A stretch of 64,000 nt of DNA from Thuidium tamariscinum. Lineage: Eukaryota; Streptophyta; Bryopsida; Hypnales; Thuidiaceae. Under the pieces are notes generated by a model that was not told where the DNA came from, did no database searches, and saw nothing but the letters and a program-made list of their open reading frames with translations. Numbering within the stretch: position 1 is the first letter of the stretch; the number at the start of each line of letters is the position of its first letter. The position numbers were made by a program, and so were the translations under genes. Positions 1-64,000 of the stretch are shown here, piece after piece. The stretch covers positions 6,207,001 to 6,271,000 of the forward strand of contig OX344754.2 of NCBI GenBank assembly GCA_947034885.2. Reading direction: 5' to 3'.

Positions 1-1029
1 TAAATTAATAATCTTTGTATGGCATCTTTGAACTTCCTTGAAGGACCCTTAGCTTTTCATAAATTATTATTCCTATTACTTTGAAATTCTTGAATTTAAT
101 CTTACTCATGAATTCTTGATCACTACATTTAGAAGATTTCATTCCATATAAAGTGATACTTTAAAAATGTCTTCAACTTTCATATTCAAAAATATTATAT
201 ATAATTATTTATAATAATGTTGTAATTACACCATAATATATGAAAAACAAACTTGAAATGATATGCAAAAAAGTTGAGTATCACTTGGATAAGAGCACAA
301 TTGGGCTTAATTAGGGTCTTCTTTACCATATGAAGATTATTTGTAGAAGTTAATTTTTAATTTTTTAATTTTTTTAATTTGTCAAAAAAGATTATGGATT
401 TTTATAGATTCCATATGAATAGACTATAAATTCAATTTTCAAAGGCCAAATACTAGGTGTGCTTGAAATGAATCTATATCATAAGGGGAGATATGAAGGT
501 ATTAGAAGAGCCAGGGTTATCTTGAATTTCCAGATTGTGGAAACATGTAACATCAATAGTCTAATGTGTCCGAGGTACTACCATGTTAGAAAATAGTTAT
601 TATTATTATTATTAAATATTATTTTTCAAAATTTTCAAAATTTCAAAAATTCAGCCATTATGGGCTGATTTAGTGTTTCAAGACAACATAAGGAATAGGC
701 AAGGGAACAACCCTAAAATGGCCATCCTTTACTCTCAGATGTTGCCTAATGTCTTAGGAATAAGAAGCTATATTTTTCAGAGAAGACACCATAGAAGTTT
801 GTTTCTAAGAAATATGTCACAATTCACTACTTCTATATACCTAGAGTTAGCTAAACTTTGCACTTATCTTCTAAAGGACCATTGTCTATTTGGTGGGCAA
901 ATGGGATTTGGAGTATGTGTTTTTTTTTCCAAATTGATGGTTAAAAACAAAAGTCATGTCCAAATAAGTTCAAAAAGCTGGAAGCCATAGAGCAAAAAAA
1001 AATTCAAAATTTTGAATATTTTCAAGAAA
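1..1029. other. AT-rich spacer, no gene recognised
   Basis: AT-rich sequence with homopolymer runs. Short open frames such as 673-990 show no recognisable domain, no splice-supported extension and no coding-like composition. Nothing else is seen. Confidence 0.6.
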
Positions 1030-1900
1030 ATATTTTTTCTCATTGATTATATTTTGTCTACATAAAAATATTTGATTAATTTCATTTGAATAAGTTATGT
1101 GAAAGTTATGGACAACCTTGTTTTTTGGGCAAACTAAGCATCTACTTGAAAAATAACTTGTTGAATTCATTTATAAATGTAATTTTTACTATTCATAAGA
1201 GGATTTTCAACTGCAGTAAGAGACTGCGAGTTCCCAGACGCTGGGAACGCATTGGGAACGCTGGGAACGCGATGCTGATGTGGTCGAGCGACTGCCACAT
1301 CAGAAAAAAATATTTTTTAATTAATTTTTATTAAATATTAAATATTTTTTTTTAAAAAATTTGAATTTTTTTTTTAAATCGTTTTTTCTCTCTTTAATAC
1401 ATTCTGAAGTTTTTTGGGAAAAAAAAATTTTAATTTTTTTTTTTCAAAATTCAAAAATTCAGACCAGCAGGGTGCTGGTCTGTAGCAGTGGGAACAATTT
1501 CGGGGAACACCCCTGAAACGGTCTCTTGGGGGCCCAGAAATCCTCTTATGCTTAAAAAAAGAAGTTCCACATAATTAAGTTTTGTTGCTAGAACAATTTC
1601 ACCATTAGAATAAATGCATTTTAACTTCATCTTGGAGATATTAATAATCTAGAATTTCCTTCAATCTCATACTTAAGTCTATTCAACAATTTTTGTAAGA
1701 ATGAAAATTAAATTTTTTTAATTCATTTTTTTCCTAAATTCTCAACTAAATTGTCTACTATAAAAAATTTAAGCCCAAAATTCTATAATGGAAAAATTTT
1801 AATTTAAGAAAATTCAAAGTCAAAAAATCCAATCTTGTAATGTCCTAATTAAAAACACTTGTTTTTTTCATTTTAAACATGAATATCTTGCAATTTGTGT
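1030..1900 (+). repeat. Diverged dispersed repeat, copy 1, split by a MITE
   Basis: The blocks 1030-1193 and 1551-1900 align by eye, in the same order, to 37810-38235. Shared landmarks are a block about a loss-prone 'gacaa..tt' stretch, 'cttgctag' near the middle and 'ttcctttcaatct' near the end. Copy 2 is uninterrupted, so it serves as an empty site for the element at 1194-1550. A related stretch also lies inside the 1.66-kb elements near 40020-40110 and 60870-60950, so the family probably derives from relatives of that element. Confidence 0.5.
1194..1550 (-). mobile_element. CATTAG-family MITE, copy B1
   Basis: The ends are inverted: CATAAGAGGATTT at 1194 and its reverse complement ending at 1550. 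The right end read backwards continues with GAGACCGTTTCAGGG and a GTTCCC block, matching the left ends of copies at 7068, 8548 and 63823. A central 'gatgtgg..ccacatcag' block matches the 'gtggcac' block of the other copies. No target duplication is visible. No coding capacity. The superfamily is not assigned. Confidence 0.65.
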
Positions 1901-3612
1901 AGTCAAAAAATTTGAAATTTATTCAACACAGTTTCATGCTAATTAATTGTAAGATCCGAAGGTAAGATGTCCCAAAATAATCATTTTCAAATTTTTTTAC
2001 TCTTTGCAAGTGAATTGGTAGTATCAAGTGTTTTTTGGCAAAAAAGGTCTTGGTCCTTGAGGGATTAAGGCAAAAAAATTAAATGTAGAAATGTAGAAAT
2101 GTATAATAGTTGCAAAAATAAAGAAAACTTGTTGGGAATAAAAATTTTATAGGAGGTTTATGGAAAGTGGAAAAAATAAGTTTTTGACTTCTTCCAATCT
2201 ATTTGGCATTAGACTCTTCAATTGCTTTTAATTTGACAATAAAGCTAAGCTACTCCTAAAAATGTAGTTTCTCACTATTCATAAAAGCACTATAAAATAC
2301 AATGAAGGCAACTTCAGCTTTGAGAACTCCAAAATTTATTTTTTGATTCTAAGAAAATATTTAAGTCCTTTCTCTTTACTTTTGTAGAATTTATGAGTGG
2401 AGTATGGTAGAACTATGGCCACTTCCAACATCTATTGGAGATTTCCATTTAAATCAATCATCTATCTAATACATACTACAATTCTTTTACATGATGACAA
2501 TGCACTTGGGGATGGAATAGAAACATCAATGTGTGGTTTAGCATGGGTCTATCTAGTCACACTATACTAGTTTTGTTCCAACAAACTTTGAAAAAACACA
2601 AAAAATCCATTCATGTTGAATTGTCTTGATTCTACTTGCAAATGTCTTCTTTCAAACTTTTTAATCTCTAAAAAATATACAAGAGCTGACCAAAATAGTT
2701 TTCCCAAGGTACTACTATATTTGTAGATCAATTTCATAAATAACTTCAAAAAATTTGAAAATGTAGAAATTTAAAAAATTATTTATAACTATTTCTAAAA
2801 ATTTGAAAAAATTATTCTTTGAGAAAAATTAGGAAACGGAATACATTTACACTTGAATAGAAAGAATCAATCCAAAATTAGGAATATTCCCATACAATGC
2901 CAAAAATAAAAAATTCATGTGAGTCTGCTAAATTGTAGAATATTAAAAAGTAGAATATTTTGGTATAACCCATCAAAACTGACCTATACATACAATACCT
3001 AGATAGCAAATGTAGGTGGTAATAAACTAATTTGCCTTTACTATAAAACTTGGAGAGTGCAGTAGAACCACCTATTGTACCTATCCGTGAAGTTAAAAAA
3101 AAATCTTTGCTAGTCCTAGGATTTTTTTTAGGCAAGTAAATGCCCAATGTCCTCAAAAAAAATGGACAACTTCAAGCCTATAGAAAAAAATGAAGGCAAA
3201 TGTGTAAAAAATGTCGCATTGTAATTTTGCCTATACACATTGTTGCCACAATGCTTCCAAAACTTCATTTCAACCATCATACAAAGCCAACACATACAAA
3301 ATTGCATACTCAAAAGTAGCCTCCTTCAATTAATGTCCCCCTACATGAAAGAGCCAAATAACATAAAACCTTCTTGAAAAGAAGGCCACTTAACCATTGG
3401 TTTGAAAATAAAAAAACTAAACGTTCTTCAATTTAGTTAGAAGCTCATCAACCTTGGAGCCTCCAAGCGCTTCAAATCCAATTTGAAAGGTTGCCCTATG
3501 TTGATTCTTATAATATTTTCAATAGTATAGGCAAATCTTTAGTCCATTTTTCTATTGCTTTAAGGCTATCTCTACTACCAATCAATACATTTAGTCTATA
3601 TGAATCTTATTC
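1901..3612. other. AT-rich spacer, no gene recognised
   Basis: Low-complexity AT-rich DNA. Minus-strand frames at 2567-2749, 2878-3156 and 3128-3313 have no recognisable motif and sit in ordinary spacer composition. I see no RNA gene or clear repeat boundary. Confidence 0.5.
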
Positions 3613-3616
3613 TTAA

Positions 3617-4260
3617 CCCCAGAATGACCTTGAAGATAGAATCTATCCTCAAGCATTTTTAGAAGTTAAATAAAACTTGCCCAAGTTATTATTTTTAGAG
3701 GTTTATATTTATGGGAGATTCCTTTATAAAGTCTTATTTTAGCATCAAAAATCTTATTTTGAAAGTGAATGATCATGATTTTTTAATTCAAAACTGTGTG
3801 CAAGGTTGTCCATTGCAATCTTGACTTTTCATAGTATTGAGGGCTCTTGGAAATGAGTCTCAAATACACTAGATCTTGGAGAAAAAATCACATTATAAAT
3901 TCATTTAAAAGAATTGTAGACTACATTTTGACAAGCCATAAATTGATTGGGATTGTGCATGTTAAAGGCCATTAAACCTCATATTTTTTTGGTGACCAAA
4001 TTTTTAGATTTGACATGTGAAAAGAGGATTAAAAGACTTCAAATCATTCATACAGTTTTAACAACCCTGTGATCAAACATTATAATCTTTCAATCTATAA
4101 TTGATATTGTTGTATTTTCTTTTCCTATGTAATCTTTAACATGTCTAGTTTGAATTTGTACGGTTACAATTAAAAAAAAATTGGTACAACTTCTTAAAAT
4201 GTTGGCAGTTTATTCAATGTAGAGTAAATTCCTTAAAGCTAAAGAAAAGTCATTCTGGGG
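3617..4260. mobile_element. piggyBac-like non-autonomous element, copy 1
   Basis: A 644-base segment begins CCCCAGAATGAC and ends with the exact reverse complement GTCATTCTGGGG. It is flanked on both sides by TTAA (3613-3616 and 4261-4264). A TTAA duplication with CCC...GGG ends is the known signature of the piggyBac superfamily. Its right two-thirds aligns by eye to 38344-38795 on the other strand, so it is a dispersed family. No transposase frame is present, so it would depend on an enzyme from elsewhere. Confidence 0.7.
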
Positions 4261-4264
4261 TTAA

Positions 4265-5447
4265 GAACATCCTCAATCTTCCGCACGTCAAACGCCACTG
4301 CAACAAACAAGATTGTGTTCCGTTTTTCTTTTGAATCTCTTGCCATCGCAAGTGCGTCAATGCTACAACGGTACTTGGAACTCCAAACGCTCGGCTACAA
4401 TTCCTTATTCTTAACATGGCGACAACAAATAGAATGCAAAGGTGCATGAAGTGAGGAGGATCTGGAATTGTCACTATTCTTGATGTTGTCAGAGAAATGC
4501 AGAAGAGTTTGGAGGGCACCGCAAATGGCCAATTTTGGCTGAGTGAGAGTCAAGAAATGCAGCAGCCTTGAAAGTTACATAAGAGGTGCCAAGTGCACTA
4601 GGGCAGGGTTTTGTCAAGCTGTGCAGAACTTGCCATTGCAGCGGGTTTATACTGGACACATTGAGGATGCTCGAATGCAGTTCGATTGGAATGACTGCAA
4701 GAGGGTCTGAATTTTTGGTGACCCTCCACAGGCTATCTTATTATTACTCCGTATAAGACTAAATTAACTAGAGCACTTTGAGGCTCCGAGAGCCAAGAAG
4801 GTGCAACGAAGCACCTGCAGACACCCGCCTGACACCGCGGAGATATCGGTACCCGCTCCCTCTGATATGCACTCGCACCCGGCCCGGCCCGGTATTTGCG
4901 GGTTGATCATTCAGGGTCGAAGCCCAGCCGGGGCCCCGGGACCCGCTGCCGTCACCAACCCCGCAACCACTTGATAAGGAACCATCCTCGCAGCTTCCCT
5001 CCCCGGCATAACGTAAGTTACGCTTTAGTTAACGCCCGCACTCGAAACGGACCGACGGAAGTCGGTGGGGTGGGAGGGGGGCAGGCCAGGCCGGCAGGAG
5101 GTGGAGTCGGGTTGCCGTTAGGGCCCGCCGCTGCTACGGCCCTACAGGTGGAGGTGCGGGAGTCGGCCAGCGCGCCGCAACCTCGTGAAACGTGCCGGGG
5201 ACCAGGTACCCGGTTGCAGCCACCCGGCAACCCTGGCATGACAAGGCCACCCGGGGTTTCTCCTCGGGTTTGGATCAAGCCAAGCAAGTGCTACGGGCAG
5301 CAAAGGGAGGACGCTTTAGGGTACATTCTCGGGGACGAGGGGAAGGTAACCCTCCATCCTTGCAGGACGGACTGGTGACCGTGGAAATCATCCATTTTGA
5401 TTCATGGGTAGTAAGAAAAAAAGGAATCCAAAAGCACTCTGTAGAAG
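4265..5447. other. GC-rich island without a supported gene
   Basis: Base composition changes sharply, with CpG-rich DNA from about 4790 to 5400 inside an AT-rich spacer. Overlapping open frames exist on both strands (for example 4896-5378 plus, 5018-5287 minus), but they are Pro/Gly/Arg-rich, as any GC-rich DNA would give, and show no domain. A minus-strand frame at 4250-4519 overlaps the piggyBac-like end and is also unrecognised. The segment near 5360-5400 has a weaker relative near 6140-6190. It could be a CpG island of a lost gene or part of a transposon. Confidence 0.4.
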
Positions 5448-5451
5448 TTAA

Positions 5452-5691
5452 CCCCTAGACGTCACAGGGGATGTTTTTTGGATGTTGAGGATTTAGACAT
5501 CGTGTTGATCAGATGTCATAATCCCAATATCCCCATAGTGAATTTTCTTAAAAGTTACGCGAACACATTTATCAACCAGTTGATTTCAAAATCCAATAGT
5601 AAAGTCTTAAGTAATCAAGGGAATTTCAAATTATTTCATTTTTTCTATCAAGCTTCTCACTTTTTACTATTCTTAGTATGACGTTTAGGGG
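5452..5691. mobile_element. piggyBac-like MITE, copy 2
   Basis: A 240-base element has ends CCCCTAGACGTCA and TGACGTTTAGGGG, which pair with one mismatch. TTAA lies on both sides (5448-5451 and 5692-5695). This is the same terminal layout as 3617-4260 but with a different interior and much shorter. No coding potential. Confidence 0.72.
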
Positions 5692-5704
5692 TTAAAGGAC
5701 CATA

Positions 5705-6017
5705 AAGTAGGAGGTTCGAACTCAGATAGGGCATTTTGAACCAAACATGACTCAGAGGTACATTTCGCTTTCTGCAATATACCAAAATGTACAAATTGTG
5801 TACATTCTAGGAGGTAGTCGCTTTTAGAGTCCTATGGCTTTCAACTTCAAAGTTTCATAACTAATTCTACAAAGCCCCCAAAATATGAAACAACTTGGGT
5901 TGGATGTCATTTCCTCTTGTCTTTCAAAGAAAATTTATTGAAAAATATTTCAAGATGTTTGCCCTCCCCAAAATTTAGCTTCAGCGCTTAGATGGTTGCT
6001 TTATGGACCTCCTACTT
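5705..6017. mobile_element. TA-flanked MITE (Tc1/mariner-like)
   Basis: The ends AAGTAGGAGGTTC and GGACCTCCTACTT are inverted with one mismatch, and TA is present on both sides (5703-5704, 6018-6019). It begins only 8 bases after the TTAA of the preceding piggyBac-like element. A TA target with short inverted ends fits the Tc1/mariner superfamily, but TA is a weak signal, so the assignment is tentative. Confidence 0.5.
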
Positions 6018-6019
6018 TA

Positions 6020-7067
6020 GAAGATCTTTCTTTTCCACCCCTTATTTGAAGGATGAATAATTACACTTTTGTCCCATACAACAAAATTCTTTGTTGTTCA
6101 TATGACGTCAAATGTCTATCTCAACATTTATATAGGTTGAAGGACGGGCTAATGACTATGGAAGTCATTCTTTTAGTTACTATGTAAATCACTAACTTCG
6201 AAAATTGCAAAAAACATTTATTGGTAGTCAAACATCTATTGAAGACCTTTCCTTTTCACAATGCAATTTTGAACATGAATAGTTGCATTTTTGTCCTACT
6301 CAAAGGACTCTTTGTCATCCATTGGATGAAACATGTCTTCTTCAATTTTGAAAGATTGAAGTTTGTAGGTGTTGATAAAAGGTTGTTGTTGGGAGTAGGT
6401 TTTAGGTGGAAAAGGTTGGAAGGCCCTTTTTAGATTGTCATCAACAACAAAAAAGTGAAATTAGATTGCTCTACACTAATTTCTTGACAATTGACAATGT
6501 ATAAATATTTTCAATTATTGTACAAAGATTGGCAATATTTTTGAATTGGGAGTGGTTGTAATTGGGAGTCATGAACCTTCATGTGTACACAAATGGAAAT
6601 ATTTTAGAAATATTTGGTGGCAATGTTAGCTTGTAAAGGAGATTTTTTTATACAAGGTAACCTAATTTTACAATTTTTTGAAATAAGACTATTTCTAAGG
6701 GCTTCTATTTATTGCTATATGAATGGACAATCTTTCTTGAAGGAGTAGTAAATATATCCTATAATTGTATTATTTTTAAAAATTATTTTATTTTCTAAGT
6801 TCAAAGTAGATCCATTTATACAAAGTGCTACTAGTGTGGCTTTCTTTTGAGCACATTGTCAATAAAATCTTTATTGAGAAAATAATGAATATAGTCTACA
6901 ATTGAGTTATTTTTAATATGCTTCTACTTTCTAATTTTTGAAAGGGTTATTTGACTTATATTTGTTTTTCTCTTTTACTTTTTTCTCTCAAACCAACATA
7001 AAACATCTAGGGGAGGAAACACAAACCACACTTAGTATATATATTCATTCAAAAAATCATTAGAGAA
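6020..7067. other. AT-rich spacer, no gene recognised
   Basis: AT-rich DNA with one 70-codon open frame at 6221-6433 that has no recognisable motif. Nothing else is supported. Confidence 0.5.
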
Positions 7068-7303
7068 GATTCGGGGGCAACAGGAGACTACGAAAGCCCT
7101 ATTCCCAGAATTGTTCCCGATCAGTAATTAATTATTTTTTTTTTCAAAAAAAAAAGGTTCATCCTAAAATGCAAAAAGAAGTCCAAAAAAAAATTGGTAA
7201 CGTGGCACACTCTCAACCACGTCAGCAGAGGCTAGTTCTGCATTCCTGCGTTCACTGCTTCAGGAACTCACAGTCTCCCGTTGCCCTCGAATCTCCTCTA
7301 ATG
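7068..7303 (+). mobile_element. CATTAG-family MITE, copy B2
   Basis: About 35 bases at the left end pair with the right end (CATTAGAGAAGATTCG against CATTAGAGGAGATTCG, continuing through GGGCAAC.GGAGACT). The interior carries the family landmarks 'atgcaaaaagaagtcc' and 'cgtggcac'. It is 236 bases long with no open frame. Target duplication is not evident. Confidence 0.75.
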
Positions 7304-8547
7304 TATTGTAGTGTTTACTTGTAGAAGAGAAGAGTTTAAGTTCTTGTTCATCTACATTTCTTGTATTCACCTATTTTTTCTTGGCACTTTCATGTTGAAC
7401 CACCATTGGGAAGAATTACAAAGTCTTGCACTTATATTGCAATTGAAATATTCATTGTAATCTTTAAATTTGAAGCTTAGAAATCTTATCTTTCATTTTT
7501 GAAGGTTTGCCAATATCATTGTATCTTTAAGAATGATTTTGAATAATATGAAGTGCATTATTTGAACTTGTAATCACTTTCATTCCTATTTCTTGTTAAT
7601 TTATTTGGTAGTGTACATTAATCTTCAATTTACTAATTTTTTCTTAAAAACCTTTACCACTGTGCATGTTCAACATTTTGGAGAGCTCACAGAGAGCCCT
7701 ACAAGATATTAGAATGATGTGATTCTCAACCTCTCTAAAGTTCAGTACCTTTGAGACTAGGCTGGATGAACCAAGGCAAGACAATCCACTCTGTTCAAAA
7801 TTCAGAGTTTGTTCTTATGCCATTGCTAATACTTTCAAGAAATTTCCCACATAAGGACAAGTGTGAGAAATAGTGAAAGCAATTGAAATTATAGTTTTTA
7901 GACAAAGTATAAATTTGTTATGAATTTTTGAAGTGATTTGCCTAATAGAGTCAATAGGCTATCCCATAACCAAAAAAAATAGTATACAATATGCTCATTT
8001 TAATCACCTAAAGCAGTTACAATAATTTATAATGTAGAAGGCTATGAAAAGTCACTTCCTACAATGATTTACATTAAATAAGTAGAATGTTCCTAATGAG
8101 GTCACTAATCACTGCATGGGTGTTGGATTAGACATTGATTGTGGCATAGAAAACCATCACAGGGTTATTAGGTGTTTACTATATGTCATTTGATTGCAAT
8201 GGGATAATTTACCTTTTCCCCCTTGCTTGTCTCTAATAGAAAAAATGCTGATTAAAAAAAAAATTCCATTCATGATAAAAATTTCAAATGTTGAATTCAT
8301 ATTTGTAAATAAGAGAATCAAAATTGACAAGAAAAAGTGTAAAACATCAATCAATCAATCTCAAACTAGGGAGTCTTTTTGTTACTTGCACTCTTCAAAT
8401 GACTTGAGGGCAAGCAAGGGGTCAAATTCATGGCCAAGGAAGATTTACCTTGTCAAAAGGTAAATATAAAAAAATGCCCTCTATTTTGTGCCGCATAAGT
8501 TTTGTATTTCTTCACTTCCGTTGGCTAGCAAAGAACATTTGATTGCC
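7304..8547. other. AT-rich spacer, no gene recognised
   Basis: AT-rich sequence. Overlapping frames on opposite strands near 8157-8463 are not recognisable. No further structure is seen. Confidence 0.5.
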
Positions 8548-8868
8548 GATTAGATGAGATTTGAGGCCTCAAGAGGGCCGTTTTCGGGTTTGTTCCCGAA
8601 ACAATTCTCAAAATAGTTTTCAAGATTGCCAGCCGCCATCAAGCCAACAATTTAAAAAAAAAGAATTGGTCCAGAAATGCAAAAAGAAGTCCAATTTAAA
8701 AAAAATTAAAAAAATTAGTGATGTGGCACGGTCTCGGTTCCGATGTTTCTATGTTCCCCACAATAGCTATTGCATTCTCGTAGCAGTTACTACATTCTCA
8801 TAGCAGTTACCACGTTCTCACAATTTGATAACTAGCAGTCTTCCGAAGTCCTCAAACCTTATCCAATG
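8548..8868 (+). mobile_element. CATTAG-family MITE, copy B3
   Basis: The left end ATTAGATGAGATTTGAGG pairs imperfectly with the right end, read backwards as CATTGGATAAGGTTTGAGG. Family landmarks are the CCGTTTTCGGG..GTTCCCGAAAC palindrome after the left end, 'atgcaaaaagaagtcc' and 'gatgtggcac'. It carries a small internal repeat of a 'cattctc.tagcagtta' unit. It is more diverged between its arms than B2. Confidence 0.65.
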
Positions 8869-8999
8869 GCAAATATGACTTCAGAATTTGCAAATTTTAT
8901 CGTATGTGGCAAGTACAAAAATCAAGTGTTTTCTCCAGGGGTCAAAAAGGAGTCAATTTTCCCTGGCCATCAATTCACCCCGATTACAGTTAGTTTCAT

Positions 9000-10587
9000 T
9001 TGTGTAAAAAAACCAGAAGTAAAAAGTTAGAAGCGCCCGACCGCAGGTAAGTTAAGGACCTGACCAGCTCAGGTTAACTGAAGGTCCCGCTCGTGGTACG
9101 ATTCCGACGACGGAAGAGCCACGCAGGCAAGCCTACCTGGTTCGTAGATTCCCATGCCAGATGTCTCCTTCTTTATGGCGCCAATCGGCTTCGCTGGCAA
9201 AGGTCGGAGGGGCCCACCTTCCCTGTTCTTGTACTGGCCCACCTTCCGCGCACCTTCCGCGCCGGAGCTCATGCGCAGCGGGGCTAAGAGCAGACATTAC
9301 TCGTTGGGCAGATTTGAACGTCGGCCGAAGTTCGAAGTTCCCGCACCAGGCAGGGTTGTGGCCAAACTGCGGTTGTTTGGTTCTACTTGCTTCCTTTCTC
9401 CCTTCGTTCTTCGCAGCCTTCCTTCTTCCCTTTCTTCCAGTGACGACGGAGCGCGTTCTTGTGCAATGGCGGAGAAAGATTCATGTCCTGAGTCCGTACG
9501 CTCGGGTCTGCCGTAAACAGACTTTTTTGTATCTGCGCCCCAGGCGTTGGTGGTGCGCTACCGACAGGTACTTAGTCGGAAGATCATTTTTCTCTATTTA
9601 AGTTTGTTTCAGTCGGAGATCTCCGACTATGTGTTTTGTGGACGTACTGAGACTTATCTTGTTACGGAAAGAATGAGGATGGCGACCGTTAGTGGTGAGA
9701 TCTCTCCTTCTTGGAGGAGGAGGAGGAGGCAAGGGTTTCGATTTAGGAGAATTTCTTTCGTCGCCATTTCTAGTGGCTGATTAGTCTGTTAGCTTCTTAA
9801 GGTATATGGCCGTTCTGTACCTTGGAGGATTTGGATGAGGATTTTTGTGCTGCGCGGAAACCCCTGGAAGTGCTGTATGCGATTTTGTGTGACTACGAAG
9901 GGTTTTAGGTTCATCTGGCGCCAAGATGTGGCGGTAAGTGCAATACGCGATGGTGAGGGTGTGATTAGGGAGGCTTCGGACGAGTGGTGGTTATATCAGA
10001 GTTGAATGATCTCGGTGTGGCGTATTTTGGCTTCTATGGTTTAAGTTTTTGTAGTCAGTTTTGAGGAGGATTCTCGCGATGGCGTGGCGATGTGAACTAT
10101 AGTATCACCTGCGGAATCTTTGGACGGGAGCTCATCAAAGTGCACTGCTCACGCTTTATTACTGCTGAAGTGATGTATATTGGTGCCCTTCCCTGGAGCT
10201 GCGTTGGCAAACGCAACAGTGCAAGCTAGTTGTGCGGCTTTTGGTGTCGTGGTTGACACTGTTCAGCATTTCTATTGTGCTCTAGCTGTTGTTTACTTTC
10301 GGGCTTCTTATCCCGTTTGCATGTGTCTTGGGTCCGTCTTAAGCTCATTCCTTGGTGAGCTTTTGGTGACGAGTTCTGTTTCGAAATATAATCGACGCCA
10401 GATTCATCTTAAAACCTTTTTAGTGGGACATTAACGAATCAATCTGATTTGCATCTCTGGACTGGTGCAGTTTGTTACCCCGCGGCATGTAGTAACAGCT
10501 GGGAAATCGTAGGACCTGGTCGTCCACGTTTAAAGGCGCCACGAAAGTTCCTTCGAAGAAAACGAGATTCGATCGCCTCGGAGTAGG
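9000..10587 (+). promoter_or_regulatory. Probable promoter and 5' leader of the Ca2+-ATPase gene
   Basis: Composition switches from AT-rich spacer to GC-richer DNA at about 9000 and stays so until the start codon. No continuous coding frame links it to the ATPase, and the open frames here are short and unrecognised. A TATA-like CTATTTAAG at about 9594-9602 is one candidate core promoter, and a spliced, non-coding leader is plausible because the start codon lies almost 1 kb further on. Transcript ends cannot be read from the sequence. Confidence 0.45.
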
Positions 10588-13500
10588 ATGACTTCATCTC
10601 AAGGGAATGGCGATGCCGGGGGTGCGAGCGATGACGAATATATCGACAGGAAAGATCCCTTCATCATTGAATCGAAAGGTCCCGTCGAGCGGTTGAAACA
10701 ATGGAGGGTACTGATTTAACTAATACTCGCTGTATTCTTGGCAGTTGTATCTTTATTTGAGATTGTACTTTAGTAAATATTGTTCGAAGTCACTCCTGTT
10801 GTTAGTGGCAAAATTTGTGGACGTGAGCTGTCTTTAATCTCCCTTGGACTATGTTTTCCAGAATTCTGGTTATCGTTGCAATTTCGGGTTGTCAACTCGT
10901 TCTGACAATGTCCTGGAGGGACGAACTTGAGTGAATTTAGCGACATTTTCAGTTACATGTGTGGTACCTGTAATTGCTGGTATTGTTCATATTCAAGTGT
11001 CTCCGCAGTTCTGAAGGGATTTCCTAGCGTAGAGCCTACAGGCACTATTTCGGGATTGGATGTGTCGGCTCTGGTCAGCTCTATTTTAGACCTAAACACC
11101 TTATGCACCCCCAAGATTCTGCCTGGTGTTTCCGAATTATCACTCTGGGAGTCAGGGCACTTCGTGTCCAGTTGTCGACTTTGAGTACTGTTCGGGGGCG
11201 TAAACATTCATGTGGAATGTTCGATTATTTGGTGTTTACTCACTAATTTCTCACTAACTTCTTTGCTCGTTGTAGAAAGCTACTTTCACTGTAAATGCTG
11301 CTCGTCGATTTCGGTATACTCTGGATATCAAGAACTTCGAAGAACAACAGCGATTGAGAAGAGATCCTGCAGCCCGTCTTAGGGCCGGCACCCACGTCAT
11401 TCGGGTATGGATTTTTCTCCTGTATTAGCGGCTGATTCGTGTTTATCTTGCGTCTCGTGTTTTGAGTCATACTGAGCGTAGCGAACTGATTGTGGTGAGG
11501 TATTTGTGAGCTACTCGAGGTGCAGCGCACTTTGATGGGTTTGAAGGTATCTGATCATTGGAGTCTTGTAGGGTACGTCGAATGGGCTTAAGTGCCATCA
11601 ATTTGCGTTCATAAATCTTATCGTTTTAATAGCATCGACTTGGCACGGAAATATGCATTCATAGTTGGTGTGATATGGCACGTTGAAGCATTGTCAACCA
11701 TCGAAATCTTAAAAAGAGTCTGCTTATACAGTCACTTTGGTTCGGCCAGAATCTGCTTTATGACGGGAAGATCTCTGACAGGGAGGCATATGACCACGTT
11801 TTTCAGACTTCAAACTTTCGAAGTCCCTCTCAGTTTCTGCAATTAACTTAGAATGAAAGTTTTATTATAAATTTTTCAGAGATGTGATCGTATTTCCCCT
11901 ACAAGTCGTGAAAGTTTCAGATTTTACATGCAGATTTGCCATTCTCTCATGTGGGAAAGTCGGAAAATATCGCAAGGTGTGGATTTGCCATTTCCTTATG
12001 TAGGAAAGTCAAATAGGTATCGCAAGGGGAAAAAAAAAATTAATTCAAAATGGGTTCAAGAAAAACGTTCTCTCAGGCGTTTCAGGGTGAAAAAGCACTT
12101 GTTGGTAACCTTCATTTCTATCCATTATGCAGGCTGTTGAGAGGTTCAAACAAGCAGGACGAGGAGCAGAAGGTGTGCTGGTTTGAGGTCTTGTCGAGTT
12201 TTTTCTTGAGACGTATTGTACCGTTCCATCAGCAGCTAAATCAGCTAAATCAGTGGCCTTAAATCAATGCCAGCCCATTCTTTTGCATGTTGAGAACAAT
12301 CATGGTCGAAAACTGGTCCTGTTATTGCGTTTGGTTTGTTCGATTTCTGTTTCGTTTCATGTCATTCATCTCGCATCCGTTGAACCTATGCAGAAGATGA
12401 ACCCCCTGAAGGTTTTGGAGTGGGCCCGAAAAAATTGGTTCACTTATTGCAGGATCGTAAAACATCAGATCTCGAGAAACTCGGAGGAGTGAGTTCCACT
12501 ATACTTAATCTATCTTATATGAACGTGGAATTGTCTTGTCCTATGTTCGGATAAATCCTAGACTCGAAATTATCTACGCACTGTTGAGATCGATAGTCGC
12601 TTTCTATTTTAATGGCTCGGTGTTCTGAATGGAGTGGATCGGTGAGCTGCAGATTAAAGGTCTTGAAGGGAAACTCCACACGAACTTGGAAGAGGGAATT
12701 ACCGATACTCCTGAAGAGATTCAAAAGAGAAAAGATGCCTACGGGTCAAATACATATCCGAAGAAAAAACCCAAGGGTATTTGGGTAAGGATACTTGGTT
12801 CATGCTGCTGTTGGAGACATCTTAGGAACTGAATACGTGTTGATTTTTTCTTTCTACTCAATACGTGTTGCTTCGGTCGAATTGATTTATTCTGGTTGAT
12901 TATCTCCAGATTGATCATTCATGTTTATTCTGATGTAGTTCGTTCTGTTTATGTTGATGGATTGCAGCACTTCGTGTGGGAGGCAGCCCAAGACACCACC
13001 CTCATCATCCTGATGGTAGCAGCTGTTGTTTCCTTGGCTGCTGAGATGTGGAGCGAGGTAATTCTTTTGAATGTGCATTCATGTATCTATTGAATCTCAA
13101 GGGCATCACTCGGGACATCCATGAGACTTGATATTGACATGTTTTAATACTTGTCTTTTGTTCAGGGTGTTAAGACGGGCTGGTACAGTGGGACTGCTAT
13201 TTTGTTTGCAGTTGCTATCGTCATTATCACCACTGGTTAGTAGTACGAGTGCATAGCGACGGAGACTAATTGATCTCCCCTCCACTGAATGTCCTTCTTC
13301 CACTGGCTTAATAGACAAGACTTGTCTTCTATCCGTCCCTTTAGGACTCTTTGCACCCCAATTTTGCACCTTTCTGATCACTTTTTTGCTATTAAATACA
13401 ATAGGCGCCGTCAAGTTAACATGAGTGTCCCTCGGGCTTCATTTAATTAGTCAGTGAGTTTTTTTTTGCTGCTTAGTTCGGGGGAGTTTAAGGCTTGCTA

Positions 13501-16500
13501 GTTTTCAGAAATTTATTCTTTGAATATCATTTGTGTAATTTTTATTTTTGATATTTTTCGGCATATCTTTCGTGGTCTTTCAAGGTGTAATTACAATTGA
13601 TAACCCAGTGGAAAACATCTTTTATAATGTTCAAACTGTCGCGTAGGTTTGTGGATGAATCTGATTATCTCCTTTTACTCTTTAAACAGCTGGCAGCGAC
13701 TATAAACAATCGTTGCAGTTTCAAAATCTCAATGATGAGAAAGAGAACATACATCTACCTGTGAGTCACATTCGGCTTTTGATTTGCATTAGTTAGAATT
13801 TGATCTGCAGTTATATCTTCTACGATGTGTATGCCATCAGCTACCGCTGTTTGCTCTGCGTTTCATTAACTTTAACCTTCTATTCGGGCCACTCAGGTTA
13901 TAAGGGGGGGCGAAAGAAAGCAAGTATCTATTTGGGACCTGGTTGTTGGAGATGTTATTCCATTATCAATTGGTGGACAGGTATGAATCCTTTTTCGAAG
14001 CCTGAAGGTGTGAGGCCCTGAATTATGTTTGAACTGTCCATGACCAGGGTCTGGTCTTGCTGCCAGGTATTGTCGGATTAGCCAATTTTTAAAATTTTTT
14101 TGGTGCAGGTACCTGCTGATGGCGTTCTCATTGAAGGTCATTCTCTTACCATCGACGAGTCGACTATGACAGGAGAGAGTGAGCCAGTAAGTTCCTAACA
14201 CTAATTCACACTTTTTCTTAGAATCTCCTATTCATTTTTGTGACTTCGACATTGATCGCTTGGTCCATGTACCAAATGATTCTTTTGTTGATATTCTTGG
14301 AAATGAAACAAGAAGGGATGTCTGCATTGTTTGACAAGACTTGGACTTGTGAAACGGGAATTGTGTTGTCTTCTTTTGGAGAAATTCACAGAATCGTTCT
14401 AATACCGCTTGTGGTAGCCATTTATTGATCTTGCTTCTGTGAAGCCTCTAAACCTTCACTCTTAGCTCACTACGTTAGCCACAAGACATATTAGCTCATA
14501 GCTCGTAGATTGCTTCTTTCACTCCTGACGACCACCCATCTGGCAGACGGTTCACCCAACCCGTCACGTCCCCAATAGGGGGTAGCTCTCTGTGTGTTTT
14601 CCTAGTTATCTGTCCGTTCACCAGAGTCCCTGCATTCGACGTGGGATCTTTATGTTGAACTGCATTTTATTACTGTAAGTCAGGAAGAATGGCCAACGTT
14701 GTATTAACAAGGGTGTCGTTCTTCTCAAATTGCTCTACACAAAGGAGTGCTTAGAGACATTTTCACGGTATTCAAATGAAATGGTTGGGAGTTGCCGAGT
14801 TTCAATGAATTTAAATCATTTGGGTCATTTAGGAACATCAGAAAAGAGTTCACTTTTCGGTTACCGGTTGTGCTGCGGAGTAGTCGCTGTTGTTGTTGTG
14901 GCAACGGCGCTTGCCAGACTACTTCCTTGTGAGTCTCTACGAGCTGGGGAAGGTTATCCGCCTCTTTGTCTACTTATCATTCATTATTCTTCTCTTCAGG
15001 TGAAGAAGGATTCTAAAAGGCCATACCTATTGTCAGGGTGCAAGGTTCAAGATGGCCAGGGCATCATGCTGGTGAGTTCATCATTCTGGTGGATTGTTTT
15101 TCGACTATTGTATGCATATATCGACACACTTATTTGTGCAGTTAAGAGAAACTTCTTTTCTTCCTGAATTTTTTTCTTTCGCAGGTTACTGGAGTGGGTA
15201 TCAACACAGAGTGGGGACAGGTCATGGCATCAGTCAGCGAAGACAATGGAGAAGAAACTCCTTTGCAGGTACTGGAGTGACATAATGCAAAAAGCAATTT
15301 TGGTTTCAAATTGTGTTCGTGTTGGCTTTTTGATTCATATTTCACCAACTGAGCTTTCTTATTTTGCTTTTGCAGGTTCGTTTGAATGGGGTTGCCACTT
15401 TCATTGGCAAAGTTGGTCTAAGTGTAGCAGCGTTGGTGCTCGTCATTTTGATAGTCCGGTAAGTTGGCACTAGGCAGAGTATAACTCTTTTTGTGTCAGA
15501 CTTCTTTACTTTACCCTGATGATTCTTTTCTCATTAGGCTTACTAGCTTTTTCATTGATCTCGAGGATGTGTTGATCAGAGTGTTTCCTTTTGCCATACG
15601 TGTCTTCACTGTCTCTATGATTCTAGTGTTGAATGGAATGCAAATTGAAATTCAAAACTTCTGTCTAGTTATAGTTGAGCCAGCATCTCACATCTCGTAC
15701 TGCTCTAATTTAGCCTATTTTCTTGTCGCTAAGTTTTTCATGACGTGGCGTTCAGGTTCTTTGCTATCGACTACAAAAAGCCTCAGAATAAGACAGTTAA
15801 AAAGATACTTGTTAGATTAGTCGATAACTTCTCCATAGCGGTGAGTGTTTGCTCTTCATCTAGGTTAGAATGATATCGTTGATATTTAATGTAGCCAGGT
15901 GGTGTGATTTGATGCTCTGTCATTGTCACTGCCCGATTCCACTCATTTTACGGTGCCGACTCTATTCTTTCCATTTACTTCAATCTGTCTAGTATTCAGG
16001 ATGAGAAAACTGACGTTAGTCAAGAAATTTCTTATGTACAGGTCACTATTGTAGTGGTGGCGGTGCCTGAGGGACTTCCACTGGCCGTCACTCTGACGTA
16101 TGTAGTTTTTCTGTTTTGTTTTGTTCTTTTAAATCTTATCTTGAAGTTGAGAATTGGATGAATATCATGTTTTGAACTCGAGGATCTGTGTTTTTATATG
16201 ACGTCTTGTCCCTGATTATCGATCTCTTAAATTTTTCCTCAAACAGGTTAGCTTACTCTATGCGCAAGATGATGGCAGACAAATCACTGGTATGATTTCA
16301 TGCGGCACCCGTTAGTTCTAGTTTTATTGTTTACAAGTTCAGTTTTGAGGAATGTGACCTCAGGTGCTTTGAAGATAGTTTCAAGGTGATTTAAAGAGCA
16401 AGTCTTATTCGTGACGTCATGTCGGTGATTGATGTACTTGTTTTTCCAGGTACGGCATTTGGCAGCTTGTGAGACGATGGGATCGGCTACAACAATCTGC

Positions 16501-19500
16501 AGTGATAAAACTGGAACCCTTACTACAAATAAAGTACGTATGCAATTCGTACAGCACTTGTTGATGTCTGCAAATTGCTTATCACACTAAGACGTTTGTG
16601 GGTTGCGTTGTATTGAGAAGAATTGTCCTCATGAGAAGATCTTGTTGAACTTATTCACTCTATTTATGATAATTTCAGATGACTGTTGTAAGAGCGTGGT
16701 TAGGAAATTCCGAGTCTGATTCAATCAGTCCTGACGGAGTCCCCACCAGTTTACTGAAGACTCTGATCCACGCAATCGGCCTCAACAGTACTGGGACGAT
16801 TGCTGCTGCTAAGGTCTGACCTCACGGATTGAATCATGTTTCTGTATTGTTTGTAATTCTATGAAAAAGTTTTTAATGAAATCAATACTCAGGTTTGTTT
16901 ACTGGATGGTTTCACTATCTCAGAACTATTCAATATGATATGTTTCTATCAGATTTTGGTTCTGCAAATTATCACTTAATTCTTGAGTAAATTGATCTTT
17001 TCGATTGCTATATCCAGTCACTGAGGGTAGCTATGAGATTTCATGATAGTGGATGATTTGACGGACTTTTGTTTTTCAGGATGACGGGGCCGAGCCGGTT
17101 GTGTCCGGAAGTCCAACTGAGTCCGCTTGTCTTGTTTGGGGACTGAAGGTGTGTTATGTTTTCTGTGATGGGGTTTTCTATTTGCTATGTACGTTTCCAG
17201 TTAATTTATCGTCCTCGTCCTCTGCTATTGCTATGCGTTATTGTTCTTATTTAGTTTATTCTGTCAACCAGCTTGGAATGGACTTCAAGCAAACCCGTCA
17301 TTCTTCTACTATTCGCCACGTGGAGACTTTCAATTCGACCAAAAAACGTGCAGGAGTCGTTTATGAGGTTCGTTCTTCTGCCCCCCCAAAAAAAAAAACC
17401 AAGTAGTTGAACTTGGTCTTTGGAAACCTCTTGGGCTGAACCATCTGAGCCATCTTTTGGGGGTTAAAGTTTTTATTTCATTTGTTAACTTCTTTAATGT
17501 CCTTAATTGATGTGTCAATAGTGACTGGTTTCTATGTCTCATGTGTATTGATGAACGAATGAGGATGGGATTATATGGATACTCACTTCTTTTATGCCCT
17601 GTTTTTTCTTTTGCTGTTTTAGGTGGATGGTTGTCTGGTAGTTTCGGTATAGACTGTTCTTTTCCAAATTATAGTTCGTTCTGATACCCTGACCATTTTC
17701 TTTGTGATTCTGTGGTTCTTTCTACTTTCCCAGAATGATGAAGGTAGTGTCGAAGCTCATTGGAAAGGGGCTGCAGAAATCATTCTTGGTTTGTGCACAA
17801 GATTTGTAAACGAACATGGAGAAGTCCAAGTTCTGACTGCAGATAAGGTATATTATATTTTCAGACGAGAATATGAAATTATGGAATATATATCTGGCTC
17901 GGTAAGTATTTGTCCATTTCCGTATGAATGCTGTTTTAATACTGATAGTATTCTTGGTGTTCGCAGAATTCCGAATTAAAGAATGTAATAGAAGGTATGG
18001 CAGCCAAGTCACTTCGATGCATTGCATTCGCATACCGACCACTTGAGGCCAACGAAGAGATTCCTACCAACGAAGAGGACAGCTCGAATTGGACACAGCC
18101 AGACGATAACCTTATTCTTCTGGGCATCTGTGGTATCAAGGTGCATCCTACTTGACGGAATGTCTACTATGCTTTGACTTTTATCTAACATTGTTGGGCG
18201 TATATTAGGTAGAGCTTGATGGGTTGTGGACAACGAGTAGTATGGGCATGTTCCTAACCGTTTCTCATCGTATTGTTGTTTGAGCAGGATCCCTGCAGAC
18301 CTGGGGTGCGGGAAGCTGTTGAGCGATGTCAGCGAGCAGGAGTAAAGGTGGATTGTCTCTTAGACGTTTGGGGCATTTGTTGCTGCAATTTCTCGTTGAC
18401 AGCTGGTATATTCAATGCAGAATGTGTTCTGAACTTTTTGTGCGTGCTTGGATCTTCGTTAGGTGCGTATGGTTACCGGCGACAACAAATTTACAGCGAA
18501 GGCAATCGCCCAAGAATGTGGTATTCTGCATGAAGATGGGCTAGTCGTTGAGGGCCCTGATTTTAGAACCTGGGATGAAGACCGTCTCAATCGGGATTTG
18601 GAAAGACTTGTTGTAAGGATCCTCTCAATTCCGTTGGATGGATCGCGGACTATATCAACCAGTTGACTACCATCGTTACTTTTTTGATTGCACTGGACTG
18701 CTAATCATACTGTAGTCAACTATGCTTGACATTATCCTCACAATCCGTATACTGCAGGTGATGGCTAGGTCGTCCCCTACCGATAAACTGAAACTAGTAA
18801 AAGCATTGAAGCTAAGAGGAAATGTTGTGGCTGTGACTGGTGACGGAACGAATGATGCACCGGCGTTGCATGAGGTTCAAAAGCCTTTATTCTCTGCAAG
18901 TTTCATCGATTTTTTTATTCAATTTGATTTTACTAGTGTTATATCTTGGGAGTTTTCGTTGACTGTGTCTGATGAGAAGTGTTGGCATTGCAGGCAGACA
19001 TTGGTCTTTCAATGGGTATCGCAGGCACAGAAGTTGCAAAGGAGAGCTCCGACATTATTATTCTTGATGACAATTTTACTTCTGTTGTCAAGGTATGTGG
19101 ATGCAACTAAATTCCTAGCAGCCCAATCATCCATTATATGGTCGATACCCCTTCTCTTTTGCGCTGCCTGTACCTTAATTTTGACTTTCCTTAAAAGTAT
19201 TATCATTTTTAGATAAGAGAATATGTTCGGAAAACAGCGGTGTTATTTTCATCAATTCCGATTTAAATTCCGTCTCATAAGATTTTATGACTTTCTTGTT
19301 CAATTTGGGCATGCGTTGAATTTTTCAGCCAACCAATGAGATTGTTGCCACCTCAAAGAGGGGCAGATCCCAATGATTTTCAAGAGAAGGACAAGTGATG
19401 CCTAATTTTATGATTCTCCAAAGTTGCTCTCCTTGTTGACCACCGTGGATTGGAAGCTCTACCGTAACTCGTAGAATTTTCTGGAATGTTGTAAATACTT

Positions 19501-21768
19501 TATGAAAATTTCCAGTCCTCACACTCCTAACTGATTTCAAAATGGACTCAATTTTAAAATACTGTCAGAACGATATGCTTCACTAAAGTGTGCAGCCCAG
19601 TTTTTCCATTGTCCCAAATGATCTTCAAACTCAAATATCTACTGAATCATTTGACTAAATGGTTAGAGGTGCCTACAATATAAATTAAGCGATCCTAGGT
19701 TACATTCCATTTGATCTTAAAATTTTTCTTTTTGCTGAAGTTTTAACTGAACTTGAAGTTACTACCCCGTCTGGCCTTAAGGTACTACCCGAACCATACT
19801 AAGGCTTAGATATCCCCGTGTATCGCGTCAGTGGGTCTTACTGTGTTGCATCTGCACCGGCCAACTTTTGGTGATCATGTAGACGATGCGTGGTTTTAAC
19901 GATCCCTGACTCTCTTTTGTCAGGTTGTACGCTGGGGACGTTCCGTCTACGCAAACATTCAGAAGTTTATACAATTTCAACTGACCGTCAATGTTACTGC
20001 TCTTACCATTAACTTCATTGCGTCTTGTGCATCTGGACATGTTCCCCTGACCGCAGTGCAGGTTCGTACCTCCCCCTTACACTCTCAGATTGAATGTAAG
20101 GAGTTCCGTTTATTCAAGCTTGGAATTTCGTGGTTTGGGTCCCGGTGGATGATGTCTGAATTTTTTTTGCCTGGGTATTGATTTTCTCTCATGTTTTGCT
20201 GGCAGCTGTTGTGGGTTAACTTGATCATGGACACTTTGGGAGCACTTGCTCTTGCCACTGAGCCACCCACAGATGAGCTTATGGATAGGACTCCGGTTGG
20301 TCGATCGTGAGTTTCTTTTCCTAGTCATGTTCCTCAGTATTTTAATGTCTGTGACCGAAGACTTCTATTGGTTGGGATACTGTTGTACTGTTTCATTCTT
20401 TCCCTCCACAAAATGTGTTTCTGTAACGTTTCTCATGTCTGTTGTGCAGTGAGCCTCTGATTACCAATGTTATGTGGCGAAATATTTTTGCTCAGGTAGT
20501 TACTTTTCTTCACCATCTTATGCGCGTTGGACGGTTCACTTCGTTTTTTTTTGTCGATTTTATTCTGTTTACTCACGTTCTTGTCTTAATATGTCTTGGC
20601 AGGCTCTTTTTCAAATTGTGGTACTGTTGGTCTTGGATTTTGGGGGAAACGAAATTCTTGGACTGAAAGGAACAAATTCTGAAAAGGAAATTATTAGAAC
20701 CACAATTATCTTTAATGCCTTCGTGTTTTGCCAGGTGAGTTTGTTCAGATTCCCTATTTTTTTTCACGCTTGTCATGTTAATGCTTGTGAACCATTTTGA
20801 CTGAGGAATTAGACGATTCGAGTTACAGTGCACTTGATTTTAACTGACCATACTCTGTCTATTCTTCTTCTTCTCGTCAGATTTTCAACGAAATCAATGC
20901 ACGAAGACCTACCTCTTTGAACATCTTTCAAGGCATTATAAAAAATTATCTCTTTATGAGCATCATTGTAATTGAAGTCATACTCCAGGTTAGTTCTATT
21001 CTGGAAACTCTGCGGTTTGTGATGGTATATATTCGTTTTTTTTTTTTCTCAGCCAGGCTGTTTTCAAATTGCTTGTGTTGTAGTGCACGGATGATTTCAA
21101 GCGTCTGGTTTACATGTCTACTAACACCTTAGTTCTGGCGTGTTAATATATGCAGTTTATCATTGTGCAATACTTGAACAAATTCGCTCAAACCAAAAAG
21201 CTTAGTGTCAAATGGTGGGGACTTTGCGTTGCGATTGGCTTCATAAGGTAAAGTGGCGTTCATGTTTTCTTTCTATAGTGATAGTGTTGTTGGAATATGA
21301 AGCTCGATATTGACACCGATCATTTTTGGTTCTGTTACAGTTGGCCTGTAGCATTTATATTCAAGTTTGTCCCTGTTCCGAAGAAGCAATTTCAACCCAA
21401 TATGAGTTGCGGGTGGTGCGGAAAGCGCAAGACACGAAAACTCAAAAAGAAAACTGAAATTGAGAACGAGCGCGAGGATAACAACCCCTCTGGTGAGTTT
21501 ATATTGTGATGATATTTTCCGTTGCTCGTGGAAGTGCCATGAAGTTAATAAGACGAGGAAATATGATTATGTTCTTGGTGTTTTGTTCCCATTACGAATT
21601 GCTGGTTTTGAATGTAATGAATGTCCATGTCCGGCAGGTTCACCGGCTGTGGTCCCTAATAACGGAGAGAGTGTCAACCATGCTGTCAACCATGCCGACA
21701 AACAGCATGCACCAATAAATGGGGAAATCAGCACGGACGAGAAATCTCGTGTTGCAAATGCAGTTTGA
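10588..21768 (+). CDS. ACA: P2B-type autoinhibited Ca2+-ATPase (ACA8/9/10 type)
   Basis: Calcium pump that exports Ca2+ from the cytosol at the expense of ATP. The ACA8/9/10 class works at the plasma membrane with an N-terminal calmodulin-binding autoinhibitor (family knowledge). I read 34 coding exons with GT/AG junctions that sum to 3,330 bases, 1,109 residues plus stop: 10588-10707, 11276-11404, 12133-12172, 12394-12488, 12653-12784, 12968-13057, 13166-13235, 13690-13760, 13897-13980, 14109-14186, 15000-15071, 15185-15268, 15376-15458, 15756-15840, 16042-16097, 16247-16289, 16450-16533, 16679-16813, 17080-17148, 17272-17367, 17734-17847, 17967-18140, 18288-18347, 18463-18612, 18758-18874, 18994-19092, 19924-20061, 20206-20306, 20450-20495, 20603-20734, 20881-20988, 21156-21247, 21341-21492, 21638-21768. 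Landmarks: calmodulin-binding helix about 35-56 (RLKQWR, then RRFRYTL), PEGLP in M4 about 420, phosphorylated Asp463 in DKTGT, KGA 583-585, TGDGTND 765-771, ten membrane segments, Lys-rich tail. All catalytic residues are intact. Confidence 0.95.
19093..19923 (+). other. Large intron of the Ca2+-ATPase gene
   Basis: At 831 bases this intron is several times longer than most others in the gene. The 19325-19900 part has a different feel (Pro- and Leu-rich minus-strand frame at 19325-19540) and could be an inserted transposon remnant, but I find no ends or relatives in the window. The intron at 14187-14999 (813 bases) is similarly long without a recognisable insertion. Confidence 0.4.
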
Positions 21769-22565
21769 CCAACGTAGGAACAGTCCACCCTCCCTCATGT
21801 TCCCTCCTCTTGAAGTCGCAGCAATGTTTTCCACTCGTGTGCTCAAAGGTATATGTCATAGTTTTATGTCGCAAAATTCGAAGGACCTAAAAAACCTTTT
21901 CTGTACCAATTTACTTTTTGTGTACAAGTAGGTAAATGATGGCTAGTGGTAGGTGACAAACTACAGAAATGTGACATGATTGGTGAGAAATCAGTAGGAT
22001 CTGTGGCGACTAGCTATCAACAAATTCCTTGAAGCAGTGTTGTGATTAACGTGGGGACGAGCCCCCATGAGTTTTAGCTGTTTTGAGTGGTTTTAGCTTG
22101 TTATGAGAGTTTTTCATTGGTACTTATTGATGTCATTTTTGAAAGCATTCTAGACATTCTATTTGGATATCATACAAAGAACTAGGTTATGAATCCTTGA
22201 ATTTGCATTGTAAGAAATTATGTAATGTGCAGTTGAATACACTCCATGGAAACAATTCACTTCTTTGTTTTTTAGAGGTAGTTTCTTAATGTTTTTCCAT
22301 TTTGGAGTTGTGAATGTACATGTAAACATGAAACGGAAGTTCATAAAAATGGGCTATTTCAGTAGTCAATCTTGAATTTTTTTGGTGTATCACGAAGACA
22401 TATAAATTGTTATAATCTTGTGAATGTGAGATTTCAACAGAATGAAGAATGTTATGCCTTGAGTGGTATAGAATGTCTTCCATGTATGGTAGAAAATTTG
22501 ATAGTAAAATATCTGATTGATGCACATCACTTAAAATTTTGTATTTGAGATAGACCTGAATTTAC
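21769..22565. other. 3' flank of the Ca2+-ATPase gene
   Basis: It presumably contains the 3' untranslated region. No clear AATAAA signal stands out near the stop codon. Short minus-strand frames (22159-22344, 22286-22525) are not recognised. Confidence 0.4.
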
Positions 22566-22893
22566 TTTTTCAAATTCTTCCAATTATTGGAGGTGTGTAA
22601 GAAATATGAAGTAATTGATTTCAACTTTCAATCAAATCAAGATTTCCTTTTTCAAATTCTTCCAATTATTGGAGGTGTGTAAGAAATATGAAGTAATCGA
22701 TTTCAACTTTCAATCAAATCAAGATTTCCTTTTTCAAATTCTTCCAATTATTGGAGGTGTGTAAGAAATATGAAGTAATCGATTTCAACTTTCAATCAAA
22801 TCAAGATTTCCTTTTTCAAATTCTTCCAATTATTGGAGGTGTGTAAAAAATACGAAGTAATCGATTTCAACTTTCAATCAAATCAAGATTTAG
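22566..22893 (+). repeat. 82-base tandem repeat, four copies
   Basis: The unit, starting 'tttttcaaattcttcc' and ending 'caaatcaagattt', recurs at 22566, 22648, 22730 and 22812 with an exact period of 82. Only a few substitutions separate the copies (for example attgattt against atcgattt), so the array is young or homogenised. There is no open frame through it. Confidence 0.92.
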
Positions 22894-23504
22894 AGGTGTA
22901 AAAGAAGGTTCGTAGTTCTCCACTCAAGCCATGTTTAGAAATATGAAAATTTACTATTTTCAAAAGGTGAAGATTATATATATTGTATGAGTGAAGAGAA
23001 TGGTTATGACAGCTAATTGGGATAAAGATTGTCTTAGAATTTTAAAGTTTTACTAGTATACCTTCTATTGTTGTTCTAATCAAAATCAAAGTAAAAGTAA
23101 TTTTCTAATTTATAATTCATAAATTTTCTAAAATTTAGTATCTTGGATGGTTGTGCAATGAAATAAAGCTTATGCACTCTTCCTTATTTAGGGCTTTGTG
23201 ATAGTTCAAAGTACTCTTTTGGGGGTTGTGCAATTTGGAAAATCTCAACATAATGAACAAAACAATTAGAATTAAGCTAAGAATTGAATGTGTAGAAATT
23301 TCTCTATAATGACAATTGCATGTTTGACAAAAAATTTAGTTTTGGTTCATAGAATTGAAAAATATACTTTCTTCTTCACCATTGAGTATAGTTACATCTA
23401 AAAAAGAATATAGAAGTATATTTTTAAATTTACCGCATTTGACTATTTCACCTCCTAAGAATGATTACATATGAAAATGCACTAGCATGGGTTCACTGGT
23501 GGTC
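22894..23504. other. AT-rich spacer, no gene recognised
   Basis: AT-rich DNA between the tandem array and the next dispersed repeat. Nothing supported. Confidence 0.5.
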
Positions 23505-23794
23505 CTATAGTAGAGGTACCTATAATTGATAAAATAAACACATAAAGAAATGATCTATGGTAGTGCAAGGCAAAGCAAATATTTCCTAGGTACATTTAGA
23601 GAAATGATAGGGATTGCCAAAACTTTGGTAATTTTATCTCTTGAATTGAAATTACTATAATTTTTGAAAGATAAAAGTTAGACTTGATCCATGATCAAAC
23701 TATAGGATCATGTAGTTTGAATCATTCATAACTACTTTTCTAATCATTGCTTCCTACTTTCTTGTTCACTTATGTGTCATTAACTTATTGATTC

Positions 23795-24355
23795 CCCGGG
23801 AAGATTACTCCTTGTAATTTTAAGCATATACATGCGTGAACATAGTATTTAATATGGGGCTATTTACCTTCATTATAGTAATTAAGATGATCATATTTTT
23901 ATATATAAAAAGATATCAAGGGCATATTTTTAATATTCTATGATTTTCTATAAATTCATTCATATGATTTTTATAGTTGAGCTATCATATATACAAAACT
24001 TACATGTCTAATTTTTTTATACCTATATGCAATACAAACTATAAAACTAGTGTCTAACATGTACACTTTTTTTTATATATATGCACTACTTGTATTGTAG
24101 TACAATTTCAAATGACAAATAAAAGTGTGAAATGAAACATTAGTTTTAAATATTTCTAAATTCTATACCATGTATTCTAAACAACCTAATATGGTGAATA
24201 ACAAACAACATTATAAAAGCAGTAAACATAGTTATGATGCTAAAACTAAGAAAAACACCAATTCCTTGCAATATAACATCAACAACATCAGAAATTGACA
24301 CTCTAAAAATAGTGTAGATTAACACTTGAATATGACCTCTACTATAATATAGAGA

Positions 24356-24412
<57 letters not shown>

Positions 24413-25563
24413 TTTACAATGGTTTGAGTTTAGAATCAAAAATTAAAAGAGTGTTCATAAAACACTAGTAAAAAGAAGATGTACCTAAACACTTACAAGC
24501 ACATGTACAAGTAATTGAGGAAAATCTAGAGTTTATAGTGTCAAAGCATGGGAAAGATTCTACGCAATTGTTGTAGATCAATAAATTCTCTAGATCAATA
24601 GTTGTTGTAGATAAGTAGCTCCACCAAAAATAGCAATCACCTTACAACCTCAAACTCTCAAAACAACAAAAGAAAGTAGAAAAAATCACAGCTTAAAACC
24701 CTATCTGCCTTACACAAAAACACATCAAAGGGGTGAGACAACAATTGCAATGTTTTCAGCAATCCTAGTTGCACAAGAGTAGAGATAAGTTACCCCAAAC
24801 CCTACAACTATTTTTCAACGAGTATTTCGTGTGAACACAAATCAACCCCATTGTTCAACTTCATTGAAAATTTATAGATCAATTCTTTTGTGTTGGAATG
24901 GTAGATTCTTACATCAATTAACATACATGTTGTCACATTGTTGGTATACTTATGAAAAGATTGGTATGTACAGATTAACATTATTTTACAGCTACAACAA
25001 ATGTGAAGAAAGAAATCCTTAGATATACTAGATTGTATAAGTTTCATCACTCACTTAAAAAAATTTGTACACAATTATAATCATTCTCCTACAAAAAATT
25101 TGTATGGACCCTATTCAACGATGCTAGTATGTGAGCATGAAAGTGTGAGCATGTGAGCCTTGAGCATATAGATAAGTATGTATATGCAACCATTTGAAGG
25201 TGTTTATAACATAAACACCTATAATATAGGTGCTTATAGCATATATACACTATTAACATAGAAGGTTACTATAGTATAGACACTTATATCATAGATGTAT
25301 AGTCTTTTAGGCTCATAGGCTCACACTTTTATGTTCACATAATAGCAACCTTCGGACCCTATTTGTAAAGGCTAGTTTATTAATAAAAAATCCTATCAAA
25401 TGATGTTTTTATATAGCCTGATTTATATATAATAGGCTATGTGGCATTTCAAGGACCCTATAGTAGCCTTACATATTATATAAAATTGATCTCTTTTTGA
25501 ATTAAATGAACCCTATCTTTTAACTCACGTAGTTTTCTAAAAATCGCAAGTTATCTCCCCAAG
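23795..25563. mobile_element. 1.77-kb inverted-repeat element with 8-base target duplication
   Basis: The element starts CCCGGGAAGATTACT and ends AGTTATCTCCCCAAG; the ends pair over about 15 bases with a few mismatches. ATTGATTC is duplicated exactly at 23787-23794 and 25564-25571. The uninterrupted repeat at 35935-36345 shows the site without the element. Eight-base duplications occur in hAT, P and some MULE families. The CYYGGGRAG start resembles the ends of the 1.66-kb elements at 39136 and 60180, so they may share a superfamily. No transposase frame is present; it contains an (AT)n run. Confidence 0.85.
24358..24409. repeat. (AT)n microsatellite
   Basis: About 26 uninterrupted AT dinucleotides inside the 1.77-kb element. 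The poly-Ile/Tyr open frame across it on the minus strand is an artefact of the repeat. Confidence 0.97.
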
Positions 25564-25690
25564 ATTGATTCAAACCTTGAAAAAGTACAAAGACACACAT
25601 TTAAGGAAAAAATGGAAATCCATTCCAATCTTGGTTGGAAATAGTATATTCTATTGATTGTTGATGGGGTGCTAGTTAGTATTAGATACC

Positions 25691-27894
25691 TCTACCATAA
25701 TTGAGACAAGCTTGCATTAGAGAAATTTTGAGCTCTTAAGAAGGCCTTTAGAAATTGACATGCAAAGCTATTTATTGAAGGCTAAAGATGATAGCCTTAG
25801 TACACAATGTGTTGCTACCTTGTGTGAATATTCATCAAGTACTTATGAATTTGTTAAATAAAGAATTCACTTATTGTACCAAAGACTTGAATGACAAAAA
25901 GTACCTATTGTTCCATTGTCCAATAAGAGGTATTTCATGGTGCAAACATCATGAGCATAAAGTACCAATGATCTTATTAAAAAAAAAGTCTCACTCATTG
26001 TACTAAAAACACATGAGCCATTAGTACTTAATTGCACCAAATTTGTCCTTCTCCAAATAAAATAATCCCTCAATGTACTTAAAATTTGAATGACAAGAAG
26101 TACCTAATGTCCCATTATCCAATCAAAAAAACATGTACCTTTATAAACATCATGATGTCAAAATGGGTGGAAATAGGGGAAAAAAGTTGTCCTTTATTTG
26201 ACAAGTACGCATTTAAATCCAATTGAGGACCCCAATTGAGGCCATTCTAGAGGCCTCTTCGAGAGTTCAAAATTTCTCTAATGATGGATTGTAAGTTCTT
26301 ATCCATCAAGTGAAAATTATGGCTCTCAAACAATCATTGCATGGATGATTGTCCCTCATGCACTTGTTATTATCAACTAATTCCAACCCTACATATTACA
26401 CCAAAAGGCAAACAATTTTTTACCTTAAATAGCAACACCTATTAAAATTAAGCCCTCTCGGCATTAGGCTTGATGCCTTTAGAATAAATGATTTTCTATT
26501 CACATAAAGTTGGAGGTCCATAAACAATTCAAGCTCTAATTGTGTTCTATCTAGCAATGAGTGACATGTTCCTTGAATTATCTATTATAGTCATTGATGA
26601 GGTAGGTAGGCATAATGGAATAGTTTATGGACATCCACCCTTTTTGATAGCACTAGTATCTGAGTTTAGAGTGGTGAGCTCATAAATCCAAATTGTAGGG
26701 CTTGTGAGCCCAAGGCCCAACGTCCTAATTGTAATACATTTATGAACTTAGTTTTGATTTTGGAAAAGGAAAATTAATATGACTATGATCATGAAAATCT
26801 TACTATAATCACAAATTTAGTTGAGGCCCTATAAATATGGAATGTAGGTTTTTAATTTGTTTTTGAAATCCTAATAATTAATTTCATTGGAAGAATTTCA
26901 TAAAAGTTATACATAGGTGAGGATTTAGATTGATCTCCAAATATATTTAAAAACATGAGCACTTAGAGAAATCTACTACAATGCAATAAAATACCTTCAA
27001 TACACATTGTTCACAAGAAATATTAGAAAATAACTAGCTTCTACTAAAACTAAATTGTGCCTATCCTTGTCATTTTGTAAAATTACTTGTATAGGTACTT
27101 GTTCACTATATATTGCTAATGACCTTCAATCACAAAAAAGGCCATGTTTACGAAACCAAAGTATGTGCAAGCCATAAACATATTCACTACATATAATTCA
27201 ATACACATTTGTGTTTTGCTTCAACCTAGTCTTAAGAGATACTATAGATTTTGAATGAGAAAGGGAAGCAATGTCACACCTGAGATCATTCCTTTGATAT
27301 AGTTTGCATTTTTTTGACTTGTTTCAATGTTCTATTGTTGAAGCATTTGCAATTTGATGGACGGTTATGTTGTTTATTACAATGTGACAAGTAACTCTTT
27401 GGGTTCAATAGTGACATTTGATCCTACAATTTTATACATTGACATTTTAATTTTTAGAAAATTGTAAAAGCACTTCTGAACAAAACTAAAAATTAGCCAT
27501 TTGAGAAGACTTTTTGGTGATGAGGTATGACTAAAAAAATAAGTTCAAAATCATTGCACTAATGTAGAGGTCATAAAATAATGTGTTTTTATATGCCTTT
27601 TGGTAAGAATATGTCTACCTACTATAAGAACATACTACAAAAATTTCAACCAAAAATAATTAATTTAAACCAATCAATTGTATAAAAAATCCTAATCTTA
27701 AAAGTGTGACAAATTAACAAAAATAAATTTTAAATATAATTTTTTTTTAAATTCTAAAAAATACAGAATATGATTGCAATCAAAAACTCTAGAAACAATT
27801 TTCTTAGTTTGGGCATCGGATACATCAATAAAAAATTATAGCATTAGACAAGAACAAATTTTGTAAAGTACTAGAAAAGTGGTTGGTTTTTCTT
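25691..27894. other. AT-rich spacer with a short imperfect duplication
   Basis: A block containing 'gaatgacaa.aagtaccta' followed by 'cattgtccaat' at about 25887-25925 recurs at about 26088-26125, with roughly 200 bases between the copies. It is probably an internal duplication within an old repeat. No gene is recognised. Confidence 0.45.
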
Positions 27895-28467
27895 GCAATG
27901 ACCCAACTTGAAAAGTGCCAAACCTCAAGAAAATACATACCTTCATGTTTTAATTAGGAAAAAAATATTAAAAATAAGTAAATACAAAAAATAAAATGTG
28001 GCCATTTGCAACAACTTTATGGAGATGGTCATTCACCAAAAAAATCACCAAAATAATATTTTATATGTTTCAAAATACAAGCAAAATGAAGCTCACTTTG
28101 TGAACTTTTACACCACATAAAATTAACTATTTTCAAAAACCCTTCCTTGAAAAGCTAGAAGTCTATTAGAAGACCATCTCATCCAAATTTCATCTTAAAA
28201 TCATTAAAAAAAAGGTACTCCTTACTCCTTAGTACTAAAAAGTAAAAACCTCCAAATTATCATTTGTGACATTCAATCACGAGTACTATTTTAATATTAA
28301 ACTATTTTTAAAAATTATGAAAAAATTACGAAAGGTGTATGATAGTCATCAATACCATTTCTAGAAATCTTGAGTCATTTGGAAGGAAAATGCAAAAGTT
28401 ATATTAAAAAAAAAATCAACATAAAATGTGTGACAAAAAATAGTACAAGTGTTTTATGCAATCACCC
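27895..28467 (+). mobile_element. Diverged, truncated relative of the MITE at 51856-52590
   Basis: It shares, in the same order, 'acttgaaaagtgccaaa.ctcaag', 'atattttatatgtttcaaaat' and the end 'tgcaatcaccc' with the MITE in the methyltransferase gene. The matching left terminus is not found, so the copy is incomplete or too diverged to see. Confidence 0.55.
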
Positions 28468-30157
28468 TCCACGTTTCTCAACTCCATCCAAGTTCGGACT
28501 TCTAAAGACTTTCTAAACTTGGCCTTCCATATATATTTCAAGCATTCCCATTCTCAGGGTCTTAAAATCTTGGAGAGGTATACATTTTAGACCATATGAT
28601 CTAAACCTAAGAATGCTAAGTTTGTGGCATATCTCCATTTTAATGAAATATCCATTCCAAGCGAAAGCAAGCTAATAGGAGCCAACTTGGATGTAAGTAT
28701 GTAACACTTCCTTATTTTTTAAGAATCTTCATTCTAATTCTTAGATATGAGTTAAAACATGAAAAAAAATTGTAGTGCATTGTTTCTTAAGACCAAAAAT
28801 CAGTGTGCAGTGTATGGCTATTTGACATAAGACCAAAAAAAATTAAATATGATTACTTTTGAAGTATGAAAAGGACAAAAATGTATTTATAACGGTTGCT
28901 TATTTGGTTAAATAAGCAACCCATTATAAATGAATTAAATTTAAAAAAAATGAACAATCAACAATTTATGATAAAATATTCTAATATGAATCCATCATGA
29001 ATGATTTATGAATCCAAATTGGACTATTTAGATAAATATACAATGATTTGTGAATGAAATATTTCATTAAGAACCTCCATAAACACCTCCATAAGCACCT
29101 CAATAACATCTTCAAGTGACTCCTATTAGCTTGCTTTCACCCTTCCATGTACATACCCAATTACCCATAAGTACTCAATTCACACTGGTCACTTCTTAGA
29201 ACTTCTCAAATAATGTCTGATCCTATATATCAACTGTCAAGTGCAAGTTCATTGAGGATTAAATCAATTAATTTTCAGCTCAGATGGTGGTTTGATTGCA
29301 CTGAGCTCATGAGACATGAGACATGGAGACTGCGAACGAATTCTAGTTCGACCACCTGAACGAGTCTGCCTGTGAAAATCGACAGGGGAATCAATTGCAA
29401 CATAAATTCCGAAATTTGTAAACCTGAAGTTTGTTCAATCAAATCAATATTGTTCAGAACGATCGATCGAGAGTCTGATCTACTTTTCAAAACGGGCAAC
29501 ATAAATAATTCAACATGGATGTTCTTCTACTACTTCGGGTGGGAGACTGGGAGCTAGTTTTTAATTAGTCTTTTAATCACCCTCAGTTCGAAGATCCTTT
29601 TCTACAGGCGATCCGGCCTTCTTTGAGAAGTTATCACCATGGGCAAATTAAAACCTCTAATTCGGTAATTCTAGCTCCGACCATCAACAATTCTATCTCC
29701 AATTAAAACAAGAATATTCTGCAGATAACAACACGTACAAAAGACAAAAACTCCAGATATCTAGAAACAAATTTCTATCTAACAGCAATCATTTGGAGTC
29801 TCCCCCTTCTAGTAACTCCACTCCAATGTCACGTGCATCTGAATTTCTGATCAGAACAATCAGAGCTGTGGATCGATACGAAGCTTCGCTTCTCATGAAC
29901 TGAGATCAGGTTTCTAATGGCATGCAGCGGCTGCTGTAAATACCCTGCAACTCTGCAAGACTCCCTGATAATAGATTCATAATCAGTGTTTATTAGAATT
30001 AGTTAAACTTACTCAGATGAAGGAATTGAAAGCAAAGAATTGATGCTATCAATGGTACTGTAATTATATATATAAACACCAATTAAGAGCTTGAATCGCT
30101 AGGGTGGAGAATACTTATCGATACGTACCTGCTGCTCGCCAGGGTACTCGGAGCTGG
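28468..30157. other. Spacer and 3' flank of the 668-residue gene
   Basis: AT-rich to about 29200, then a more mixed composition to 30157 that probably holds the 3' untranslated region of the minus-strand gene ending at 30158. No recognised gene. Short frames at 29275-29557 overlap on both strands and have no motif. Confidence 0.4.
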
Positions 30158-33100
30158 TCAGACCAGCTCTCCAGCTTGCGATGGTACAGTTATGGCCAGT
30201 GCCTGAAGGTGCAAATCCTCAGCATTCTCTGGGGAAGGCTCGCTGGTCCTTGGAGTCTGCACTTGTTGAATCTTGTGCTGCTTGTAATGCCACTTACTCC
30301 TGAACTGCGAGTAAGGAAATTCAGGGGTCTGTGGAAGACCTTCGGTGCGTGACTCAGGGGTCTTCGTATTCTCGACCTCAGCCGGGAGAATTTCGGCGCT
30401 AGCTGTGGTCGTGGCCTGTGCCTCAGGGTGCGAATCCTCAGCATTCTTTGGAGAAGGCTCGCTGGTCCTTGAAGTCCGCGATTGTTGTATCCTGTGCTGC
30501 TTGTAATGCCACTTACTTCTGAACTGCAAGTGAGGGAACTCAGGACTCTGCGGATGGTGCGGAAGATCTTCGTTTCCAGGCTGAAGGCTTTTCGTATTAT
30601 CCACTTCTGTCGGAAGACCGTCGGGTATTATCGGAGGAGCAAGCTCACGGGACTTCGTCTGCAACTCAGGGAACTCGGGGCTCTGCGGACTGTGCGGAAG
30701 ACCTTCGGTGCCTGACTCAGGGGTCTTGGTATTATCCACTTCTGTCGGAAGACCGTCGGGTATCATCGGAGGAGCAGGCTCACAGGACTTCGTCTGCAGC
30801 TCAGGGAACTCAGGGCTCTGCGGAATGTGCGGAACTGACTCAGGGGTCTTCGTATTCTCGACCACAGCGGGGAGAATTTCGGCGCTAGCTCTGGTCCCAT
30901 CCAGTGCCTGAAGGTGCGAACCCTCAGCATTTGGAGAAGGCTCGCTGGTCCATGAAGTCTGCAAAATTTGTTGTGCCTTGTGCAGCTTGTTATGCCACTT
31001 ACTCGTGAACTGCAACTCAGGGCTCTGCGGATTGTGCGGAAGACCTTCGTGTCCTGATTCAGGGCTCTTCGTATTATCCACTTCTGTCGGAAGACCCTCG
31101 GGTATTATCGGAGGAGAAGGCTCACGGGACTTCGTCAGCAACTCAGGGAACTCAGGGCTCTGCGGATTGAGCGAAAGACCTTCGTTTCCTGGCTCAGAGC
31201 TCTTCGTATTATCCACTTCTGTCGGAAGACCGCCGGGTATTGTCGGAGGAGCAGGCTCAGGCTCACGGGACTTCGTCTGCAACTCAGGGAACTCAGGGCT
31301 CTGCGGATTGAGCGGAAGACCTTCGTTTCCTGGCTCAGGGCTCTTCGTATTATCCACTTCTGTCGGCAGACCCTCGGGTTCTATCGGAGGAGCAGGCTCA
31401 GGGGACTTGTTGTACTCATGATCCTCGTATCGTTTCGATCTTGACCTGAAAACAACACACAATGGAAGCTAAGATCGAGCCTTCATTTCTTGAACAAGCT
31501 AGACCATGCAATTGCATGTGATGACGAGGACGACAATGATTCACGAAGCACACTACAATGTACATTCGATCAGCTAGCACTAGTGCGGCTGTACCCTTCT
31601 CAGTGGTTGCAGAAATTACCTCGTCTGACCCCAAACCAATGGAGCCGGTGCAGTGACCAAAGGCTTACGCTTTGAGGGCCCAGCCACTGGAGAACGTGGG
31701 GTCCTTGGCCCAGTAGTAACCACTATACGCTTTGAGGGCCCAGCCACTGGAGAACATGGGGTCCTTGGTCCAGTAGTAACCACTATACGCTTCCCTTCAC
31801 TGCGCTTCTGCCGCTCCACTTTCAAAGCTGCAACACATTTCAATACATTGGGATTTGGGAATTTATTCTTTTCGAAAATCTAGTGAAGTCTAGATTTGAA
31901 GTATTGCAGACAGGAAATACGGAGCCTGTGGGAGACTAGGCCTAGGAAAAATAAAAACGAAAATGAAAATCACCGTGTTCCGCAGTGGGAACTGGGTCCT
32001 CCATTTCCTCATCGGAGCTCTCGGAGTCCTCACTGGACTCCTCATCAGTAGAAACTGGGTCTTCCATGTCCTCATCACGTTGCTCTCGCTTTCGAATCAC
32101 GTCTTCGAGATACTGGCGAAGTGATATTATGTTCTCCTGTGGTGGAACTACAGAAGGAATGTTCCCTCGGGCCCTTTCACGGGCCATGAATTTGCGCAGG
32201 CCTGGAAACATAAGTACTCGTTAGCAAGCGAGTGTCAGAAAAGTGCGTTGTGTAATCACATCTACCTCAAAACAAATTGATTTCCTTTCATACGTACTTA
32301 TGTATATAAATGTCTATTTAAGTTCACAACTTAATACTCATCGTCTAATCATGTACCCACATATCAACATATGATCATGACATGTAGCTTACATATTTTT
32401 AATAGAACTTGAATTAATGCTCCCTAGTGTCAATACATACACAATTTCAAATGAATACAGTATAACGCCAATTCATCATGTGAATGAAAGTCAGCTTACA
32501 TGGAGTGGGTTCCATTTTCGTGTATTTTGGCCTGCTTTCCTTCCTGAGGAGCTCTCCGAATTCTTCACAGGTGAGCATATCCCTCTGCAATCCGAAAGCC
32601 CGTCCAGAAGGTGTAAGCATATATTTAAGAATTGAAATGTGTGAATGTGACAATGTGTCTAACAGAAGTTAGCACTGACAGAATCAGTTATCGATTCAAT
32701 GCAATAAATTGGGTGTAATGTTGTTATATCAGTAATGCGTACCAGGATTTGGTCTTCGACGTAATCTTCCTCCTTGAAGTTGAGTTTGATGCTTCGAGGA
32801 TCCAAGGCATGAGGCTTGTATTTGAGGGCGGCACGGTCCTGCGCCCTGCAGGGAATGCATCGTGATTGTATTTATTTATTAGCACAATATCTTCTGCAAT
32901 TGCGACCTATTAGAACACATTTACAGAAAATTCACATGCACAATCCCAGGGCACAACCATGCTGACTGATTATTGAATGATGCACCAATATTCTTATTTC
33001 TCTTGCGGGAATAATTATCAGAAGTTTCTAAGATGATGCGACACTGAAAAACGGGGGAAATCATAGAATAGCAGCAACAGAGAATTGCTAATCAGTGGCA

Positions 33101-34173
33101 CGAATTTTCCAGGACAGACTATCAGGAACCAGAGATGTTCTCGTGTATTTCTTCAGTTCGAAGATAGATAAACTAATCACCATCCCAAGTTACCTTGCGG
33201 CCAAATAGGCTGTGAGGTGACTCCCTGCACATCAGTTTCATACACAAGATGTCAATAGTTGAAGAAATGAAATTTTTCTGCAGCTAGTACCACAATACAT
33301 CATGAATGGCAACTTACACAGCTACCTTCTCCCCCATTCCAACCAAAAAACAGTGTCCCTCATGCATTCACATGAGGAAAGCCGGGCGGCCGGCCGTCAA
33401 TTCGTCATTTACATTGATCCATATCGATCAAGTCAAAGTGAAACAACGTTAAAATAGCGCTTAAAACATAGTTTACCAAACAAGTGGGAAAAGTTTCATG
33501 TGAAAGACGTACCAAAAAAAAGACGCATTTTCTTCCCTGGTTTTGAGGGATCACTGCGATCAATATGCTCAACACAATTAGCGCCACATACAAATTTAGT
33601 GTCACTAAAAAATTTATTTTAATTTGTTGAAATGGGTATAGCACAGTAATACTTCATCCTTAACTAATTTTACTCCCTCTGTCTCAAAATAAGACCGGTT
33701 AGTGTTTCCTTGGTTTCCTTTACTAAGCAAACCCCGATCGTCTTATGAGACAGAGGGAGTATTATTTCACAAATAGCGCAGCTTTGATAAATTAGTATCA
33801 CAGTCACGCATTTACAAGCTAGTGTGGAAAGTAAAAAAGAATTAAGAATTGGCATGGTGCAACTGAATGAACTACCTGATCGAATCCAGTCAGCGTCAAG
33901 GTTTAGACAATATCCATAATTGAGAAAAAGGCATCCAAAAGTCAGCATGGAAAGTCTGTCACAAACTATGTAATTAAGTGAGAATACTCACTTGAACCAG
34001 GCACCAAAAAGCTTGGTGTTCTTGAAATGGTGCACGTGAATGTATTTCTTTGCAACTGGCGTCGGATCCTCCAAGTTCGTTAAGCTCTTCGCGCGTCGTT
34101 TAAACTCACCGGGTGTGGCAGGCAATTCGGGAGACGACGCGCTGGCGTTCATCCTCAGCGACCTCGACACCAT
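30158..34173 (-). CDS. Unrecognised 668-residue protein with Pro-rich repeat tail
   Basis: I do not recognise the family. Seven exons join in one frame with GT/AG sites on the minus strand: 34173-34110, 33224-33194, 32845-32743, 32584-32500, 32201-31974, 31827-31620, 31445-30158. They total 2,007 bases. The start is the ATG opening the first of these exons; earlier exons may add residues, because an AG precedes this ATG and an in-frame reading continues upstream. The first ~150 residues are charged and look globular (LTAYLAARAQDRAALKY, then FMARERARG). An acidic stretch follows (DEESSEDSESSDEE). Two copies of a 24-residue unit (KRIVVTTGPRTP) come next, then about 400 residues of degenerate repeats: GLPTEVDNTK five times exactly plus two variants, and SKWH.KxHxxQQ three times. 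Basic SKRKP-type clusters suggest a nuclear protein (inference). Confidence 0.72.
30170..31420 (-). repeat. Degenerate coding tandem repeats in the last exon
   Basis: Two unit types alternate at DNA and protein level. One is short and Pro/Glu-rich around GLPTEVDNTK and SPEFPELQTKSRE; the other is longer and contains SKWHYKQHKIQQ and TSEPSP. Repeat lengths stay in frame. The opposite strand also shows long open frames here, but those only mirror the repeat. Confidence 0.85.
31663..31806 (-). repeat. 72-base in-frame tandem duplication
   Basis: Two adjacent, nearly identical 72-base units lie within one exon of the minus-strand gene ('tttgagggcccagccactgg' begins both on the plus strand). The unit is 24 codons, so the frame is kept. 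Very few differences imply a recent duplication. Confidence 0.9.
33673..33759. mobile_element. Stowaway-type MITE
   Basis: An 87-base element has ends CTCCCTCTGTCTCA and TGAGACAGAGGGAG, exact reverse complements, with TA on both sides (33671-33672 and 33760-33761). CTCCCTC ends with TA targets are the known hallmark of plant Stowaway MITEs of the Tc1/mariner superfamily. It lies in an intron of the minus-strand gene. Confidence 0.9.
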
Positions 34174-35870
34174 CTGCGAGCACATTCCGAAAAGAAAAAA
34201 GAAAAAGGTAGAAGCCTGTCAGAAATATATAGTCTGGTCGATCACTCCTGCTAAAGGGAGTTTTGGTCGTAAAGCTCTGAATATGTTGAAATATACTGCT
34301 GGTTCCAAAGTTTACCTTGATCAGTGAGATCCGCACGGTACTTTTTAATTCCGGCCTTCAATCTGCACAGACAAAAAAATTTGTGTTCATGACTATTTCA
34401 ACAAAGACTTAAAAGCAAGTTCTAACAAGTTCTCACACCAAACTCGAGAGCAAAGAGCATTCGTGAGGGTGAAGTTTGCAGAACCGGAAGAAAGCCCCGC
34501 ACCTCCGCTGCAAAAGAAGAACAATTCAAGGCCAGACTACAATCAATTCTCTTGTGAACAGTCAAGAACGGGGTCTGAGCTTCTGCATTTATAAAGGGCT
34601 GAATACATTGCAAGGCTACCGAGGCGCACCAAGGGTCATGGGTGCTGACCAACTGACGAGACATCTATTCGACTATTCCGTTTCCGTTTCGGAGCAGTGG
34701 AAAGGAATTGGAAATTGTTCACTCTGTCCGCTGTGAACATAAAGCCAGTTCAAGCTCTACCGACACGCAGCACTGCCTTCTAGAGTTACGAATCACACAA
34801 CAGATTCTTTTGACTGAAAAGATGCGACTAGGGAAAGAGGGTTAGGAAACCGCTTAAGATGCAATGAAGCAAGCCGCTCTTCTGTGGCTTTTCATAGGAT
34901 TCTTCACTCTCTGTAAGCAAAATCCCCCGATCGATAGCCTTCAAACTTACTCTAGAACTTGGAGGTGCTGAAGTATAATTACCTTCGATAAATCTCAGGA
35001 ATTGATTTCCCGTGAGATGAGGTACTTTCTCCTCCTGCACATCAAGCAGAAAATTGCTATCCATATTATGAAAGGAAAGTCTTGGAAAAACTTCATAACC
35101 AACAAAGCGAGCTCTGTAAAAGTTCCGTGTGTGAATGTGCCATTGCAGACATTTTCACGCGAGAATTAATTCAAGTTCCGATTAAATTCCTAAACCCACA
35201 GTTTTTCTGCGTGAAGGTCACAAATGCCGAAACTCGCAGCTCAAGCTGTGCAGAGCGATGGCGCACGTCGTCAAGCTGCAAATCCAAAGAAAAACCTGAA
35301 AGACGTACAACACAATCAAAGTCAAGCAAAGCACAGAACAAAAACACCGCAAAACTTTCAAAAGAAACCTACAGTCAGCTTGAATCCTACCTACAGTTTT
35401 CCTGCACATGAACCAAGCCACATTTCGTTCTCTAAGTTGAAATTAAATCAAGGAGCTAGAAGCGGGGCTAGAAACTGCAATGTTGGAGTGCCTGAAAAGA
35501 AATTGCAGCGGAATCCTGAAATTCGATCGAATCTTGCTCCACTACCTTAGTCCGGAAGTTGGAAATTCGATCTGGGAAGCGCAATGAGAGAAGAAGACGG
35601 ACCCCACAGACAGGAGCAATGGAGAATCGAAAGAAGTCGATCGGCGTTTCTTCACCGTCGGATCCTTGCTATGGCAGCGGATGATCCGCGACGTTGCAGA
35701 TACCGTCGGATCACATCTATTCGACACCGTCGGATCTGATCCGTACTCCGGGTCCAGATCAGACCGGGACCCGGAGTTCCAGTCAGCGGGGATGTGACTG
35801 GCGTGAAAGGTGGAGTCTATAGTAGTGCAACGAGCCGATTTATACGGAGGCCATTTCCCCCATTTTAATA
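34174..35870 (-). promoter_or_regulatory. Probable 5' exons and promoter of the 668-residue gene
   Basis: GC is raised, especially at 35550-35860. On the minus strand, segments bounded by AG and GT look like exons: about 35286-35233 (open frame LDDVRHRSAQLELRVSAF), 35034-34983, 34507-34440 and 34360-34328. The last two can be read in phase into the ATG exon at 34173, but I could not phase all four together, so they may be partly non-coding. The GC-rich stretch near 35600-35800 contains three to four copies of a 'ccgtcggatc' unit and may be leader or promoter. Confidence 0.4.
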
Positions 35871-35934
35871 TGGGATTTCCCTTGGAAAAATGCAAATTTT
35901 TTTTTTTTTTCAAATTTTGAGTTCATAAGGCAGA

Positions 35935-36345
35935 TGTATCCATAACCGATAAAATAAGCACATTTGGATATAATCCAAGGTAGTGCAAGGCAAAGCAAAT
36001 ATTTTTAGAGATGCATTGACAAAAATAATGGAGATTGCAAAAAATTTGGTAATTTTATCTCTTGAATTGAAATCACTATAAATTTTGAAAGGCAAAAGTT
36101 GGGCTTGACCTATAACCAACATCTAGAGTCATCCAATTTCCATCATTCAAGAATACTTTCCCACTAATTACTTCCTACATTTATGTTCACTTATATGTCA
36201 TTAACTTATTGGTCCAAGCCTTGAAATAGTACAAAGACACACATTCCAAGGAGAAAACAAAAATCATTTCCAATCTTGTTTGGAATACCCTATTTATTGT
36301 TGATGGGGCATGTGTTAGTAATGAGTACATCTACCTTATTTGCAA
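35935..36345 (+). repeat. Dispersed repeat R, copy 2 (uninterrupted)
   Basis: Aligns to 23505-23794 joined to 25572-25690. At the position where copy 1 carries the 1.77-kb element, this copy reads straight through ('cattaacttattgg' then 'ccttgaaatagtac'). No gene. Confidence 0.7.
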
Positions 36346-36436
36346 TGAAAGGCCCTAAATTAGTTAGGAGGGATATTTTAAATAGAATCAATACAACACA
36401 AAATAAGATGTTTTTTTACTCAACTTTCACCTTTAG

Positions 36437-36714
36437 CTAAGGTAGGTACACCTAAAAGTGCCACTTTTTGGTACTATGCCTAGTAACTATTATTGGTCTG
36501 ATCAAATTTTCATATAGTCTTCTTGGCAAGTGAAAGTACGTTCCAATGCACCAAAAAACGCAGCATTTGGATACAATATGCAAAAGTTATTAAGGTTCAA
36601 AGTCTGTTCCTAAAAGTGCTCCAGCCAAATAGGTACATAATGGAATTCAGAGATGTACAACAACTATAGATGGTACTTTTAGGTGAGGTGCAATTTTAGG
36701 TGTACCCACCTTAG
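36437..36714. mobile_element. 278-base MITE candidate
   Basis: The ends CTAAGGTAGGTACACC and GGTGTACCCACCTTAG pair with one mismatch, and pairing extends a further ten bases inward. No convincing target duplication is seen, so the superfamily is open. No open frame. Confidence 0.65.
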
Positions 36715-37809
36715 GCTTCCGCAATTAGCTCATTGTACTACTATAGACTTGACTACTCAAAAGAAGTAGGGCTTGAAAAGTCAATTAGATTAAATATGTG
36801 GCATTTTTCAACTTTGACACTTGACTTGCAATATTGTTAAGTTCTAAAGGACCACAAGGCCACCAAGTGGATTTTGTAACACATTTTTTTTACCCCAAGT
36901 CTACGAGTCCTTTAAAGTAATAAGAGTTAAAATGGAGTGTGTAAAGTCCAAATCATCAAGCACAAATATGAAATGATCCAAAGAGTCAAGAGAGGGGAAT
37001 TTATAGAGCTAGGTAGAAAAGTTTGATTTTTCTAAAATTGTGTGCTAATCCCTATATTTATAGTTTGATCATTGTCTGTAACAACTACCCTACTTTTTCT
37101 ATAGATCGTTTGATGGGTCTTGTGTAGGGGAACACGCAAGGAAGTGAGTGATCTTATCTTAGTTAATAAAAGGGGCTTCAAAAGTAGTACTTATTTTCAA
37201 TCTAAAATAAAGCATTTTTCATTGAATGTTCATCACATGTTCATAACAATTAGAAAATTTTGAAAGTATGATAAAGGATTATTTTTAATATGCTACATGT
37301 CCACAAAATGTTTGAAAATTTTAGATATATAAAAGTTTGAGGGGATTGGACTTTGGAGGTGACATAAACAAGTAGAAATTGTATTAGGACACTTAAAATT
37401 CTTAAATGCACTTTCAAAAACCTCAATTTCAAATAAAGAGCTCTCAAACTCATTACACAATCTACCTTGTAAATATTAAAATGCAATTTTTTTTGTTTTT
37501 AGAAATTGCAAAATATAAAAAACTCCAGATCAACACTTGTATGTTTAATCCCTAAGCAGCCTAAAGTCCTAATGTCTACTTATGGAAGAAAATGAATTTT
37601 AGAATTACTCCTACAATCTCAATATTTTTCATGATTTTCTCATACTTTTTTAGAAGATAGATAAACACATTATCTTTTTGAAAATATAATTTTATTTCAA
37701 TCAATGCCCAAAACTAAAAGCTATATATGACACAACAATTCTATATTTTAGTCCAACAAGAAGAAAATGATCCCTACAAAACTTGAAATCAATTTTTTTT
37801 TAATTCTTT
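36715..37809. other. AT-rich spacer, no gene recognised
   Basis: AT-rich sequence with no supported feature. One minus-strand frame at 37250-37486 is Leu/Ile-rich, as expected of AT-rich DNA. Confidence 0.5.
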
Positions 37810-38235
37810 ACTTATAGATTGTATTTTTATCTACATGGAAAGCTTTCATTCATTCCATTTTGATTAGTGGTTTGAACATTATAGACAATCTTATTTTGGA
37901 GGCAATCAAAGCATCTTCTTGAAAAATTAACTTAAAGGATTCATTAAGTCTAAATTCAACTTTCACAAATTTAAAAAAAATATACAAGGATAAAATTTCT
38001 TGCTAGAGAATCTAACCATTGTAGTTAGGATGTTTATTTCCATCTTAGAGCTATTAATAGTTTAATTTCCTTTCAATCTTGAATGTGATTCTATTTAATT
38101 ATTTTTTAATGTTTTCTTTAAATTAATTTCCTACACTTTTAACTCAATTCTTCAACATAAAAAATCATAAATTCAAAATCGATAGACATTGCAAAAAATT
38201 TTAAGCTAAAAATATTCAAAAGCTCATAAGAGGTG
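37810..38235 (+). repeat. Diverged dispersed repeat, copy 2 (uninterrupted)
   Basis: Aligns to 1030-1193 plus 1551-1900. It also contains 'aagctttcattcattccat', found inside both 1.66-kb elements, so it is related to their interior. No gene. Confidence 0.5.
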
Positions 38236-38343
38236 AATAAAATCTATATTATTTGCTTCAAAGGCAAATATCTTGCATTCAATAAGATCAAAGTTTCAGA
38301 AATTTTTTCCAAACATTTTCAGTTTTAAATCCTATAGTTTTAA

Positions 38344-38795
38344 CCCCTAAATGCCCAAGGCATATTTTGAGCTTCTTGGAATTTGCTCTAAATTGAACAA
38401 AATGCCAACATTTTGATAAGTTCTATCAATTTTTTTTGAGTTGTAACCGTACAAATTCAAACTATACATGTTAGAAATTGCATAGGAAAAAAAAACAAAA
38501 CAATATCACTTATGGAGTGAAAGATTATAATGTTTGACGATAAGGGTGTTAAAATTACAAAAATGATCTAAAGTTTTTCTATCCTCTTTTTGCAAGTCAA
38601 AATTTGAAAAGTGAATGACCCCAAAAAGATGAAGTTAAAGGGCCTAACATGCATAACTCTAATCAATTTGTAGCTTCTCAAAATCTACTCTATAATTTTT
38701 GTAAATGAATTTTGAAGTGAGTTTTTCTCCAAGATCTAGTGTATTTGAGGCTCATTTTCAAGAGCTCTCAATACTATGGAAAGTCAAGATTACAA
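38344..38795 (-). mobile_element. piggyBac-like element, copy 3, truncated
   Basis: One end is CCCCTAAATGCCC next to TTAA (38340-38343). Read on the minus strand, the body aligns to about 3810-4260 of copy 1 through 'cttgac', 'tagtattga', 'ctcaaatacactagatcttgg' and 'atgttggc'. The other end is missing: similarity stops at about 38795, where the transposase-like reading frame begins. This may be a truncated insertion or a deletion junction. Confidence 0.6.
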
Positions 38796-39135
38796 TGGGT
38801 ACCCTGCATTCAAATTTCTCCAGAACTGTACTTGGATCTCGGTATCTTCAGAGTGCATGTCACATACTGCAATTGTCATTACCTTTTTGTACAGTGAATC
38901 GTACACATGGCACGCTATAGTGGTCCAGTCCTTCACGCGCTTTACGTGGTCAAACATCATCCACGCGTTCTGTAGATCCTCCTCAGGTTGCATACGCTTG
39001 ACGAGGTCGACTCCACTTCCAGGTCCTTCGGTAAGCATTTTGAATATATACACCTTCTCCTTCCCTTGACCTAGAAATACGCTATCATGGATGAATTCAA
39101 ATTTGGATTCTTTCTTCATAGTCATAATGTTGTTG

Positions 39136-40796
39136 CCCGGGGAGTGCACTCCCCATTTTTTAGATGTTAGCGTGCGAACAAATGAAGGGTATTTTTAATT
39201 GGGGCGACCTAAATTTTTGACAATTATTGAAAATAAATTAGCATGTCCATAAAGGGCAACTAGCCATTGTAAAAAAAGAAGGGTGCCTTATATTAGTAGA
39301 TTTTTTTTTCTATTTTTTTCTAAGGTAGCCCCCCTCCAAATCCCCTTCAAAAATCTAAATTTTTTAGGACTATACTTAAGAGAGTATAAATTGGTTTTAG
39401 GATACCAAGGTGGAATCCTATGTATGACAATGGTTTACAAGAATAACTGAGGGTACGTGCAGACCAAGCAATAAGGAGCAATAACGATGAGTTATGTACA
39501 GGAGCTATTGTAGTCAACGCAGCAAGACCGGAGGTCGATGAGGGTTGGTTCCGATGCTGTGCTTTCGACTTCCGTAAGGTAGGAGATATATCTTGCTACA
39601 GTGGCGTTCTTGATGTGGCCTCACGGAGTTAAGATATGGCGAAGCTAGTCCTTGTTTGCCGGGCTGCTTAAAGCGTATACTTTGTTATTGCGTTATTGCG
39701 TTATTGTTATAGCATATACTTTGTTATTGTGTTGTTGTTATTGCATATACTTTGTTATTGCGTTATTGCGTTATTGTTATAGCATATACTTTGTTATTGT
39801 GTTGTTGTTATTGCATATACTTTGTTATTGCGTTATTGCATATTGTGAATATTATATTGAGATAAATTCAAAACAAGCTGTAAGCTTCGATTGAAGATCC
39901 ATAAAATGCACTTCTAGGTCTAAATCCACTTTTGAATCTACATCCAAACATTGAAAAACTATTCGTTCTAAATTTTTTTAATATTGAGTTAAGAAATTAA
40001 TCCAACAAGTAATTTCTTAAAAACAATCACATCGTAATTTGCTCCAAAACAAGATGCTCCTTAAGCTACATCACTAATTCAAATGGAATGAATGAAAGCT
40101 ATGTTGAAAAAAAAAATCTTTAAGAGACTAATAAATTAATCATTCAAATATTAGAAGTTGTAAAAATTTAATTCAAAATAAAAAGTTAAACATAGAAAGT
40201 GTGCTTGAGGTGTGTTTGATGTAGACCTCAAGTACACCTCAAGTACACCTCAAGTACACTTTTATTTTTTACATTAAATTTAGTTTAAAGTACAAAAAGA
40301 AACAATCTGTTGAAGTAGACTCTTGCATTGTTTTGTCATTGCTTTTCATTAGTATTAAGGTAGGAGGTGTAGTAAGGAGTCCACTTGTTTCATGTATTGC
40401 ATTCACAAAATATTTTGAATCCAATTTTCTCACACCCAAAAAGTGATATGGAATTTAATAGACGTGGTTTCATATTTTTTTAAACATTTTTGGATTACTT
40501 ATGAATTTCCAAAGGCGCTAGGTTATAGGTTTGTATTTACAACTCTAGGTCTTGTATGAACCATTCACCTGCAGTTCTTGGAAAAAAATGTTGTATTTAT
40601 AATAAACATAGGGTATAAAGAATGAACACCCTAAAAAATTTCAACTAAAATATAGGGTATATGAAATAGGCAAGTTTTAGAAATTTAGGTAAAAAAAGCC
40701 CCCCATAAATTACAAAAACTTACCTAAATAGCCTACACATAATAGGGGCTTGTTCGCACGTGATCAACAGAGTTCCTAAATAGTGCACCCCCCGAG
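39136..40796 (+). mobile_element. 1.66-kb inverted-repeat element, copy 1
   Basis: The termini are CCCGGGGAGTGCAC and GTGCACCCCCCGAG, pairing with two mismatches; a weaker CGTGCGAACA block lies inside both ends. An 8-base duplication flanks it: TGTTGTTG at 39128-39135 and TGTTGTCG at 40797-40804 (one mismatch). It interrupts the transposase-like frame. Inside are a GC-richer block (about 39430-39670), a 70-base minisatellite built on 'tatactttgttattg' (39676, 39746, 39816) and three copies of 'acctcaagtaca' near 40230. There is no transposase. The 80-codon frame at 39652-39894 is minisatellite. The family is undetermined: 8-base targets fit hAT, P or MULE types. Confidence 0.92.
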
Positions 40797-40804
40797 TGTT
40801 GTCG
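40797..40804. other. Right target duplication of element copy 1
   Basis: TGTTGTCG; the left copy at 39128-39135 is TGTTGTTG. With the element and one copy taken away, the minus-strand frame reads on continuously (Val-Ile-Asp-Asn-Ile-Met), which supports this boundary. Confidence 0.85.
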
Positions 40805-42273
40805 ATGACACCTCCTCGATTGTTTGAGCGGAAAGAAGAGATGACGTTTCGTATGCTAGGACTAATTAGAACTTGGAAGCGGTCCATGACCTCTTCCATC
40901 TCATCTCCCTTGAGCATCTCTTTTTCTCCTTTTCCATAGTGAAAAAGATGGTTTGTCAAGAAGTCTTTGCTAGTAGACAAAGCTATACCAGAGTTTGTAG
41001 CTGTCGGAGTCTTGGCCACTTGTTTTGCAATGAGATTGCTAATTTCCTTTGCAGAGTCTCTATACATGCCTTTGGCTACTAGGTGAGTATGATTTCCAAA
41101 GTGGATAGCGGCTCTAGTCATTTTTGGGTTTTCACTATGGCAGTAGTACATCCTAGCATCACACATGCGAAGGCAAGTAGGTGTACTTTTGCAGACTTTG
41201 CAAACAAGCTTACAATCTTTAGGAGGACCTTGTCCAACTGCAAAAGGGAAAATGGTAGAACCGCTCCACTCTGTTTCATTATTTCTAGAAGCCCTCTTCA
41301 AGTACTCACAGTCACTATTCTCACAAACAAGATGACCAGCGCAGTAGGACTTACGGAACTTGAGTTGATCTGAGTTGTGGATGTTTGTTGTTACGAGCTT
41401 GCACCAAGGATGTCCGTCATAACGCTTGTCCATCCCCTCTAGGTTCTTTGCTGCGGAAGAAGAGGAAGAACATTGACACAGTGGCAATTCAAAGATGGCA
41501 TCCCCGTTGTATGTAGGTGGAAGAAACTCTACCTGATGATGTTTCATGCTAGCCAGATCCATAGTAGACAATTCATTCCTCGAGCGTTGAAGAGTAGAAA
41601 GCTTCTTCAAGCACTCCATTATACTCAAGCATTTGTTAGGATTTGATTGTAGCATAGGGTGACAGAATAAAGACTCTGCAATATTACTAGCTGAGGGTTC
41701 TGAGTCATTGTGAGTAGTTGGCTTCTCACTTGAAACACCCATAATAATGTAGGGTTTCTTTTCAAGAGATAAGGGTATAAAGTCTCCTTCTGAATCGCTA
41801 GATAGATCTACAATAGTGTCCATTTTTTCTATCTTCACTACAACAACATTTTCATTTCGAGAGAACATTGGCAAACGATCTTGACTATTACTTGGTGTAG
41901 GAGCCTCAACTACAAAGGGCATGTCTATTGTTGAGTTGACAGACTGGCGACTTCCTATTTCAACTGACGAAGGAAGCATTGGTAGAGGGAGACCATAGAC
42001 TCTGAAATTTCCCAAACCCGAATACCAACAGTGGTTTCCATTAGAGGCTGACTTCACAAGAGGAATAGATTGCTCTAATTCACCTGACTCAGAGTTCCTC
42101 TCTTCCTCAATGTAGATAGATGATTCAATGAACTTGAACCTCACATGAAGCAAGTGGCTGAAAACTGTAGCATACCCTCTCTCATCAAGCGGGAAGACCA
42201 AGGGAACCTCTTGACCATCAACACGTATGGAAGCCATGTTTCTATCAATAGACCAATCCACCTCAATACACAA

Positions 42274-43107
42274 AAGAGAGACTTAGTTGGAAGTACTTAG
42301 TATTTGTAAACATGAGGTTGTACTGTAGAATTTAAGCGCCACTTACTATTATTGTCTAGTGGGACAGAAATTATGGAACTCATTATTTCCATTGATATGC
42401 TTATTGACGGTAGGTTTTATCCTTTTACTCCGTACTTTCATAACTAAGGGTGTCTCTTACAAAGATTTCAAAATGATATAGTTTTTTCGGTATTTCATTA
42501 GTCATAACTCATAAAGATAGTGCATTAAATTCTAAAACCCTGGTATCTTATAAGCGTGCTTACATTAAAGATTTAGGCTGCGTATATTACTTATTTAGTA
42601 CTGTCCTTCTACTAGTAAGACATTTGGGACTTCAATTGCACATTCATATACTAATTATTTGCTTTGGATTCTATGCTCCAGAATTGATCTAAGTTGGATG
42701 TGTTCAAAAGGAGGTGGCACGCATGAAGAGGACAATGTCAGATTTCAAACGATACTATCAAATCTCCGTTGCGATCTAAATTGACGGCACATTTATAATG
42801 CCACCTAACTCAACTATTTTTGAAATATCGGGCACAGTGCCTGGCAGAGCTACGTAGTACTACATGTGAAAATGCAACGTTACAATCTAAGAAGTACTTA
42901 TCTTCTTCTCCGACTAGAAGTGTTCATTTGAAGTTATCTTCTTGAGTCTCTTGGAGGTAGTTTAAGAAGGGAGGTTTAGGTATATATTCTTAGAGCTCAG
43001 ACTTTTAGAAGACGAGCCTTCTTTGCTTGAAAACTCATTGCTGATTCTAGAAGACAGGAATAGTTTACTTCGTTTCTTCTTCTTATAGAGTTGTTAGTAG
43101 GTTAAGG
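42274..43107. promoter_or_regulatory. Divergent intergenic region between transposase-like and ParB-methyltransferase genes
   Basis: The start codons of two genes face away from each other across this 834-base gap. This suggests a shared or back-to-back promoter, a layout known from two-gene DNA transposons. No confident TATA box can be singled out in the AT-rich sequence. A 'ttactccgtactt' block at 42424 resembles a lone MITE end but has no partner. Confidence 0.45.
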
Positions 43108-44999
43108 ATGAAACAAGGCAAGAGGGCTGCGTCGAAGTCGAGCGATTCTGGAGTTGCTGAAACTCGAAAGTCTCTTCGATTTGAAGAAGAAGCTAGTGGC
43201 GAGCCCATGGATGTTGAGCGCAATGAATCAGAGGGGCTGCGTAAGGATAGTCAACAACTCGCTGGCGACCACCAAGTGCCGGCTACAAATGACAATCCAA
43301 GTGTAAGCATCTTGCAGCCCATTCCAGATTGTTTACCTTATATTCAATATAAATCTTGCAGGAATGAACTTCAATTTAGGGGTAATACAAGGGCCCATGT
43401 ATTCTCTCTTTCAATTTAGTTAAACTCAGTATAGTATTCATGAGTGATTACTCTATAGTGCTTAGAAAAACACAGTATGAAATCAATCGATATAGTATAG
43501 ATGTAGGAGTACCCAAGGCCATTTTGAGTGTGATAAGGAGTAAATATATTACTATTTCTATATTTCAGTAGACTGTAACCACAGTCAATTGTATCTCTTC
43601 AAAATGAAGGTAACATTCAGTGCATGAATAAGGAAACATGTAGAATACTCTTCAATCCTACTCCGTTCTTATGTGCGTAGCAACAACTGCATATATTATA
43701 GAAGTGAATGGTACTGAACTTGCAAATGCAACTACAATGAGGCAGACTCTATTGTACCACCATTCAATAAGGATATTTACAAAGGAAGCTTAGGGTTTTG
43801 TTCCAAATACCTATGGGTTTATTTTAAATTCAAAACTTATGTTGGGCTTCCATTTGCAAATTTGTATGACATTGCAAAGCTTTTCCATTGAAATTTCAGT
43901 AGGAAAATAATATTTAAGATCCTTTGCCTTGCACTTTGTTGTTTCTATTATTTCATGTGTTATCAGTCTTTTAAGATAATAAAATTTAATATTCATATTT
44001 ACATAGTCGTGCTTCATGCAACAAAGGCTTATAAAGTAGGGGGCTGTAATTGTGACCTTGTTTCAAAAAGGAATTTGGTAGGTTTTGCCTCTAACATGTA
44101 CCAAAAGTGAACATTTCAAGAGGGGGTCACTTTTAGAAACCACTGTGTCTTGAACTTCATAAATTCAGAATAAACTCCATGAAGGTCAAAAAAGCATTGA
44201 AGGAGTTCGGTTTGAAGCCAATTCCATTTTTCTTAACTTAAAAATTCACTAAAAATAGAATCAAGAAATTTAGCTTCCCTAAGTGCAAATCAAGTAGTAA
44301 TTGGTAAAGGGTCACTCTTACATCCCCCTATCTTATTTATCTCTTTTTTTTTAAACAAATAGACAATTTCACCTTATATTTTTCATAAAACTACTTGAGA
44401 CTCACAACATGAAATAGAGACAAACAAAACTAAAAGGCAAAGAAGCGCAACATATGAGAAAGCAGGCGACAAATTGAAATTACTTTACCAACGTACTAGC
44501 TTCATAAGCCGAAAAGATGATGAGTGTAAGAAGAAAAGTCATACTCATCTTCTTGCAAAGTGCAAAAGCACAGTGTACTCGATTCGCCATATCTGTCATG
44601 ATCTATGGCCAGCACAAGAATCGATAACCCAGAAAGTGGTCAACTTCCATAGAGCCTTGAATATAGACAGACCAGATAATCTTGGCAGTGTCAGGGACTA
44701 ATCTACGTTGAACTCGGTGTCTCGGTCACTTATTTAAATCGACATGCTCTTTGTATTGCGAAATTTCCGTAACTTCACCTTATTGAATGCATGTTTGCAT
44801 GCTCTGACCGTTAGTAAGCTCGAGCAAAAAGAATATCATAAATCTATATAGCGAGGAATTAGAGTCTTAATTTTTCAAGGTTAACCCCGCTCATTTCTCT
44901 GAGTTGAAAAGCAAATCAACCAATCCAAGTAAAGGCATGAGATACGCATGGACATGACTAGTGTAGACTGAAATTATTCAATATCCAAATACGGATTAC

Positions 45000-45520
45000 G
45001 GGTGGAGATCCCAGAGGATATTACGCCAGAAAGCAAGGAAGAAGGCCTAGCGCACCGCTCTGAAGTTTGAACTCACCTGAGCGATTTCAGTGGTGGCCGA
45101 TTCCTCTCGAATTTCGAGGATGAGGGGAATTTCAAGCGGACTTTCCGCTTCCCTGACAACTGATTCCTCTTGTTCTCATTCTCAAATGAGCTCGAGCGGA
45201 TCTTCCCTGTGGCTCTCCGGATTTCGTGGAGGTCATCGTCTCCGTGCCGAGTTCACTCATGAGCTTCCAGCTTCTCGATCAATCAGAGGATACCTGCGCA
45301 ATTCTCTTAGTATGCGCAATGAGCACATTTGATCTTCCTTTTTGTACCTGACAGTGGAAACACTTGTCCTCGTAGAGCTAGTCAAATATGGCGCGACACA
45401 CGCGTGCTCGAGCAAAGGAAGCTTTGGTCGAGTCTGCTGCAGCGACATAACCTCCAGAACTGGATCAAGACACAGCAATGGAGGTTTGAATCTAAACCTC
45501 GATTCTCTTGAATTCCCTAT
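45000..45520 (-). other. GC-richer segment inside intron 1, possible captured gene fragment
   Basis: On the minus strand, an interval ending in a GT site near 45077 has an open, Lys/Arg/Ser-rich frame (KIRSSSFENENKRNQLSGK, then KFERNRPPLKSL) directly after an in-frame stop, bounded upstream by an AG at about 45293. Next to it is another AG/GT-bounded stretch near 45350-45450. This looks like exons of an unrelated gene carried inside the ParB-methyltransferase intron, but no family is recognised and the plus strand is open too. Confidence 0.3.
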
Positions 45521-45589
45521 CTAGCAAACGGAAGACCATTGCATTGTGAGAACATCAAGTTGATTTGATAGTACTTGATGTCGTCCGTT

Positions 45590-45765
45590 TCTTCTGGTGA
45601 CGCGCGCTGGTGACACGCACGTGGCGTGGCGTAGCCAGCGCGTTTAGTTGTCTGGTGCGCTTGGCTCGGGTCGCGCGTGAGTGTTGGTGTTGAGCGTGCG
45701 GGCGTGGCGCGTCGTGTGCGTGGGGGCATGGCGCGGCGCGCGCGCTGGTGGTGTGCCTACTTCTC
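45590..45765. repeat. CpG-rich GCGTGG/GCGC low-complexity tract
   Basis: About 175 bases dominated by short permutations of 'gcgtggcg', 'gcgcgc' and 'ggtg', far richer in CpG than its surroundings. Arg/Ala-rich open frames on both strands are composition artefacts. It immediately precedes the first of the four hairpin units. Confidence 0.6.
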
Positions 45766-45779
45766 AACACCTCCTTTTC

Positions 45780-46920
45780 TGGGGTACCACGGCCGTCGCG
45801 CGCGGACTCCGTCGGATCCGATGGGGTCACCACGTTGGGCTCGTGGTACCCTCAGAAACTATATGTTGAGAATTTTTTCTCTCGATGAGATATTCTCCCA
45901 CCGATTCCGCTGGTGTGGATATTGACCAAAAACTGAATGAATGGAGTTTGTTTTTGATCATTTCTCCACACATCCAGAGACCGTGGTATCATTGACTGCT
46001 AACAGTCTCTCTTTTATCAAGATTCAGTCCTCTGGAGACTGAGTTTTGGGGAGCTCTTTCGGATTACTAGGACTGTGTAAAGCATGAGAAAGTCTCGTGA
46101 AGTTATCGGAATCCCATTCGTCGAAGGTCTGTCATCCAATTTCACGCGTATGCGGTGCTTGGGAATTCTTTAGCACATGGGTTTTGGGAGTACCGTGACC
46201 TCATCCTCGGAAGGCTATCAGATCCGACGGACATTCCACGGAGGGATCACGGTACCCCAAAAAAGCACATGCCGAATTCACTTTTTCTAATTTCTCCACG
46301 CAACCAGTGACCGTAGTATCAACAGTCTCCTTTGTTGAAGTGCAGCCTTCTAAAGACTGAGTTTTGCGGAGCTCTTTCAGGTTTGTAGGATTGTATAAAG
46401 CATGAGAAAGACTCAAGAAGGTGTAGAAGCCCATTCGTCGAAGATGTGGCCCTCCAGTCGACCAGTCCTTCACGCATCTGAGTATCTTGGAATTCCTCAG
46501 CAGGTGGTTTTTTGGAGTACCGCGACCTCACCCTCCGGAGGCCGTCGAATCCGACGGACATTCCACGATGGGATCGCGGTACCCCAGAAATCCATACACT
46601 GAGGATTCCTCACTTCAATGAGCAATTTGCCTTTGTTATGAATTGATCAAAAAACTGATCTCCTTGCATATGTTCGGAAGCCAAGTTTTTTGATTTGTTG
46701 ACACATCTTGTGACTCGGATCCTCCGAATTAGTCTATATAGCGGAGATTCCTGTTTGTTTTGACCTGAAGCGCTTGTTTAGGTACAAATCACTTAACTGC
46801 AAGGAAAAAACGGATCAATGTCTCACAACATGTAGGAAAATGGGGTAGCACGACTCACCCATTGGAACCCCATCGGATCCGACGGGTATTTTGCCAACAG
46901 GTCGTGCTACCCCCATTTTT
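45780..46920. repeat. Four spaced hairpin units with GTACC...GGTAC arms
   Basis: Imperfect palindromes of about 70-75 bases lie at 45783-45852, 46191-46256, 46516-46583 and 46844-46915. Arms are GTACCACG/CGTGGTAC, GTACCGTGA/TCACGGTAC, GTACCGCGA/TCGCGGTAC and GGGGTAGCACGA/TCGTGCTACCCC. Arm substitutions are matched by compensating changes on the other side. Each centre holds a variant of GTCGGATCCGA or ATCCGACGG. The stretches after the first two units (45853-46190 and 46257-46515) are also diverged copies of each other ('gagttttg.ggagctctttc', 'cccattcgtcgaag'). Confidence 0.75.
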
Positions 46921-49900
46921 ACTATGTCGAGATCTCTCCTCTATGAAACTGACTTTCGTTTGAGTTTTGGTGGGAGGCAAGTGTTTGGTCTTCGTCTTCA
47001 CGTTTGGAATATTAATCTTTCTTTTGAGACTTCAGATTGTGAATATGATCATCAGAATGATTTCATTCAAACGAGAAGAGTAACTTTGTTTACATTTTTA
47101 GATGATTGAACTTTTTTGTAACTTCCGAGTTTCAACGTCTGTGAGATTCAGTTTCTTGAGATTAATTAACATCCCTAAACGGGTTTTGTTTTACTTATGA
47201 CGGTCCTGTCTTAAGTAGACCCTAAACTGAATGTTGGGTCCTTTTGTGTGAGCCTCTTTGATCCATACTGATATTGTTTGCTATGCTTTCAAATATTCCA
47301 GGTTTCCAACGTTCGAATTGGGTTTGTAGGAAGAGCTCAGTCAAACCTTGATGAGGTAAAGGTCATACAATGACTTCCATTTGAAATTCATCATTGAGTT
47401 TGCTTTAATTATTAGTGTTGTCACATTTCGGCATGTGGACCTCCTCATTGTTTCTTAATTGCCACATGATTTCTATTTCTTACCATAATTAACTCTCATT
47501 TATAATGAATGTCCTTTGTCATTGGTAATCATTTCCTTGCCATAATCGCTCTCAAAGATTTTGAACGTTGAAAATTTGCCTTAAGATTTTTTTAAATGTG
47601 TATTGTCTTATAAATTCTCTTGAATCTCATTGGTATTTTTCTTTCCATGAATTGATTTTAAACTTCATATTTGGGAATCATTACCTCTTTAGGATGGACG
47701 ACACAAAGGCAAGCATCTTAAGATTTCTTCCTCTGAGATTCAAGCCCCAAGAGAGCAGACTTTTCCAGCTCTGGATATTGGGGGACCATTCCAGAAGAAG
47801 AAGTGGCCTCAGCTTGGCATGCCCATACCAAATGACTCTAGTGATGATGAGAGAAATTTGGTGAGTTTCAGTGATATCATGGATGCTGCAGAGCGTGCAG
47901 CAAATGACTTTGAGGGAGATAGGCTTAGTTGGAATCGTGGACCTGGTCCTTGGTTCTCATCTGAGAGCTCTAAGACGGAATACTCCTCAGTTGTAGAGCT
48001 CTCAAATGCTAGCTCTAGTCCTCCTTTTGAGGAGTTACATGAATCGTATCGTACTAGAAAAGTTTATTCTTACCAGGTTATCATATTGAGCTCAGATTCC
48101 GAGGAGGAGGATGTTGACATCATAGAGTGAGATTGATATCTCTAGAATCAAGTTTCCTAGTGATATTTCATTTTTGACTTAATACTCTAAAGCCTAAAGG
48201 GTTGATTTTGATCAACATTCTCAATGGTCTACTATTTTCCAAGTGTTATTACATATTCTAAGTAAATTTTTTCAAAGTGTATTTTGAATTCAAATTATAT
48301 TTCAAGGCTCCTTGCTTATGATTGTTTTTATTGCAGATTGATGTGTCGCCTTTTAAAGAAACTCAAGAGGAGACCATCATAGAAACGCCAGGCACAGATG
48401 AGACACGTCAACCATATATTGAGGGAAGAGAAAGATTCAAATATGGAGGTCAAGTAGAGGAAGGAGATGAGGCTATGCAAATTGATATTTTTGAAGATGA
48501 AGAAAAGAAGAAAATGCTTGAGGACGAGCTCCGTCGTGTTCAAAAAGGAGACTCAGTGGATATTCTTTCCACTCTCCGTATGGAACCAGATGAGCTTTAT
48601 AGGTTGAAAATTCCCCTCTGCAGACTTGTTGCTATGCCCATGGTCAGGCCTACATTGTCTTGCGATATTACCAAATTGGAGCAAGAGTTTGCTGGTGATA
48701 TAGAGATGGTGCAGCATCCTTTTATGTTTCCACCACAGATGAAGAAGGATACAGCTCAGAATTCACGGAGGATGAGATGGCGAAGTGGGATCCAATTTGG
48801 AGAGAGAAGAATGATGTGTTTCTCCGGCACCTAGAGTCCAAACCCGAGTTCCGATCCTTGAAGAACTTGAAGAACTTGAAGTTCTTCATATGTGACAGAA
48901 ATCATCGTCGCATTGCATGGATGAATCTTATTGACAGGTGCTATACCCTGATTCCAAAGATGCATTGTATCGTGGATTGCATTCTACTGGACACAAAAGG
49001 GCGAACAGAGCTAGTGATGCAAGTGATGCATCACATCAACAAGTGAGTTTTTTTTATTTATTTGTTTATTTGATTATAAATGTGTTGTGTTGTTTCATAA
49101 AGTATCTAATGTATGGCTAGAAGCTCATTATAATAAATGTGGTTGATGTTTTGCAGATCTATTGAGGATTCTCATGTCAAGATTAACTTGGTACACACTT
49201 TGTACCAAGTGCAAAAGTATGGACTCTTGCCCATTGAACGGTTTGCTGATTTATTAAGGCCTTCAGAGAAGAAACGGTGCCTTAAGAACAAGGTTTCAAG
49301 GAAATGGTATAGCATACCGATGGAGGTCTTCACCTCATTCATTTTCAGGGAAAGTTTCTTTGTTTTTTGAGCCTTCATCATCTTCCAAAGTAGCATCTTT
49401 TTTTAATATTGTCATGACTAATTTAAATATGTGGATGGTATTACAGCATGAGATTTTTCAAACTGCAGACTCTGCAGTGAGAAAGTATACAGATGCAACA
49501 CCTGAGGATGATAGGAAGGCAGCAAAGATTGCCCATGCCATGAAATCTCGAGCAAAAGAAAAAATTAAAGTCATGATGGTGAATATGGGGAAACTCTTGG
49601 TAGTGGTTCATCCTTCTAATGGTCCAGGCTTCTTAGAAGAGGTGAGTTAAGTTCAAAGGTTTGCATGTCTATGCTTCTGGTTTTCTGTACTTTGATAATT
49701 AACTAAATTGTGGAGGATTGTTGGTTAGGTGGAGCAGCATTGGAGCACAAACGAGGTTCCGGAAATGACGTTGGAGAAGCTACAGTTGGTGGCCACGTGC
49801 AATGTGACTGCAGCACACAAGATTAAAATCTTGAAGTGGTAGAATTCGTCTCTTCCAACTCGTGAAGCACGCAAGTTTCCACCCAAGCCTGTTTCAGAAC

Positions 49901-51855
49901 TTCTTCTTCCCCAATTTCTTGCAAAATGCGTTTGGTATGCGGAGGTGAGTGATGAATTTTACAAATTTATATTTTTTTTCCTCCTTCATTGGTATTGAAT
50001 ATTTCATGATGACTTTTGAAGTAAGTTTTAGAAATATTATAGTTTGAATTCTAATATTTTCCTAGGTTTTTCAGATTGAAGATGCGGCCATTGAGTACTT
50101 TGATGGAGTGGTGAAGCAAGACAACATTATGGTCAACTTGAAGCTCCCAACTAAACTTGAGTATTTGCCTGACTACATTGAGGGGTGGAGGTGCAAGATA
50201 TGGGATCATGGCTTCTTGAATTATTTCAAGGGCCATAATTATTTCAAGAAGGGAGATTTTTTCATAGTGTATGAAGGTTCAGCTGCTGCAGTGCGAAGAG
50301 TTCTTTATCAGTAAGTACCATGAACTAATTGTTATAGGTAAAAAAATTCTAAAGGTTTTGTATATCTCTAATGACTTATGAATTCAATCTATAAGTTTTT
50401 ATGTATACAATTATACAAATCATCACTACTTTCTGTGAGGTATTTTATATTAGGCAAAATGGACGTCCAAACACCTCTAAATCCTTACTTGTACATCATT
50501 AAGGTTTAGAAGATGTGGGCTTCAATAATCTATAGTAATGCTATTTTGGGGGAGAATTCTTTTTCCTCTTTGATATTTGTATTGCTTCTATTATTGTGAA
50601 AAGTTGTGACTAGGTAGACAATAGTAATTTTCCATTGTAATGTATTCTTGTAGTTGTATTTGCATTATGAAAATTATCCCTTATGAATTTCTATGGTTGT
50701 GTTTCAGGTATTTCAAGTTCAAGCTTGAAGGCAAAGGAGCAATAGCTAGCTTGGATCTTCCCCCATTTTTGGCATCATATCTTGATCGGGGTTCAACGGC
50801 TTGCATGTTTAGCCCGCACCAACTCCGCACTTATACCACGGCTCATCTTTCTGGTGGGGGATGGTACTTGGACTGTACACTCAATTTCACTCATCTTTCA
50901 AAGATTGAGCTTAGGAGATCTTTGGACGGCAAAGGGGTTGTCAATTGCAACATTGATGAGTTTGACGGCCTTGATCAGAATGCAAGGAAGAAGGCCATTA
51001 TGAGGAGGGATGCACTTGATCGAAAGAAGGAAGCTCGAGCCCAAGTTATGTTGGAAAACAAGGAAAAGAAGGAGGCTGAGAGAGCGGCCAAGAAAGTACA
51101 GAAGGACAAGGAAGAGAAAGGTAAGGGCAAGGGCAAGAAGAAGGACACTGGTACTGGTAAGGTACCATCTTCCACTATAGATCAAGGTTCTGAGATGGAG
51201 AGCAAAATGAAACAAAAACTCACGCTATCACAACTCACTGAGGAGGTCATCTGTCACGTCACACAAGCAATGGTCTTGACCGAAGATGTTGCAGCAAAGA
51301 CTGAGGATTTGATCCTCAACGTCTCCATTCAAGACATTGTGAACGACATGGAGGAAGACAAACCAACTTCTTACAATGAGGTGGTGAATTTCATGGAGAA
51401 AGTGACTATTTTCATCTTAATTGTTCTAATTTCTTTATTTGACCCTCAAATTTTGTTATCTTGTTGATGTTCATGATTAACTTTTAGTTGCATTGCATGT
51501 TTTGCAGATGTCAAATGGAAAGGCTCGCATGTTTGAGGGTGTGCTAAATGCCCGAGCAGGGGTTGATGTCATTTTCCTTGATTGCTTGGAGAACTTACCC
51601 GTGCTAGGGCTCTCTTCTTCGCCAACCGATGTACCACTCTGGAACTCAGATCCACAAGATGAGGCATTGCAATCAGCAGGTAGCTTTGTTGTAGAACATT
51701 TGCATGATGATGGTTGCATCATCATCTTTCACTCGTATAGTATGAAGACAAGGGACAACATTGTTGGAGTGTGTGAGACGTACGATTTGGTACAGAAGAA
51801 AGAGTGGATGGAGATGAATCGCATGCACCTCACCTCCGCAGTAGAGAAGACTAAG

Positions 51856-52590
51856 GGGTGATTGCAAGAAACACCTGTCCTATTTGTTGCGTTTTCCACA
51901 GTACTCATGAATTTCTTTAGGAGTACTATTTGAATAGAAAAATAATTTTTAAAAAATATAAAAAATATGAATTATGTATATACCTTTAAAATGAAGGTTT
52001 TCACCAAAGGAAATTCATAGAAAAATTCTCTAAGTAGGAGAACTTGAAAAGTGCCAAATCTCAAGAAAATTGGCAGTTTGATTCAAAAATTCTTTAAAAA
52101 TAATAAAATAAGCAAAATTCACAAAGTGAAAACAATCCATTTGAAAGAACTTTAAGGAGAAGTTCAATCACCAAAATTTTTATGAAAATAATATTTTATA
52201 TGTTTCAAAATGCAAGCAGAAGGGAGCTCACTTTGTGGACTTCCACACTACATAGAATTAATTATTTTTGAAAATACTCTTCTGAAAAGTTGTATTTCTA
52301 TATAAGGAACAACTCTATATAATTTTCTTGATGTACATTTTCAAAAAAGGTACTCAATAGTACTAAAAACCTCCAAAACCGCAAGTGTGACATCCATTTC
52401 AAGCCTATTTTTGGATAGTATACTATTTTTGAAAATTACCAAAAAAATTAAAGAAGTTGTATGATAGTCATGAGTACCTTCCCTAGATATCTCAAGTCAT
52501 TTGGAGTTAAAACACAAAAGTTATGGCCAAAAAACAAATCAACCTGCAACGTGTGACACAAAATAGGACAGGTGTTTCTTGCAATCACCC
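51856..52590. mobile_element. PIF/Harbinger-like MITE in methyltransferase exon 10
   Basis: The ends GGGTGATTGCAAGAAACACC and its exact reverse complement pair, and pairing extends to about 34 bases in all. TAAG lies on both sides (51852-51855 and 52591-52594). A three-base TAA target and a GGG-type terminus fit PIF/Harbinger-derived MITEs; a four-base TAAG target cannot be excluded. It has no open frame. It lies in coding sequence: after the right TAAG only ACG remains before the GT of the splice donor at 52598. A diverged relative is at 27895-28467. Confidence 0.85.
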
Positions 52591-53879
52591 TAAGACGGTA
52601 CATTCCTTCAAATCTTTTGGTTTTCATTATATAATTATAGTGCAATCTATTCAATGCATTTTAATGCACATTTGATGTCCATACTGCAAACACAGAAGTT
52701 TGGAGTGACTCTACTTGTGAAGGACCTTGGTTTCAAAGGAAAATCCAAATTTTCCTTCACGCGGACCAGCACTATGGCAAAGGCTGGGGTTGATGTTACA
52801 GAGGATGACATGGCAATGAATGGGGAGTGGCCTTGGAGAGGAGGACGCGAAAAAGATCCAAGGTTCTTCACCATCTTCCTCGAAGCGACTAGCATTGAAG
52901 GAGATTTGATTTTGAATTGCACCGCATCTACATGTTAGTGTTTAAATCAAATCTTTTACATTCCAATAGTATTTCAAAGTCACTCAATCACAAAATAATT
53001 AAATAAAAATTTCATTGACTTCAGGTGCATGCATTACGGCATGTCGTGGCACTGGACGCCACATTGTAGCTTTGGAGGGGCACAAAGACATTTTCAATAC
53101 TATTCTGAAGCCAATGAAGAAGTCACAAGCATCTATGGTCGAAAAAACCAACGCCAGCACCTGTAGTTAAGGTTTCAGAAGACTTAGAGGATATGCCTGT
53201 GGTGCCTCGCAAATTTGTTCGCAAGGGGAAATCTAGTAAGTAAGTTGACAATAAAATAAGTTCTTTGTTTGCATTCTAATGTACATTTGTGTTTCAAAAT
53301 CCTAACTTCATGTTGTTATTTTCTACAGGGATCGTGGATTGATGGCCCCTAATGCCATCATGTCAAAGCAAAGTCTTCTCATCAATCCACATAAGTCTCT
53401 TGAGCTTCCAGTTTATGCTGAGCAATTGGCAAGTGCCTTTGCGGAGTTTGGTTGTTCTAAACCAAAACACTGCAAAGACACCTATGCTTTAAATATCTTG
53501 TAGTATGTAGATGTGTCTGCATCTGAGGGTAGGAAATCCTCTGAGTCATCTATGGGTTCTGATTCCGTAACCGGGTCGACATCAACTTAGATTCATGAGA
53601 TGGACGAATCTCTTGAATCAAACTATTGTGTTTTGTTTTTTTTATGATTGGATTTGTGTGTTTTATGGCTACTTTTTGGACGTCCCTTCATCTCTTTTCA
53701 TTTTTGAATTGCTTAATTTCTCTCAAAAAATTGTACTTGAATTCCACCCAAAAATAAATTTAAAAAATATAAATGCACACCTCACATTTGCTAGCGAATA
53801 AACAAAAATTGAAATTAAGAAATCATATGGGTGTTACAAAGGACTATAAAAGCGCAAGTTAGAAAAAGTACCTTATTCA

Positions 53880-54165
53880 TATTAAGCACCCTAAACCCCT
53901 CCCAAAAAATGGAGAGTGCAATTAAAATTGAGCACACCCTAAATCTTTAGGAAAATAAATGGGGACTGAATTAAAAGTTCACCACAAAAAAGGCTCTACA
54001 AAAGAAATGGGGAGTGAATTTAAAGTTCACCACCCAAAAAGTCAAACCTTAAAAAAATGGGGAGTGAAATTAAAGTTCACCTGAAAGAAAGTCTCTATGA
54101 AAAAAATGGGGAATGATTTAAAGTTCACCCAAAGAAAATACCTACTACAAAAATGGAGAATGAAA
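53880..54165 (+). repeat. Imperfect tandem repeat with ATGGGGAGTG core
   Basis: Five to six units of about 45-60 bases share 'aaatgggga(g/c)tgaatt' followed by 'aaagttcacc' (cores near 53908, 53957, 54008, 54056, 54107). The core resembles the outer end of the 1.66-kb elements, 'aaaaaatggggagtgcac'. The array starts less than 300 bases after the methyltransferase stop codon, so it may be the subterminal repeat of the element that carried the gene. Confidence 0.7.
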
Positions 54166-54499
54166 TAGAAATCATTTCCTTTGAAATATTATCCCCTTGA
54201 ATGTGAGAGCCAAAAAATATCACATGTAGGTCTAAAGCATAATCAATTGGCTAGCTTTGGGGTTTTAAAGATTAGTCATATGAAATTCGGAAACAAAACT
54301 TCTTACAATGAATTGAAGGTGTTCTACAACAAATTCAAAAACAATGAACAATCAAGCGGCATACAATGTATGTTTCTGTAACCACGGTCATAGGACCTTC
54401 ATCGATTTTTTAGAATTTTTTTTTCCTGCTCACAAGCTCCTAGGCTTCCAAGCTCACGCTCCTACACTCGCCTGCTAGCAACCCTGCACAGAAGTCAAG
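54166..54499. other. Spacer between repeat array and copia fossil
   Basis: A short mixed sequence with a 66-codon open frame at 54181-54381 that has no recognised motif. The 5' boundary of the copia fossil lies somewhere here but is not defined. Confidence 0.4.
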
Positions 54500-56330
54500 C
54501 TAATGACAACATGTATTACATGCACCAAGGGAAAAAAACCATTATTTTACTTCTATACGTTGATGATTTGTTCATTACTGGTAGCTTAGATCGTCTCATC
54601 ACCTGGCTGAAACAATTCCTACATAAGGAATTTGAAATGACTGATTTAGGCAAAATTCAACGTTTCATGGGTATCTCCTTCGAGTAGGTTGCAATTAGCA
54701 TATTTTTATATCAACGGGATTATTCAAAATCAATTTTAACCGATTTTGGCATATCGAATGCAAGTCCACTTTTACCCCTCTTCTTGAAGGCCAACTGCTC
54801 ACAACCGACATAAAATTGTCCTTCATCAACTCTATATACTATTGCCAGTTAATTGAAAAATTAATATTCCTCATTATCACTCGTCTCGACCTTGCCTACG
54901 CTATGAGTCGCCTTAGCAATTATATAGTAAATCTTCAGCAAACGCATTTTGAAGCAGCCAAGCATGTTTTGAGATACTTACAAGGCACTCTTGATCACAG
55001 GTTCCTTTTCCATGCTAACGCTCCTCTCACCATTTCTGGCTTCATAGATGCTGACCGTGGATCCTATGCAGAGACTTGCCGGAGTCGCCGCTCTATGGGC
55101 GCCTACATCTTTACACTTGTTGGTAGCCCTGTTATTTGGCAAAGCAAACGTCAATTAACAGTCTCTCATTTTTTTACAAAGTCCGAATATAGAGCTTTGA
55201 ATGATAGAGTGCAAGAAGCTGTTTGACTTCACCGACTACTACAAGAACTAAAGCCACCTCTATCAACGTCACCAAGTTCTTGCCAGTCTACTCTAAATAC
55301 TACTGCGCCTAGAATCACACTTTATTGCGACAATCAAGGCGCCATGAAGCTTGCCCACAACCCCGTTTTCCATGCTAAATCAAAACATATTGAAATTCAT
55401 TACCATTTTATTAGAGAGAGGGTTTTAGAAGGGGAAATTTGATTACATTACATTCACACAACTGAGCAACCTAAAAATGCTCTTACAAAGCCGCTTGATC
55501 GGGTGAAATTCACTCAACATAGACTCAAATTAGGAATACATAGTCTAGCTAATTTCAAACCTACGTAGCCAACTTCACAGATTAGTAACTGCCCCAAACC
55601 CTAGAATTTTGGCGTTTGGAATAGGTATTCTTCTGCATCTACTAGAGAACTAAAGCTTCTATACTCTGCCCCTTTGAACCCTGTTACCTCTTGCGAACAA
55701 TCACTCCACGAGAAGTATAGGCATGGAATTCACCCACGACGTACCACATAAAATTTTTGTTTCCCTCCTTTTACCTCGTAAAGACCTCAGCAAACTTCTC
55801 GTGCCTGCGGACCTGCCGAAGAAGCGACCTCGATTGGCTTGATCGTCGCTACATGCTTCGGAGAAAATTTTCCATACGGCAATCTCGTTTTCACGAACGT
55901 TGTCCTACTCCTCTGCACTGATGGTCTCACAACACCAACTCATCACATGCGCCACGAACGCACACCACAACCACAACAACAGTCTTACGAATCCGGAAAT
56001 TGAAACTCCACCAATACTCTCTTGTAGCAGTTGTACCCTACGACTTCTCACATGTACCATCTTTTCACTCTCACAAACTTCTCATGCACTCTTTCAGAAT
56101 ACTCATCAATCTTTCAATTGAGGGAAGGTGTTGGCATTTTAGGATTTCATCGTGTATTATTCTACTAATTAGATATCATTCATTCTCTTAGCACTAAGTG
56201 CTCAGAGCTTAGTATTTAAGTTTAGCTTAGTTCCTGCTTTGTATCTCATTCTCTTATGATCATATTATTGATATCAACACTGTAAATTTATACTATTGTA
56301 AGTTCTAATAGCTTTGACTTCATGGGTTTT
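54500..56330 (+). mobile_element. Ty1/copia retrotransposon fossil, 3' part only
   Basis: The end of a reverse transcriptase (YVDD-type box near 54555), the connecting RNase H region (about 54880-55430) and the pol C-terminus are recognisable, in the order and strand of a Ty1/copia element. A purine tract near 56118-56129 followed by TGTTGG marks the likely start of the 3' LTR, with a TATA-like TATTTAAG near 56211; the LTR end is not clear. gag, protease, integrase and the 5' LTR are absent. The coding part is broken in several places, so it is an old, inactive copy that landed beside the methyltransferase remnant. Confidence 0.85.
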
Positions 56331-56460
56331 GAAGTTTTGACGACAAATCTTTGAACCTTTCTCTTTTCTTTGGTCATTTTTGTTAAGCCTTTTTGGCCTT
56401 AGTTTGGTCATATTTGGTCATATTTGGTTAAGTGTGTTAATTTTTTATTAGTTTTTTTAG

Positions 56461-57113
56461 GGCTGAGACCAAAAGTGAAGTCAGACTACCAAGAAGAGGT
56501 ATCAGTGCAAGTTTGAGTTTATAATTTCATAGAAGAAGTCAAGAGATTTCAAAAAACATAAAATACAAAGAAATCCGAGTTAAATTGAGTAAAATATGAG
56601 CAGATGAAGTTTTAAATATCAATTAGCCAATAGAACTTCATCCATGCATAACTTTTACTAAAAAGATCTAAATTACATGTTTCACATCAATCTAAAAAGA
56701 TAATCTTAATTTCGACAAGGAAAAATCACTCAAAATTTTAAAATAATAATTTATTAAAAGTCAATTGAGAGTTAGAGTGTAGATAAAACTGAGGCTAAAA
56801 ACAAAGTCAAACCATTCGAAAGGGGTGATAGTATAGATTTAAGTCAAGAATATGATAATAGAAGTTGAGATCTTTCCAATGACATAAAGTTCAAAGAAAA
56901 CCAAGTTGAATTGAAATATTTATAAGTGGATGAAGTTTCAATCATTAATTAGTGATCAAAACTTCATTCATGCATAACTTCTATTAGGAAAGTTCGATTT
57001 GTAAGTTCCGCATCAATTTAGAAAGCTAATTTTAGCTTTTACAAGAAAAAAATATTAAAAGTCTAAAAACAATCATCTGTCAAAAGTCAAACCAAGAGCT
57101 AAAGTACTTAAGA
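56461..57113 (+). repeat. Diverged tandem duplication of about 328 bases
   Basis: The two halves 56461-56790 and 56791-57113 align along their length. Shared landmarks, in order, are 'aaagtcaaacc/agactacc', 'gaagttgagat/gaagtcaagagat', 'gatgaagttt', 'cttcat.catgcataactt', 'catcaat.ta.aaag' and 'aaaagtcaa.c.agag'. A further partial copy lies near 57975-58050. They are old, with many substitutions. No open frame. Confidence 0.65.
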
Positions 57114-60100
57114 AGGAAGGAACAGAGAACTAGAAGTTAGGTGTAGAAAATTAGCAACTCAAAGTCTAAAAATTAGCAACTCAAAGTCTAAAAATTAGCA
57201 ACTCCTCTTTTTCTCATTAGCTTATACTACAATAAATGAGGCAATTGAATTCAAAGACTCAAATTGAAGAATGATGAAACTGTAGATGGAAGTTTAGATA
57301 AAGTACAGAAATTAGTTGAAAAAGAAGGAAGAGAAGGAAATCTTAGAGATTTTCTCCCAACCATACAATAAATATTTGAGGATAGGATAGAGTAGGATAA
57401 GTCATTTCTAGTTTGTGTGTGAAGTTCGAAAAAGAATAGTTTCAATAGTGTAAAAAGAAAAAGAAAAAGAAACGATAAGGAAAAGAAATAGGAAATTGGA
57501 ACCACAAATTGTGAATAAATCTTACTTTTAAGCGATGAGTAAAATTGTTAAACAACTTTCAATCATGACAAATAAGAAAGGATAAGAGCAAGTTTACAAC
57601 AATCTTCAAAATGCTCTACCTATCGAGGTAAAAACCTAATTTGTTTGTAATTTAGGCAATTTCAAAGTAGGACAATTATATTAGTGAAACCAAATTAAAA
57701 GTGTGATTCAGTAGTTGAAGATAAAATCTTTTCTTCTATACAGAATAATAATAGTGTAGAATTCTCTTTTAGCTTTATAAAAACATATTAAACTTAGAAT
57801 TTGGATTTAAAACAAATAAGATAAGGCTGGATGAAATTTAATCGTTAGAATGGATGAAAAGTAGTTAGAAAAAGTAAAAGAACAAAAAGTAGAATAAAAT
57901 TGATAAAGAAAAAAATAACAATACTTTTAAGCAAAGAGAATTCCTAATTTTAGTTTACCAAGTGGTAGAAAACCATGGATGAAGTTTGAAATACTGATTA
58001 GAGGTCAAACTTCATCCACTTATAACTTTTGCTAGGAAAGTCCAAATAACTCGGGTCTTACTATTCTGGAACGAATAGAAAATAATCTATAACAATATGC
58101 ATTGATTTTGAGTTTAATTAATATTTGACTAGATAATCATAGTGGCCTAATTCAAGGCCAAAAAAGCCACTAAAAACTTAATTTAGGGTAAATTGAGGTT
58201 ATTTTAACTCCTAAACACTTACAAACTATATAAAGATCTATTGCTTGGAAGGTACAATAGACTAATCCATAAACACCCAATTCAAGAGTTTAAAAATAAG
58301 AACCCAATTATATTAGCTCGTTTGCTATGGGTGGGTAATTGAGTGCTCATAGTCTTCACTCAACTCTTTTCTTTAAAAGTTTGAAATTTCAATTAAGAAT
58401 TTAGAATCTAAATACTTAGATGATGAATCAAACCCTAATACTACAATTTGAAATTTTGAAATTTGAAATTTTGAATAATAGAAATTTAAAAGTTTGAAAT
58501 GATTATTAGATATGCATTTAATTAATAATGCTATTTTAGTGTAATTTGATGCTTGTTCTAAATCTAAAATTTCTACTTGAAAATGATATTATCTGAGTTT
58601 AAGCCCAATTAATGAAATGAAGGTCATCTACTCTAGTTTCTACTCCAATTGGAATTTTGAAAATTTTATATCATTGAAAAATTTATTATAGTTTGAACTT
58701 TAGATGTATTTTCAATGTCCATTGTTTTTTAATTATAGGACATGAAAATTGAGTTTACACCATGACATTTGTCATTGTAATGTACACACATGTTGAAATT
58801 TTCAAAATTTAAAAATAATTTTTTTTAGATATGATTTTTCTTCATTTTTTCTCCAAAAATTCTAATAAAAATAAATTTTTATCAGAAAAATATAATTTTT
58901 GTTGTGAAATACAAAAGATATGTAATTTCATCTTTGAAAAATAAAAATAAAAAATTATATAGAGAAATTGATAGTATACATAGCCTTTATAAATAGTTAA
59001 ATATCCTAAAAGTAGTGAATGTGATAGAGCTTTCAAACATTGAATGTGAGGTCAATAGTTTGTGCATATTGCATTTATATTCCAAAGTGACCACCTTCTA
59101 CCATTTTGTTGTATTTGCATTTTTAACTCAAGGATTTAATATGATAGTAGAAAAAGTTTGAGGGAGAAGAGTTCTCAAAATGTTGATGGTGGAGTTTTGT
59201 TCAAATCAAGAGTTTTAATATTTACTTCAAAAACATAATCTAACAAACAATAGGAAACTTTTAAGTATTTTTTTATAAAGGCTTGTTCAAAGAGGTGGAC
59301 AACTTCTAACAAAGGACTAACACCTAGAAATGGTCAATTGGGAATTTAAAGATGAAGTGTATGAAATTAGAAAAAATGTATTTTAAGACATTATTTAGAT
59401 TCTAATTTTGACATTGGATTGGTAAAATTTTGTTGACTAAATTTCAATGTTTTAAGTCACATGATTATCACTAGTACATTGCATATCCTTTAATGTGATT
59501 GTATATGATACAACTTTATGGAAGATATAAAAAATTTGATTGAGAGACAAATTTGTAAATATTTCAAAATGTCATTGAAAAAAAGGTCATATTGAATAGT
59601 CAAGTTAAATTAAGGCAAATATTCTATTCAATTAACTTCTATTAGATATTTCACTATTGAAAATTATAGGATCTAAAGTCTTTAGAAACTGGTATATTTT
59701 ATTACCTTCTTTTTTAAACATCGTATATAGATCATTTAAATTCTAATATATAAATGTCTCAAAACTAAAAAAAGTAGATTCATTAGAAGAGTGAAGTTGA
59801 TTACATTTATTATTTTTTTTCACATTTATAAAAGAATCCAATAATATAAATAGGAGCAACTTTTAAAGGAACTGAAAATCATGATAAACTAAAAATTAAA
59901 TTAAAAAATGTAGAATTCAATTGTGAGATTATTCTATGTGAAAAATTCAATTGGTAAGACATAATTCATTAGGAATTTTTAGAAATGAATTCATATTCAA
60001 AATAAAGGAGTTGAGTTATGGAAAGAAGATCTCAATGGCCAAGAAAGAAAAGTGCCAAAGTCTTTTTGATTGTTAATCAAATCCTATGAACAAAAATTTC

Positions 60101-60171
60101 AATCAAGAGTATAATAACTCATACATCTATAAAACTATGTACTTATTTGTAGTAGTTTGTTGTAAGTGAGC
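57114..60171. other. AT-rich spacer, no gene recognised
   Basis: A short triplication of 'aaaattagcaactcaaagtc' lies at about 57147-57200. Otherwise AT-rich DNA with short low-complexity frames (for example 57251-57505 minus, a poly-Phe/Leu artefact of AAG-rich DNA). Nothing else is supported. Confidence 0.5.
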
Positions 60172-60179
60172 ACTTTGGA

Positions 60180-61839
60180 CTCGGGGGGTGCACTATTTAG
60201 GAACTCTGTTGATCACGTGCGAACAAGCCCCTATTATGTGTAGGCTATTTAAGTAAGTTTTTGTAATTTATGGGGGGCTTTTTTTACCTAAATTTCTAAA
60301 ACTTGCCTATTTCATATACCCTATATTTTAGTTGAAATTTTTTAGGGTGTTCATTCTTTATACCCTATGTTTATTATAAATACAACATTTTTTTCCAAGA
60401 ACTGCAGGTGAATGGTTCATACAAGACCTAGAGTTGTAAATACAAACCTATAACCTAGCGCCTTTGGAAATTCATAAGTAATCCAAAAATGTTTAAAAAA
60501 ATATGAAACCACGTCTATTAAATTCCATATCACTTTTTGGGTGTGAGAAAATTGGATTCAAAATATTTTGTGAATGCAATACATGAAACAAGTGGACTCC
60601 TTACTACACCTCCTACCTTAATACTAATGAAAAGCAATGACAAAACAATGCAAGAGTCTACTTCAACAGATTGTTTCTTTTTGTACTTTAAACTAAATTT
60701 AATGTAAAAAATAAAAGTGTACTTGAGGTGTACTTGAGGTGTACTTGAGGTCTACATCAAACACACCTCAAGCACACTTTCTATGTTTAACTTTTTATTT
60801 TGAATTAAATTTTTACAACTTCTAATATTTGAATGATTAATTTATTAGTCTCTTAAAGATTTTTTTTTTCAACATAGCTTTCATTCATTCCATTTGAATT
60901 AGTGATGTAGCTTAAGGAGCATCTTGTTTTGGAGCAAATTACGATGTGATTGTTTTTAAGAAATTACTTGTTGGATTAATTTCTTAACTCAATATTAAAA
61001 AAATTTAGAACGAATAGTTTTTCAATGTTTGGATGTAGATTCAAAAGTGGATTTAGACCTAGAAGTGCATTTTATGGATCTTCAATCGAAGCTTACAGCT
61101 TGTTTTGAATTTATCTCAATATAATATTCACAATATGCAATAACGCAATAACAAAGTATATGCAATAACAACAACACAATAACAAAGTATATGCTATAAC
61201 AATAACGCAATAACGCAATAACAAAGTATATGCAATAACAACAACACAATAACAAAGTATATGCTATAACAATAACGCAATAACGCAATAACAAAGTATA
61301 CGCTTTAAGCAGCCCGGCAAACAAGGACTAGCTTCGCCATATCTTAACTCCGTGAGGCCACATCAAGAACGCCACTGTAGCAAGATATATCTCCTACCTT
61401 ACGGAAGTCGAAAGCACAGCATCGGAACCAACCCTCATCGACCTCCGGTCTTGCTGCGTTGACTACAATAGCTCCTGTACATAACTCATCGTTATTGCTC
61501 CTTATTGCTTGGTCTGCACGTACCCTCAGTTATTCTTGTAAACCATTGTCATACATAGGATTCCACCTTGGTATCCTAAAACCAATTTATACTCTCTTAA
61601 GTATAGTCCTAAAAAATTTAGATTTTTGAAGGGGATTTGGAGGGGGGCTACCTTAGAAAAAAATAGAAAAAAAATCTACTAATATAAGGCACCCTTCTTT
61701 TTTTACAATGGCTAGTTGCCCTTTATGGACATGCTAATTTATTTTCAATAATTGTCAAAAATTTAGGTCGCCCCAATTAAAAATACCCTTCATTTGTTCG
61801 CACGCTAACATCTAAAAAATGGGGAGTGCACTCCCCGGG
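60180..61839 (-). mobile_element. 1.66-kb inverted-repeat element, copy 2
   Basis: Nearly identical, in opposite orientation, to 39136-40796. In the parts I compared I found one substitution (40724) and one homopolymer length change. The ends are CTCGGGGGGTGCAC and GTGCACTCCCCGGG. ACTTTGGA is duplicated exactly at 60172-60179 and 61840-61847. Because it has its own target duplication, it is a separate insertion and not the far arm of one giant element. The 80-codon frame inside has the same translation as in copy 1 and comes from the minisatellite. Confidence 0.95.
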
Positions 61840-61847
61840 ACTTTGGA

Positions 61848-63822
61848 TAAGCTTTTTTCTTAATGACTTTTATGTTGAAAAAGTTCTTTTATAACATAAT
61901 GATTGAAATAAATACCCTAAATTGTAGAAACAACATTTTGACTTTGGATGAAGGTGGATATTTTTACAATTAAGATTGTGCAAAATATATTCAAATAAAA
62001 AGTGAAGGGCATTACTATTATGAGAAAAATGTTTCCATCTTCAAAGGATCTACTCTATTACGGACTTTAACAGAGGGGGTGTCAATGCTTATTGCATGTG
62101 CTATGGTCATAGAGGAGGTGTCAATGCCTGAAGAAATAGAGGCAATCAAAGAAAGACAAGTACAAGAATTGACACAATCATTAGAATGTGTGTTAAAAAC
62201 ACCAAATGTAGAAGTGTAATAAATCAAGTAAGATAGTGGTAGAAGAAACAATAGTATAGAGTCTACGGCAGTGTAAACCTAGTATATATCTTTTGAAAGA
62301 GTTTATAGGTATTAGAATGAATTTTCATTATCTTATATGAACTATAAATAAAAACTGAGAAGGCAATGGATATGGCTTCTCATTCATTATCATTCTTTAA
62401 ATAAACCTTCCAATAATTACAATGATTGTCTATTGTACATGTAATATAAACATCAAAACAATATGATATTAATTTAATTGCAATTCATGGTGTTTGAAAA
62501 TTCAAATAAAAAAATAATAACAATAATGAGCATCAAGAAAGTATATATTTTGAACTTGTTCTACTTAGAACTATTCAAAATTCCATCTTCATACAAAATG
62601 TGTTATGTGTATGTTCATTTAATAAGCTTTGGTGTTAAATTAAAATAAAATAAAACAAAATCCAAGGCTAATAGTGAAATTTGTTCCTAGGGAGGCTTGT
62701 TAAATAGGACTCTTCTAATTAACTCCTATTCAAAGCATTGCAATTATAGAAAATGAAGTAAATTGTTCCTTAACCCACATGCAATATGTTTTTCCTTACT
62801 TTGTAAATCTAATTGCAAACTTTTCCTCTCCACTCTTAATGGCCACAAAGGTTAGAGTATTCTCTCAAATTATTTCTTTAATCTTTTAATCTTTTAAAAA
62901 AAATCTTTTTCTTTATTCTTATTTAAATTCTTTATCTTTGATTCAATTTTACGAATGCTGCTTCAGCCTTCAAGTAGTCTTCACATTCCTTAACGGGCTT
63001 TTTCAAATCATCTCTTGAATGAAGTACAATCTAATATGGCTCTTGAATTACCAATTAGGATTAACTCATCTTAACTTGCTCTTTGTCTATACTCAAAGAA
63101 ACCACAATATCTTCCTTCACCAACTTGGATCTCATTAAAATAACACTCAAGTACAATTAACCAAGTAGGATTGGTACAATTTTACATACTCCATTTTTCC
63201 AACTTGGTTCACACATCTTTACATATCATTAAATCAACACTCATCATTAAATTCCAATTACATCACTAATTCTCAAATTGAACATATCCAAAATAACATT
63301 CAATAGTATGCTCACTTTTTACTGACTTCTAATTCGGAATTAAATTAAACACACGAGAACACATCTAAACTTCTTCCAATTTGACATACAAAAATCATAA
63401 TCAAGATACACATGTGATACACAACATACTTCCAATTTGATTTAATACACAAGATTCACAATTCTAGCACAAAACTCAATTTGATTTAAAATATTTCACT
63501 ACATTAATTCAAATTGGTGATAAGATCACCGTTTTACAATTTCACACATTGTTCAACATCTCATGGTTCTAACACATAACAACTAGATTCATCATCTCAA
63601 CTATTTCAACTTGTAATTCAACTATTTCATTCTTCTCCTAAGTGGGATTATACAAAATCAATCACTCAATATTTCTCAATTAGATCCACAAACTACACAA
63701 TTTCAACATAACACCAATTTAACTTTTTTGTTCACTCACAAAATTTTGAACTTCCAAATCGTAGAGTCAGTCAGATGATTTGGATTTGGATCATCCAACT
63801 GCCTCTATGATTTGGAAACTCA
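61848..63822. other. AT-rich spacer, no gene recognised
   Basis: AT-rich with many 'caatttgat'/'aattcaca' motifs in the last kilobase, but no clear periodicity. The minus-strand frame at 62018-62251 has no motif. No gene is supported. Confidence 0.5.
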
Positions 63823-64000
63823 CATTAGATGAAATCTGAGGGCATTAGGAGACCGTTTCGGGTCTGTTCCCGAAACGGCTCCCAATGCCGCAGATCCTTG
63901 TCAGGCCGATTTTTGTGGGAAAAAAAAAAAAAAAAAAAAAATTTTTTTTTTGGGTCCTGAAATATGAAAATAAGTCCAAAAAAAATTTTTTTTTTGAAAA
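63823..64000 (+). mobile_element. CATTAG-family MITE, copy B4, cut by the window edge
   Basis: It begins CATTAGATGAAATCTGAGG and continues with GGAGACCGTTTCGGG, then a perfect ten-base palindrome pair CCGTTTCGGG / CCCGAAACGG around 'tctgtt'. It runs into A- and T-rich tracts and the family landmark 'aaatatgaaaataagtcc' at the window end. The right terminus lies outside the window. Confidence 0.75.

Follow-up and report, generated by a model that had tools for sequence, protein, structure and literature searches.

In the brown alga Ectocarpus, the 21.5 kb DNA transposon Sola1-1_Ec32 has, antisense to its transposase, an accessory gene whose 1104-aa product combines a ParB-like domain with an N4-cytosine/N6-adenine methyltransferase domain (PMC12477816). 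For transposons of green and red algae, that paper cites "similar proteins" (Iyer et al. 2011; Petroll et al. 2025), and it also cites red-algal EnSpm elements of giant size that bear accessory genes; the latter may be the red-algal carriers of the ParB-methyltransferase proteins. The DNA analysed here (the window) is a stretch of 64,000 nucleotides from the moss Thuidium tamariscinum. A sequence-only reading of the window had proposed an element pairing a MULE-like transposase with a ParB-methyltransferase gene and had known of no named plant family with this pair. Its novelty was overstated: algal DNA transposons that carry a ParB-methyltransferase gene opposite the transposase have been published (PMC12477816), and the moss element is thus not the first of its kind. 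According to our analysis, the window very probably contains the remains of a two-gene Mutator-like transposon, now dead, the second protein of which most likely recognises the element's own DNA, marking or shielding it.

The element family and its copy in the window

Intact relatives of the window element in the same genome are about 15.8 kb long, with fixed ends CAACGACGCTAGCG ... GCTAGCAACCCTG. The left-end sequence occurs 185 times genome-wide and the right-end sequence 235 times (reversed control, 1 each), and the genome holds about two hundred whole or partial copies. The element ends, CAACGACGCTAGCG / CAGGGTTGCTAGC, show inverted similarity, and the end repeats are short (about 13 bp) and imperfect. 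For end pairing, 83 left ends were entered, among 100 matches listed of 185; for 48 of the 83, the matches listed include a same-strand right end at a distance of 0.5-35 kb, and 33 of these 48 are spaced 14.5-17.4 kb. Ten complete elements were selected because both of their ends are present; all ten are flanked by exact target duplications, of 10 bp in nine cases and of 9 bp in one. Together with copies A and B (10 bp), all 12 end-defined copies examined thus have exact 9-10 bp duplications. The fixed ends and the constant target duplication identify the element as a cut-and-paste (TIR) DNA transposon. In copy A, 8 of 10 occurrences of GTGAGC fall within the two terminal 150-bp stretches.

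At 38805-54486, the window contains a decayed, left-truncated copy of this family, with two divergent genes that start at 42237 (- strand) and about 43108 (+ strand). Its features are as follows.

38805..39134, - strand: transposase-like gene, exon 1 continued, residues 480-589; tblastn 89%; truncated here
39136..40797, + strand: nested non-autonomous DNA element of 1662 bp, inserted in and splitting the transposase gene
40798..42237, - strand: exon 1 of the transposase-like gene, 5' part, encoding residues 1-481 of the intact protein; reading frame open, zinc-finger-like Cys/His module present
42238..43107: intergenic stretch shared by the two genes, from one divergent start to the other
43108..43226, + strand: first exon of the second gene, start MKQGKRAASKSSDSG; copy A matches at 73% in DNA over 43073-43226; ORF 43051-43419
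43227..47690: large, repeat-bearing first intron that varies from subfamily to subfamily; copy A gives no blastn match
47691..48130, + strand: second gene, exon 2; acidic, with a SUMO-interaction-like motif, VIILSSDSEEED
48337..49043, + strand: second gene, ParB-like exon, IPLCRLVAMPMVRPTL ... ICDRNHRRIAWMN; tblastn 66-70%; ORFs 48322-48834 and 48699-49046
49140..51407, + strand: second gene, middle exons 4-8, conserved, without assigned domain; tblastn, exon structure from copy L037
51505..51855, + strand: second gene, exon 9, with the motif IV region (DCLENLP, 51580-51600) and a motif V-like region; tblastn 76%
51856..52590: nested element in an intron of the second gene; 30-bp perfect inverted ends, TAA flanks
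52654..53590, + strand: second gene, exons 10-12, with methyltransferase motifs X and I and the C-terminus; tblastn 69% and 51%
53952..54164: 48-bp tandem repeat in the 3' non-coding part
54474-54486, - strand: right terminus of the element, terminal motif CAGGGTTGCTAGC on the - strand

The two divergent genes that had been placed at 38793-54165 are present and align with an intact copy at another genomic location, and the terminal motif at 54474-54486 moves the right limit from 54165 to 54486. Specifically, the DNA alignment to copy A covers 38806-39133 and 40797-42304 on the transposase side, and 43073-43226, 47691-51867, 52656-53683 and 54301-54486 over the second gene and right end; the tblastn identity to copy A is 75% and 89% for the transposase and 51-76% for the second-gene pieces. 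Left of 38805, the window yielded neither the element's left end nor exon 2 with its SWIM-like zinc finger, nor the final 132 residues of exon 1. A degraded SWIM-like stretch at 27071-27313 was ruled out as the missing left end, being too divergent at 37%. The decay and nested insertions described earlier are likewise recovered, in the form of the elements at 39136-40797 and 51856-52590 and a frameshift near 48697 in the ParB-like exon, and, judged from its sequence, the window element is a dead copy.

The element at 39136-40797 has an inverted twin, 99.9% identical, at 60179-61839. One long terminal inverted repeat over the whole region was rejected as an explanation of this match, because each copy has its own flanking repeat (7 of 8 bases match at 39136-40797; 8 of 8, TCCAAAGT, at the twin) and relatives occur genome-wide, which makes them two insertions of one short element. 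The element at 51856-52590 is presumably PIF/Harbinger-like, going by its inverted ends and TAA flanks. In the right flank, Copia-like reverse transcriptase sequence is suspected by eye from 54487 onward (ORF 54394-54687).

The second gene and its methyltransferase-like domain

The second gene encodes a protein of more than 1100 aa, in which a ParB-like module is followed by a methyltransferase-fold module of beta order. Its multi-exon structure is conserved between the two subfamilies compared; within the first intron, 44000-46000 is matched by relatives on C2, C3, C4 and C6.

By its motifs and profile matches, the gene carries a beta-class methyltransferase-like domain, for which DNA methylation is a putative activity. 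The motif order IV ... X, I is that of beta-class N6-adenine/N4-cytosine enzymes. Comparison of the methyltransferase part with five phage methyltransferases by hhalign gives a probability of 96.3 and an E of 2e-9 (motif X-I), against 1.2 for the plasmid RepB control, and hmmsearch recovers PDB 5hfj (7e-4) and CcrM 6pbd (0.016) with colinear motifs. Furthermore, the family profile can be aligned over exon 9 with PDB chains 5hfj, 5hek and CcrM 6pbd, motifs IV and I being colinear with those of 5hfj and CcrM 6pbd, and matches are obtained to a PHROG DNA methyltransferase (E 3e-4), NCBIfam CcrM (0.0018) and, below cut-off, Pfam PF01555 (E 0.026). A phage search with this part returns 208 weak records at E <=10, the best at about 1e-3; the 15 phage records among the matches listed all carry a methylase or methyltransferase annotation, and the matched gene is a separate methyltransferase gene in each of the four phage regions inspected. 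The sequence-only reading had noticed methyltransferase-like motifs in beta-class order, which hhalign, hmmsearch and the colinear alignments confirm; of the profile searches it had suggested, those for N6/N4 methyltransferases succeed and those for ParB-like families return no match.

The canonical catalytic motif [DNS]PP[YFW] is absent from the copies seen (100 matches listed; three subfamilies). Motif IV mostly reads DC[P/Q/L/H]ENLP, chiefly DC[P/Q]ENLP, with E at the aromatic position in 92 of the 100 genomic matches listed (of 195) and Y, F or W there in none of those 100; the search pattern fixed D-C and N-[LF]-P-V, so that copies with another second residue could not appear. DCPE or DCQE was read directly in three subfamilies. 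The E in motif IV, never an aromatic residue among the matches listed, makes catalysis doubtful. Only slightly short of an even chance, in our estimate, is a catalytically dead methyltransferase fold that would bind element DNA or S-adenosylmethionine (anti-silencing, end-bridging) without methylation. This reading fits the loss from motif IV of the P and aromatic residue of DPPY under strong constraint (dN/dS 0.093 in exon 9), and an altered motif I as well (DCTASTG versus DPF.GSG; LDCTASTG in the family, LNCTASTC in the window copy). However, methyltransferase profiles still pick up motif I and the motif X region, and motif IV retains its Asp and the Asn that comes next (DPPYN), which is what a need for chemistry would lead one to expect.

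The ParB-like identity of the other module is suggested by motifs. The family alignment of the exon conserves VRPTL ... CDGNHRR, which may correspond to the ParB/Srx arrangement of a GxxR-type active-site motif after a P-x-R segment; at 48891-48911 the window copy has CDRNHRR, against CDGNHRR in most of the family. The module has no ParB match in Pfam or NCBIfam and none in PDB, and hhalign against two plasmid RepB proteins gives a probability of 2%. No source of the exon was found in phages, nor in giant viruses with two short peptide patterns, and plasmids gave four weak, unrelated matches. The AlphaFold model of the exon (pLDDT 36) is too poor for judging the fold. The earlier ParB label thus keeps its motif, against the profile and structure-database searches.

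The transposase-like gene

In intact copies, the transposase-like protein has about 1183 aa, encoded in two exons, with a SWIM-like finger at the C-terminus. In the window, the 40798-42237 piece is 75% identical to copy A (tblastn) and 93% identical in protein to the C3 copy, while the 38805-39134 piece includes VYDSLYKK and CDMHSED, its DNA alignment ending at 38806.

The gene probably encodes a Mutator-like transposase, with DDE-type chemistry assumed. The C-terminal CTCPDF...NCKH pattern (CxC...CxH) is SWIM-like, with PF04434 at E 8.9, below cut-off; motif reading adds two more motifs, one SExxHNxxL-like in exon 2 and one C..H-like that follows FMADS. By this reading, all three resemble motifs of MULE transposases. 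The 8-11 bp target duplication expected of a MULE is present here (9-10 bp). The MULE profile PF10551 has no match at E <=10 in the full protein or in 21 members; a search of the genome finds it at 70 places, 35 over cut-off, none within 5 kb of either gene among the matches listed, where the nearest is 5.3 kb from a ParB-like match (below cut-off) and 19.7 kb from a transposase match. The earlier MULE-like label therefore rests on motifs and duplication length and is not backed by PF10551. The AlphaFold model of the transposase core (mean pLDDT 43) is too poor for judging the fold.

If the gene belonged instead to a superfamily of its own, so far undescribed, that makes 9-10 bp target duplications, this would account for the missing MULE profile and for the short, imperfect end repeats. 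The KDZ profile PF18758 likewise finds nothing genome-wide (control genomes are silent too) or in a full-protein Pfam scan. We consider such a superfamily unlikely, given that the duplications, the sub-threshold SWIM-like finger and the SExxHNxxL-like and C..H-like motifs resemble MULEs.

Gene pairing, proposed working and known systems

The second gene lies upstream of the transposase in opposite orientation at 70 of the 86 transposase matches listed, against a mean of 0.5 and a maximum of 3 divergent pairs in 200 position shuffles, so the adjacency is not due to chance. Also among the matches listed, 16 of 86 transposase matches have no second-gene partner, 80 of 150 ParB-like matches have no transposase partner, and five close gene pairs have another arrangement. 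Both genes occur in 19 of the 48 end-defined stretches, always in opposite orientation, and neither gene in 16 of the 48, among the matches listed. The recurring pair, the shared ends and the exact duplications bear out the proposal of one two-gene DNA transposon, with pairs in the same divergent order inside shared ends. The sequence-only reading had named two outcomes that would speak against it, genes never co-occurring elsewhere and a second gene that is a conserved single-copy host gene in synteny across species; the partner is present at most of the transposase matches listed, and the second gene is multicopy in this genome (150 scored matches).

Purifying selection acts on both genes (dN/dS about 0.13-0.15) and constrains the second no less than the transposase. 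By NG86 between the C11 and C7 subfamilies, with transposase exon 2 compared against the C11 copy L071, dN/dS is 0.133 over 1096 codons of the second gene (methyltransferase exons 0.159; exon 9 as above) and 0.148 and 0.060 for transposase exons 1 and 2.

Fragments of host genes are known from MULE-type elements, and the second gene could be such a captured passenger, a Pack-MULE-like fragment without function for the element. Purifying selection over dS >1, the conserved exon structure and the single arrangement at 70 of 86 matches listed make this very improbable, and it was rejected. Pack-MULEs are cited in PMC12477816. That two different elements merely lie side by side, as the common nested insertions and the left end absent from the window could suggest, has next to no probability and was rejected on the recurrence of the divergent pair and the end-defined stretches with both genes.

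The favoured two-gene Mutator-like transposon would be active in this genome now or recently. Its transposase would most likely bind the GTGAGC repeats near both ends (predicted sites) and insert with a 9-10 bp stagger. The second gene, transcribed divergently out of the shared intergenic region, would yield an accessory protein that most likely recognises the element's own DNA. This protein may mark the element through methylation of adenine (N6) or cytosine (N4); in view of the changed catalytic motif, it may instead hold or shield the element without methylating it. The element could thereby escape host silencing, or its ends be readied for transposition. A widespread, recently mobile land-plant transposon with its own adenine/N4-cytosine marking enzyme and a new catalytic motif (DCxENLP for DPPY), labelling its copies or GTGAGC ends for transposition or silencing escape, is a reading in which we place rather little confidence.

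Should the second protein mark DNA, about two hundred copies of a self-labelling transposon would reside in a land plant, plants would gain a transposon-encoded epigenetic mark apart from host cytosine methylation, and the disputed plant 6mA/4mC would become testable at defined loci by long-read sequencing. If it is a dead enzyme kept by selection, it would represent a new type of transposon accessory factor.

The moss element shares 9-10 bp target duplications and a SWIM-like C-terminal finger with plant MULEs, but differs in having no PF10551 match and short, imperfect ends. A second gene is common in plant MULEs (MuDR, VANDAL); that of the moss element is presumably unlike mudrB or VANC. 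In the open-licence literature searched, we found no report of the pair in mosses or with a Mutator-like transposase, which does not prove its absence.

Like Sola1-1_Ec32 as described in PMC12477816, the moss element is a giant DNA transposon with a ParB-like/methyltransferase-like gene opposite the transposase. The transposase is Sola-1 in the former, whereas the moss element has 9-10 bp duplications and a SWIM-like finger, and it resides in a land plant, with about 200 end motifs genome-wide and several intact copies. The green and red algal transposons differ from it in their hosts. Compared by description, and with the ParB part unconfirmed, the architecture appears to agree with that of the algal accessory genes. 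The methyltransferase-like gene beside differing transposases (brown-alga Sola-1, further algal, moss) suggests repeated recruitment or swapping between families. Fungal DNA transposons carrying TET/JBP genes (PMC12730594) likewise have a second gene for a DNA-modifying enzyme family, but those dioxygenases act on methylcytosine, whereas the moss element has a methyltransferase fold. Dinoflagellate and charophyte retrotransposons with captured cytosine methyltransferases (PMC5890265) also carry DNA methyltransferase genes; theirs are C5-cytosine enzymes in retrotransposons, in contrast to a beta-class N6/N4 fold in a DNA transposon. Apparently new here are the land-plant lineage, the different transposase, the high copy number and the altered catalytic motif.

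Two divergent genes inside shared ends

In the window, there are two divergent genes, as the sequence-only reading had proposed, with the transposase-like gene starting at 42237 (minus strand) and exon 1 of the second gene at ~43108 (plus strand). The window copy is a decayed, left-truncated relative of copy A, an intact element on contig C11 of the same genome (363 Mb in 19 contigs, the basis of the genome-wide counts given here). The window itself spans C6:6207001-6271000. The host is photosynthetic, its genome having 49 matches to the chlorophyll a/b-binding family. When one of its Lhcb proteins is compared with the PDB, two multi-domain chains of 9vfj rank first (516 and 464 bits); among single-domain chains, 8htu and 7xqp lead at ~436 bits, with the others reaching 428 bits at most. 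As 8htu and 7xqp are Physcomitrium entries, the host is probably a moss.

Parts of the window copy defined by DNA alignment to copy A
38806-39133, aligned stretch
40797-42304, aligned stretch
43073-43226, aligned stretch
47691-51867, aligned stretch
52656-53683, aligned stretch
54301-54486, aligned stretch
54486, right terminus

The right boundary is therefore moved from the 54165 of the sequence-only reading to 54486. A search of the window to the left of 38805 found neither the remainder of the transposase nor the left end. The ParB-like exon of the window copy is frameshifted, and the window transposase is among the unpaired transposase matches.

The element boundaries were taken from copies A and B, both on C11, whose left ends share 99.6% identity (1964 bp) and whose right ends share 97.0% (705 alignment columns). 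Copy A extends from C11:16199834 to 16215591 (15,758 bp, including a terminal G), and the termini of the element are CAACGACGCTAGCG and, on the opposite strand, CAGGGTTGCTAGCA. Copies A and B are flanked by 10-bp target duplications; ten more elements, selected for possessing both ends and inspected in their flanks only, show exact target duplications, of 10 bp in nine and of 9 bp in one. The closely similar copies and the perfect target duplications argue for recent mobility of the element family.

A genome-wide count of the exact end motifs gives 235 and 185, against one each for the reversed control. For end pairing, we used the 100 right ends listed, which extend from C1 into C6, and 83 of the 100 left ends listed, the last 17 (three on C6 and 14 on C7) being omitted. 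Of these 83 left ends, 48 have a right end 0.5-35 kb away, although on C1 one right end serves for two of them; a length of 14.5-17.4 kb is seen in 33 of the 48 end-paired stretches. Among the gene matches listed, which make these counts lower bounds, both genes are present in at least 19 stretches and one gene in 13, while 16 contain no listed match; all 19 stretches with both genes carry them in opposite orientation.

Genome-wide searches gave 86 scored matches of 825 candidates for the transposase, and 150 of 628 for the ParB-like exon. Among the matches listed, a ParB-like exon lies upstream of the transposase, on the opposite strand and 4.6-10.8 kb away, in 70 of 86 cases, and 70 of the 150 ParB-like exons have a transposase partner; other arrangements within 15 kb comprise three downstream-opposite and two upstream-same pairs. 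Position shuffles (n = 200, with approximate sizes for C8 and C9) yield a mean of 0.5 and a maximum of 3 such pairs. Together with the 19 end-paired stretches, this supports the earlier proposal of one two-gene element with a recurring divergent order inside shared ends. Three ParB-like exons that are 60% identical to the query were inspected for neighbours: next to two of them lie long same-family transposase frames (L071, 68%; L072, 65%), and next to the third a transposase fragment only (L073, 51%).

Near the low end of L041, a C7 copy appears, from a flank read by eye, to be inserted in the SWIM-encoding exon of a same-family copy, a putative case of self-nesting. C11 (17.5 Mb, 4.8% of the genome) holds 24 of the 86 transposase and 46 of the 150 ParB-like exon matches listed; it is possibly a sex chromosome, or else some other chromosome rich in elements.

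Other elements are present in the window. The stretches 39136-40797 and 60179-61839 are inverted, 99.9% identical twins; the element they represent is a non-autonomous DNA element of 1662 bp that contains 70-bp tandem repeats and has many relatives genome-wide. The twins are flanked by separate repeats (matching at 7 of 8 bases in one and 8 of 8 in the other), a picture that suggests recent local transposition. A small Harbinger-like element, bounded by perfect 30-bp inverted ends and flanked by TAA, occupies 51856-52590, in a second-gene intron; a related sequence lies at 27905-28468. A GC-rich 434-aa open frame consisting of proline-rich tandem repeats (TEVDNTKSPEPG...) lies in AT-rich surroundings at 30158-31462 (minus strand).

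The transposase-like protein

The transposase-like protein is encoded by exon 1 (721 aa) followed by exon 2 (462 aa). Its sequence can be read as containing a Cys/His-rich module, a VYD...FMADS...C..H-like stretch, SETIHNKWL and a C-terminal SWIM-like CTC...CKH; the last three resemble motifs of MULE transposases. The sole Pfam match is SWIM, below the cut-off at E 8.9. The MULE profile PF10551 is found at 70 places genome-wide, 35 of them over the cut-off, and at none within 5 kb of the listed matches of either gene; the smallest distances are 5.3 kb to a ParB-like match (on C4, below the cut-off) and 19.7 kb to a transposase match (on C11). The predicted structure is poor. Thus, the MULE-like label of the sequence-only reading is retained as a resemblance, in motifs and in the 9-10 bp duplications, yet membership is unproven. 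A stretch with many stops at 27071-27313 has 37% similarity to the SWIM-like end, and is perhaps a much older relative.

The second protein

In copy A, exons 3-12 of the second gene join at GT-AG sites to encode 1104 aa, with two more 5' exons outside this count. The C-terminal part includes ~250 residues that resemble a methyltransferase of beta order. Specifically, when three subfamilies are aligned by hhalign with five phage methyltransferases, the probability over motifs X-I is 96.3 (E 2e-9), against 1.2 for a RepB control, and hmmsearch of the PDB with the second-protein family retrieves 5hfj (E 7e-4) and 5hek (E 8e-4), both adenine-specific by PDB name, CcrM 6pbd (E 0.016) and, next, an N4-cytosine enzyme (E 0.54). 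This agrees with the beta order of motifs noted earlier; motif IV aligns as DCPENLP against DPPYN[IL] of these PDB methyltransferases. Read directly, it is DCPE or DCQE in the three subfamilies, DCLE in the window copy and NCPK in L040, a decayed relative. Among 100 listed of 195 genome-wide matches to a pattern that fixes D-C and N-[LF]-P-V, and so reaches no copies with classic DPPY, the aromatic position holds E 92 times, K four times, D and C twice each, and never an aromatic residue.

In the ParB-like exon, the core VRPTL...CDGNHRR is conserved in the family (CDRNHRR in L057 and in the window copy), but no profile test run supports the ParB-like label and the structure model is poor.

The dN/dS values come from single pairwise comparisons, in which dS is close to 1 or higher for most exons. 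Between the C11 and C7 subfamilies, the second gene has a ratio of 0.133 over 1096 codons (0.159 in its methyltransferase exons), and transposase exon 1 has 0.148; transposase exon 2, compared between C11 copies A and L071, has 0.060. Exon 12 stands out by a low dS (0.33), a hint of conversion or of a recent exchange close to the right end.

Proposed function and known relatives

Copy A contains GTGAGC ten times, and eight of these lie within 150 bp of one or the other terminus, all pointing inward; they are the likeliest candidate binding sites, be it of the transposase, of the second protein or of both proteins. SUMO-interaction-like motifs can be read in the second protein (VIILSSDSEEED; L037 of copy A and window 47691-48130) and in the N-terminal part of the transposase (TIVDLSSDSEGEF), and could tie both proteins to host chromatin factors. 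VKVEK/VKIEK stretches can also be read in the element proteins. Most likely, the second protein would recognise the element and either aid its escape from silencing or ready its ends. We consider DNA methylation by this protein rather unlikely, because the catalytic motif is altered.

A ParB-methyltransferase gene in a DNA transposon is a kind already known, as PMC12477816 describes for algae. The open-licence literature searched yielded no combination of land-plant host, this transposase and altered motif IV, though the two primary algal papers may contain an earlier mention of mosses. New here are the altered motif IV, the large number of copies, some of them intact, and the measured selection, and, in contrast to the algal ParB-methyltransferase transposons, a different transposase and an apparently land-plant host.
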